33,703 bases of DNA from a virus: positions 1 through 33,703 of the IMG/VR virus record IMGVR_UViG_3300021976_000045; one strand, written 5' to 3'. Numbering within the stretch: position 1 is the first letter of the stretch; the number at the start of each line of letters is the position of its first letter. Shown here in pieces: positions 1-33,703 of this stretch. The position numbers were made by a program, and so were the translations under genes. The notes under the pieces were generated by a model, which did not search any database, had not been told where the DNA came from, and saw only the letters and a program-made list of their open reading frames with translations.

Positions 1-213
1 TGGAATATCCGGTGTGGCGGGCGAAGGCTTAGGCTCCGGTGCTCGCACCAGGTCGTCAATCTCTTCGCTCGAGAGTCCGTCGTTTTGCAGTTGCGCTACA
101 CTTTTATCGCCCACGAACACTGACACCACGCCGTATTCGTCGACCAACTCGGCAACCGATTTGCCCTCGACCGGAGCGGTGGTGCCGTCATGCTTTTTAA
201 TCGTGAGTTTCAT
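1..213 (-). CDS. Hypothetical late protein downstream of capsid, 3' end outside window
   Basis: The frame is open from an ATG at 213 to the left edge, giving at least 71 residues. It begins MKLTIKKHDGTTAPVEGKSV. The visible part is acidic, with a small beta-rich beginning followed by a Pro/Ala-rich stretch near the edge. An AAGG-type ribosome site precedes the ATG. It is separated from the capsid gene by a terminator, so it either depends on readthrough or has its own promoter. The position after the major capsid gene would suit a head-completion or head-decoration protein, but I do not recognise a family. Confidence 0.6.
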   Translation of the reverse strand, partial: MKLTIKKHDGTTAPVEGKSVAELVDEYGVVSVFVGDKSVAQLQNDGLSSEEIDDLVRAPEPKPSPATPDIP

Positions 214-230
214 AATTCAGCCCTTTGCTT

Positions 231-271
231 AAAAAAATACGGCCCCGCAAGTGGTTACACCGCAGGGCCGT
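231..271 (-). terminator. Intrinsic terminator after the capsid gene
   Basis: Read on the minus strand, a 10-bp GC-rich stem (ACGGCCCTGC pairing with GCGGGGCCGT, one G-T wobble) closes a loop of about 13 nt and is followed directly by a run of seven T residues. It lies 29 bases after the capsid stop codon. This is a textbook rho-independent terminator and would make capsid the most abundant 3' end of the late transcript. Confidence 0.85.
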
Positions 272-299
272 TGATGGTCACTACAGGCAGCGAAGATGA

Positions 300-1355
300 T
301 TAGGCCGTTGCCAAAACTGCATTAGCGTTGGCACGGTTCATCGTGAGAGCGCCGCGCCATGTGAGGCCCGTGTAATATTCGTACCGATCATAGGCACGCG
401 GCGGCTTGCGGGTCATCATGTCTTGTCCCTCGATCGGGCGCAGCTTGATGTGCCGCGTGTTGATCATGTAGCAGCGCTTTAGCCACGAGGTTGCAGAGCC
501 GGTTATCGCCTGGATGTCGTCGAACTCCGGATTCCACTCGATTTCCACACCGTGGAAGGTGAGCGACGATGTGCCGCCTTCGATCTGGCGCTCGGACACG
601 CCCTCGAAGTTGATCACGCCGAATGACTTCAGCATGAAATTGCGGAAGCTATCGATGAACGATGAGCCGGCCTCAATAAAGTCCGGGCGCCCGCCGTTTC
701 TCACGCACGCACGCCAGGCTATTTCCATGTAGTCCAGGATGTTGCCGGTGGTAGTCGTGTCGGTTAAGCCCGTGATGGCGTAGTTGCGCCAGTAGGCATT
801 GCCCGCCTGCGCACGATCGATGCCGCCGACGGTGCCGGTGGTCGGGGTGAGCGATACCAAGGCATCCAGGCCGGTAATCGCGTCGATAGATTGCGAGCCG
901 TCGAGGTGCAGCGCTTGGCTAAACTTTTCCTGGAAGCCGAGTTTGAGAATCTCGCTCTGTTCTTTCAGAAGATTCGTCAACTGGATCATCTCGGCTTTGC
1001 TGGCGTTGCCACCAGGGCCGGAGTCGTCGACCGCGACGCCGTTTTGAATCAGGCGATCTTCGTCTAAGGCAAAGCCGTCGTGTGCTGAGCGCCAGGCGAA
1101 CTGCGCCTGCTCGATTGACTGGCGACGGTTGTAGGTAACAATCTGGCTACCGTTGAACCATTGGAAGTTCGATTGATAGCGGACCCGCAGCTGCTCGACG
1201 ATGTACTGTTTTGCGCCGGGGGCTGAGGTCTTCTTCGCGTTGAGCTTTTTTAAGAGCGGGCGCTCGACGTCGATCTGATCGATCGGGGAATTGCGCAAGA
1301 AAAAATCTAAACCGATTTTCCCTGCGTCTGAAATTTCTTGCGAATTAAACGGCAC
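300..1355 (-). CDS. Major capsid protein (probable HK97-fold)
   Basis: About 351 residues. It follows portal and scaffold-like genes in the usual head-gene order and has a size typical of a phage major capsid protein. The start chosen is a GTG at 1355, giving MPFNSQEISDAG, because a GGAGA ribosome site lies 7 nt upstream. An ATG at 1424 would add 23 low-complexity residues and has no good ribosome site. The C-terminal segment RYEYYTGLTWRGALTMNRAN resembles the end of several podovirus coat proteins. The assignment rests on gene order plus this resemblance, and no enzymatic motif is expected. An intrinsic terminator follows. Alternative: another abundant head protein. Confidence 0.75.
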   Translation of the reverse strand: MPFNSQEISDAGKIGLDFFLRNSPIDQIDVERPLLKKLNAKKTSAPGAKQYIVEQLRVRYQSNFQWFNGSQIVTYNRRQSIEQAQFAWRSAHDGFALDEDRLIQNGVAVDDSGPGGNASKAEMIQLTNLLKEQSEILKLGFQEKFSQALHLDGSQSIDAITGLDALVSLTPTTGTVGGIDRAQAGNAYWRNYAITGLTDTTTTGNILDYMEIAWRACVRNGGRPDFIEAGSSFIDSFRNFMLKSFGVINFEGVSERQIEGGTSSLTFHGVEIEWNPEFDDIQAITGSATSWLKRCYMINTRHIKLRPIEGQDMMTRKPPRAYDRYEYYTGLTWRGALTMNRANANAVLATA

Positions 1356-1510
1356 TGGCAAATCTCCATGGATTGAAATGAACGGTGGACGAACCGTATT
1401 TCTGTCCCATGGAGGCGAGCCCATATTCTGCCAAACCGTGCTGCTGAATCGCCGGTGATGAGCCCGGCTTACATCGAATTAGGGCGAAGCGTAGCCGAGA
1501 GTTAAGCCCT

Positions 1511-1527
1511 TCACAACTCGCGGGTTG
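1511..1527. repeat. 17-bp intergenic repeat, copy 1 (before capsid gene)
   Basis: TCACAACTCGCGGGTTG occurs here and again, identically, at 6341-6357. The inner 14 bases, CAACTCGCGGGTTG, form a near-palindrome. On the minus strand this copy lies in the 112-base gap upstream of the capsid gene. Weaker similarity between the two copies continues for several tens of bases downstream (a shared CTCG-GCTAC...TTCGCCC pattern). Confidence 0.75.
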
Positions 1528-1536
1528 CCTTGGGCC

Positions 1537-2751
1537 TCATTCCGTGAACGAATACCCAAGCCCCTGTGACAGCGCGCTCGCCATGTCGCGCGGTTGCGCA
1601 GGGCCCGGCTTGGTGCCGTTTGGACGCAATAGCGCTGGGCCGCTCGGGATTGAGTTTGACCTAGCCGCTGGTACCGGCGTCACGTTGTAGATTTCCTCGA
1701 TCGTGGGCAGCCACAGATGCGGCGGGTAGGTCTGAATGATCTTGGCTATCCGGGGTGCGACGGCCTGCTCGCGTGCTGCGTAATTGGGGTCTTGCGCCGC
1801 CATTCTCTTAGTCCAAGCGTCCAGTGCGCTCAACGCCTGATCCTGCTGTTGCTGAGCCTGCGCGCCGTTTTGCTGCTGGCGTTGCTGGCTCTGAGACTGC
1901 TCGGATAACGCAGCGTCGCGGCGGCGTCCATTGGCGAGTGCTACAGCGTCATCCCGGCTCAGTTCTCCGGCGTCCACCCGCGCATTCAGATCATCAAACT
2001 CGCTGACGAGATCAACGCCGGGCGCTTCGCGGCCCATTACCTTGTAGAGCTGCGCGCGGTATTCTTCGACGAGTTTTAAAGCCGGCGCATAGTTGCCGGT
2101 CTTGATCATGCGATTGAAATCCAGCAACCGCCCCAACTCATCGGGCTCGGTCTGCGACTCACGCATGATGTTCAGGATGCCTTCGCGCGCCTGCTGCAGC
2201 TCCTGCATCTTAGGCCGTAGTTCGGATAATTCCGTTTCGCGGGCCTTGGCATAGGTCGTAAGCTGGTGGAACCGCTCGCGCGATTCTTTCTTGAGCACGC
2301 CCAATTGCTCGGGCGACAGTTGGAAACTGTCAGCGGTCTTGCCTTCTAGGGCCTTCGCGTCCGCGGCCGCCTTGTCCGCGGTCTTTTTCTGCTCGATGGC
2401 GGCGAGCTCTTCAGGATTCCTGGCCGCGATATTGGCGGCCGGCTGGCCTTCGGTCTTGGGTAGGAACTTGCCGTCGGGGCCGCGCTCGCGCTCTGGCGGG
2501 GATTCACCGAGCCCGGCGGCGATGGCTTCGGCCATGTCGTTGACGTCGACCTCTTTAGGCGGGCCTGCCTTATCGCTTCCTGGATCTGCTGGGTCGGCCC
2601 CAGCAGGGTCAGCCACGCCTTCATTGCCCGTATCGGCCGCAGTATTCGGTCCTTCAGTGCCCGCATCAGCTCCTGCATCGCCGCCTCCGTTTGGGTCAAC
2701 CGCATAGAAAGGTGCAGCCAGCAGCAGCAGGAATCGTAGCAATGCGTTCAT
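1537..2751 (-). CDS. Putative head scaffolding protein
   Basis: 404 residues between portal and capsid genes, the classic scaffold position. After a short hydrophobic start, the N-terminal 100 residues are rich in Gly, Ala, Asp and Pro. The centre (about 150-220) is highly helical and charged, with likely coiled coil. A Gln-rich stretch lies at about 285-305, and the C-terminus is Pro-rich. Low-complexity, acidic and helical composition is usual for scaffolds. No protease motif is seen. Its ATG overlaps the portal stop codon (ATGA), so it is translationally coupled. It could alternatively be an internal head protein. Confidence 0.6.
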   Translation of the reverse strand: MNALLRFLLLLAAPFYAVDPNGGGDAGADAGTEGPNTAADTGNEGVADPAGADPADPGSDKAGPPKEVDVNDMAEAIAAGLGESPPERERGPDGKFLPKTEGQPAANIAARNPEELAAIEQKKTADKAAADAKALEGKTADSFQLSPEQLGVLKKESRERFHQLTTYAKARETELSELRPKMQELQQAREGILNIMRESQTEPDELGRLLDFNRMIKTGNYAPALKLVEEYRAQLYKVMGREAPGVDLVSEFDDLNARVDAGELSRDDAVALANGRRRDAALSEQSQSQQRQQQNGAQAQQQQDQALSALDAWTKRMAAQDPNYAAREQAVAPRIAKIIQTYPPHLWLPTIEEIYNVTPVPAARSNSIPSGPALLRPNGTKPGPAQPRDMASALSQGLGYSFTE

Positions 2752-5315
2752 AGGGGTGTGTCTTCCAGTATAGGTTGCTCGCTCATCACTACCGGCGTCA
2801 CGGCCACGACTCTTTGCACGATCGTTGCGATGGCGTCGCCGATTTCCTCGGGCGTCAAGTCTTCGCCGGGGTGATCGGGCTCGCCCTCTTTGCCGGGCTT
2901 GGGCGCCAAGCGCTGCGATATGATCGACGATGCCGCACTGATAGCCGCATTCAACGCGGCCTGGCGCAAGGAAGCCTCGGCCTTCACCCGCTCGCTGTGC
3001 GTGCTGGCGAGCGCCGCCTGACCGTCGACATGCGCCTTGTTGTCGGCGGCCTGCATGTCCTTTTCGTGCTTTTGAATGAGCAACCGCTCGTCGCGCTGGG
3101 CTTTCGAGGTCTCGCGCGCCACGTCCACCGCCTTGGCCGCTTCCGCCTCAGCAACCCGCGCCTGCTCGGCCTGCTTGGCCACCTTCAAATCCATCTGGCA
3201 CTGCTGCAGCTCGGCTTGGCACTGCTGCAACTGTTTCTGCATTTCCTGCAACTGTTCCTGCGCCTGTTCCTGCGCCTGTTGCGCCGCCTGTGCGCCGTTC
3301 TGCTGCTGCACGGGCTTGCCGTCCGGTCCCATCTGGGGCGGCGGTATAAAGCGGTCGACGTCGATCTTCTCGTCGTAGCGTGAGAGGGTCTCCTTGACCA
3401 GTTCCACGCACGATTCGGCGAGATCGAACTGCCCCGCCGCGCGCAGCTCGGCCACCTTCACCATCATCTCTTGCAGGACGGGCATGATCTTGGCCCAGGT
3501 CTCGCGGTCCTTGGTCTGGTTGGGCTTACCCGTGCTCCCGGCCTTGATCGAGACGCGAACCTTCCTGAAGATGGTGTCGAGGTCGACTGCTGTTGCCGGG
3601 GGCGCTGGCCGCTGCGTCTTGGGGTCGAGGGCCGGCTGAGCGGGGGGCGCACCGATGGGTGTCTGCGCTGCCGGCGCCAGCGAATCCTTCCACTTGGCCC
3701 CCGCACCGATCAGTTGCGTGATTTCCTTGGTCGTAAACGCCTGCAGGGCCACTTGCAGCACCGCTTCGGCCATTTCGCCTATCAGGTCTTCAACCGTGTC
3801 CTGGCGCTCGGCTACGCGGTTCATGAGCGATTGCTGCATGATGTCCGCCTCGGTGGCGGTCTTGGCCTGGATCAGGTTGGAGCGCGAAGCGTCGGAGAGC
3901 CCAACCATCATGTCCATGTCGTTACGGATGATCGTCACGTCGTAGGCCGCCGGGTCGATCTTGATGCCCTCCAGCTGCATGATGTCGTTGCTGATGGGGA
4001 CCGTCGGGTTGCCTTCCACGCCCATAAAGTCCCGCGCGCGGCGCTTGACCAAGTTGGTGATGTCATCCTCGGTGAGCCCGCCGCCCTTACGGAAGATGCG
4101 CACGGGGATGGCTTCCTTGCGCGCCTCGGCGTAGAGGTAGCGCGTCGTGTTGTATTCCGCCTGCAAATGCTGCAGCAGCTCCACATCAGACAGCGGGCGC
4201 CAACGGCCCTCGACTAAGTTAAATCCCAGGCAATAGAACGGCAGCCAGCGCTCGGGCGAATACTGCATGACCCGCGGCGGGCGGCAGTAGCCTTTAACGC
4301 CCTCGCACACCACGCTGACCATATTCGTGTCGTGGTCCCACACCTCGTGCACCGCGCGATAGTTGACGTTTAAATCGGTCGATGAGCCGGTCAAGCTGAT
4401 TTTTCCGCCCTCTTCGTTGGTGACGTCTCCGGATCCGGGCTGCCCGTACTTGGTGGCGCCCTTCGGCACTTCCGACTTCCTGAAATTCTTGCAATAGTCT
4501 TCGTCCGTCATCCACACGCGGTGGCTTAACTTGCGTGCGCTCACGTATTCGTCGAACTCGACGATGGATTCGTCCAGGATGAACATATCCTCGGTCCTGA
4601 TACGGTCCAGTGTGAAACCTTTGAATACACTAACCTCGTCGGCGGTAATCATCGCCTGCAGCTGCTGCGTGAGCTCTTCTTTCTGCTGGTTCTTGACCTT
4701 GATGTCGGTCTCGTCATCCGCCGCCGCGATCAGGTATTCGATCTGCTGCAGGTTGTCCTGCATGTCGTTCGCTCGCCGCAGAATCAGGGGATCGTCTGCG
4801 GTCAGGGAATGCTGAAAAGAGAGCTTGAACCACGCAACGGAGGTGCTCATCGCCGAGCGGATGCCGGACTTCATGCGGCGTTTTAACTTCGCCTCGTCGA
4901 CCAGGAGCTTATTGATGACGATCTCGGCGGTGGCGCTGAATTCTTTTAACTGCGAGTATTCCTTGGGCGAGACCGCCTCGGTCGGTGCCACCGAGATTTC
5001 AGGGTTTTTTGCATAGATATGCGGCAACAAGGTCGCCTGCGTCGCAAAGATCATGTTCGTGCGCACGGTGGACTCTTCGTTGCCGGGCTTGTAGGTGCCC
5101 CAAGTCAACCGGCGCAGCGTGGGCAGCGTCTTCTCGTTGAAATCCTTCTTTAACGTCTTGGCGCGGTCGATCTCGGCCAAGAGCTTCGATACGGCGTCCT
5201 TTTCTTCCTGCGGTACCTCGTTTTCGTCGAGGTCTTTGGCCGACTCCGGTTTCAGCTTGCGCGGAGCGGGAGCAGCTTTGGCGGCGATAAGGCCGGCGCG
5301 TTTAGTTTTGGCCAT
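2748..5315 (-). CDS. Portal protein
   Basis: About 855 residues. It would form the dodecameric ring at the capsid vertex through which DNA enters and leaves. The long N-terminal alpha/beta body, the position downstream of the terminase genes and upstream of the scaffold, and the size all fit a podovirus portal. The C-terminal third changes character: an Ala/Pro linker, then a Gln-rich coiled coil (about 685-745) with repeated LQQCQ-type heptads, then an Ala/Lys-rich helical tail that could form a barrel. The ATG at 5315 overlaps the previous stop as TGATG. A start at 5360 is possible but would overlap that gene by 46 bases. Confidence 0.8.
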   Translation of the reverse strand: MAKTKRAGLIAAKAAPAPRKLKPESAKDLDENEVPQEEKDAVSKLLAEIDRAKTLKKDFNEKTLPTLRRLTWGTYKPGNEESTVRTNMIFATQATLLPHIYAKNPEISVAPTEAVSPKEYSQLKEFSATAEIVINKLLVDEAKLKRRMKSGIRSAMSTSVAWFKLSFQHSLTADDPLILRRANDMQDNLQQIEYLIAAADDETDIKVKNQQKEELTQQLQAMITADEVSVFKGFTLDRIRTEDMFILDESIVEFDEYVSARKLSHRVWMTDEDYCKNFRKSEVPKGATKYGQPGSGDVTNEEGGKISLTGSSTDLNVNYRAVHEVWDHDTNMVSVVCEGVKGYCRPPRVMQYSPERWLPFYCLGFNLVEGRWRPLSDVELLQHLQAEYNTTRYLYAEARKEAIPVRIFRKGGGLTEDDITNLVKRRARDFMGVEGNPTVPISNDIMQLEGIKIDPAAYDVTIIRNDMDMMVGLSDASRSNLIQAKTATEADIMQQSLMNRVAERQDTVEDLIGEMAEAVLQVALQAFTTKEITQLIGAGAKWKDSLAPAAQTPIGAPPAQPALDPKTQRPAPPATAVDLDTIFRKVRVSIKAGSTGKPNQTKDRETWAKIMPVLQEMMVKVAELRAAGQFDLAESCVELVKETLSRYDEKIDVDRFIPPPQMGPDGKPVQQQNGAQAAQQAQEQAQEQLQEMQKQLQQCQAELQQCQMDLKVAKQAEQARVAEAEAAKAVDVARETSKAQRDERLLIQKHEKDMQAADNKAHVDGQAALASTHSERVKAEASLRQAALNAAISAASSIISQRLAPKPGKEGEPDHPGEDLTPEEIGDAIATIVQRVVAVTPVVMSEQPILEDTPL

Positions 5316-5635
5316 CAGTGCGATGTCGCCACAGCCGGCGGCGCACACACGATCCGACATTTATGGCGTGCAATGTCCGCGTGCGACATGATCAGCACGC
5401 CCTCGATGATCCCGATTTGCCGAGCATCGTTATGCTCATCCTCTTTCGATACTTCGCGAACCGATGCGCCCATTAAATCCTGATTCAGATCGCGCCGGTC
5501 GTATTCCGACACCAACACAATCTGCGGGCGATAGCCGGCCGTCCTGGCATCCCGGATCATCTCCGTAATGCCTTCGATGGTGAGCCGCAGCCGGACGTGA
5601 TCCCCGACCGCGGCGGCTATCGCTATGTCGCTCAC
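5315..5635 (-). CDS. Hypothetical protein between head protein and portal
   Basis: 106 residues, with no family recognised. The sequence is mixed alpha/beta with no membrane segment. The central EHNDARQIGIIEGVLIMSHA stretch looks like a packed strand-helix unit. Both ends overlap neighbours (ATGA with the upstream gene, TGATG with portal), so it is part of the head operon and probably made in fixed ratio to them. A role in head assembly or DNA packaging is inferred only from position. Confidence 0.65.
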   Translation of the reverse strand: MSDIAIAAAVGDHVRLRLTIEGITEMIRDARTAGYRPQIVLVSEYDRRDLNQDLMGASVREVSKEDEHNDARQIGIIEGVLIMSHADIARHKCRIVCAPPAVATSH

Positions 5636-6213
5636 GCAATGAGTGTTGCGTTCCCGTTGCCGGAAGTCCAGGCCGAGGCGCGAAAGCGCATGTAGCGCGA
5701 GAGCTGCACCTCGAGCACCATGCCCAGACCTGCGGTCACTGCAGGAATCGCGATTTCTCCGGACATCAGTGCCGATTGAAATCCCGCGGTCGCTACACCG
5801 GCCGAATTGGTATACAGGAATTGCGTGCCGTCTTCGGAGTCGGCGGATTCGAGAACCACCGTTCCGACCAGCACCGCGGCACCAGGCGTGTTGCCCAGAT
5901 GACAGGCCGCGGAGTGCCCGTCCATAAACGGTGTTTTATCGCACACCACGGCCACTGACGCGGTGCCGCCGAAAGCGCCGTTACCGGCCGAGCCGTCGAG
6001 GGTTCCCGCAGTGGCGCCCACCGAGGTCAGGGTAAAGTCCCCATTCATGGAGGTGAGCGTGGTGACACCCTGTATCGCTATGCGGTCGCCGTTCTTCTGA
6101 CGATGACCAGCGGTCAAGGTCGCGACGATGGGTGTAGCGTTGGTGCCGCCTGTGATCAGAATGCCGGCCGCAGCAGAGCCCACGGTACCCAATGATTTCA
6201 CTTTGTTCGACAT
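5632..6213 (-). CDS. Beta-rich head or decoration protein with FCCH-like repeat
   Basis: 193 residues, rich in Gly, Ala, Thr and Val, with few charges and no membrane segment. Residues about 18-85 (alternating TPIVATLTAGHRQKNGDRIA and a TLTSMNGDF-type strand) resemble the ubiquitin-activating-enzyme FCCH-like domain often found in phage structural proteins. The rest looks like an all-beta decoration or fibre protein. The start is well supported by AGGAG 6 nt upstream of the ATG. It is the first gene of the portal-scaffold-capsid block and is preceded by the 17-bp repeat and a stable leader hairpin. An exact virion role is not shown. Confidence 0.6.
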   Translation of the reverse strand: MSNKVKSLGTVGSAAAGILITGGTNATPIVATLTAGHRQKNGDRIAIQGVTTLTSMNGDFTLTSVGATAGTLDGSAGNGAFGGTASVAVVCDKTPFMDGHSAACHLGNTPGAAVLVGTVVLESADSEDGTQFLYTNSAGVATAGFQSALMSGEIAIPAVTAGLGMVLEVQLSRYMRFRASAWTSGNGNATLIA

Positions 6214-6236
6214 GAAGTTCTCCTAGTCCGAGAAAG

Positions 6237-6281
6237 GCCCGGCGCCCGCGGAACGACACCGGCTCCGCTGCGATGCCGGGT
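6237..6281 (-). promoter_or_regulatory. GC-rich leader hairpin before the head-protein block
   Basis: On the minus strand a two-tier stem (CCCGGC with GCCGGG outside, GCGGA with TCCGC inside) lies about 20 bases upstream of the 6213 ribosome site and is followed by CCTTTCTC. It could be a weak terminator, an mRNA-stabilising 5' structure or an attenuator. No long T-run follows, so efficient termination is doubtful. Confidence 0.4.
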
Positions 6282-6340
6282 CAGTCCACGTCCGGCTATG
6301 GTTACGTCAACGGGCGAATGGTAGCGAGGGTTTGAGGGGC

Positions 6341-6357
6341 TCACAACTCGCGGGTTG
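6341..6357. repeat. 17-bp intergenic repeat, copy 2 (before head-protein block)
   Basis: Identical to the copy at 1511-1527, and again in the upstream region of a minus-strand structural gene. It also lies just before the inserted HNH endonuclease gene. The downstream minus-strand sequence shares an imperfect CTCGCTACCATTCGCCC-like segment with copy 1. This suggests a duplicated leader or promoter element. Confidence 0.75.
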
Positions 6358-6414
6358 AATTCGCGGTGCGTGTGGCTGACAATCAAGAGCATCAGGGCGC
6401 ACCAGGAGCGGGGC

Positions 6415-6837
6415 ATGACCGGTTGCATCGAGTGGGGCAAAAGTATCAAGGACAATGGCTACGGCCAAGCTTATATAAACGGCAAAGCTATCGGCGCGCA
6501 TCGCCTAGCATGGCAGCGTGAACATGGAGAAATACCGCATGGGCTTGATGTTTGCCACCGGTGCGATAACCGCTCATGCGTCAATATAGAGCATCTATTC
6601 TTGGGAACGCGCAAGGCAAACATGATGGACGCTACGTCAAAACAACGGCACGCTCACGGGCACACAAGCTATGCAAAAATTAGCGAGCAAACGGCTGTTA
6701 GGATAAAAATCCTTACTGATGTCGTCGGTCCCAGGAAACTGGGCCGGTGGCTAGGATTGAGTCCCGGCCATGTTCACGCCATCATGCATGGTACACGCTG
6801 GTCACACATCACCATGGCAACACGTTATGGATTCTAG
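6415..6837 (+). CDS. HNH homing-type endonuclease
   Basis: 140 residues from an ATG with AGGAG 6 nt upstream. The N-terminal half is a compact HNH (HNH_3-like) nuclease: [12 protein letters not shown], then [11 protein letters not shown] with the catalytic His, then [11 protein letters not shown] with the Asn and second His. The cysteine pair in CHRC and the later C-x-N-x-x-H are typical of free-standing phage HNH enzymes that nick DNA and spread by homing. The C-terminal third (RVKILTD-like helix, [20 protein letters not shown]) looks like a helix-turn-helix DNA-recognition segment. It runs against the surrounding late operon, which suggests later insertion. Confidence 0.9.
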
Positions 6838-7288
6838 TGACGCACAACGAGTTGCAGAACACTTAAACACTAAATTAACGCGATCTAGAATTATGCTAAC
6901 CGGCGATCAACTGGTATCGCTTGTAGCACCGCGCGCCAGATTTGAACAACATTTTCCGTCGCTAAACGCCTATTTTTTTACCATTGACGGCGTTTTGAAC
7001 GGAACGAAAATAGTCGGAGCTATGTTCGGCGATAGTTGCATGCTGGTTTACGCATCTTCCAAAGACAAGGCGATGGAGCAGGCTAATGCAGGGGTACGTA
7101 CAACCATCACGCTACTGCACGACGAATACAATTCACGCAACAGCCGTGAGTTTCGAAACGAGGTCATGTCGGCAGGCCGGCGCGGCAACATCCCTTTCAT
7201 CCCCACAGCAAAATCATTGGAGCAGCGCGATCTGGTGCAGCGCATGATTGCGGACGCGATGCAATCGGTGAAGCCAACAAACGAATAG
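6827..7288 (+). CDS. Hypothetical protein after the HNH gene
   Basis: About 153 residues from an ATG overlapping the HNH stop by 11 bases. The start is uncertain because no clear ribosome site is visible, and an ATG at 6893 is an alternative. The protein is soluble, mixed alpha/beta, with a central strand-rich core ([20 protein letters not shown]) and a charged helical C-terminus ([19 protein letters not shown]). No family recognised. It may travel with the endonuclease as one inserted cassette. Its 3' end overlaps the opposing minus-strand small gene by 92 bases. Confidence 0.55.
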
Positions 7289-7481
7289 ACCTGGGCCCGG
7301 CCTTGCCGCGGCCCTCGGTTAGCGCCCGCTCCAACGGCCAGCCGCTCGACAATCGGCACTGCAGCGCCTTACGGGTGATGCCAATGACGCGCGCCCACTC
7401 TGAAAAGCACATCGTTCGATTGCCCAAGGTGAGTTGGCGGCCGTGAGCGCGCAAGGTGGCGATGGCTTTGTCGTGGTTCAT
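7197..7481 (-). CDS. Small helix-turn-helix protein downstream of terminase
   Basis: 94 residues. Residues about 15-55 (LTLGNRTMCFSEWARVIGIT, then RKALQCRLSSGWPLERALTE) match the short HTH unit often seen in phage homing or regulatory proteins, in which a SEWAR helix, a G-I turn and an R-x-x-L-x-x-R-L recognition helix precede a GW...ALT cap. The ATG overlaps the previous stop (ATGA), supporting expression in the terminase operon. The last 40 residues are low-complexity and overlap the opposing gene, so the true C-terminus may be functionally unimportant. Confidence 0.6.
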   Translation of the reverse strand: MNHDKAIATLRAHGRQLTLGNRTMCFSEWARVIGITRKALQCRLSSGWPLERALTEGRGKAGPRSIRLLASPIASRPQSCAAPDRAAPMILLWG

Positions 7482-7666
7482 TTATCTGTGCCGACCACGA
7501 GTCTGTACGCGTTACAAATAAACATTCTGGATACGATAGCCACGACCGGCTTTCTGCGCGGCACTTCAACGGTCAGCTCAAGGCCATTCGGCACCATCCT
7601 TGCAATCACTTTCCCATGGCCATCGCGAAACCGCAGCGTGTTCAGAAGTTTGTTATATGTTTTCAT
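7478..7666 (-). CDS. Small hypothetical protein coupled to large terminase
   Basis: 62 residues, start MKTYNKLLNTLRFRDGHGKV. The ATG at 7666 overlaps the terminase stop as TGATG. Basic, with a beta-strand-rich centre (GLELTVEVPRRKPVVAIVSR). No membrane segment or metal motif. A longer frame from 7717 exists but would lie inside the terminase gene. Function unknown. The fixed coupling suggests a late gene. Confidence 0.6.
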   Translation of the reverse strand: MKTYNKLLNTLRFRDGHGKVIARMVPNGLELTVEVPRRKPVVAIVSRMFICNAYRLVVGTDK

Positions 7667-9183
7667 CAGTCCATCCGATACGTTGATGGCTGCTGCTTGT
7701 CGGCCCGGATTAACCAATCGAACGAGCCGTACTTCGGACCTTTCGGAACAAAGCTGTCTTTCTTGGGCGCCATGCGTGGGCGCGACATGCAGCCGTACCT
7801 AATACCGTCGCAGGGATGATCCTCCCCGTCGGTGTCGGCGTCTTCGTACTTGGCCTCGATGTCGTCGTGTTGCAGGGCCGACAACGTGCGGATCGCATCC
7901 GGGCAGAATTGCGTGAAGAACAGCATCGCCGGTGAATGCTCCGGGCCATGATCGCCGCGCAGACGATAGCGAATCTGATTCCAGCCCGGCAGCCGGCGTT
8001 TGTCGGATCTGCGCAGCATGAGTTTCTTGCCCCTGACCGACACCTTCATCGCGCGCTCAGCGAGCGACGGCCCGCCGTCCTCGTCGAACATGGAGGAGTC
8101 CACCGTGTGATATGCAATCACGTCCCCGCGGCACCGCTCGATGACCCCTTTGGCCCACTCCTCGATCGGGAGTTTCAATCCCAGGTTCTGGCTCGGGCGC
8201 TCTTTCGATTCGCCGTACCACTCGCGATAGCAGATGAGCGCGCCGGGCAGGATGGTGATCGGAATGCCGGTCACCGACTGCGCCTGCATTTCGCGCTGCG
8301 CGACCACGAACCAACCGGTCCAGAAGGGGCGTGCCGATCCCCAATCCGTTGACGTAAAGCGCCGCCAGTCGGAGGGAAACGGCATGTCCACGATGACGTG
8401 ACGCCCGCGTGAGAACTCGGGAAAGAACGCGCCGGCCACGATGTCCCAATCGCCTTCTAACCAGGCGCGCACGAGTTCAGGGGAGCCCGACATCTGCAGG
8501 TTGGCGACATACTCGGGGCCAAGTAAGTTGTGATCGGTGATCTTGCCGGGAATGAAAATGCGCTCGCGTTTCACGACTTTCAGCGTCCACGGGTTCACGA
8601 AGTCTTCGGTAATGATCTTCCATCCACCGGGCGCTGGATCGATGTATCTGCGCTTGACCCAACCGTGGCCGGGCCCGCCTGGGTTGCCGGTACCGCGGAA
8701 GCCGCACGGCACACCATAGGACGAGCGCAACGTCGCCATCAACTTAAACACCGGCGCCGGATTGGGAAAGTTGCCCAATTCCTCGACATAGACCCGCGTG
8801 TTGGAGTCGCCCTGATAGTTCTCGGCATCCGCATCACGGTCCAGATACTGAAAGCGTAAGCGCGCTCCTTGCGGGGAGGTGCAGATATGCCCGGAAAAGT
8901 CAAAGCCCAAGGGAATGAAGATGCGCCGCGCGCGTTCGAAGGTTTCGCGCAACTGCTCGCGCTCGCGCCGCACGATGAGCCCGATCGCGTTCTCTCCGTA
9001 CTGATCCGCGTGGCTGATCCAGTCGCCGAGCGAGCCGTCTGTCTTGAGTGAGCCGCGTGAGCCGCCGTAGAAAATCTCAAAGACGGGGCAAGCGATGTAC
9101 GCAGCCTGCGGTCCGGATCGCGGCTCCCATGCAATTAGTGTTTCGTCAGTTCCGGCGGTGGTGGCGAGTATTTCTTCAGCCAT
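7666..9183 (-). CDS. terL: Terminase large subunit (ATPase-nuclease)
   Basis: 505 residues, the normal length. It powers DNA packaging into the prohead and cuts the concatemer. The N-terminal ATPase has a deviant Walker A, GGSRGSLKTD (about 40-49), and a Walker B with catalytic Glu, RVYVEELGN (about 130-138). A GTGNPGGPGH segment follows in the place of the coupling motif. The C-terminal RNase H-like nuclease shows STDWGSARPFW (first Asp), VDSSMFDEDGG (second acidic) and DHPCDGIRYG (third Asp). The start overlaps the small-subunit gene by 49 bases, and the stop is shared with the next gene. Confidence 0.93.
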   Translation of the reverse strand: MAEEILATTAGTDETLIAWEPRSGPQAAYIACPVFEIFYGGSRGSLKTDGSLGDWISHADQYGENAIGLIVRREREQLRETFERARRIFIPLGFDFSGHICTSPQGARLRFQYLDRDADAENYQGDSNTRVYVEELGNFPNPAPVFKLMATLRSSYGVPCGFRGTGNPGGPGHGWVKRRYIDPAPGGWKIITEDFVNPWTLKVVKRERIFIPGKITDHNLLGPEYVANLQMSGSPELVRAWLEGDWDIVAGAFFPEFSRGRHVIVDMPFPSDWRRFTSTDWGSARPFWTGWFVVAQREMQAQSVTGIPITILPGALICYREWYGESKERPSQNLGLKLPIEEWAKGVIERCRGDVIAYHTVDSSMFDEDGGPSLAERAMKVSVRGKKLMLRRSDKRRLPGWNQIRYRLRGDHGPEHSPAMLFFTQFCPDAIRTLSALQHDDIEAKYEDADTDGEDHPCDGIRYGCMSRPRMAPKKDSFVPKGPKYGSFDWLIRADKQQPSTYRMD

Positions 9184-9476
9184 TCTTGGGCATTCCCTTC
9201 CACGGCGGGGAGCCGCGCTACGTAGCGATGTGTCACGTCACCGACCACTTGCGTCGGCATGACTTTTGAGAGGAGGGACATAAACGCCGTCGGATTTTCT
9301 TTTGATTGCTGCTTAAAATATTTAATGCCGCCGACCTGCTCGAGCGCAGCTAGCAGCATCATCTTTACGGTCATAGTGATCTTGTTGGGCGTGCCTGGCT
9401 TGCGGCCGGAGCCCGGGCGCTTGCCGCCAGTGTTTGCCCGCTTTCCGCCGCGGCCTGAAGCTTTCGGTTTAACCAT
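9135..9476 (-). CDS. terS: Terminase small subunit
   Basis: 113 residues immediately upstream of and overlapping the large subunit. The basic N-terminus (GKRANTGGKRPGSGRKPGTP followed by NK) is the Gly/Arg/Lys-rich, AT-hook-like start seen in many small terminases. It is followed by helices (VKMMLLAALEQVGGIKYFKQ) suited to oligomerisation and pac-site binding. It would recognise phage DNA and hand it to the large subunit. Confidence 0.75.
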   Translation of the reverse strand: MVKPKASGRGGKRANTGGKRPGSGRKPGTPNKITMTVKMMLLAALEQVGGIKYFKQQSKENPTAFMSLLSKVMPTQVVGDVTHRYVARLPAVEGNAQEWLKKYSPPPPELTKH

Positions 9477-9484
9477 CTAGTTTT

Positions 9485-9754
9485 TCATCCGTTCAACTTC
9501 GCACCACTATTTGACTTCTCAATCATAGAGACCAACTGCGCGGCCCCCACTTTCCTCAACGCATTAAGCTCAAGCAAGCTGCCCACACACGCGACTCGCA
9601 CCAGATCGTGCCCCGGCCCATAGTCGGCGTAAATGATGAGCGCGTGCGGCTTAGCTCCACCCTCGAAAATGGTGTCGATCGTTTCCTTCACGCGGAGATC
9701 GTGCTCGCCTGCTTTCAGAAGATCGGGGTCAACGGTTTGGGTGTGAGTGGCCAT
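9485..9754 (-). CDS. Hypothetical protein before small terminase
   Basis: 89 residues, acidic, with no membrane segment or cysteine cluster. It has two predicted alpha/beta units, including ALIIYADYGPGHDLVRVA and a leucine-rich helix SLLELNALRKVGAAQLVSMI. It follows two micro membrane-protein genes by 3 bases and precedes the small terminase gene by 8, so it belongs to the same minus-strand transcript joining the early and late blocks. Function unknown. Confidence 0.6.
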   Translation of the reverse strand: MATHTQTVDPDLLKAGEHDLRVKETIDTIFEGGAKPHALIIYADYGPGHDLVRVACVGSLLELNALRKVGAAQLVSMIEKSNSGAKLNG

Positions 9755-9757
9755 GAC

Positions 9758-9853
9758 TCACTTGCCCGCGAGATTGATGACGATCCCGACCGCCACACCG
9801 CACGAGAACCCTGCGAGTATCCGGCCGATCAACACTGATTCTGCGATGATCAT
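9758..9853 (-). CDS. 31-residue single-span membrane peptide
   Basis: MIIAESVLIGRILAGFSCGV followed by a hydrophobic AVGIVINLAGK end. Almost the whole peptide is one hydrophobic segment. Its ATG overlaps the upstream micro-gene's stop (ATGA), and only 3 bases separate it from the next gene. Such tight coupling on both sides argues that it is translated. It could be a lysis or holin-accessory peptide or a small membrane toxin, but nothing specific is shown. Confidence 0.5.
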   Translation of the reverse strand: MIIAESVLIGRILAGFSCGVAVGIVINLAGK

Positions 9854-9975
9854 GTTTTCATTTCTTCGTTCATCTCAACCGCGTACTTAACCTCGCGCGT
9901 GCAATTGCCGTAGGCGTATCTACTGCCTATAAACGCGCCCAGTCCGAACGCGATTACCAGTGACCACCAGGGCAT
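9850..9975 (-). CDS. 41-residue membrane-anchored peptide
   Basis: MPWWSLVIAFGLGAFIGSRY gives an N-terminal transmembrane helix with a Gly-x3-Gly-type face. It is followed by a short charged tail (REVKYAVEMNEEMKT), predicted to face the cytoplasm or periplasm. The ATG overlaps the RusA stop as TGATG. Single-span peptides of this type are common beside phage lysis and replication genes. No family assigned. Confidence 0.5.
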   Translation of the reverse strand: MPWWSLVIAFGLGAFIGSRYAYGNCTREVKYAVEMNEEMKT

Positions 9976-10523
9976 CAAAAAGGCTTGCCCACAAACTCGA
10001 TCGCCTTGGGTTGCGGCGGGATAAATTCGAGCGGGAGCGCCTCGAACAGTTCCTGCTCGAGCAGCTCGATCTCAATCTCGGTGCGCGGATTCTTTCGGTC
10101 GATGGCGTGAAAGACGTGCTTCTCTCTCACCTGGCGGTCGTTGCAGTAAACGCCTCGCTGCACGAGCTCGCGCGCTTTGGTGTACTTGTTTTTTTCATAC
10201 CGATCCTGCAACACATCTAGGACAACCGATTCGTCGAGATCGGGTCGCTGGCTCGCGTAGAAGATTCGAAGGGTCACTCGCACCGGGCCCTGGAGGCGCA
10301 GCCTTGCAACCGGCGGAACTTGCTTCAGCGCAGACTTCTCGTAATTCAGCGCCTTATCGCTCTTGCGATTGAGGATCCTGCCGCCGACTTTCATCTTCTC
10401 GAATTGCAGCGAGCCGTCGTCATTCTGGCCGACCAGGACCTCCATTTTACGGGCGCCGATGGTCGCGATTTCGCGGCTGTTTGCCTTTGATGCTGGCTCG
10501 CCGATGATGGTGAAACGGATCAC
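9975..10523 (-). CDS. rusA: RusA-like Holliday junction resolvase
   Basis: 182 residues from a GTG that overlaps the HNH stop (GTGA). The protein then begins VIRFTIIGEPASKANSREI, the usual RusA first strand. Metal-binding and family motifs follow: SQRPDLDESVVLDVLQD with paired acidic residues, NDRQVREKHVF, and PRTEIEIE as the terminal strand. RusA dimers resolve four-way junctions during phage recombination and before packaging. The insert between the acidic motif and NDRQV (YEKNKYTKARELVQRGVYC) is longer than in E. coli RusA. A longer frame to 10622 is an artefact of overlap. Confidence 0.85.
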   Translation of the reverse strand: MIRFTIIGEPASKANSREIATIGARKMEVLVGQNDDGSLQFEKMKVGGRILNRKSDKALNYEKSALKQVPPVARLRLQGPVRVTLRIFYASQRPDLDESVVLDVLQDRYEKNKYTKARELVQRGVYCNDRQVREKHVFHAIDRKNPRTEIEIELLEQELFEALPLEFIPPQPKAIEFVGKPF

Positions 10524-10888
10524 TCGAATAACTCCGCAATCGCTTTGTGCTTGCGCCGCGTCCGATACGAAGATTGCCCATGATGCTTGGCATCGTAGGC
10601 CAGATGGCAACGCTGGCACCACGCGCGCAAATTCTCTTCAGCGCAGTTTTCTGGCGTATGGTCAAGGTGCGCGATCGTCAGCACAATGCGAAAACACTTC
10701 GCCCGTGGTGGGGTGAACATGAAATGCCGAGTATCGCAGCGCACGAATAAGCCGTCTTCCCGGTAGCCAAACGCCCCGTTTTCAATGCCGCACTCTTCGC
10801 AACAATTCTTCGCGCGCAGCAGAATACTGTTCCGAATATCCTTCCAATTCTTCGGATAGCGCGCAGCGTTTTCAGGGCTAATCGGCAC
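10520..10888 (-). CDS. HNH nuclease-domain protein
   Basis: 122 residues, GTG start overlapping the upstream stop (TAGTG). It has a CEECG zinc knuckle (about 30-34), then LTIAHLDHTPENC with the catalytic His pair, then NLRAWCQRCHLAYDAKHH with Asn, CxxC and His. This is the McrA/HNH fold with a structural zinc. It sits between a small protein and RusA, a common place for an HNH in replication or recombination operons. It may act in DNA processing rather than homing, because it runs with the operon. Confidence 0.85.
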   Translation of the reverse strand: MPISPENAARYPKNWKDIRNSILLRAKNCCEECGIENGAFGYREDGLFVRCDTRHFMFTPPRAKCFRIVLTIAHLDHTPENCAEENLRAWCQRCHLAYDAKHHGQSSYRTRRKHKAIAELFE

Positions 10889-11229
10889 TAGGCCCCCGCT
10901 TCCCCGTTCTTCCCGCCAGCAATTTCGCCCACTTCCTCAAACACAATCGCAGCTTGATCCACGTCGCGCCTGACGTCCGCAAAGTTACCCCCGGCACTGG
11001 CTCGCACCAGCTTTTTCAGCGTCGCTGAATTCGTGTTGGACCGCTCGGCAACGCCCTTCACGCACTCGTTGAAAACGACCTTGGCGGCGAGCATTTTCTG
11101 GTAGAGCTTCATCATGTCGGAGCAGGCATCCTTTATCGGTGGAATTTTCAATATTTCTTCTCCGCCGTCGCGGTCTTTGCGGCCCGTGGCGCGGGGTTTT
11201 CTGGTGCTCGTTTCGGTAGCTAATTCCAT
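10888..11229 (-). CDS. Hypothetical helical protein of the replication operon
   Basis: 113 residues. A basic, Arg/Lys/Thr-rich beginning (STRKPRATGRKDRDGGEE) leads to a long helical region (IKDACSDMMKLYQKMLAAKV through KLVRASAGGNFADVRRDVDQ). A DNA-associated role such as a GapR-type coiled coil is possible but not supported by any motif. It starts 4 bases after the preceding small gene and overlaps the HNH start. Confidence 0.55.
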   Translation of the reverse strand: MELATETSTRKPRATGRKDRDGGEEILKIPPIKDACSDMMKLYQKMLAAKVVFNECVKGVAERSNTNSATLKKLVRASAGGNFADVRRDVDQAAIVFEEVGEIAGGKNGEAGA

Positions 11230-11232
11230 GGT

Positions 11233-11418
11233 TCAAACTCCTTTGATGTGCTCGAGAAAATAGGCTTTCAAACCGTCCTTGATGCGCTCGACTGCGGCGT
11301 CCCCGCGGTGGCGTCGGACCCCTGCGAGGTAGTGCAGGCGATAGTTGCGGTCGGGCATGGCGGCGACGTGGCGAACTTCGGTCTCGTGGCGCCAGGATTC
11401 GGAGGCGGTGTCGATCAT
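11233..11418 (-). CDS. Small basic hypothetical protein
   Basis: 61 residues, His- and Arg-rich: MIDTASESWRHETEVRHVAA then MPDRNYRLHYLAGVRRHRGD, ending in a helix (RIKDGLKAYFLEHIKGV). The start overlaps the stop of the helicase-loader gene (ATGA), and the next gene begins 4 bases after its stop. Possibly a small accessory of the replication proteins. No family recognised. Confidence 0.6.
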   Translation of the reverse strand: MIDTASESWRHETEVRHVAAMPDRNYRLHYLAGVRRHRGDAAVERIKDGLKAYFLEHIKGV

Positions 11419-11984
11419 GCGAACTCGGGCTCGAGTGTTTCTCGTGGAACATCGACAGCGCGTTCTTCATCGTCCTGGCCGGGCTCGCGGCGATTCAACA
11501 CGCCCAAGCGATTGTCGTGCGTGATGATGCCGGCCGCCTTGCATTCGTCCAGGAATCTGCTGGCGGGCGACAGGGCTCCGAAGTGCTGCGCCTGGCGAAC
11601 GATGTGCGCAACCTGAAACTCGTTTTCAACCTTGTCGACCGTCCACCATTCGCCGGTTGGCCGGGTTTTAGCCACGCGCTTGAGCTCGTTCATAATCGCC
11701 TCTGACGGCTTGCGGTATTCGGGCTTGCGCAGCGCCAGCACCACCGACTTCGGAGCGCAGCCGCAGAGGCTTTTAAACTGTCCAAAAGTGGGCGGCCAAT
11801 CGGGGAATTCAGAGCCGATCCGGGACAGCGCAAACTTGATTTGTTCGGCAGAAACATCAAGCCCTTGCGCCCAGGTAATGCGCCACGATTCGATGGCTTC
11901 GTCGCCCTGAAAAAGCCCCGCCCACTTGTGCCCGTAGAGGTCTCGAAATCGCTGCCAGAGAACGCCTGCCCACTGTTCGGTCAT
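11415..11984 (-). CDS. Replication protein P-like helicase loader
   Basis: 189 residues. The N-terminal half reads as a lambda P-type domain: LWQRFRDLYGHKWAGLFQGD, a conserved Trp-containing helix (ESWRITWAQGLDVSAEQIKF), then FPDWPPTFGQFKSLC, matching the family pattern of P-x-P/F-G-x-F-x-x-x-C. It would recruit the host DnaB helicase to the phage origin. It overlaps the DUF1376 replication gene (ATGA), mirroring the lambda O-P order. The C-terminal third is charged and less conserved. Confidence 0.75.
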   Translation of the reverse strand: MTEQWAGVLWQRFRDLYGHKWAGLFQGDEAIESWRITWAQGLDVSAEQIKFALSRIGSEFPDWPPTFGQFKSLCGCAPKSVVLALRKPEYRKPSEAIMNELKRVAKTRPTGEWWTVDKVENEFQVAHIVRQAQHFGALSPASRFLDECKAAGIITHDNRLGVLNRREPGQDDEERAVDVPRETLEPEFA

Positions 11985-12892
11985 TGGGATTGCCTCCGAA
12001 TAAATTCTAAGTTGCTGGCGACTGGGTCAAACTTGCCGGGCTTGGGACGGTTTTGCAGGACCGCCACGATGTAGTCTTTCGGCACCGCTGCTTGAGCGTT
12101 GATCGCGGCCTGTATCGCCTCGATGACCGCAGGTTTTCCGTATTCCTTGGCCATACCGCCGATGAACGAACCGGCCTCGTTTTTTGAACTTCCGCGAGAA
12201 ATCAGGAAATTCTTGCCAACGCTCCACGGATCCGCCTCCGCGTCAGCGGAGGAAGGTTTTAAAGGTTTTTCTTTATCCTCTCCCTGTACCTCTCCCTCTC
12301 CCTGTCTCTGTCCCTGTCTCTGTACCTCTGGAGTCAGTAACTGGCCCTGTGACAAAGGTGTGTCACTGGCATATAAATTGTCTGTGACAGGCTTTTTAAT
12401 TGTCTGTGACAGACTTTGTTCCAGACCGAGTATCAAGCTTTGAATGTGCGTTTTTTCTGCATCTGAAGGCGCTAGTAGCAGGCGTTTTTTCAATCCGGCT
12501 ATCCGGGCATACACCGTTTTCATGCGCTGCTTAACCCGACCTTCCCAAGCATCTACGGCCGCCACCGCTAGGAATTTGTGATACAGCCGGCCATCTGAGC
12601 ACTTCACAAAACCATGCAGCGCTAGCACTTTGATCTTGCGCCAGGTCTTAACATCACGGCCCAGGCCGCAGGCTTGAGCCAGTATGGCGTCGTCGTCCGG
12701 CAGGGACGCGGCCGGTACCTGCTTAGCCCACGACTCCCACCACAACATGACCCCGAAGCGCCAAGCCATATCGTTTGTCGTCTTGCTAAATTCGGAACGC
12801 GATAACGCATCACCGTAGAAAGGCATGAAATCGTAGCCGCGTAAATCAACTTCTGCCGGCACTAATGGCGCCGGCAAGCCGCTGGCGTTCAT
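11981..12892 (-). CDS. DUF1376 replication-initiator-like protein
   Basis: 303 residues. Residues about 20-100 match DUF1376: FMPFYGDALSRSEFSKTTND with a MAWRFGVMLWWESWAKQVPA helix and a later DDDAILAQACGLGRDVKTW winged-helix-like unit. This domain is common in phage initiator proteins that occupy the O position. A helical section and a variable Gln/Gly/Glu linker (about 185-215) join it to a C-terminal helical domain. The linker DNA contains a hexanucleotide repeat and, just before it in coding order, iteron-like repeats, so the gene may carry the origin. Confidence 0.75.
   Translation of the reverse strand: MNASGLPAPLVPAEVDLRGYDFMPFYGDALSRSEFSKTTNDMAWRFGVMLWWESWAKQVPAASLPDDDAILAQACGLGRDVKTWRKIKVLALHGFVKCSDGRLYHKFLAVAAVDAWEGRVKQRMKTVYARIAGLKKRLLLAPSDAEKTHIQSLILGLEQSLSQTIKKPVTDNLYASDTPLSQGQLLTPEVQRQGQRQGEGEVQGEDKEKPLKPSSADAEADPWSVGKNFLISRGSSKNEAGSFIGGMAKEYGKPAVIEAIQAAINAQAAVPKDYIVAVLQNRPKPGKFDPVASNLEFIRRQSQ
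12280..12327. repeat. Hexanucleotide-period repeat in the replication gene
   Basis: Eight consecutive 6-bp units drawn from CTCCCT, GTACCT, GTCTCT and GTCCCT run without interruption. On the coding (minus) strand they specify an alternating Gln/Glu/Gly/Arg linker. The in-frame period means that slippage changes linker length without a frameshift. Confidence 0.75.
12346..12419. repeat. Iteron-like direct repeats, candidate replication origin
   Basis: AATTGTCTGTGACAG occurs at 12376-12390 and again at 12398-12412. The full 22-bp units are adjacent and differ at two positions. A third CTGTGACA core lies at 12347-12354, and an inverted TGTCAC at 12361-12366. The core CTGTGACAG is a short dyad. 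The repeats lie in a locally AT-rich part of an otherwise GC-rich initiator gene, as lambda ori does within O. Origin function is an inference. Confidence 0.5.
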
Positions 12893-13374
12893 TAGTTTGG
12901 CTTGTCCTCTTCCGCTTCATACTGCTCGGCCAAGCGCACGAGGTCTGGAATATCCAATCTCAGCCTGTCGTTTGTGACATTTATTTTTGCCTCCGCACAC
13001 GCTCTCATAAGGCATTCGCTAACCATTACCGAACCCTGTTCGGAGGACTCCTTAATCCAGGGTTTACACTCGGCATGCTCAAATATCTCGCCGAAATGCA
13101 GCAGCCTAGATACCATCGCAGCCTTTACCTGATCGGACACCTTTAGTTCGCGCAACTCTTTGGTAACTGCCAGCATTCCGCGATTTACTGGAATGTCTGT
13201 AAGGGCAATAAAAGACTCGCCAACCTTGAATTTCTTAAACGATGGGTTTTCTACTGGCATACTCATGTGAGCCGCAGCCCCGTAGATTTCGCTGCAATAC
13301 ATAAATAATTTCGCATCAACTGGCCCGCACATTTCCGCCAGCATCTTCTGCATCTTCTTACTTCGCTTCGCCAT
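12892..13374 (-). CDS. Hypothetical protein upstream of the replication initiator
   Basis: 160 residues from an ATG with an excellent GGAGGAAA ribosome site. An upstream in-frame ATG at 13473 overlaps the preceding stop (ATGA) and would give 193 residues, so both starts may be used. The sequence is helical, with a central strand pair (KKFKVGESFIALTDIPVNRG) and an acidic C-terminus (RLAEQYEAEEDKPN). Cysteines are scattered, with no metal motif. No family recognised. Position suggests a replication or regulatory accessory. Confidence 0.65.
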   Translation of the reverse strand: MAKRSKKMQKMLAEMCGPVDAKLFMYCSEIYGAAAHMSMPVENPSFKKFKVGESFIALTDIPVNRGMLAVTKELRELKVSDQVKAAMVSRLLHFGEIFEHAECKPWIKESSEQGSVMVSECLMRACAEAKINVTNDRLRLDIPDLVRLAEQYEAEEDKPN

Positions 13375-13469
13375 AATTTCCTCCGGTAGAAATCCGGCAA
13401 AGGGAAACGACAGCAGAGCGGGCCGGAAGACCGCCTCTTTGGGAGCTACCCTAGCTGTCGTTATTCGAT

Positions 13470-13667
13470 TCATGCCCTCACCCAAATCGCCGGCCATCGC
13501 CCGCGGCACTTGTGCAACGGGCGCACCTTGTTCGATCGCTTCGCCATATGGTGCACTCTCGCGTAATTGAGCCGTGCATTGGCCTGGTGCAGCGAAATGT
13601 CGAGCATCGCTGCAAATTCGGACACGGTTGCCGGCAGGCAATCTAGCCATTTGAGTGCGAGGGTCAT
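13470..13667 (-). CDS. Small winged-helix-like protein
   Basis: 65 residues, starting with an ATG that overlaps the DUF1937 stop (ATGA). ATVSEFAAMLDISLHQANAR followed by LNYARVHHMAKR resembles a short helix-turn-helix used by small phage proteins that choose or modulate transcription. It has a basic C-terminus (RPLHKCRGRWPAIWVRA). Function not established. Confidence 0.55.
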   Translation of the reverse strand: MTLALKWLDCLPATVSEFAAMLDISLHQANARLNYARVHHMAKRSNKVRPLHKCRGRWPAIWVRA

Positions 13668-14005
13668 GGCGTTGGCTCCATATAATCCACGCTAACGCTC
13701 AGCCGTTTAGCCAGCGATATTTCCGCGGCTACGCCATTTGACGCTTCCCACCCATCAAGCATCAGCACGATTACTTTGTTCGAGTGCTCAATAAACGCGG
13801 TATCGTATTTGCACCAGAAATCCCACCCGAGAGGCAGATCACCAGCCTCTGCTATCGGGTGTGTGTGCGAGATTGGCGAATAGACAAGCAGACCCTTGCG
13901 CATCAGTTCGGCAGCCACTTTGTTGATTGCCTCGAAGCGAGCGACGCGTACGGCACGATCAGGGTGCGAATAGGGCCCAGCGAGGTATGTCAGTGGCCCG
14001 CTCAT
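13664..14005 (-). CDS. DUF1937 protein (nucleoside deoxyribosyltransferase-like)
   Basis: 113 residues from MSGPLTYLAGPYSHPDRAVR. The YLAGPYSH start, YSPISHTHPIA centre, WDFWCKYDTAF and VLMLDGWEASNGVAAEI blocks match the DUF1937 family, a Rossmann-like relative of nucleoside 2-deoxyribosyltransferases. The E in the AAEI block corresponds to the nucleophile region of that superfamily. It may act on nucleotides or a modified base, though the family is biochemically poorly known. A longer frame to 14131 would be Arg-rich and would overlap a better small gene. Confidence 0.85.
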   Translation of the reverse strand: MSGPLTYLAGPYSHPDRAVRVARFEAINKVAAELMRKGLLVYSPISHTHPIAEAGDLPLGWDFWCKYDTAFIEHSNKVIVLMLDGWEASNGVAAEISLAKRLSVSVDYMEPTP

Positions 14006-14021
14006 GCGATGATTCCCGGAT

Positions 14022-14144
14022 TCACTTGCGCACCCTGCCCGCCCGCTTCTTCGCTTTGCGCGCAATCGCTTTGCGGATAAGCTTGCTCGCAGTCTCGTCC
14101 AACGACACCGAGCCGCCCTGCTGAGCGGCACTACGTGAAATCAC
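14022..14144 (-). CDS. Small basic protein, 40 residues
   Basis: GTG start with a GCGAG-type ribosome site. The protein begins MISRSAAQQGGSVSLDETAS and ends with a strongly basic helix (KLIRKAIARKAKKRAGRVRK). It fills the gap between the RHH gene and DUF1937. Its charge suggests nucleic-acid binding. The evidence is position and composition only. Confidence 0.4.
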   Translation of the reverse strand: MISRSAAQQGGSVSLDETASKLIRKAIARKAKKRAGRVRK

Positions 14145-14161
14145 TAATATCTCGCTTGTGT

Positions 14162-14428
14162 TCAGCGGTACGCGATCGACTGTTCGCCTTGGCACTGTTG
14201 TTTCCCCACACCCTTAACCTGACTAGTTAACGCTTCCAACTTCGCACTCGATTTGGGAGCATCTACCCCCATGTTTTGCCTATACGCTTCAGCCATCATG
14301 AGCTCACGCAGTACCGTCGCGCGGGACCGGCCAGTCTTAGCCACAATCTTGTCCACTTCCGCATTTTCGTACTCGTTCAAGGACACTTGAACCACGTGAA
14401 CCCGCACCAGCTTCGGATCGCCATACAT
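14162..14428 (-). CDS. Ribbon-helix-helix DNA-binding protein
   Basis: 88 residues. The strand VHVVQVSLNEYE is followed by two helices with the turn VAKTGRSRATVLRELMMAEA, the Arc/CopG ribbon-helix-helix pattern. The remaining C-terminus is polar and probably flexible. The ATG has a GGGAG ribosome site. It is the first gene of the minus-strand replication operon, divergent from the HTH gene at 14594, so it is well placed to regulate that operon. Confidence 0.75.
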   Translation of the reverse strand: MYGDPKLVRVHVVQVSLNEYENAEVDKIVAKTGRSRATVLRELMMAEAYRQNMGVDAPKSSAKLEALTSQVKGVGKQQCQGEQSIAYR

Positions 14429-14593
14429 CGCTTCGTCTCCCTACAAAAGCAACTAGTTGAATGAATGAATTTACAATTGACTTGAGCACGCGGCCTGTGA
14501 TCGAGTGCGTGCTTATGTGCGCTACCGCACAGAAAACCCCCTACCCCGAGGTTGTAGAATTTCTGTCCTACAAAAACTTCGGGGAGGACGGCC
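14429..14593. promoter_or_regulatory. Divergent control region with TTGTAG/CTACAA dyad
   Basis: This gap separates the minus-strand replication operon from the plus-strand HTH gene. TTGTAG at 14552-14557 and CTACAA at 14568-14573 form a 22-bp dyad. CTACAAAA recurs at 14441-14448, and CAACTAGTTG at 14450-14459 is a perfect 10-bp palindrome. Divergent promoters and operators are expected here. I could not fix exact -35/-10 boxes. Confidence 0.5.
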
Positions 14594-14848
14594 ATGGGCA
14601 CAGTTACGTTTTGCGGACGTATGCGCCAAGCCATGACCTGCTCCGGCCAGACCGTCCCAATGATCGCCGAGGGCTGCCACGTGGCGCCAAAGACCGTGCG
14701 CCTATGGTTGCGCTCGAAGCATGCCGCCCTAAGTGGCGAGCACCTGATAGACCTCTCGGACAAGCTGCACGTAACCGCGCACTGGCTTGTCAAGGGCGAC
14801 GAGCGCGCGATGTTCCAGTCAGCCGTGACCGCGGCCCTCAGGGCGTAA
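14594..14848 (+). CDS. Cro/CI-like HTH regulator
   Basis: 84 residues with GGAGG upstream of the ATG. The sequence MIAEGCHVAPKTVRLWLRSK (scaffold helix, turn, recognition helix) and then SGEHLIDLSDKLHVTAHWLV is a lambda-repressor-type HTH fold of the kind seen in Cro and in YdaS-like regulators. It faces the RHH gene across a control region and is followed by a hairpin terminator. It could repress the replication operon. It lacks any cleavage or oligomerisation domain. Confidence 0.75.
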   Translation: MGTVTFCGRMRQAMTCSGQTVPMIAEGCHVAPKTVRLWLRSKHAALSGEHLIDLSDKLHVTAHWLVKGDERAMFQSAVTAALRA

Positions 14849-14852
14849 CCCC

Positions 14853-14892
14853 GCGAACATTTTTGTTCGTTTTTGCGAACCTTTTTGTTCGC
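14853..14892 (+). terminator. Tandem hairpins between convergent regulators
   Basis: CGAAC-ATTTTT-GTTCG followed by TTTTT makes a short intrinsic terminator for the plus-strand HTH gene. A near-identical second unit, GCGAAC-CTTTTT-GTTCGC, follows 22 bp later. The minus-strand version lacks a T-run. The 22-bp spacing of two dyads would also suit a pair of protein-binding sites. Confidence 0.6.
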
Positions 14893-14897
14893 GCAAG

Positions 14898-15131
14898 TCA
14901 CGCGGCCTGACCAAAAATGGCCGGGTCAATGTCGGCCCGTGTTACTGCGCCCTTGGTAACCACTTCAATATTGCGGCAAAGTTCCGCCGTGATCGTCCGG
15001 TTGCCGTTCTCAAGACTGCGCAGCGTAGATTCCGCGATGCCAAGTTTTTGGGCCATCTCCGCAGTGGAAATGGCGCACCGCTCCCGGTATTCGCGCAATA
15101 GATTGTGTCTTTGTCCCATAGTGATACGCAT
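14898..15131 (-). CDS. XRE-family regulator (Cro-like candidate)
   Basis: Up to 77 residues: a stand-alone XRE helix-turn-helix (LREYRERCAISTAEMAQKLG followed by IAESTLRSLENGNRTI). The recognition helix AESTLRSLENGNR is close to SESALRSWTNGNR of the divergent regulator at 15207, so the two may read the same operator. Start choice is open: the ATG at 15131 coincides with the -10 of a TTGACA promoter, while the in-frame ATG at 15119 would give a nearly leaderless mRNA. No C-terminal domain, as in Cro. Confidence 0.8.
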   Translation of the reverse strand: MRITMGQRHNLLREYRERCAISTAEMAQKLGIAESTLRSLENGNRTITAELCRNIEVVTKGAVTRADIDPAIFGQAA

Positions 15132-15172
15132 GGTATCAATATCATTGCCGTATTGTCAATACCATACGTATC
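15123..15172. promoter_or_regulatory. Shared operator and minus-strand promoter (OR-like)
   Basis: GATACGCATGGTATC at 15123-15137 and AATACCATACGTATC at 15158-15172 fit the palindromic consensus GATAC-N5-GTATC. Between them, on the minus strand, TTGACA (15154-15159) lies 17-18 bp from ATACCA/TACCAT (15130-15136), giving a promoter toward the 14898 gene with operators over its -35 and -10 flanks. Binding by either neighbouring regulator is inferred. Confidence 0.7.
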
Positions 15173-15206
15173 GGACATTGCCACGGGGGCTCGGTAATAT
15201 CCCGCC

Positions 15207-15593
15207 ATGCTGATAAAAGATGTTATCTGGCTGGATTGGGGCAAGCGCTTCAGAAAGCTGCTCAGGCACAAAGGCAGCAACCTCGCCAAGGTGGCCGACG
15301 CGATGCAGCTTTCCGAGTCTGCCTTGCGCAGCTGGACTAACGGCAACCGGCAAATCAATTTGCAGGACTTCTTTAAGCTGTGCGAGGTTGCCGAGGTCGA
15401 TCCGGCGGTGGTGCTCTTTGCCGTACCCAGGATGACCGAAGAATTAAGCAAACACATTGCTGCGTTGAGCGCCTCGGCTACCACCGTTGACCGGGCCCCA
15501 ACCGCCCAAAGCGACTACCTGAAGATGAAGGCCGACTTCAAGGCAAAAACGAAGTCTACTGGTAAAAAAAATACCGATAAAGTCGTAGCCTAG
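15207..15593 (+). CDS. XRE-family repressor (CI-like candidate)
   Basis: 128 residues. An N-terminal XRE domain (WGKRFRKLLRHKGSNLAKVA followed by DAMQLSESALRSWTNGNRQI) leads to a helical cap (FFKLCEVAEVDPAVVLF) and a Lys/Thr/Ala-rich tail of about 45 residues. There is no S24-type peptidase, so it would not be RecA-cleavable like lambda CI. It is divergent from the 14898 regulator, lies between two clusters of the same operator, and heads an operon of membrane and exported proteins. A repressor role is inferred from this layout. Confidence 0.75.
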   Translation: MLIKDVIWLDWGKRFRKLLRHKGSNLAKVADAMQLSESALRSWTNGNRQINLQDFFKLCEVAEVDPAVVLFAVPRMTEELSKHIAALSASATTVDRAPTAQSDYLKMKADFKAKTKSTGKKNTDKVVA

Positions 15594-16208
15594 ATGATGC
15601 GGGCCATCGTAATTCTAATTGCCTCTATTTCGACTCCGGCGATGGCCCAAACCGATCTGTTGACTCGCTGCCTGAACGAGTTGGCCGAAAGAGCAGAGCT
15701 TCAATCGATCCGTGTAAAGCTGCCGGTGTTACTAACAGAGCAAAAATTCGCGACGCTCACCATCCAAGACAGACCGACTGCCGAAGAACTTCCAGCGATA
15801 ACAGTATGGGCAGAGGGGCGCGAACGCTGTCACATGAGAACCGCCGCTGACAGAGACAAGATGCACCCTATGATCGCATCCTTGTGGGAGCGCGGCCAAA
15901 CTGAACTAATGGTGTCGGTTGCCGACCTCTATATCGGAAAGATCACGTACGGAGAGTTTGCTCGCAATCGCAAAGCGATCATCGCAAACATCCAAGGTCA
16001 GATTGATCGTGTTGTAGACCGTGGCGAACGAGACGCCCAAGCGCAAGCGCGAGATGATTATGCCAGCAGGCGGGCCGTGCTCCCGTTGCTTATGGAGCGA
16101 ACTGCGCCAGCACCATTTCAACCAACACCCGCCTATCAAATCCCAATACCTCGCACGACTAACTGCTCCCCCAACGGCCTCGGCGGCGTGCGCTGCACTA
16201 CCCGCTAG
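15594..16208 (+). CDS. Exported hypothetical protein in the immunity operon
   Basis: 204 residues, starting directly after the repressor stop. A clear signal peptide MMRAIVILIASISTPAMAQ ends in an A-x-A cleavage site. The mature part is helical and charged, with Cys pairs near both ends (RCLNEL, ERCHM, TNCSPNGLGGVRC) that could form disulfides in the periplasm. Co-transcription with the repressor means it would be made in the lysogen, so it may alter the cell envelope or exclude other phages. No family recognised. Confidence 0.7.
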   Translation: MMRAIVILIASISTPAMAQTDLLTRCLNELAERAELQSIRVKLPVLLTEQKFATLTIQDRPTAEELPAITVWAEGRERCHMRTAADRDKMHPMIASLWERGQTELMVSVADLYIGKITYGEFARNRKAIIANIQGQIDRVVDRGERDAQAQARDDYASRRAVLPLLMERTAPAPFQPTPAYQIPIPRTTNCSPNGLGGVRCTTR

Positions 16209-16303
16209 CGTCACGTGGATGACCATGCGTCGGCTTAGCGTAGTTCCTGTTGGTTTATGATCAATATTTTATTCTCCAACTTTTCTGACGAAAGGCACAA
16301 ATC

Positions 16304-16834
16304 GTGGAGACCCCCGAAACCACCCCCGCCCCCTCCGCCGCGGCCGCCGCCCCCACCACCCAAATAAACCTGCGGCGCGACGAACTGACTTGGCGCCTGC
16401 TGTATGCGATGCGATTCGGCCGCCTGCAAGCGAACCTGTACGACCGCGTATCGAGCCTCCTCAGGTTCATCATATTCCTCGCTGGCACTTCTGCGTTCCT
16501 CGCCTTTCTGGGCAAAAATGACGCATTAATCGCTATCGCAGGACTCATTGGAGCCGCTGCGGCAGTTCTGGATTCCGTGAGTGACTTCGCCGGCAAGGCC
16601 GCGAAGACACGTGAAATGGCCAATCGTTTTGCCGCCATTAAACTTGAGTCCCACAGTCTGAGCGATGACGAACTCGAACGACGTCTCGATGCGCTGGAAG
16701 ATGCCCATATTCCAGAGATCGACTCACTACGCTTCGCTGCCTACAATGACGTATTGAAGGAAACCGGGCGCTATTCGGACAGCACTAAGTGCACCCTCAA
16801 TCCATTGCAGTGGATACTGGCGCAGATCGCTTAG
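16304..16834 (+). CDS. Two-TM membrane protein, SLATT-like
   Basis: 176 residues from a GTG. A Pro/Ala-rich start is followed by an amphipathic helix, two close TM helices (about 52-70 and 74-92) and a long cytosolic helical tail (AAKTREMANRFAAIKLESHS onward). Helix-2TM-helix with this tail resembles the SLATT domain, predicted to form pores in bacterial conflict systems. Family membership is tentative. It lies in the lysogeny operon between two operator clusters, the position lambda gives to rexB, so an exclusion role is an attractive inference. Confidence 0.65.
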   Translation: METPETTPAPSAAAAAPTTQINLRRDELTWRLLYAMRFGRLQANLYDRVSSLLRFIIFLAGTSAFLAFLGKNDALIAIAGLIGAAAAVLDSVSDFAGKAAKTREMANRFAAIKLESHSLSDDELERRLDALEDAHIPEIDSLRFAAYNDVLKETGRYSDSTKCTLNPLQWILAQIA

Positions 16835-16849
16835 ATGTAGATCGCAGGT

Positions 16850-17008
16850 ATGCGGCAAGACCTTGATGATATAAATATTCTGTTGCACGAACTTAAAACG
16901 TCCCTGCACGTGATCGATTCAAAGCTGGAATCAATCGACAAAGGCATTACCGGGCTCATGTGGATTATCGGTCTGCTGATAGCGGTCATTTTTTGGAAAT
17001 TGTGGTAA
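16850..17008 (+). CDS. XhlA-like coiled-coil/TM small protein
   Basis: 52 residues beginning MRQDLDDINILLHELKTSLH. A heptad-patterned helix with IDSKLESIDKGI is followed by one C-terminal TM helix (GLMWIIGLLIAVIF) and a short KLW end. This matches the build of XhlA-type hemolysin/holin-accessory proteins. It follows the 2TM gene by 15 bases and precedes the terminator. It could be a partner of that protein or a lysis accessory. Confidence 0.55.
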   Translation: MRQDLDDINILLHELKTSLHVIDSKLESIDKGITGLMWIIGLLIAVIFWKLW

Positions 17009-17137
17009 TTTTTAATAGCCCACCGGCACCATCGTAGGCGCCCTCCGGTTCTCAGCGTGCTGGCTGTTGTTGGAATGGCCACCGTAGCCGTTTCACGCTT
17101 GATACCCTGAAGTAGCCTCCGCTACCCGCCCCACACC

Positions 17138-17160
17138 AACCCGCTTCGGCGGGTTTTTTA
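17138..17160 (+). terminator. Intrinsic terminator ending the immunity operon
   Basis: AACCCGC-TTCG-GCGGGTT is a perfect 7-bp stem with a stable TTCG tetraloop, followed by a T-run. It lies 130 bases after the small TM gene and just before the next operator cluster, so it insulates the repressor operon from the early promoter. Confidence 0.9.
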
Positions 17161-17180
17161 TTGTCTTGCCCCTCAGTAAA

Positions 17181-17252
17181 GACACCATTGGTATCATATT
17201 TTAATAAATCGATACCATACGTATTGACATGATGCGATACCGTATGTATCAT
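17181..17252 (+). promoter_or_regulatory. Strong early promoter with three operators (OL-like)
   Basis: TTGACA at 17224-17229 and TATCAT at 17247-17252 are exactly 17 bp apart, a near-consensus sigma-70 promoter. GATACCATACGTATT (17211-17225) and GATACCGTATGTATC (17236-17250) cover the -35 and the spacer/-10. A weaker site, GACACCATTGGTATC, lies at 17181-17195. They are the same palindrome as at 15123 and 15158. The promoter would drive the plus-strand operon from 17289 and be silent in the lysogen. Confidence 0.85.
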
Positions 17253-17288
17253 TCACTCAGAGTTAAACCAATCAACAGGGAGATCGAC

Positions 17289-17585
17289 ATGGCAGCAGGG
17301 GCAAAAAAAACGATAACGCCGCTCAGTTTCAAGGATCTGCCGAACGAGGAACACGTGATGATTTTTGACGCCCAAGGCAACCTGATGGCCCTTGTGAAAA
17401 AGGACGGCGGGCAATACGCCAAGTTCATCGTCAAAGCCTGCAACCGTTACGACACGTTGATGATCGCGCATAACCTCTGCCGCGATCGCATGGTCGGTCA
17501 GCCGCGCGCCAAGAAATACGACCCGCGGCCCTTCCTTGAAATATCCGCGGCCATCGCCGCTGACGTCGAAGCCCACGGCCGCTAA
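17289..17585 (+). CDS. First gene of the early plus-strand operon, hypothetical
   Basis: 98 residues from an ATG with GGGAG 8 nt upstream, about 30 bases after the predicted transcription start. A longer frame from 17229 would begin inside the promoter. The protein has a basic beginning, a beta-rich core (EEHVMIFDAQGNLMALVKKD) and a helical basic end. As the first product of a repressor-controlled operon it could be a host-takeover, anti-repressor or Kil-like protein. No family recognised. Confidence 0.7.
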   Translation: MAAGAKKTITPLSFKDLPNEEHVMIFDAQGNLMALVKKDGGQYAKFIVKACNRYDTLMIAHNLCRDRMVGQPRAKKYDPRPFLEISAAIAADVEAHGR

Positions 17586-17614
17586 CCCCCCATCCCCCGC
17601 ATAGGAGATAACAA

Positions 17615-17794
17615 ATGAATACGCACAACGACAACAGATTTGGCATGAAGCCCACTGGCTCTGGCAAGGAAATACTTCAAAGCACTATTGCCCAATACAA
17701 GCTGTTTTATCGAGAGTGCCATGACGTGGATGATCGCCGCCAGCTTCTCGCTGACATTGCGCGAATCGAAGCTGAACTGGCTCTAACGGCCTAG
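17615..17794 (+). CDS. Small hypothetical protein, 59 residues
   Basis: ATG with AGGAG upstream within a CATAGGAGATA leader. The product starts MNTHNDNRFGMKPTGSGKEI and then forms one charged helix pair (AQYKLFYRECHDVDDRRQLL to IARIEAELALTA). The same leader sequence precedes the next gene. Helical, soluble, function unknown. Confidence 0.6.
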   Translation: MNTHNDNRFGMKPTGSGKEILQSTIAQYKLFYRECHDVDDRRQLLADIARIEAELALTA

Positions 17795-17815
17795 TCACCC
17801 CATAGGAGATAGACA

Positions 17816-17977
17816 GTGAGCAATATGACATTTGCCGAATACGCCGCGCAACCGAAGTTCGCCACCTTTTCTGCTGAAGAAATCGAGCATTGCTGGGAGG
17901 AGCACAAGTGCTCACATTACGATGAGCGCGAACCGGAATGCAACGGCGCAACCGAAACATTCTGCCTCGGGTATTAA
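17816..17977 (+). CDS. Small Cys-containing acidic protein, 53 residues
   Basis: GTG start with the duplicated CATAGGAGATA ribosome site. The product MSNMTFAEYAAQPKFATFSA continues with four cysteines (HCW, KCSH, ECNG, FCLGY) that might bind metal. Strongly acidic, which is common in DNA-mimic inhibitors, but nothing specific is shown. Confidence 0.55.
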   Translation: MSNMTFAEYAAQPKFATFSAEEIEHCWEEHKCSHYDEREPECNGATETFCLGY

Positions 17978-17979
17978 TC

Positions 17980-18240
17980 ATGTCAGACCTCGCCTTCCTG
18001 CAAAACGCCGTAGTGCAACTCCGAGCCGCCCGCAATGATTTAGCCCGCGACAACGCCAACTACGAGTCCAACCTCGTCGCTCAGATCGCCCGCGTCACGG
18101 CCAAGTTGGCAGCAATGGATGCCGAGTTTAAACGTGACTATCCGAACAGTCCGGGGTGCAACGATCACAAATACGCTATGCAAGGGAACCTCAAACGACA
18201 GTTGGAGAAACAGTTGCGCGAGCATAGGGGGTTGGCATGA
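17980..18240 (+). CDS. Helical hypothetical protein
   Basis: 86 residues from ATG 17980, 2 bases after the previous stop. Nearly all helix with heptad spacing (NAVVQLRAARNDLARDNANY and VAQIARVTAKLAAMDAEFKR), then a short SPGCNDHKY loop and a basic terminal helix. Probably a small coiled-coil protein. It overlaps the next gene (ATGA). Confidence 0.6.
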   Translation: MSDLAFLQNAVVQLRAARNDLARDNANYESNLVAQIARVTAKLAAMDAEFKRDYPNSPGCNDHKYAMQGNLKRQLEKQLREHRGLA

Positions 18241-18563
18241 GCAACTACACGGACATCACGCTAGGCGGCGTCACCTATAAAAACGTTGACGTGGAGTTTT
18301 GCCACTACGAAGGTGGCCGCGTTGCAATTAGGTTGAATTGCGACAAAGGACCGCTGGCTACCGCGACAGTTAATTTCCCTGACGACCCGTGCCCAGCAGA
18401 CGAGGTTTACATCAAGGAATGGTCCGAGAACAAGGGCATGACGCAGTGGCTGATCGACAACAAGCTGATAGTGCGAGGCGCATTACACAGCGTACGCAGC
18501 GGCTTTGTGAAGGCGTATCGCTACGAGCTCACCAGAGAAGCTATGGAAAAGGTGCCCGCATGA
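18237..18563 (+). CDS. DUF4313-like small protein
   Basis: 108 residues, beta-rich at first (TDITLGGVTYKNVDVEFCHY), then NFPDDPCPADEVYIKEWSEN-KGM, a pattern I associate with DUF4313, a family of mobile-element proteins of unknown function. The C-terminal strand pair GFVKAYRYELT closes the fold. Overlaps both neighbours by 4 bases. The family call is tentative. Confidence 0.6.
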   Translation: MSNYTDITLGGVTYKNVDVEFCHYEGGRVAIRLNCDKGPLATATVNFPDDPCPADEVYIKEWSENKGMTQWLIDNKLIVRGALHSVRSGFVKAYRYELTREAMEKVPA

Positions 18564-18790
18564 GCACGCCCCACATCACCCAACAATTCGACGACCTCGC
18601 AGCATCGATGCAAAACCTCATCAATGCCGGCCGGCGTCTCCAGCAACAACGCGATTGCTTGATCGACGCCATGAACGAGATCGAGCACCGGGCAGACCTG
18701 GGCTTACCGGGCATCCGCGATATTGCATTACGGGCAATCCAGAATGCGGGCGGCGTAGCTCGTGATCGCAAACTTAAACAAACGGGATAA
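18560..18790 (+). CDS. Helical hypothetical protein, 76 residues
   Basis: MSTPHITQQFDDLAASMQNL with a long amphipathic helix continuing through LQQQRDCLIDAMNEIEHRAD, then a short GLPGIRDIALRAI segment. Coupled to the previous gene by ATGA. Looks like a small dimeric coiled coil. No family recognised. Confidence 0.6.
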   Translation: MSTPHITQQFDDLAASMQNLINAGRRLQQQRDCLIDAMNEIEHRADLGLPGIRDIALRAIQNAGGVARDRKLKQTG

Positions 18791-18795
18791 CGACT

Positions 18796-18945
18796 ATGAG
18801 AATCGTGAGACGCAACGACTATACGCAGCAGGCGGCGATCGCAGCGCTGGCCAAGCAAGGCAAGGTGCGATTGTGTTGGAACGCGAGCCGGCGAGTGATA
18901 CAGGTTAAGGCGCTGCGGCCCATTTTGGTAAAGGTGTCGGCATGA
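18796..18945 (+). CDS. Small basic protein, 49 residues
   Basis: MRIVRRNDYTQQAAIAALAK then a basic strand-rich half (VRLCWNASRRVIQVKALRPI). High Arg/Lys content suggests nucleic-acid binding. The stop overlaps the next ATG (ATGA), and the upstream gap is only 5 bases, supporting translation in the operon. Confidence 0.5.
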   Translation: MRIVRRNDYTQQAAIAALAKQGKVRLCWNASRRVIQVKALRPILVKVSA

Positions 18946-19409
18946 GCGAACTAGGTAAGCCTTGGCACAAGCGACACAGCGAGTGGGAAACGTTCGACAA
19001 GATCACGCTTGAAGTAACGCCGCGCTGGAAAACGAGCGGACTCTCTGGCGATGAATGGCGCTTTAGCGTGGCGGTGCATTTTTGGTTTAAGGGCCAAGTG
19101 GTGCATACGACGAGCTTTCACCGGATGGAAACGGCAATCATGATGCTGGGCGCGGAATGGATCAAGGCGGGGGAGCCGATTCCAGACACCATTCTCGATC
19201 TTGAAAAGGATCGTTGCGACAACCCAGGCTGCGCAGAGTATGCCGTTTATCGCTATACGCTCAAGGAGGAATTCTCTCGGAGCGGAGAAAAGCTGGACGC
19301 GACCGAAAGCTATTCAAAAAAGTATCGCCAATTCTGCGGAAAACACCAGGCGCGCGGCGATTGCGGGCGGGAAGACGCTGATGTCAACTACATCAAGGAG
19401 AAGGCGTGA
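18942..19409 (+). CDS. Hypothetical protein with possible zinc site
   Basis: 155 residues. The N-terminal half is a beta-sandwich-like stretch with several aromatics (RWKTSGLSGDEWRFSVAVHF). The C-terminal half has CDNPGC and later FCGKHQARGDC, enough Cys/His ligands for one zinc ion. Starts MSEL with an ATG overlapping the previous stop. No known family. Confidence 0.65.
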   Translation: MSELGKPWHKRHSEWETFDKITLEVTPRWKTSGLSGDEWRFSVAVHFWFKGQVVHTTSFHRMETAIMMLGAEWIKAGEPIPDTILDLEKDRCDNPGCAEYAVYRYTLKEEFSRSGEKLDATESYSKKYRQFCGKHQARGDCGREDADVNYIKEKA

Positions 19410-19654
19410 TAAACAAAACTAAAGAGCGGTTAGCGCAAGTGTTGCACGCCGCCGGCCAGTTTGACCTTGAGAAGCAAGCTCGGGTTGGTGTGTTTGATGA
19501 CTACGAGAGCGAATCAGCGACGCCGATTATTGACCTTGTTCGCGCCCTTACTGCAGCAGGTTGTCCAGAGCTTGCGGACCGAGCAAGAAACGGAGAATGG
19601 GACGCGACAAAGGAAGAAGCCGACGCATGGTATTCAAAGAGGGGTCGCACATGA
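19406..19654 (+). CDS. Hypothetical protein, 82 residues
   Basis: GTG start overlapping the previous stop (GTGA). Helical and acidic: LAQVLHAAGQFDLEKQARVG, TPIIDLVRALTAAGCPELAD and a WDATKEEADAW end. This looks like a small conserved phage accessory protein, perhaps an adaptor. No catalytic motif. Confidence 0.6.
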   Translation: MINKTKERLAQVLHAAGQFDLEKQARVGVFDDYESESATPIIDLVRALTAAGCPELADRARNGEWDATKEEADAWYSKRGRT

Positions 19655-19851
19655 AGCCAACTCGACAGATCCGCGAAACCATTGCCCCGGTCGTCAGAGC
19701 CGACGAGGCGAAGAAGGACGGTTATCTATCGCGCAAGTTCGCCTGGATACAGCGTAATTACGCCAAGTGCTGGGAGGATGCGCATATCGAAAATGCCGAG
19801 CGTGATGCACCGGTTAACAAAATCTCATCTTTACGAAAGGTATCTAAATGA
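19651..19851 (+). CDS. Small hypothetical protein upstream of recT
   Basis: 66 residues, MKPTRQIRETIAPVVRADEA, then a basic aromatic helix (YLSRKFAWIQRNYAKCWEDA). The ATG overlaps the previous stop, and its own stop overlaps the RecT-like start (ATGA), so it is directly coupled to the recombination genes. A longer upstream frame lies inside the preceding gene and was not used. Confidence 0.6.
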   Translation: MKPTRQIRETIAPVVRADEAKKDGYLSRKFAWIQRNYAKCWEDAHIENAERDAPVNKISSLRKVSK

Positions 19852-20789
19852 ACGCACCTGATAAAGCAGTAACGGCGTTTTCGCTTGTTCCCACCAATCT
19901 ACAGCAGGCCATGGATCTCGCGAAATTGATTGCGGACTCAGACCTGGCCCCCAAGGATTACAAGAGCAAGCCCGGCAACGTGATGATTGCAGTACAGATG
20001 GGCCAGGAAGTAGGCCTACCCCCGATGTCTGCGATTCAAAATATAGCCGTCATCAATGGCAAGCCCGGGCTCTATGGCGACGTCGGCAAAGCCATTCTGC
20101 TCGCCCGCGGTTTTATTATCGAAGAGGATGATGTCGAGGTCATCAAGAAAACCGGCATGGGGCGCTGCAGGATCACGCGGCCCGGACACCCGCCCTGCGA
20201 GCGCACCTTTTCCAAGGAGAGCGCCAAGACTGCGGGCCTTCTCGGTAAGGCTGGACCCTGGACCAACTACCCAGAGCGTCAGATGGCGTGGCGCGCATTC
20301 TGGTTTGCCGCACGCGATATCGCCGCCGACGTGCTGAAGGGTCTACACGGCGCTGAAGAATTGAGCGACGCGCCCATGAAGGACATCACGCCTATGGCGC
20401 GGCCCGGCATGGCTATCTTGCCGCCCTATGAGCAGGAGAAATTCGACAAGAATATCTCCGCATGGAAAAAGCTCATCCTCGACGGCAAACGCACGCCTGA
20501 AGAAATCATCGCGACGGTGTCGACTAAGAACCTCCTGTCCGATGAACAGAAGAAAAAGATAGTCGACATCAAGCCGGCGCCCATCACCGTTGACAACGAC
20601 GACATCGACCAAAGCGAGACCAATCCCACAGTCACCTTTGCAATTGTCGAAGAACGGTTGCGCAAGGCTAAAAACGACGGTGACATGCTGGATGCCGAGG
20701 CCGACTTGATCGGCGAAGTCGAGGACCCGCAGCAGCGCGCCGAGTTGGGCACGCTATACAAAGCGCTTAAAGCTGAATTGACCAAGTAG
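19848..20789 (+). CDS. RecT-like single-strand annealing protein
   Basis: 313 residues. The N-terminal two thirds carry the phage RecT-type core: SLVPTNLQQAMDLAKLIADS, then PGNVMIAVQMGQEVGLPPMS with AIQNIAVINGKPGLYGD, and a C-terminal MAWRAFWFAARDIAADVLKG helix. These are typical blocks of recombinases that anneal complementary strands after exonuclease resection. It is directly upstream of a YqaJ exonuclease, the usual two-gene recombination pair. The last 100 residues are charged and variable and may contact the exonuclease or an SSB. Confidence 0.85.
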   Translation: MNAPDKAVTAFSLVPTNLQQAMDLAKLIADSDLAPKDYKSKPGNVMIAVQMGQEVGLPPMSAIQNIAVINGKPGLYGDVGKAILLARGFIIEEDDVEVIKKTGMGRCRITRPGHPPCERTFSKESAKTAGLLGKAGPWTNYPERQMAWRAFWFAARDIAADVLKGLHGAEELSDAPMKDITPMARPGMAILPPYEQEKFDKNISAWKKLILDGKRTPEEIIATVSTKNLLSDEQKKKIVDIKPAPITVDNDDIDQSETNPTVTFAIVEERLRKAKNDGDMLDAEADLIGEVEDPQQRAELGTLYKALKAELTK

Positions 20790-20819
20790 CCATCCCTTAC
20801 ACATCCGAAAGCAACCGAC

Positions 20820-22478
20820 ATGAAAACGACGATCCACGATCTAACGCAGGGTACCGACGCATGGCACCAATTCCGTCTCGAGCACAACGGCGCCAGCGAA
20901 GCCGCCGCCATGCTTGGACTGTCGAAGAACGTCACCCGCACTGAATTGATCGCCGCCAAGGCAACCGGCATTGCCAAGGAGTTTAGCGACTTCGTGCAAA
21001 CTAAAGTCCTCGACCGCGGGCATGAGGTCGAAGCGCTCGCGCGCCCGATTGTCGAGGACATCCTGGGCGAAGAACTATTCCCGGCTACCTTTTCAATGGG
21101 GCGGCTATCGGCATCCTGCGACGGCCTGACGATCGACGGTTCCACCGCGTTCGAGCACAAGCAATGGGAGCGCGAGCTCGCCAACGCGGTATCCCGCGGT
21201 GAGCTGCCCGACGAACATCAGCCGCAATGCCAGCAGGTCATGCTGGTGACCAATGCCGAGCGCTTGATCTTCGTTGTGTCCGATGGCACGCGAGAGAATA
21301 TGGTGCATCTTGAAGTGCGGCCGAATCAGGCGTGGATCGATCGCATCTACGCGGGCTGGGCGCAATTCGAGCGTGACCTTGCGAACTACCGGCATGTTGA
21401 AGTGCTGCCGGGCCCGGTCGCAGAAGTGAAAATGGCCCTGCCCGCCCTCTCCATTCAGGTCAACGGGCAAATCAGTCTCATCGATAACTTGGGCGTCTTC
21501 GGTGCCAAGCTGACCGAATTCATAGACGGCATCGATCGCAACCCATCAACCGACCAGGCGTTCGCCGATACCGAGGCCGCGATCAAGACGCTGGAGAAAG
21601 CACAGGTTGCGCTTGAGGCAGCCGAGGCGAGCGCCCTAGCACAGACTGCCAGCATCGACGAAATGCGGCGCACGGTGGCCCAATACGCAGGCCAGGCACG
21701 GGCTACACGGCTTATGCTCGAAAAGCTGGTTAAGGTGCGCAAAGACACCATCAGGATCGAGATCGTGCAGGAAGGCAAGGCCAAGTTTGCAGAGCACATA
21801 TTAGGGCTGAACAAACGGCTGGGCAAAGACTACATGCCAGTGGTCGTCGCGGACTTTGCCGGCGTTATCAAGGGCAAGCGTACGGTCACTAGTTTGCACG
21901 ATGCCGTCGACACCGAGCTTGCGCGCGTCACGATCGAGGCTAACTCGATCGCCGACCGGATCCAGATCAACATGAACTCGCTGCGCGAACTGGCGGCGAA
22001 CCACGTTTTGTTGTTCGCTGACACGGCACAGATTGTATTGAAGGCAAACGATGATCTGGTCGCGCTGATCACGCTGCGCATCGACGCTCACACCAAGGCC
22101 GAGGCGGACCGACTCGAAAAAGAAAGAGAAACTATCCGCGCCGAGGAAGAGGCGAAGGCCAAAGCCGCGGCCGACAAGCAGATTGCGGATGAGCGGGCGG
22201 CAGAACAAAAACGGATCGATGAGGAACGCGCCTCCGCCCAGCCGGCCACCGTAGAGGCCCAAGTCGCACAGACGCCGGCTGGCCCAGCCACAAGGTCAGC
22301 GGCGACCATTTCAGCGCCGACGCGCTCCGGAACATACGGGACTAGCCGGTATGGCACCGAACGCCTGCGAGCACTTATCGACGCAGGGCTTGCAGACATG
22401 ACACCTGGCGAGCTGCAGCAGTCGCTCGACGCCATCCGGCAGATACGCACAGCGCGCGTGCAGCGCGTTTCGGCCTAA
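20820..22478 (+). CDS. YqaJ-type exonuclease with long C-terminal extension
   Basis: 552 residues, much longer than a minimal YqaJ (about 200-300). The N-terminal 200 residues hold the PD-(D/E)XK core: WHQFRLEHNGASEAAAMLGL, Glu71 in RGHEVEAL, Asp101 in SCDGLT, Glu112 and Lys114 in FEHKQW, and a QPQCQQVML helix. It would resect double-strand ends for the RecT-like partner. Residues about 220-400 are helical (DUF1351-like pattern), 420-470 is a charged coiled coil, and the end is a small helical domain. The extension suggests a fused accessory domain. Confidence 0.88.
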   Translation: MKTTIHDLTQGTDAWHQFRLEHNGASEAAAMLGLSKNVTRTELIAAKATGIAKEFSDFVQTKVLDRGHEVEALARPIVEDILGEELFPATFSMGRLSASCDGLTIDGSTAFEHKQWERELANAVSRGELPDEHQPQCQQVMLVTNAERLIFVVSDGTRENMVHLEVRPNQAWIDRIYAGWAQFERDLANYRHVEVLPGPVAEVKMALPALSIQVNGQISLIDNLGVFGAKLTEFIDGIDRNPSTDQAFADTEAAIKTLEKAQVALEAAEASALAQTASIDEMRRTVAQYAGQARATRLMLEKLVKVRKDTIRIEIVQEGKAKFAEHILGLNKRLGKDYMPVVVADFAGVIKGKRTVTSLHDAVDTELARVTIEANSIADRIQINMNSLRELAANHVLLFADTAQIVLKANDDLVALITLRIDAHTKAEADRLEKERETIRAEEEAKAKAAADKQIADERAAEQKRIDEERASAQPATVEAQVAQTPAGPATRSAATISAPTRSGTYGTSRYGTERLRALIDAGLADMTPGELQQSLDAIRQIRTARVQRVSA

Positions 22479-22573
22479 CCCTCACCCGCGGGCGCCATTT
22501 CGGCATAGTGCGTTTTCTCGCTCCGCGCTATCGGGGAAATTCTCGGCTCGCGACCCATTTACCAACTAAAGCA

Positions 22574-22789
22574 ATGACCAAGCCCCTGCCCAAGATCACC
22601 GAACTCCCGCCGCGCCCGGTAAAGGTTGCGCAGCGCTGGCTATCGGTGAATCCGGACGTCAAAGAATATTGCCATCGGTTGCGTAAGGCTGCCCTCGCGT
22701 TGAAGGAGGAAAACCGGGACTTTCGGGCGGAGCTGGTGCGGGTGGTTAAGACGTATGGGGCCGAGATCGAGGCGTTGAAGAAACCATGA
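22574..22789 (+). CDS. Small basic hypothetical protein
   Basis: 71 residues from MTKPLPKITELPPRPVKVAQ, with no strong ribosome site. An upstream in-frame ATG at 22508 would add 22 unlikely residues. A Pro-rich beginning is followed by a basic helix ending in IEALKKP. The stop overlaps the next start. No recognised family. Confidence 0.55.
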   Translation: MTKPLPKITELPPRPVKVAQRWLSVNPDVKEYCHRLRKAALALKEENRDFRAELVRVVKTYGAEIEALKKP

Positions 22790-23154
22790 GCAAAGACGAA
22801 CAGGAATCCGCACCGCAAGGCGGGCAGACGCCAGTTGTGCCTGACGACGAAGGCTTGCGATTAGCAGCGCTCGATGCCGCAGAAATAGCTGAAGCTGGAA
22901 ACAGGCGCGTTGACGCAATGCTGTTTAGAGCCCTCGCGCAGCGATTCCAACATATATTGAGAGAACTCGCCGCCCTTCGCGCGGAGCACCATTCCTTGAG
23001 GGGTGCGCTTGAGCGGTTCATTGAACTATCCGATACCCCCGAGCGCAACTGTAGCTGTCACGTAAGCCCGCCGTGTTCCGATTGCATAGAATACGGAGCC
23101 ATTCGCGAAGCGGTTGCCGATGCGCACGCCGCCCTCGGAGCGAAGCCGCGATGA
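22786..23154 (+). CDS. Hypothetical protein with Cys cluster
   Basis: 122 residues. An acidic disordered start, a central helix (MLFRALAQRFQHILRELAAL) and CSCHVSPPCSDC (about 90-101), a dense Cys/His cluster that could bind zinc, followed by a helical end. Coupled to both neighbours by 4-base overlaps. Function unknown. Confidence 0.6.
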   Translation: MSKDEQESAPQGGQTPVVPDDEGLRLAALDAAEIAEAGNRRVDAMLFRALAQRFQHILRELAALRAEHHSLRGALERFIELSDTPERNCSCHVSPPCSDCIEYGAIREAVADAHAALGAKPR

Positions 23155-23378
23155 GCCGCACCCGATTCGAGGCATCGATAGACAAAGCTGCCGCAGTCCG
23201 TGCGGCAGACGCGAATGGCCAAATCGCGGACAGCAATAGAGTTCGGACGGCATTGATTGAGCGCATGCACGCGGGAGAATTGACGCTTGAGCAGGTTAAG
23301 GCGGAATTGAAGCGCATCAAGCGCGACGCCAAGAAGAATGGCCTGATCACGCGGCAACAGGCATTTTCTAGAGGATAG
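23151..23378 (+). CDS. Small helical protein, 75 residues
   Basis: Starts MSRTRFEASIDKAAAVRAAD with an ATG overlapping the previous stop. A long charged helix continues to ERMHAGELTLEQVKAELKRI and a KRDAKKNGLITRQQAFSRG end. Soluble. No known family. The longer frame from 23073 is an overlap artefact. Confidence 0.6.
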   Translation: MSRTRFEASIDKAAAVRAADANGQIADSNRVRTALIERMHAGELTLEQVKAELKRIKRDAKKNGLITRQQAFSRG

Positions 23379-23380
23379 CC

Positions 23381-23617
23381 ATGACCCCCGCCGATATCGA
23401 GAGGTTGCAACAGCAAGCGCAGAAGCTTTGGGACGCGCTTAAACGAATCACTCTTTACGCTACGCCAGACAGTCTGCGAAAACATGCTGGTCGAGACTAT
23501 GGGATTGACGGCGATGAAGCGATCTCAATGGCATACGAAAATGTGCTAACTGAGGCCAAGCACGTTATCAGGCGCATTCGTCGGCCCCAAATCCGCGACG
23601 CGCTGAAGAAGGGGTGA
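23381..23617 (+). CDS. Hypothetical protein, 78 residues
   Basis: MTPADIERLQQQAQKLWDAL, then an aromatic middle (RITLYATPDSLRKHAGRDYG) and a basic helix ending RDALKKG. Two bases follow the previous stop. Helical. No motif recognised. Its last codons contain the purine-rich ribosome site for the next gene. Confidence 0.6.
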   Translation: MTPADIERLQQQAQKLWDALKRITLYATPDSLRKHAGRDYGIDGDEAISMAYENVLTEAKHVIRRIRRPQIRDALKKG

Positions 23618-23620
23618 GAT

Positions 23621-23917
23621 ATGAACGTTAATGAACTTGACGGATTCATAAATTCGCTTGGGCGTCTTTCAGCTCTGCAACATATTGCAGACCTTAAACG
23701 CGAGCTTAGAGGATTGCTCACAAAAGAATGCGGTAATTGCGACCACTGGATGAAAACTATCGAGTGTCCGCTAGAGGCGCGAGGTGAAAAACCATCAATG
23801 AGCCACTGGCCATGTAGTAAGTTCTCTCAAAAAGCGTCTCTGATTACGCTATTCAACAAACGCTTGACTGAACTTGATGCTAGGTTAGTGGCGCTGAAGA
23901 AGGAGAGCAAGCCATGA
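23621..23917 (+). CDS. Cys-rich hypothetical protein
   Basis: 98 residues. An N-terminal helix (LSALQHIADLKRELRGLLTK) leads to CGNCDHWMKTIECP and a WPCSKF segment, giving four cysteines and a His in zinc-knuckle spacing. A C-terminal helix (LFNKRLTELDARLVALKK) follows. A small zinc-binding protein is likely. Partner unknown. Confidence 0.6.
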   Translation: MNVNELDGFINSLGRLSALQHIADLKRELRGLLTKECGNCDHWMKTIECPLEARGEKPSMSHWPCSKFSQKASLITLFNKRLTELDARLVALKKESKP

Positions 23918-24132
23918 GCGAATTAACCGACCTATCAATAAAAATGCGCTCCCGTGCAGACACCAACAATCTGCCGGCAGAGCACCCGCTACGGCTACAT
24001 GCCGATAAATTTGACAAAGCAGCGGCTGGATATTACTCGTCTGAGCCGACTGTAACCGTCAAGTCGTTCATGGGTGCATGGGCGAGGGCGCGTAGAGCGT
24101 GGAGTGATTACACGGGGGAGGATTTGATATGA
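23914..24132 (+). CDS. Small hypothetical protein, 72 residues
   Basis: MSELTDLSIKMRSRADTNNL, then helices rich in Lys, Ala and aromatic residues (RLHADKFDKAAAGYYSSEPT, WARARRAWSDYTGEDLI). Overlaps both neighbours by 4 bases. Shares its MSEL-T beginning with the gene at 24905. Soluble, function unknown. Confidence 0.6.
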   Translation: MSELTDLSIKMRSRADTNNLPAEHPLRLHADKFDKAAAGYYSSEPTVTVKSFMGAWARARRAWSDYTGEDLI

Positions 24133-24908
24133 ACTACGACGGACGCAAGCCTGAACCGCCATACAACACCGACTCGGATGAACTCACCGCCGCCAACGCT
24201 CGCATAGCTCAAATGCGTGCCGCCTACGACAAGCTGTATTGGCATTGGGTGGAGGCGGAGCAAAGGGCTGAGACTATCGAGCGGGAGACGATAGAGCGCT
24301 GTGCGATGGTGTGCGAGGACCGCCGCTATAAAATTGAACGGAGCGGGGAGCTTAACGGAACTACTGAATATTCAGATGGAGCTAGAACAGAGGTGGTGTA
24401 TTGCGCCATAAGCATCCGCGCACTAGCCCCCGCGCCGACAGGCAGCAAGACCGAGAACGACTGGTGGATGATCTATTTCGATGATCAAGATCGAAGGCCG
24501 GAAATATTCACCGAGGAAGCGGCCGCCAGGTATCGCTACAAGGAAATATCGGCAAGCTGGAATGCCCACTTGTTCAAGCGAGTCGATAGCAATTCGCGCG
24601 ACTTTGATCCTGGACTAGCGCCCGCGCCTAACGAATCAGAGCCACTATACAAACACTACAAAGGCGATATATACCGCATCCTGCACGTCGCTCACGTATC
24701 GGATAACGCAAGGGTTGGTGAGCGAGCAATAGTCTACTGTTCGAGCAAGGGACAGATTAATGTGCGAGGTGAACATGAGTTCAATGAGCCAGTTATGTGG
24801 CCGGATGGCATAGTTAGGCCACGCTTTGCCGCACTTACGCCTAACAAATCGTATTGGAGAGTGTCGCCAGCCGCGCCTAACGAATCAGTTACCGGGAGCG
24901 AGGAATGA
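24129..24908 (+). CDS. Mosaic protein with DUF1653 domain
   Basis: 259 residues in three modules joined by similar Ala/Pro/Asn-Glu-Ser linkers. Module 1 (1-95) is an Ead/Ea22-like coiled helix (ANARIAQMRAAYDKLYWHWV, ERCAMVCEDRR). Module 2 (about 105-150) is WWMIYFDDQDRRPEIFTEEA with an SWNAHLF block common in small phage proteins. Module 3 (about 172-240) is DUF1653: YKHYKGDIYRILHVA ... IVYCSSKGQINVR ... RPRFAAL. The linkers APAPTGSK, APAPNESE and AAPNESVTGSEE look duplicated. Function unknown. Confidence 0.75.
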   Translation: MNYDGRKPEPPYNTDSDELTAANARIAQMRAAYDKLYWHWVEAEQRAETIERETIERCAMVCEDRRYKIERSGELNGTTEYSDGARTEVVYCAISIRALAPAPTGSKTENDWWMIYFDDQDRRPEIFTEEAAARYRYKEISASWNAHLFKRVDSNSRDFDPGLAPAPNESEPLYKHYKGDIYRILHVAHVSDNARVGERAIVYCSSKGQINVRGEHEFNEPVMWPDGIVRPRFAALTPNKSYWRVSPAAPNESVTGSEE

Positions 24909-25150
24909 GTGAGCTAACGCGGGAGCAGATAGAAGGTATTCTGACGGCAGGAGCCGAGGTTCTTTACGACGAAGAACTAAAAAATCTATGCGATATGGCA
25001 TTACGCGCCCATGACATTCGCGCCAAGACAGCGAGCGATTCGGAGGTATATGTAAAGCGGACTTGTGCGCAGTGCAAGCGTATTATTTTCTTGCCAGCCC
25101 CGCCGAGTGAGGGAGCGCGCGAGATTGCAACCGGGAGCGAGAAGAAATGA
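24905..25150 (+). CDS. Small protein with one CxxC
   Basis: 81 residues. MSELTREQIEGILTAGAEVL and a helical front half, then VKRTCAQCKRIIFLPAPPSE with a single CxxC, and a GAREIATGSEKK end that echoes the TGSEE end of the preceding protein. Coupled to both neighbours by 4-base overlaps. A role cannot be inferred. Confidence 0.6.
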   Translation: MSELTREQIEGILTAGAEVLYDEELKNLCDMALRAHDIRAKTASDSEVYVKRTCAQCKRIIFLPAPPSEGAREIATGSEKK

Positions 25151-25452
25151 CGCACATCGATGACTGGCTGGATAGCTACGAGCCTAAGACTGACGGCGAG
25201 CGCTTCGCCAAGAAATTTCTTGAGCATGCGCGCAGGCCAGCGGCAACTATGGATCATAAGTGGCTCGCCACCAATCCATTGTTCTGCACATATCAGGGCA
25301 AAAGGTATCGTTGTAACGGCGCTTCCAGATTAGGTGACGTGTGGCTGCACGATGATTTTACAAAGAGCTATGGCTATGTCCATCGGGTTGATGTAGCAGA
25401 GTGCTCTGAGTGGAGTGAGGGAGCGCAGGCGAAAGGCGGGACAGATGAGTGA
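25147..25452 (+). CDS. Hypothetical protein before the Thg1-like gene
   Basis: 101 residues. Acidic helix start (MTHIDDWLDSYEPKTDGERF), then a small beta-rich half (FCTYQGKRYRCNGASRLGDV, WLHDDFTKSYGYVHRVDVAE) rich in aromatics. Coupled upstream by a 4-base overlap and downstream by 8 bases with the Thg1-like gene. No family recognised. Confidence 0.6.
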   Translation: MTHIDDWLDSYEPKTDGERFAKKFLEHARRPAATMDHKWLATNPLFCTYQGKRYRCNGASRLGDVWLHDDFTKSYGYVHRVDVAECSEWSEGAQAKGGTDE

Positions 25453-26179
25453 CGACATCGGGGATCGGTTCAAAGGTTACGAGCGCGCATTCGACTACGC
25501 ATTGCCACGTCGGATACCCATGGTAATTCGGGTCGATGGGCGAGCATTTCACGGCATTAAACTCGACAAGCCGTTCGACAGTCTTTTTTTTGATCACATG
25601 GCGACCGTTGCTCAAGCCCTCTGCGAGGAAATCCAGGGCGCGGTGCTGGCCTATTTTCAGTCCGACGAGATATCTATAATCGTGAGAGACGACATGAGTT
25701 TGCAGTCTCAGCCTTGGGTTGGTAAGAGGCTGTCCAAAATACTCAGTCTGAGTGCGGCTATCGCAACCGGCACGTTCAATCAAGACTCCCCCTATGGATT
25801 GCGCCAGTTCGACAGCCGCGCATTTGTCGTTCCCGATCTGTCGGAGATCGTTAATTACTTGGTATGGCGCCAGCAGGACGCGACCCGGAATTCTGTCAGC
25901 ATGGCAGCCAGGGCGGTCTTTTCGCACAAGCAATGCAACCTTAAAACGACGCCTGAACTTCGGCAAATGCTGGAGGACGGGGGAAGCCCTTGGGAGCAGG
26001 CTCCCACTCATTTCAAGCGCGGTGCAGTGTGCAAGTCAATAACGGTCATAAAGCCAGTGCTTCAGACCGGAGAAACCTGCGAACGCAGCGAATGGGTAAT
26101 TGATCTTGAACCACCGGTATTCACGCAGCAACGCGAGTACGTAGAATCGCTGTATGAGAAGCAATCCAAGCCGGGCTGA
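25445..26179 (+). CDS. Thg1-like 3'-5' polymerase (TLP)
   Basis: 244 residues. Thg1 and its relatives add nucleotides to tRNA 5' ends in the 3'-to-5' direction. Seen here are the catalytic VIRVDGRAFHG (Asp31, Gly32), AYFQSDEISII (Asp74, Glu75), DSRAFVVPDLSEIVNYLVWR, QQDATRNSVSMAARAVFSHK and the late THFKRGAV block, all in family order and at family length. The eukaryotic tRNA-His HINN-type motif is replaced by RNSVSM, as in bacterial and archaeal TLPs that repair truncated tRNAs. No tRNA gene or RNA ligase is visible nearby. Last large gene of the early operon. Confidence 0.92.
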   Translation: MSDDIGDRFKGYERAFDYALPRRIPMVIRVDGRAFHGIKLDKPFDSLFFDHMATVAQALCEEIQGAVLAYFQSDEISIIVRDDMSLQSQPWVGKRLSKILSLSAAIATGTFNQDSPYGLRQFDSRAFVVPDLSEIVNYLVWRQQDATRNSVSMAARAVFSHKQCNLKTTPELRQMLEDGGSPWEQAPTHFKRGAVCKSITVIKPVLQTGETCERSEWVIDLEPPVFTQQREYVESLYEKQSKPG

Positions 26180-26182
26180 TTG

Positions 26183-26236
26183 ATGCGCCGGCCGCTCAAA
26201 GAAGTGCTGAAAGAGATTGATGGAGAGACGAAATGA
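26183..26236 (+). CDS. Possible 17-residue micro-ORF
   Basis: MRRPLKEVLKEIDGETK starts 3 bases after the Thg1-like stop and ends in an ATGA overlap with the excisionase candidate. Its main role may be translational coupling. It could equally be chance. Confidence 0.25.
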   Translation: MRRPLKEVLKEIDGETK

Positions 26237-26493
26237 ATACTGAAGATATATCCAAGGAAACCTACCGTCGCATGGAGCGTGTGCTGTGTGCAAGCTGGCT
26301 ATCGTTTACCGATCTGTGTAGGCATTGCGCATTAGAGGAAACCTCGATGCGTGAATTAACCCGCAGGCCGGACTTTCCGACACCGTCGTCACCTACCGGA
26401 ACATTAAAGGGTAGGCGATGGGCTAAGCAAGAAGTAAACGCATGGATGGAAGCGCACAAACTAGAGTCTATCGGCGATGTCGGCCGCTTGTGA
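26233..26493 (+). CDS. xis: AlpA-like excisionase candidate
   Basis: 86 residues. WLSFTDLCRHCALEETSMRE, then LTRRPDFPTPSSPTGTLKGR and RWAKQEVNAWMEAHK match the AlpA/MerR-type winged helix: helix, turn, a beta-wing with FP and RW, then a terminal EVxxW helix. Such proteins act as recombination directionality factors or regulators of integrase. It faces the integrase and overlaps its 3' end by 33 bases. It ends the early operon, so it would be made upon induction. Confidence 0.8.
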   Translation: MNTEDISKETYRRMERVLCASWLSFTDLCRHCALEETSMRELTRRPDFPTPSSPTGTLKGRRWAKQEVNAWMEAHKLESIGDVGRL

Positions 26494-27378
26494 GTTGATG
26501 TATCTAAGAGCCATTTCCAGCTTTTTCCATCCGAACATTTCACATAGTTCGTATGGAGTCAGTTTACCAGACCGCGCTATGCGAGTTGCCGCCGTATGCC
26601 GAGTAGCATGGAATGTGTAATCCTTTCCCAATCTATCGCGGACTTTCCGAAAATGAATATCAAGCTGATACGAATTGAGATTGAAACCGAAAGCGGGAAG
26701 CATATGTCTAGCCGCCTGACTAAGGGGCACCTTTCTACTGGAACCGTTTTTAGTGTCCCGGAGGACAACGAACTTATCAGCTATTTGATCACTTCTTATT
26801 TCAACAATCTCGCCAGCTCTCATGCCAGTCTCGAGTGCGAATAGAAATGCTTCCGCAACCTGCTTTTGCATGGGACTGGTACAGGCTGCAACGAACTCCT
26901 TAACTTCATCGTCCGTGATTACCCTATCTCTCGGCTTACCATCAGGCGGGCGCTTGACCTTTCGAAACGGGTTGGCGTCCAGCCAGCCCCATTCGACCGT
27001 TGCGGTTTCTAGGATATTGCCGAACAGGTTCATTTCCCGGCGCACGGTCCCGGTCGATACAGACTTAAGCCGCTCATCCCGCCATTTAGCCAAAGCGTCC
27101 GATGTTGTTCCAGCTAGGAGTCGGTTCGGTAGCTGGCGCTTGAATGCCGCGATCCTGGTGCGCTCCCACCGCTCGCCCTTCTTATGCGTGCTTACTGTTT
27201 CCAAGTATCGCTGTAGCGCATCGTGGAGCGTTTTACGGGGGGTATGGGTTGCAGTAAATTCTATCTTGGCAGCCCAGGCTTGGGCTTCAGTTTTGCTGGT
27301 GAACATTGCAGACCTTCGAATACCGTTGCGGGCTATCTCCGCACGCCATTTCTTTCCAACTTTTCTGAACGTAGCCAT
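26461..27378 (-). CDS. int: Tyrosine integrase
   Basis: About 305 residues from ATG 27378 (a TTG at 27405 would add 9). The N-terminal strands (FRKVGKKWRAEIARNGIRRS) suit an arm-type DNA-binding domain, followed by a SAM-like core-binding domain. The catalytic domain has Arg in ETGMRAGEI, Lys in RDTKNGSSRKVPL, His-x-x-Arg in FHATRHTAATR, Trp in the place of the second His (FGWKKLEMAL) and the nucleophile Tyr in RYIN. It would integrate the phage at a host attB. No ribosome site is obvious. Confidence 0.95.
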   Translation of the reverse strand: MATFRKVGKKWRAEIARNGIRRSAMFTSKTEAQAWAAKIEFTATHTPRKTLHDALQRYLETVSTHKKGERWERTRIAAFKRQLPNRLLAGTTSDALAKWRDERLKSVSTGTVRREMNLFGNILETATVEWGWLDANPFRKVKRPPDGKPRDRVITDDEVKEFVAACTSPMQKQVAEAFLFALETGMRAGEIVEIRSDQIADKFVVLRDTKNGSSRKVPLSQAARHMLPAFGFNLNSYQLDIHFRKVRDRLGKDYTFHATRHTAATRIARSGKLTPYELCEMFGWKKLEMALRYINSQAADIADRL

Positions 27379-27558
27379 GCGTAAATATTTGCGTAACTTA
27401 TCCAAGGATGGCGAACCTTGGCGAGTATACTGAGATACAATGTCAGGCGTAAACAGGCTTTACGAGTTTTACGAATTAGCTATGTATTGCCCCCTCCCGG
27501 CACTCACACCGCTACGTTTAATGCGGGTTTCCGGGGTTTTTGCGTAATTACTGCGTGA
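27379..27558. other. attP-like region with repeated GCGTAA arm-type sites
   Basis: Next to the integrase start, GCGTAA occurs at 27379, 27391, 27447 and 27542, with GCGTGA at 27553 and inverted TTACGA at 27460 and 27469. TTTGCGTAACT and TTTGCGTAATT are near-identical copies at opposite ends. The 50-70 bases between, including GCCCCCTCCCGGCACTC and GCGGGTTTCCGGGG, may hold the crossover core. The core cannot be fixed without the host junctions. Confidence 0.55.
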
Positions 27559-27580
27559 CTTCGCTCATGAACGACAGCAT

Positions 27581-27754
27581 ATGACCGACACCCCCAAAAT
27601 CCTCAAACCCGACTTCGAGCGCTGGTTTACCGACGCCGAGATTGACCGATTCGAGGAACGTCTGGCTATGGCCGAAAGTGTGACCATCCCCAAGGGCGAC
27701 GCTTTGAGGATCATTCGTAGGATGCGGGCGGCGAATAAGGACCACAATGCCTGA
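27581..27754 (+). CDS. Small acidic hypothetical protein, 57 residues
   Basis: MTDTPKILKPDFERWFTDAE, then a helical half (IDRFEERLAMAESVTIPKGD, ALRIIRRMRAANKDHNA). Overlaps the next start by 8 bases. First gene of a short plus-strand group after attP. No family recognised. Confidence 0.5.
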   Translation: MTDTPKILKPDFERWFTDAEIDRFEERLAMAESVTIPKGDALRIIRRMRAANKDHNA

Positions 27755-27941
27755 AACCCTCTACCACTTCCGCGTCAAACACCTGCGCACCGGCAAATGG
27801 TACCAAGCCCGGTACGCTATGACGCTCGAGCACGCCAAGTCAGTATTCGGCGCCGGCAACTACGAATTGATCTCCGGCAGCGAGGACGTGCGCGAGCCTA
27901 TAACTGAAGGTGCGGCGCATGTGCAGCAGGGGTTTACGTGA
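27747..27941 (+). CDS. Small hypothetical protein, 64 residues
   Basis: MPETLYHFRVKHLRTGKWYQ, with a compact beta-alpha pattern and an alignable ARYAMTLEHAKSVFG helix resembling small phage proteins that begin Y-H-F-R-V. No motif. Coupled on both sides. Function unknown. Confidence 0.55.
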   Translation: MPETLYHFRVKHLRTGKWYQARYAMTLEHAKSVFGAGNYELISGSEDVREPITEGAAHVQQGFT

Positions 27942-28216
27942 TGAGGGATAACAAAGAGCCCACAGCAATCAATGTCGGGGAGTTGCTCGTACTATCGTTC
28001 GGGTCGTACTCGGGCTACTGCATAGGGATGATAGGCCGTGCGACCAAAATAATAACGGCCGATGTTTGGGATAGCATTCCTGTTGATGAATACAAAGGCG
28101 ACTGGTTAGTTAAAAACGGCTACGTCATAGAACTCGACCATCGGGAATTGAATTCAGATGATGTATGGGCTAATCAGCAAATCGTCACAATACCGCCAGT
28201 GACAGCAGGAGTTTAG
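27941..28216 (+). CDS. Hypothetical protein, 91 residues
   Basis: The start is either ATG 27941 (TGATG with the previous stop) or GTG 27938. Beta-rich, with an SFGSYSGYCIGMIGRATKII core and an acidic end. No membrane segment is convincing. Local AT content is higher than in its neighbours. No family recognised. Confidence 0.55.
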   Translation: MRDNKEPTAINVGELLVLSFGSYSGYCIGMIGRATKIITADVWDSIPVDEYKGDWLVKNGYVIELDHRELNSDDVWANQQIVTIPPVTAGV

Positions 28217-28231
28217 GGCGTAGTCTTGCGT

Positions 28232-28465
28232 ATGAAACGAGTTGCAGACCTCATAACTGAACTTCAGAAGTTCCCGCCAGATGCGCTCGCATACGCTTAC
28301 GAGGGTGAAGTTCGGGGAATTATTGTAGTGGCCAAAGATATAGAGATTTCAAAAGGCGGAGGACGGGGCCGCAGGGAACTCGGGTACGTCCCGGCCGATG
28401 AAGGCGATCAGGATGACGGTCCAGCCGAAATATACGAGTTACCGTGGGATTCGTTTAGGGCTTAA
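28232..28465 (+). CDS. Small conserved-type phage protein
   Basis: 77 residues from ATG 28232. MKRVADLITELQKFPPDALA is a widespread beginning of small phage proteins, followed by YEGEVRGIIVVAKDIEISKG and a Gly/Asp-rich end. The first part is probably a small alpha/beta unit. Converges with the minus-strand 28455 gene by 11 bases. Confidence 0.6.
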   Translation: MKRVADLITELQKFPPDALAYAYEGEVRGIIVVAKDIEISKGGGRGRRELGYVPADEGDQDDGPAEIYELPWDSFRA

Positions 28466-28763
28466 CCTTCTGCTGGCGCAATAGCACGTCCAGTTTCGAA
28501 TTCAAATCTTTCAATTCCTCGTTGCGCTTGTCGATCTCGCGCGACGTCTCGATGCGCTTCATGGTCGCGGTATTCTCTACCGCTGGATCGTTGGACTTCT
28601 GCCCCGCCTGCCAGTAAAGCAACGCCGCCAGGATCGCGCTGGTTATCCCTACGAGGTTGACCGCAATCTTGCTTAGCGACTCCATGAGCGGCGGGCCGTC
28701 CGTTTTGCGCCGGCCGAGCGTGCGCGGCTTCAATGTTTTTTTAACCAATGGGCGCTGTCGCAT
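28455..28763 (-). CDS. TM/coiled-coil membrane protein
   Basis: 102 residues: a basic cytoplasmic start (MRQRPLVKKTLKPRTLGRRK), one TM helix (VNLVGITSAILAALLYW, about 36-52) and a charged coiled coil (SREIDKRNEELKDLNSKLDV). The build resembles an inner-membrane spanin or a membrane adaptor. No lipoprotein partner is visible, so spanin is not claimed. It is the last gene of the cyclase/receiver cassette, starting as TAATG with its neighbour. Confidence 0.6.
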   Translation of the reverse strand: MRQRPLVKKTLKPRTLGRRKTDGPPLMESLSKIAVNLVGITSAILAALLYWQAGQKSNDPAVENTATMKRIETSREIDKRNEELKDLNSKLDVLLRQQKVKP

Positions 28764-28990
28764 TAGCGCGTCATGTCCACACGCGGCGGATAACCAATCA
28801 ACTGTATCTCGCCGTTGTTAGTCCCGCACTGCGTACACGTAACCTCGCCCATGACCAGCCCGGATTCTTTGATCGGGTAAGCGTCGAGCATGAAATCCTG
28901 CTTGCAGTGCGCGCATTGAATCTCCGCCCGCCACCGCGACAGTGAATGTTTAGTCGGCAACCACGCCTGAAAGGTGCGGGCGCTAATCAC
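28763..28990 (-). CDS. Zinc-ribbon protein, second of a pair
   Basis: 75 residues from a GTG overlapping the previous stop (GTGA). CAHC (about 26-29) and CTQC (about 51-54) give a four-Cys zinc ribbon, with a strand-turn core between. A longer frame to 29134 overlaps the other zinc-ribbon gene and was rejected. Nucleic-acid or protein binding is likely. Its specific target is unknown. Confidence 0.65.
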   Translation of the reverse strand: MISARTFQAWLPTKHSLSRWRAEIQCAHCKQDFMLDAYPIKESGLVMGEVTCTQCGTNNGEIQLIGYPPRVDMTR

Positions 28991-29202
28991 CAGCCATCCA
29001 ATATCATGTCGCCGACCTTGCGGTTGCAGTATGGGCAATAGATGATCGGCGTGACATGCCCCACGTATGGGAATTCCTCGCTGATCTCGTACAACGATAG
29101 GTTGAGGGTCGCGCCGCACAGCACATCCGGGCACTTTATGAGCGCGGTGCGCTTGCCGTTATAGCCTTCGATTACGGTGTAGCTGCGGGTTGTGATGGTC
29201 AT
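28987..29202 (-). CDS. Zinc-ribbon protein, first of a pair
   Basis: 71 residues: MTITTRSYTVIEGYNGKRTA, then KCPDVLCGATLNLSLYEISE and YCPYCNRKVGDM, forming CxxxxC plus CxxC, a ribbon-like metal site. Overlaps both neighbours by 4 bases. It and the next gene may be diverged duplicates or a two-part binding unit. Confidence 0.65.
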   Translation of the reverse strand: MTITTRSYTVIEGYNGKRTALIKCPDVLCGATLNLSLYEISEEFPYVGHVTPIIYCPYCNRKVGDMILDGW

Positions 29203-29354
29203 TTTTGCCTGGTGACAATCAAGCGCACCAATACATTGACTACGCGAGTCAGGTTGTCCAGCGCTACAACAATCGATCGATTCATGACCGCGATGTCTTT
29301 GCGCAGCAGGATCAGCTCAGCATCGGAAAACCTGGCCGGCCGCTCGTCGCTCAT
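29199..29354 (-). CDS. Small helical protein downstream of cyclase gene
   Basis: 51 residues from ATG 29354, which overlaps the cyclase stop as TGATG. MSDERPARFSDAELILLRKD leads into a mostly hydrophobic amphipathic helix (IVVALDNLTRVVNVLVRLIV). It could lie on the membrane or pair with the cyclase's anchor. A longer frame to 29384 lies inside the cyclase gene. Confidence 0.55.
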   Translation of the reverse strand: MSDERPARFSDAELILLRKDIAVMNRSIVVALDNLTRVVNVLVRLIVTRQK

Positions 29355-30091
29355 CAGCGCCCGAACAGAAAGTAGTACAGCCACATCAACGCTGCAACCG
29401 CCAGAAATATCAACAGCACCCGCGTACTAAACGAGTCGACGAATACAGTAGTAGTGGTTTCCTGCGCTCTACGATCAGCGTTCTTCGTTTCGAGTCTGCG
29501 TTCGATCTCCGGCTTGCGCACTGCTTTCTGGCGCTTGTCATGAGGTATAACGAACACGCCATCAGACTCAGCCCAAACGCTAAGACCGGAGATGCCTTCT
29601 AATTCTTCTTTAATGATAATCAGCTTATCCGCGTACCCAGCTTCGGTCAGCATGGCCAATATTGAAGGGGTAACAACCGTTTCTCCTTGCGGGCATTTGG
29701 CTACAATCCTGAACAGGTAATCGATCTCCCTACCCCTGGCGTGCTTAACCTTGAATTCGTCTTCGAATTCTTCATAAACGCCATATCCGATAGCGATTTT
29801 AAGGGCCAGTCTGTTGCCGCTTTTTGATCTGAAGTCGCTTTGAAACTTGACTGCCGCCCAATAATCAATGACAGCATGAACGCCACCCGTGAGCAGGATA
29901 GAATCTCCCGCCGCGGATCCAGGCGATACTTTCAAACCAGGGTCTCGGATACGCAGTTGCGAAACGCCGTAGTCGAGAGCGGCGATCACCATCTTGCTAC
30001 CCAGCAAGTCATCGTACAGAATCTTAGCCTCAGTGCTTCCAGCAACGTCGATTGCAATTAAAACCTGAGGCTCATTTACGACTGCTGACAC
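29354..30091 (-). CDS. Class III nucleotidyl-cyclase-like protein, C-terminal membrane anchor
   Basis: 245 residues, GTG start overlapping the receiver gene by 16 bases. VLIAIDVAGSTEAK has Asp15 at the first metal position, SAAGDSILLTGG has Asp63 at the second, LKIAIGYGVYEEF is the usual core strand, and ARGREIDYLFRIVAK carries Arg128 at the transition-state position with Asp124 where Asn is normal. CPQGETVVTPSI follows as in cyclases. Residues about 222-244 are one TM helix at the extreme C-terminus, so it is tail-anchored with the catalytic domain in the cytoplasm. Product and activity are unknown. It could be a degenerate, regulatory cyclase. Confidence 0.75.
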   Translation of the reverse strand: MSAVVNEPQVLIAIDVAGSTEAKILYDDLLGSKMVIAALDYGVSQLRIRDPGLKVSPGSAAGDSILLTGGVHAVIDYWAAVKFQSDFRSKSGNRLALKIAIGYGVYEEFEDEFKVKHARGREIDYLFRIVAKCPQGETVVTPSILAMLTEAGYADKLIIIKEELEGISGLSVWAESDGVFVIPHDKRQKAVRKPEIERRLETKNADRRAQETTTTVFVDSFSTRVLLIFLAVAALMWLYYFLFGR

Positions 30092-30447
30092 AACATCACC
30101 ACGAGCTTGGCAAAAATAACCGGGTCCAATGGTTTTATTAACAGATCATCGAAGCCCTCTGCCAGCGCTTCGTCCCTGCTGGCTTCGGTGTGGCCTGTGA
30201 TACCGATAACGGGTATGTGCCGCGTCTTCTCGTTACTTTTGACCGCTTTGACCACCGCAACACCGTTGCCGGTAATTAAATTTAGGTCCGTTAGAATGAC
30301 GCTGGGAATGACGGCTAGCGCTATCGCAATTCCTTCGTCGCCCCCCGAAGCAATCGTGACAGAGAATCCAGCCCTTTTAAGCAAGCGAGTCTGAATCTCT
30401 AGGTCGGTAAAGCTGTCCTCGATAAGGAGGACGCGGATTTGCTTCAT
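30076..30447 (-). CDS. Stand-alone CheY-like response regulator receiver
   Basis: 123 residues, a complete receiver domain with no output domain. All key residues are present: acidic pair Glu10-Asp11 (LLIEDS), phosphoacceptor Asp54 (VILTDLNL), Thr84 (IGITGH) and Lys105 (LIKPLD). It should accept phosphate from a histidine kinase, which is not encoded in this window, so a host kinase is likely. Its 3' end overlaps the cyclase-like gene, which suggests that phosphorylation may control the cyclase. Receiver genes are uncommon in phages. Confidence 0.93.
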   Translation of the reverse strand: MKQIRVLLIEDSFTDLEIQTRLLKRAGFSVTIASGGDEGIAIALAVIPSVILTDLNLITGNGVAVVKAVKSNEKTRHIPVIGITGHTEASRDEALAEGFDDLLIKPLDPVIFAKLVVMLCQQS

Positions 30448-30451
30448 TTCT

Positions 30452-30613
30452 CTAAATCTTGCCCAGCAGCATCAAAATTACAATGATCAGCAATATCAAG
30501 CCCAGGACACCACTAGGGCCATAACCCCAAGATGCGCTATGAGCGAACCATGGGCCGGTACCGCCCACACCAAACAGCAGCACCAGAATCAGTATGACGA
30601 GCCAGATATTCAT
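30452..30613 (-). CDS. DUF3309 small membrane protein
   Basis: 53 residues: a TM helix (MNIWLVILILVLLFGVGG), a short TGPWFAHSASWGYGPSG loop and a second TM helix (VLGLILLIIVILMLLGKI). The SWGYGPSGxLGLILL signature is diagnostic of DUF3309, a family found mostly in soil and plant-associated pseudomonadotal genomes. AAGGAAA precedes the ATG. It is directly upstream of the receiver gene, so a membrane or stress role linked to it is possible. Confidence 0.85.
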   Translation of the reverse strand: MNIWLVILILVLLFGVGGTGPWFAHSASWGYGPSGVLGLILLIIVILMLLGKI

Positions 30614-30625
30614 GATGATTTTTCC

Positions 30626-32674
30626 TTAACGGTAAAATTTAAGTATCAGCGTGCCGGTGCCGGTTGGAGAGCCGGCCACTGATTTGGTCAGGGTTACGCC
30701 ATCTGGATCGAGGGACGCACCTTCGAGTAAAGCTAAGTCCGAACCTCCTATAAGGAGCGCGCCGCAATGTGCCGTATCTGTCGTTACCTCGTCCGCTCCA
30801 GCCACCGCACGCGATTCCAGGCAGGAGCTGATTATTCCGTCGTATTCTCCGATGCTCCATGCCTTGCTGCCGTTGACGGCCGCACGCACCTCCACGAACT
30901 TGGGCGCGAATCCAGCGCCGGTTATGGCGAGTGCGCCGGTAGTCGAGACGTCGTAAGTGGCTGCGACGATCTTAAATTTCTTGTCTATCGCGTTGTACCA
31001 ACCCTCGCGGGCGGTCGTGCCGTTTACGCTACCCGGCAAATACGTCTCGCTCGAAGAACCCGTCGATATGCCGCCGCCGTCCTGACAGATGAAGCGCGGT
31101 CCGGTCGCGGTTCCGACGAAGGTGATATTGCCGATCGTGACAACGGAACTAGAACTAGACAATATGAAAGCCCCAGCCAGCGCCAGCACATTAGAAAGCG
31201 TAAAGGTATTCGCGGACACGGCCAGAATCACGGAGTTGTAGTCTGCGTAATCCATGTAGGTCATCGACGTGCAATCGGTCGTGAAGGCCTCAACCCGCTC
31301 GATGAAACTGTCGTATATGGAAATGAATCCATAGGTCGGATTGCCAGTCCCAATGTTCTTGCCAATATATAAGCGCGAACTCGCGTCGCTTTCAAACCAT
31401 GCGGTTTGACTGTCTAGCGTGAATCCCTCGGTCAACCATGCGGCATGCACTCCAACGCCTGTTACGCATATACTTGCGCCTGAATCAATAGTCGTTAAGC
31501 TGCAATCGGCTACGTTCCCGCGCAAGCACAATTCTTTGGTCGGCCAGCCGCCCTCATTCACGCCGATGACATTGCCGACAACAAGCGCCTCGCTGTAGGT
31601 GCCCGGCCCGACCTGCACAACAACCTTGTGATAGTTTGCGTCGATGTTGTCGCGCGCCCAATTCAGAGCGTGCTGAATAGTCAAAAACGCGCCACCGGCC
31701 GTGTTCAAAAGCCCGCTGTTGCTGTCCGATCCGTCAACGCGCACGTAGTAGGTACGATCGGCTGCCAGCCGTTCCCGCTGGAATGACGATTGCACCGGAT
31801 TCACGAGCACATAGCGGTCGATGGACACGTCGTACGCAAGCAACATGAGGAAATTAGCCCCCGGAATGTTGCCGGGTACCAAGGGCTGATTTGCGCCCTG
31901 CACGATCCGCTTTGCGGCAGTGCCGTCCGCTTTAAAGGTCGGTGTTGCCGTGGAGTTCGCGGACGCCGCTTCTACGAACAGAATGAGCGGACTCGTCAGC
32001 ACGGTTACGGCGGGCGTGAATGCGCCCAATATCGCATCCGACGTTCCTGTGGCCTGGCAGTAAGCCGGCGCTTGACGCTGCATTTCGGCTTTACTCGGAA
32101 CGGACAGATTGCTGCGCGTCGTTACAATGTTCGCAAAGTCAGCGCCGTTCGCTGCTTTCTGAACGGCTCTGCTGGCAACTCCGCTGATGGCAGCCTGCGC
32201 GTTGCTTTCGACCACGGTCCCGGTCGGCGTGTAAGCCACAGCGCTGGCGATGATGCCGAATAGTCCCGGGCTGATCACCATCCATTTGCCGGCCGCCTGG
32301 TCTGTGTCGAACACCCCGGAGGTATGATCCGTTAAGCACAGGTAGCTTCCGAACAATTGCTCGACCATGTCATATCGCGCGTAGACCGTCGCGGTCACCC
32401 AATTTCCGCGTGGATTCCAGCGTGAACCGGTGGCCGAACCGATCAAGGCCAAAACTGAGGTCGCGAGTGAGGCCGGCTTGACGATGCCGTCGCGCAGCTC
32501 CGTGTCGTCGCGCTGGATGATGGAGAGGTCAAAGAGCACACCTAACAAGGTCAGGGCAATGTTGGCCAGCTCGGCGTCCAATGCATCCGGGCGGATGGTC
32601 GAGCGCCCAGCCACTAAGGCCGTCGCCTCATCCTCGAAATTGGTGGTTGGCGAGTACGGTACGGGCTGAGCCAT
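30626..32674 (-). CDS. Tail spike or fibre with beta-helix domain
   Basis: 682 residues. The N-terminal 70 residues (SPTTNFEDEATALVAGRSTI, ELANIALTLLGVLFDLSIIQ) resemble the particle-binding end of podovirus fibres. A helical/beta linker follows. From about residue 305 a right-handed beta-helix begins (YYVRVDGSDSNSGLLNTAGG, KVVVQVGPGTYSEALVV), typical of pectate-lyase-like spikes that bind or cut surface polysaccharide. The end is a Gly/Thr/Ser-rich beta head. No clear active-site acids can be named. AAGGAAT precedes the ATG. Confidence 0.85.
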   Translation of the reverse strand: MAQPVPYSPTTNFEDEATALVAGRSTIRPDALDAELANIALTLLGVLFDLSIIQRDDTELRDGIVKPASLATSVLALIGSATGSRWNPRGNWVTATVYARYDMVEQLFGSYLCLTDHTSGVFDTDQAAGKWMVISPGLFGIIASAVAYTPTGTVVESNAQAAISGVASRAVQKAANGADFANIVTTRSNLSVPSKAEMQRQAPAYCQATGTSDAILGAFTPAVTVLTSPLILFVEAASANSTATPTFKADGTAAKRIVQGANQPLVPGNIPGANFLMLLAYDVSIDRYVLVNPVQSSFQRERLAADRTYYVRVDGSDSNSGLLNTAGGAFLTIQHALNWARDNIDANYHKVVVQVGPGTYSEALVVGNVIGVNEGGWPTKELCLRGNVADCSLTTIDSGASICVTGVGVHAAWLTEGFTLDSQTAWFESDASSRLYIGKNIGTGNPTYGFISIYDSFIERVEAFTTDCTSMTYMDYADYNSVILAVSANTFTLSNVLALAGAFILSSSSSVVTIGNITFVGTATGPRFICQDGGGISTGSSSETYLPGSVNGTTAREGWYNAIDKKFKIVAATYDVSTTGALAITGAGFAPKFVEVRAAVNGSKAWSIGEYDGIISSCLESRAVAGADEVTTDTAHCGALLIGGSDLALLEGASLDPDGVTLTKSVAGSPTGTGTLILKFYR

Positions 32675-32704
32675 AATTATTCCTTGGTGGTAGTATGGGC
32701 AGTG

Positions 32705-32860
32705 ATGACTTCAACCATGACCTTCGCCCTAGCAATGGTATTGCGCCCGCTGGCGCTCTTCGTGGTGCTCGCGTGCTTGCTCTTACCCATCCGGTTCGCA
32801 GTCATTCGCTGGTTTCCAGATGGAAGACTCAAGCGTCTATTGCTTGTCCGCGTTGACTAA
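32705..32860 (+). CDS. Small plus-strand membrane protein between late genes
   Basis: 51 residues: MTSTMTFALAMVLRPLALFV with a hydrophobic helix continuing to VLACLLLPIRFAVIRW, then FPDGRLKRLLLVRVD. The TM-PDGRLKRLLL pattern recalls small conserved phage membrane proteins. It sits in a 162-base gap between two minus-strand late genes and overlaps the right one by 24 bases, on the opposite strand to them. Function unknown. Confidence 0.5.
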   Translation: MTSTMTFALAMVLRPLALFVVLACLLLPIRFAVIRWFPDGRLKRLLLVRVD

Positions 32861-33703
32861 GGCAGGCAGCATCATTCCGGCGGACGCACCGCCCCTCGAA
32901 ACAACGTTCTGAATCTGCGCCATGATTTTCGATCCATCGGCGCTTCGCATGAGTTGTGCCGCCTGCTTGGGCTCGAGCAGTATTTCCGCTAAGCGTTTTT
33001 TGATCGCTTCATTTGCCGGGTTATAAAGGGCGTCCCCCGCTCGTGACGCAACATTGCCAGCAATAGCGAGCGGTCCGAATTTCTGCAGTAATGTAGGCAC
33101 GCCCGAGGCGGCCAACAGATTCGATTGTGCGAGCTTCTGGAATGTGTCGGACCCAGGGCCCCGGCCCAAGTCGCGCGCGTGGACCATGCGGGCGGTATCC
33201 TGCGCCACATCGTTGATCGTGCCCATCTGGTCAGGCGAGAGCACGGAGGCAAGTCCTTTATTCCTCGCAAAGCCCGTAGCTGCCTTAACCGTCGCCTCAT
33301 CACCGCGTAGCGCGCGCGCCAACTTTTCAGCATAGAGTTTAGGGTTGCCAGCAACATCCGTTGATGCGCTGGTCGCTTTTTCGAGGATGGTTTGCCCCAC
33401 CTTCATGCGACTGATGGGCAGGGACAGCTCCGCGAATTTCTTCTGCGCTGCGCCGTAGGCGGGCTCGGCTTTCGCAATGGTGCGATCGAGCGACTTCTTG
33501 ATGATTGAAAGCTCGCGCACGATCGCCTCGTTGACCGGGCGGCCGTTCGGACCCTTGGCGGCAATCATGTCGCCTATATTCTTCGAGGCGCTCATCAACG
33601 CTTGCGGGCTTTCGGTCGGCACGAAGTCAGATGATTTGATGCTCTTCTGCGCCCCTGCGATGGCCTCACTCGCGCGCTTACTCTTCGCCGACAGTCCCTT
33701 TAA
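32837..33703 (-). CDS. Internal virion/ejection protein, C-terminal part
   Basis: The frame is open from the right edge through a GTG at 33622 to a stop at 32837, giving at least 288 residues, so the gene starts outside the window. Helical throughout, Ala- and Lys-rich. The blocks PISRMKVGQTILEKA, LARALRGDEATVKAATGFAR, LASVLSPDQMGTINDVAQDT and RDLGRGPGSDTFQKLAQSNL match the C-terminal region of large podovirus internal virion proteins of the Bcep22/BPP-1 kind, which are ejected with DNA. It precedes the tail spike gene. Confidence 0.7.
   Translation of the reverse strand, partial: LKGLSAKSKRASEAIAGAQKSIKSSDFVPTESPQALMSASKNIGDMIAAKGPNGRPVNEAIVRELSIIKKSLDRTIAKAEPAYGAAQKKFAELSLPISRMKVGQTILEKATSASTDVAGNPKLYAEKLARALRGDEATVKAATGFARNKGLASVLSPDQMGTINDVAQDTARMVHARDLGRGPGSDTFQKLAQSNLLAASGVPTLLQKFGPLAIAGNVASRAGDALYNPANEAIKKRLAEILLEPKQAAQLMRSADGSKIMAQIQNVVSRGGASAGMMLPALVNADKQ

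What the first reader, a model, noticed from the sequence alone, without database searches (positions are those of the whole stretch)
25445..26179. Thg1-like reverse-direction polymerase in a phage without a visible tRNA gene
All catalytic blocks are intact, but the motif tied to eukaryotic tRNA-His G-1 addition is replaced by the RNSVSM type of bacterial TLPs. Those repair 5'-truncated RNAs. A phage may use it against host or rival nucleases that cut tRNAs. Its placement at the end of a repressor-controlled early operon fits a takeover or counter-defence role.
Basis: partly seen in the sequence, partly recalled or inferred. Interest (0 to 1): 0.72.

Follow-up and report, generated by a model that had tools for sequence, protein, structure and literature searches.

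The report
Thg1-like polymerase gene in temperate phage
A small phage that can integrate into its host's genome carries an intact gene for a "backwards" RNA polymerase of a known type that mends the front ends of transfer RNAs; the enzyme family is already known from many phages, so the gene is real but mostly ordinary, apart from sitting alone in a small genome and having a trimmed nucleotide-binding loop.

Summary
In detail: window 25445-26179(+) encodes an intact 244-aa Thg1-like protein (TLP; Pfam Thg1 7.6e-22, phrog_4717 1.9e-68; confident model, best match the Bacillus thuringiensis TLP structure). Metal ligands, activation and transfer residues are kept; HINNLYN is absent. The record, a 34-kb fragment of an integrase-bearing phage, has no tRNA. 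Syntenic relatives of 41-43 kb have neither TLP nor tRNA, so the gene is an accessory acquisition, placed in the rightward recT-recE-xis run facing the integrase. TLPs are not rare in phages (127 of 50,697 GenBank records; at least 565 IMG/VR stretches), and the counter-defence idea was in print in 2010. Comparison supports an RNA-repair setting for phage TLPs in general (RNA ligase in 24 of 50 TLP records against 9 of 45 TLP-less tRNA-bearing ones), but nothing in this window shows a target. Two attempts to tie TLPs to particular tRNAs (5' mismatches; closeness to tRNA-Ile(UAU)) failed. One distinctive trait: this three-phage clade lacks two residues of the loop that packs on the activating nucleotide. 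New member of a known kind.

The parts
25445..26179 (+). Thg1-like protein (TLP), 3'-5' nucleotidyltransferase, 244 aa; metal ligands D31, D74, E75; K42, S73 (activation), R29, K98, R125 (transfer); RNSVSM 148-153
25147..25452 (+). 101-aa ORF of unknown function whose end overlaps the TLP start by 8 nt (likely translational coupling)
   Evidence: ORF coordinates; no Pfam match
24905..25150 (+). 81-aa ORF of unknown function, 4-nt overlaps with both neighbours
24129..24908 (+). 259-aa protein with a C-terminal DUF1653 domain, same run of genes
26233..26493 (+). excisionase/HTH-like gene directly after the TLP (weak match)
   Evidence: phrog_66 8.2e-05; HTH_17 0.015
26461..27405 (-). tyrosine integrase, convergent with the TLP run
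   Evidence: PF00589 2.9e-20
19848..20789 (+). RecT-like annealing protein, upstream in the same-strand run
   Evidence: phrog_561 1.8e-41
20820..22478 (+). RecE-like exonuclease
   Evidence: phrog_7655 5.2e-167
15207..15593 (+). HTH_3 repressor-type gene
14898..15131 (-). YdaS/HTH_3 (Cro-type) gene, divergent
7666..9183 (-). large terminase; used to find the closest relatives of the phage
   Evidence: phrog_2 3.3e-33
300..1424 (-). major head protein, near the left end of the fragment
   Evidence: phrog_9953 1.5e-44

Best explanation
It is a catalytically competent TLP made together with the recombination genes of a temperate phage. Shown: family, fold, active-site residues, operon-like position, accessory status. 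Inferred: during infection or induction it activates the 5' end of a 5'-shortened tRNA (or similar hairpin RNA) with a purine NTP and adds back Watson-Crick-paired nucleotides, using the 3' strand of the acceptor stem as template, so that trimmed or mis-processed tRNAs of the host stay usable while phage proteins are made. In this phage it works alone, as a horizontally acquired extra gene, and not as part of a ligase/kinase repair set.
For: Closest solved relative by sequence and fold is BtTLP, and the passages read say that bacterial and archaeal TLPs prefer repair of 5'-truncated tRNA to G-1 addition (PMC6471195; PMC3701042). All residues tied to metal binding, activation and transfer are kept. 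Third codon positions differ most between the three clade members (0.56-0.63 against 0.22-0.36 at the other two), as expected for a selected protein. Phage TLP genomes are rich in RNA repair: at least one of RNA ligase, CCA-type transferase or RtcB in 29 of 50 records; ligase more often than in TLP-less tRNA-bearing phages. Pfam-verified kinds of neighbours at other TLPs: RNA ligase, RlaP, RtcB, CCA transferase, PNKP phosphatase. TLP absent from all 22 terminase relatives, hence accessory.
Against: No substrate, kinase, ligase or tRNA lies in the window. Positional clustering of TLP with RNA-repair genes inside genomes is weak: 12 of 29 records within 10 kb against 7.6 expected (p 0.044), not significant at 5 kb (p 0.14). 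Many anticodon nucleases cut where a TLP alone has no paired template (family knowledge). No general excess of 5'-mismatched tRNAs in TLP phages.
Confidence: 0.5

Rival explanations
1. The enzyme acts on RNA 5' ends other than those of tRNA (or only activates ends by adenylylation/guanylylation), for example to stabilise phage RNAs or to help end joining; the clade's shortened loop reflects this other substrate or nucleotide use.
For: Window, L002, L003 and L095 lack two residues of the HTYTKG loop. In BtTLP the loop residue T38 packs on the activating purine (PMC3701042 passage). All four have F where BtTLP has L49, as do 31 of the other 170 rows. No tRNA or tRNA-repair partner in the window.
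Against: All other activation and transfer residues are kept; no feature points to a specific other substrate; L095 lies elsewhere in the tree, so the deletion may have arisen twice.
Confidence: 0.15
2. It matures or edits tRNAs that the phage itself encodes (tRNA in a missing part of the genome or lost), as with 5' tRNA editing in protists.
For: The nearest relative, L002, has a phage tRNA-Ile(UAU) 1.5 kb downstream with a U1-U72 mismatch, and L044 one 1.7 kb downstream with A1-C72. 37 of 50 TLP records hold tRNAs.
Against: Position 1:72 mismatches are not more frequent in TLP phages (4 of 54 near, 5 of 267 further off, 12 of 470 controls). Seven further tRNA-Ile(UAU) near TLPs look paired at 1:72 (read by eye from the sequences). 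Closeness to tRNA-Ile(UAU) (6 of 6 within 2.2 kb) did not replicate (2 of 7). No tRNA match in the two most complete relatives of this phage.
Confidence: 0.1
3. Lysogenic-conversion gene: the TLP mainly serves the lysogen (tRNA upkeep under stress, or protection against other phages).
For: Place next to xis/int, a usual home of cargo genes; lower GC3 than recT/recE/terL and nearer to xis/int; absent from relatives.
Against: It lies in the run of the recombination genes and overlaps its upstream gene, so it is probably silenced with them in a lysogen.
Confidence: 0.12
4. tRNA-His guanylyltransferase: adds G-1 to tRNA-His.
For: Family name, and the automatic label of phrog_4717.
Against: HINNLYN absent (0 of 174 aligned TLPs); bacteria normally encode G-1 in the gene (family knowledge); TLPs prefer repair (passages).
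Confidence: 0.05

Closest known systems
Bacillus thuringiensis TLP (BtTLP; PDB 4kgk/4kgm; PMC3701042)
   Same: Fold (TM 0.85/0.90), 37% identity, metal ligands, K43/S74/R28/K99/R131 equivalents, (K/R)NS(I/V)SM motif
   Different: Window protein lacks two residues of the HTYTKG loop, in the BtTLP T38 area, and has F48 for L49; phage gene, activity untested
phrog_4717 phage TLPs (e.g. Bacillus phage Goe8, XacN1, RAS14, phiA009, KashFlow)
   Same: Same protein family; 38-44% identity for the six aligned, 77-99% of the query covered in the listed hits
   Different: The named phages looked at have records of 88-498 kb (one more record is a 4.2-kb scrap), several with TLP near RNA ligase, RtcB, PNK or a COG0617-type gene; here a genome of probably about 44 kb, TLP alone
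L002 (IMG/VR 3300037761_000058, 53 kb) and L003 (3300021057_000274, 389 kb)
   Same: One clade with the window (SH-aLRT 99), same loop deletion; L002's record also has integrases
   Different: L002 carries a tRNA-Ile(UAU) after the TLP and a tRNA-Leu beside the integrase; L003 is a jumbo-size record with 45 tRNA matches and 3 RNA-ligase matches; apart from the TLP and a diverged integrase no gene of these loci is shared
Eukaryotic Thg1 (human 3otb/3otc, C. albicans 3wbz)
   Same: Same fold and two-metal active site
   Different: HINNLYN absent; 19-23% identity in the structural alignments

Membership tests
Thg1/TLP superfamily | Thg1 catalytic domain with curated-model match | tested here: met
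   PF04446 78.1 bits against a cut-off of 29.2
Thg1/TLP superfamily | Three metal-binding carboxylates | tested here: met
   D31, D74, E75
Thg1/TLP superfamily | Activation (K, S) and transfer (R, K, R) residues | tested here: met
   K42, S73, R29, K98, R125 by alignment to BtTLP; roles from PMC3701042 passages
Thg1/TLP superfamily | Palm-like fold as in BtTLP | tested here: met
   model pLDDT 94.4, Foldseek 4kgm E 5.7e-24
Thg1/TLP superfamily | 3'-5' nucleotide addition | not testable with these tools
   needs purified protein
Eukaryotic-type Thg1 (G-1 addition) | HINNLYN motif | tested here: not met
   RNSVSM at that place; 0 of 174 rows have HINN
Phage RNA-repair cassette | RNA ligase, PNK, RtcB, RlaP or CCA transferase in the same record | tested here: not met
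Temperate phage | integrase, excisionase and repressor-type genes | tested here: met
   PF00589 2.9e-20, xis-like HTH, weak, HTH_3 and YdaS

The most novel reading that the evidence does not exclude
The window, L002 and L003 form a phage-only TLP lineage that jumps as a single gene between unrelated phages (about 44 kb and 53 kb integrase-bearing, 389 kb jumbo-size) and whose trimmed loop rebuilds the 5'-activation pocket. It would be a stand-alone 3'-5' polymerase with changed nucleotide or substrate choice, used as a one-gene answer to a host attack on RNA 5' ends, with no ligase or kinase needed.
Probability: 0.12. Interest if true: 0.6.

Novelty: new member of a known kind. Interest (0 to 1): 0.3.

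Why it matters
TLPs and their Thg1 kin are the only known natural 3'-5' polymerases (family knowledge), and what they do in phages is open. A lone TLP in a small temperate-type phage is a much simpler test case than one among tens of tRNAs and several repair genes in a jumbo phage: delete or express one gene and ask which host nucleases it cancels. Phage TLPs are numerous, and the one here adds a lineage with a defined change in the activation site. Still, family, chemistry and the counter-defence idea are already in print.

Tried and rejected
1) Hidden tRNA or other RNA in the window: none with ARAGORN or Rfam at E up to 10, apart from an int-alpA match and a chance-level miRNA family.

2) 5'-editing of phage tRNAs: position 1:72 mismatches among non-Met, non-His tRNAs in a 7-bp frame were 4 of 54 near TLPs, 5 of 267 elsewhere in TLP phages, 12 of 470 in control viral tRNA loci (a few control cases are tRNAs cut by contig ends; control loci were not freed of TLP carriers). 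Rejected as a general rule.

3) tRNA-Ile(UAU) next to TLP: 6 of 6 within 2.2 kb in the first set, 2 of 7 in a second set of 117 non-identical TLP loci. Not replicated. What remains is a higher share of this isotype near viral TLPs (11 of 153 against 12 of 586 controls), a post hoc count; the controls were picked by one T-arm pattern, which may bias isotypes.

4) RNA-repair clustering: TLP +-10 kb held a strict RNA-repair family in 12 of 20 records against 4 of 20 at the opposite point of the same records (p 0.022), but most of the 16 families were chosen from TLP neighbourhoods, so this favours TLP. With three Pfam families chosen from the literature the positional test was weak. One search used slightly wrong TLP coordinates for G006 and G018; one search corrects them with no change of substance.

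5) TLP conserved in this phage genus: no, 0 of 22 terminase relatives, most of them short fragments.

6) Defence-system annotation of the TLP: none.

7) Host of the phage: not found; phage DNA search without match, no bacterial member of the clade among the best 80 of 158 genome hits.

Full report
What is there. The ORF at 25445-26179(+) encodes a 244-aa protein that matches Pfam Thg1, the phage family phrog_4717 and, best of all solved structures, the B. thuringiensis TLP (by fold). In a 174-sequence alignment the two-metal carboxylates and the activation and transfer residues are kept. The motif at the place of HINNLYN is RNSVSM, and HINN occurs in none of the 174 rows. The other two members of its clade (L002, L003) are 64% and 56% identical to it, and the three differ mostly at third codon positions, so the gene is under selection as a protein.

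Surroundings. The window is an entire IMG/VR record of 33,703 bases, linear and probably incomplete. It has a large terminase, a major head protein, a replication protein, RecT and RecE, repressor-type genes, an excisionase-like HTH (weak) and a tyrosine integrase: a temperate-type phage. The TLP overlaps the preceding small gene by 8 nt, within a run of tightly packed genes from about 23.4 kb to 26.5 kb on the + strand; the integrase faces it. Two syntenic relatives found by terminase (78% and 71% identity, 43.3 and 40.6 kb) share the head-to-terminase block and a tail gene. The stretch between those blocks in G051 is about 10-11 kb, so the missing part of the window is probably virion genes and the whole genome about 44 kb (inference). 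Neither relative has a TLP (0 of 22 relatives) or a tRNA match, while G051 has an integrase. The TLP is therefore an accessory gene of this phage.

Relatives of the TLP. 127 of 50,697 phage records hold one. The tree puts the window with L002 (53 kb record, integrases) and L003 (389 kb record), SH-aLRT 99, with no genome-derived member among the 80 best genome hits. Long branches make the deeper placement unsure. Between the window and the L002 and L003 loci only the TLP is shared, plus an integrase at 28% identity with L002: the gene travels alone.

A distinctive trait. Window, L002, L003 and the archaeal-MAG row L095 have a 12-residue stretch between A34 and D45 where 157 of 174 rows have 14. 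By position the missing residues correspond to the T38-K39 area of BtTLP. [quoted passage not shown] M153 and K42 are kept; L49 is F. This predicts an altered purine pocket for 5' activation; it is not a demonstration.

Function tests by comparison. (a) RNA-repair setting: of 50 TLP records of at least 30 kb, 24 have an RNA ligase over the cut-off, 14 a CCA-type transferase, 5 RtcB, 29 at least one; 37 have a tRNA match at E <= 0.001, 36 over the cut-off, and 12 have a tyrosine recombinase. Among 48 tRNA-bearing control records, 11 have the ligase; 3 carry a TLP themselves, and without these it is 9 of 45. Stratified by size the odds ratio is 3.2, p 0.022. (b) Position: 12 of 29 records have one of the three families within 10 kb of the TLP against 7.6 expected, p 0.044; not significant at 5 kb. 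(c) Neighbour families near other phage and bacterial TLPs include RNA ligase, RlaP, RtcB, CCA transferase, PNKP phosphatase, and a set of NAD/ADP-ribose genes (NAMPT, Macro, ADP-ribosylglycohydrolase, NADAR), one representative of each confirmed by Pfam. NAD/ADP-ribose families occurred near the TLP in 8 of 20 records and at the antipodal site in 0 of 20, with the bias that the families were picked near TLPs. (d) The window and L002 have none of the 16 families nearby; of 93 other viral TLP loci 37, L002 included, are solitary in this sense.

Tests that failed: 5' mismatches in tRNAs of TLP phages, and closeness to tRNA-Ile(UAU). They are told in full under Tried and rejected.

Known and new. 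The suggestion that phage Thg1 is used for RNA repair against host defences, and the link of bacterial Thg1 to polynucleotide kinase and RNA ligase, are in PMC2904730 (2010; passages). A jumbo-phage survey lists Thg1 as sporadic among RNA-repair enzymes (PMC7824862, passages), and other phage papers annotate it (PMC6292376 passages; PMC8504454 passage). Paper searches for Thg1 or tRNA-His guanylyltransferase together with prophage or temperate phage listed no study devoted to a TLP in a temperate phage (listings seen), but the library is open-access only. Mycobacterium phage KashFlow (Omegavirus; cluster J, temperate by my recollection) carries one, so the temperate setting is not unique. Verdict: a real, intact TLP; a new member of a known kind; interesting mainly as a simple test case and for the loop deletion.

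Noticed in passing
window 13394-13461(-): int-alpA RNA family match, 36.3 bits, just over its gathering score of 35.8 (not listed in the filtered search), far from this phage's integrase.
   Followed up: no
G086 (record of L224): TLP 54882-55277, RNA_ligase matches 52698-53144 and 56550-57038: In a control record a TLP sits between two RNA-ligase genes, each within 2.5 kb.
   Followed up: no
L004 (Bacillus phage Goe8) 6001-10749: TLP followed by a putative AIPR protein, a sigma factor and RtcB.
   Followed up: no
L007 and L010 (Stenotrophomonas RAS14, Xanthomonas XacN1): Same order in two jumbo phages: TLP, small genes, rIIA/rIIB-type genes, RNA ligase.
   Followed up: no
TLP loci: NAD/ADP-ribose genes (NAMPT, NadE-like, Macro, ADP-ribosylglycohydrolase, NADAR) recur near phage TLPs (NadE judged from its sequence only).
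   Followed up: partly
L002 3078-3151 and L044 12539-12612: Phage tRNA-Ile(UAU) downstream of the TLP with a mismatched 1:72 pair; tRNA-Ile(UAU) also makes up a larger share of tRNAs near TLPs than in controls, unexplained.
   Followed up: partly
L002 3464-4547: Integrase gene directly followed by an opposite-strand tRNA-Leu(CAA), a likely attachment site.
   Followed up: no
L112/L116, L113/L117, L069/L120: Identical or nearly identical TLPs in MAGs of different phyla, or in a MAG and a viral contig: probably phage contigs binned into MAGs, so 'bacterial' TLP counts are inflated.
   Followed up: no
L134 (Sulfobacillus harzensis contig) 5160-7422: TLP inside a tRNA cluster, with tRNA genes on both sides.
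   Followed up: no
window 13664-14131(-): DUF1937/DUF4406 protein related to nucleoside 2-deoxyribosyltransferases, with weak matches to TIR-containing Aga models in PADLOC.
   Followed up: no

Follow-up and report, generated by a model that had tools for sequence, protein, structure and literature searches.

Receivers and class III cyclases are found fused in one chain in cells, and phages read small-molecule and stress cues of their hosts. In fused receiver-cyclases, both cellular ones and the Harvfovirus protein A0A3G5A2G3 (annotated 'Response regulator', with a cyclase fold in BFVD), the two domains make up one functional unit. Stand-alone receivers have been described in the Alteromonas phages V22, A5 and H4/4, in a similar slot between fibre and lysis genes, and it was proposed that a lone receiver rewires a two-component pathway of the host (PMC10579305, PMC7289586). 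In Pycsar, a class III-like cyclase, PycC, is combined with PycTM or PycTIR. Its base residues are Y50/D94/R97 in clade B, F60/K104/F109 in clade D and F100/R142/Q144 in clade E (PMC11224242). Among short GST-type class III cyclases (Ma1120, Rv1900c, cyanobacterial L091), Ma1120 is active with Ala at the position of the catalytic Asn, and a guanylyl cyclase of Dictyostelium has His at the second base site (PMC4215837). Finally, class III cyclases, CHASE2-type and others, are present on at least 552 IMG/VR contigs, a number that is not a tally of genuine phage genes because such contigs may include host DNA.

The window analysed here is the whole of a virus record of 33.7 kb, a single metagenomic contig from an uncultured phage. 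The record is fragmentary; its viral nature is backed by TerL, portal, major head protein, RecE/RecT and integrase. On its minus strand, a tail-fibre-like gene is followed by DUF3309, a receiver, a 245-aa protein, small ORFs and a one-helix protein (Table 1), so that the cassette sits between the tail-fibre gene and lysis-type genes. The gaps from fibre gene to DUF3309 and from DUF3309 to receiver are 12 and 4 nt, the receiver gene shares 16 nt (30076-30091) with the next one, and the spacing of these four genes resembles that of a late operon. Promoter consensus matches specific to the cassette were not above those in shuffles. DUF3309 found no match in phage records, in a BLAST search where the low-complexity filter could mask it. 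The parts of this cassette are known; the arrangement of a receiver with a tail-anchored cyclase-like protein was not found elsewhere, and is seen on one metagenomic contig.

Table 1. Features of the receiver cassette and its neighbours, with coordinates in the window.
Feature	Coordinates	Strand	Evidence
Tail-fibre-like protein; N-terminal ~135 residues kept in kin phages	30626..32674	-	44-49% identity to kin records G012, G013; no Pfam match
DUF3309 small hydrophobic protein, 53 aa	30452..30613	-	PF11752, 51.9 bits (cut-off 22.3)
Stand-alone CheY-like receiver, 123 aa	30076..30447	-	PF00072, indexed residues, codon usage
Tail-anchored class III cyclase-like protein, 245 aa, GTG start	29354..30091	-	ORF, motif test, global alignment, MSA-based AlphaFold model, PDB matches
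Predicted cyclase homology domain, residues 1-178	29558..30091	-	Alignment to 46-60 cyclases; model range 1-180 matched by PDB cyclases
Predicted C-terminal membrane helix (tail anchor), residues 225-243	29363..29419	-	Kyte-Doolittle; model helix
Small ORF, 61 aa, overlapping the 3' end of the cyclase-like gene	29199..29384	-	ORF only; no family
Zinc-ribbon-like ORF, 71 aa	28987..29202	-	Weak PF02591, under cut-off
Second zinc-ribbon-like ORF; real start probably downstream of the annotated GTG	28763..29134	-	PF13717, E=1.4e-4, under cut-off
102-aa protein, one membrane helix and charged helical tail; lysis-accessory-like by eye	28455..28763	-	Weak: Rz-like PHROG 1026, E=0.16; SLATT_1, E=0.023, under cut-off

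The receiver matches Pfam PF00072 (Response_reg) with 54.3 bits (cut-off 30.2) over residues 6-109 of 123. Indexing of its residues retrieved E10, D11, D54, T84 and K105, the complete phosphotransfer set. Judged on these features, it qualifies as a single-domain CheY-like response regulator with no output domain. No HATPase_c kinase was found in the record by a domain search that detected it in 14/14 control genomes; a partner histidine kinase is thus not encoded near the receiver in this record, and a host kinase is favoured as its driver. In the 245-aa protein, residues 225-243 (VLLIFLAVAALMWLYYFLF) are the sole strongly hydrophobic stretch, with a mean Kyte-Doolittle value of 2.52, and end 2 residues from the C-terminus. 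The first-pass annotation had proposed a complete CheY-like receiver with no kinase at hand and a gene overlapping that of a protein held at the membrane by its last helix, and each of these points held.

The 245-aa protein had also been called class III cyclase-like. By sequence, it has no match in Pfam (E up to 10), PHROGs, PADLOC, NCBIfam or the PDB, and it stays under the Pfam PF00211 cut-off for class III cyclases. As no library recognises it, real class III cyclases were collected for comparison (14 plasmid-borne, about 30 genomic and 80 viral-contig loci, and the cyanobacterial L091). With a profile made from 14 cyclases, the protein scored 10.1 bits, the top score among 200 shuffles being 4.5; with a broader canonical profile (104 cyclases) it scored 1.6 bits, no better than shuffles. 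A core motif derived from the family, in which order and spacing are fixed and the Asn is free to vary (D..[GDN][FSYC][TS] - GD[AGSE] - x...R), is satisfied by the protein and by 83 of the 104 cyclases, as well as by 1 of 2,482 non-cyclase ORFs and 154 of 200,000 shuffles of the protein itself. In global alignment, the best cyclases were L091 at Z 8.0, itself chosen with a motif of the query, and L291 at Z 4.5, not chosen that way; the median was -0.14 for controls and 0.40 for cyclases.

Residue-level comparison was performed with MAFFT on all 60 eligible cyclases, unselected. D63 fell on Asp and R128 on Arg in 60/60, while D124 fell on Asn in 59/60 and on Asp in 1/60. D15 did not align in this set. 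It aligns once L091 leads and the rows that preserve the register are kept; D15 and D63, 48 residues apart, then stand on Asp columns in all rows, these rows having been retained because they line up with the catalytic residues. The protein therefore carries two putative metal-binding Asp in the order and spacing expected of a class III cyclase.

AlphaFold without an alignment gave a useless single-sequence model (pLDDT 43.3). With the selected cyclase alignment, the pLDDT rose to 72.6 and the predicted strands and helices came in class III order. Even with remote rows, block-mean pLDDT was 72-87 for residues 1-70 and 91-150; it was 82-95 for residues 221-245, and the model has a helix spanning 189-243. 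The best PDB match of this model was Ma1120 (5d0e; Z 18.8, rmsd 2.4 over 160 residues), followed by Rv1900c (Z 18.6) and many further class III cyclases, all over model residues 1-180. PycC structures are not among the best 50 PDB matches listed, which carries no weight against a likeness to PycC. As the alignment rows are known cyclases chosen to line up, the model is biased to the cyclase fold and is no independent proof of it. The cyclase-like domain proposed earlier is thus supported by the alignment and by a model of this restricted value: over residues 1-178, the sequence is compatible with the fold of class III cyclases. There it resembles the short GST-type cyclases in predicted fold and in the D..GST, GD and R motifs, and differs from them by the missing sequence-level family match, by Ser, Ala, Ala and His in the base pocket, and by a single C-terminal membrane anchor that is absent from the viral cyclases examined.

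The gene overlap, the complete receiver, the membrane helix and the placement between fibre and lysis genes are observed. Our preferred reading, which we hold tentatively and short of even chances, is that the two genes form one split receiver-cyclase signalling unit driven by a host kinase. A histidine kinase of the host, or a small phosphodonor, would phosphorylate the free phage receiver, which could then dock on the membrane-anchored cyclase-like protein. Docking might change cyclase dimerisation, and hence a local nucleotide signal, probably late in infection. The pair would work as a cellular fused receiver-cyclase does, but as two separate co-translated chains, the C-terminal helix tethering the cyclase to the membrane. 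Unlike fused receiver-cyclases, the tailed phage described here has two separate, overlapping genes and a cyclase-like protein predicted to be membrane-anchored.

This reading is favoured by the complete receiver, the overlapping same-strand genes, the rarity of the motif in shuffles, the alignment Z, the MAFFT columns and the model matches, and also by the Harvfovirus 'response regulator' with its cyclase fold and by the activity of Ma1120 without the Asn. It is weakened by the single copy of the pair, the broad cyclase profile, the alignment bias of the model, a base pocket in which all residues are unusual, and the Alteromonas receivers that occur without a cyclase. A more specific version, in which a phage-encoded, receiver-gated, membrane-anchored nucleotidyl cyclase, its base pocket non-standard, converts a host histidine-kinase signal at the membrane into a perhaps unusual cyclic nucleotide, timing lysis or altering host physiology, seems improbable as it stands. 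If the two proteins cooperate, the pair would be an unusual route for a virus to tap host signalling. A phage two-protein unit linking a host phosphorelay to a nucleotide messenger would constitute a new control layer, joining the receivers found by Alteromonas phage fibre and lysis genes with the class III cyclases of viral contigs. The two-gene unit is small enough for laboratory testing.

D15, D63, D124 (at the Asn position) and R128 were all retrieved by indexing, exactly as the first-pass annotation had listed them, including the Asn to Asp change; its list is correct and also incomplete, as it missed the pocket changes. Indeed, the base pocket is non-standard, with Ser59 in place of Lys, His117 in place of Asp/Thr, plus Ala13 and Ala61. 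At the site of Ser59, 96/104 cyclases have Lys, and at that of Ala13, 97/104 have Phe. Ser59 and His117 correspond to neither the Lys/Asp nor the Glu/Cys type of base recognition, and with this pocket substrate and activity are not predictable. The Asn is kept in 98/104 cyclases, so that with D124 the Asn-Arg transition-state pair is incomplete, R128 being kept. L091 also has Asp at the Asn position, but its search pattern required that Asp.

These substitutions (Asn to Asp in the catalytic site, Lys to Ser and Asp/Thr to His in the base pocket), together with the absence of a match to active-cyclase profiles, would fit a degenerate cyclase. Such a pseudo-enzyme, producing no messenger, could be a membrane dock binding the receiver or nucleotides, and the pair could then draw off phosphate from a host two-component pathway or act as its decoy. 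We consider this a serious though rather doubtful rival, since an inactive domain has no need to conserve the two metal Asp and the transition-state Arg, which here stand at plausible spacing. Moreover, Ma1120, which like the phage protein lacks the catalytic Asn, is active with Ala there, and D124 therefore does not exclude activity (PMC4215837). Even with an inactive cyclase, the pair would provide a tangible example of two-component signalling being hijacked by a phage.

The two genes might also be separate cargo in a variable slot, the receiver rewiring a host pathway alone and the cyclase having an unrelated role. Like the receiver described here, V22 gp30, A5 gp11 and H4/4 gp44 are receiver-only proteins encoded in the late region, downstream of the tail fibre and near lysis-type genes; they differ in having no adjacent cyclase, and their similarity to it is distant (26-27% by tblastn). 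In A5, the gp11 receiver gene overlaps the gene of a one-helix, coil-rich membrane protein. Two kin records of our phage share the N-terminal fibre part and then carry other small genes, which indicates that the cassette occupies a variable fibre-lysis slot; past the fibre, kin records also carry, by eye, one-helix and endolysin-like genes. Independent cargo is likewise a serious rival, though an unlikely one. The 16-nt overlap points to translational coupling of just these two genes, and the receiver, without an output domain of its own, has as neighbour the type of protein that cells regulate with receivers. Single genes in random contexts had been named beforehand as evidence against a functional pair: receiver-only phages do exist (A5 and H4/4), but their slot is the fibre-lysis one and is not random.

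Searches for relatives cover both genes and the pair. Exact 8-mer scans found no homologue of the cyclase-like protein in IMG/VR or GTDB genomes, and none of the receiver or the fibre in IMG/VR. The cyclase is absent from 15 kin or loosely related phage records, and the receiver family from the 8 such records searched. By tblastn, the cyclase-like protein had no match in phages and plasmids at E 0.1; relaxing E to 10 gave weak plasmid matches (Agrobacterium vitis, Photobacterium, Methylobacterium), which lay out of context or in unrelated frames and were rejected. Scanning IMG/VR with the motif pattern returned 0 matches, and an alignment of GST-type cyclases yielded none that could be confirmed there. 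A motif scan of GTDB genomes returned at least 118 stretches; among the matches listed, one was a true cyclase by pattern site (L091) and the others were chance matches. The single match from a protein search of 754 genomes of two bacterial classes (L184) was the antisense of an ABC-transporter operon. The 80 viral-contig cyclase loci resemble ours in having a cyclase gene on a viral-class contig; their membrane helices, where present, precede the cyclase domain, none follows it, and the flank examined carries no receiver ORF. No second pair of receiver and cyclase was found in the collections searched, in agreement with the first-pass view that the pair is not a system that can be named.

The first-pass annotation had also mentioned Pycsar. 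A Pycsar-like anti-phage defence carried by a temperate phage, in which infection would switch on the cyclase and a membrane effector would then kill the cell, would fit the integrase, the class III-type fold shared with PycC, the non-standard, non-purine-type pocket and the phage context. A hydrophobic protein with two segments (16304-16834) is effector-like by eye. The locus differs from Pycsar in having a receiver and a tail-anchored cyclase-like protein, both carried by the phage itself. An effector with a cyclic-nucleotide-binding domain was not found: PF00027 stayed undetected in the fragmentary 33.7 kb record with E up to 1, in a search that detected it in 12/14 controls, and PADLOC models did not match the cyclase-like protein. 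A13, S59 and A61 differ from the PycC base residues of clades B, D and E, the three clades compared (PMC11224242). Moreover, the genes trail the fibre gene in late-operon style. A link to Pycsar is thus not supported, and we regard such a defence role as very unlikely.

It is hardly credible that the second ORF is no cyclase relative at all and that its motif match and alignment-driven model are coincidental, as the missing family-library and PDB sequence matches and the failed single-sequence fold might suggest, given the ordered motifs, the global-alignment Z, the three catalytic positions that line up unforced in 60/60 cyclases and the block-mean pLDDT reached with remote rows. Finally, phage codon usage gives both the receiver and the cyclase-like ORF their highest score in their own frame, and the GC content of the cassette (50-52%) is just slightly under the average of the record.

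Stand-alone CheY-like receiver genes, with no adjoining cyclase gene, are carried by two Alteromonas phages (L295 and L296), where they directly adjoin small membrane-protein genes and lie close to lysis genes. The placement of a receiver beside a small membrane protein near lysis genes is a recurring arrangement across unrelated Alteromonas phages. No endolysin gene was recognised among the scanned proteins of the window. In a related phage (L300), an ORF that appeared endolysin-like by eye directly follows the fibre region.

The DUF3309 gene of the window, situated between the tail-fibre-like and receiver genes, sits in the phage late region. It gave no match against INPHARED records, a search in which low-complexity filtering may mask relatives.

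Class III cyclases are encoded on at least 552 IMG/VR contigs classed as viral, not all of which are necessarily true viruses. Among the 80 IMG/VR cyclase loci fetched for comparison, many encode N-terminal membrane helices, of the CHASE2 type as judged by eye.

Features located in the window and in related or compared phages
Feature	Record	Positions	Strand	Match
HNH_3 homing-type endonuclease gene	window	6355-6837	+	PF13392
DUF1937 / nucleoside 2-deoxyribosyltransferase-like protein	window	13664-14131	-	
176-aa protein, two hydrophobic segments	window	16304-16834	+	SLATT-like by eye; PHROG 11791, E 3e-16
Thg1-like tRNA-His guanylyltransferase, phage type	window	25415-26179	+	PHROG 4717, E 2e-68; Pfam PF04446
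DUF3309 gene	window	30452-30613	-	
Receiver and small membrane-protein genes	L295	4004-4889		
Receiver and small membrane-protein genes	L296	3507-4336		
Endolysin-like ORF	L300	9616-10281		

Despite the presence of the Thg1-like gene, a search for tRNA genes across the window found none. The 176-aa protein had no match in Pfam, and the PHROG family to which it was assigned is of unknown function; its PADLOC match was weak and probably arose by chance. The HNH_3 gene lies on the strand opposite to the late genes around it.
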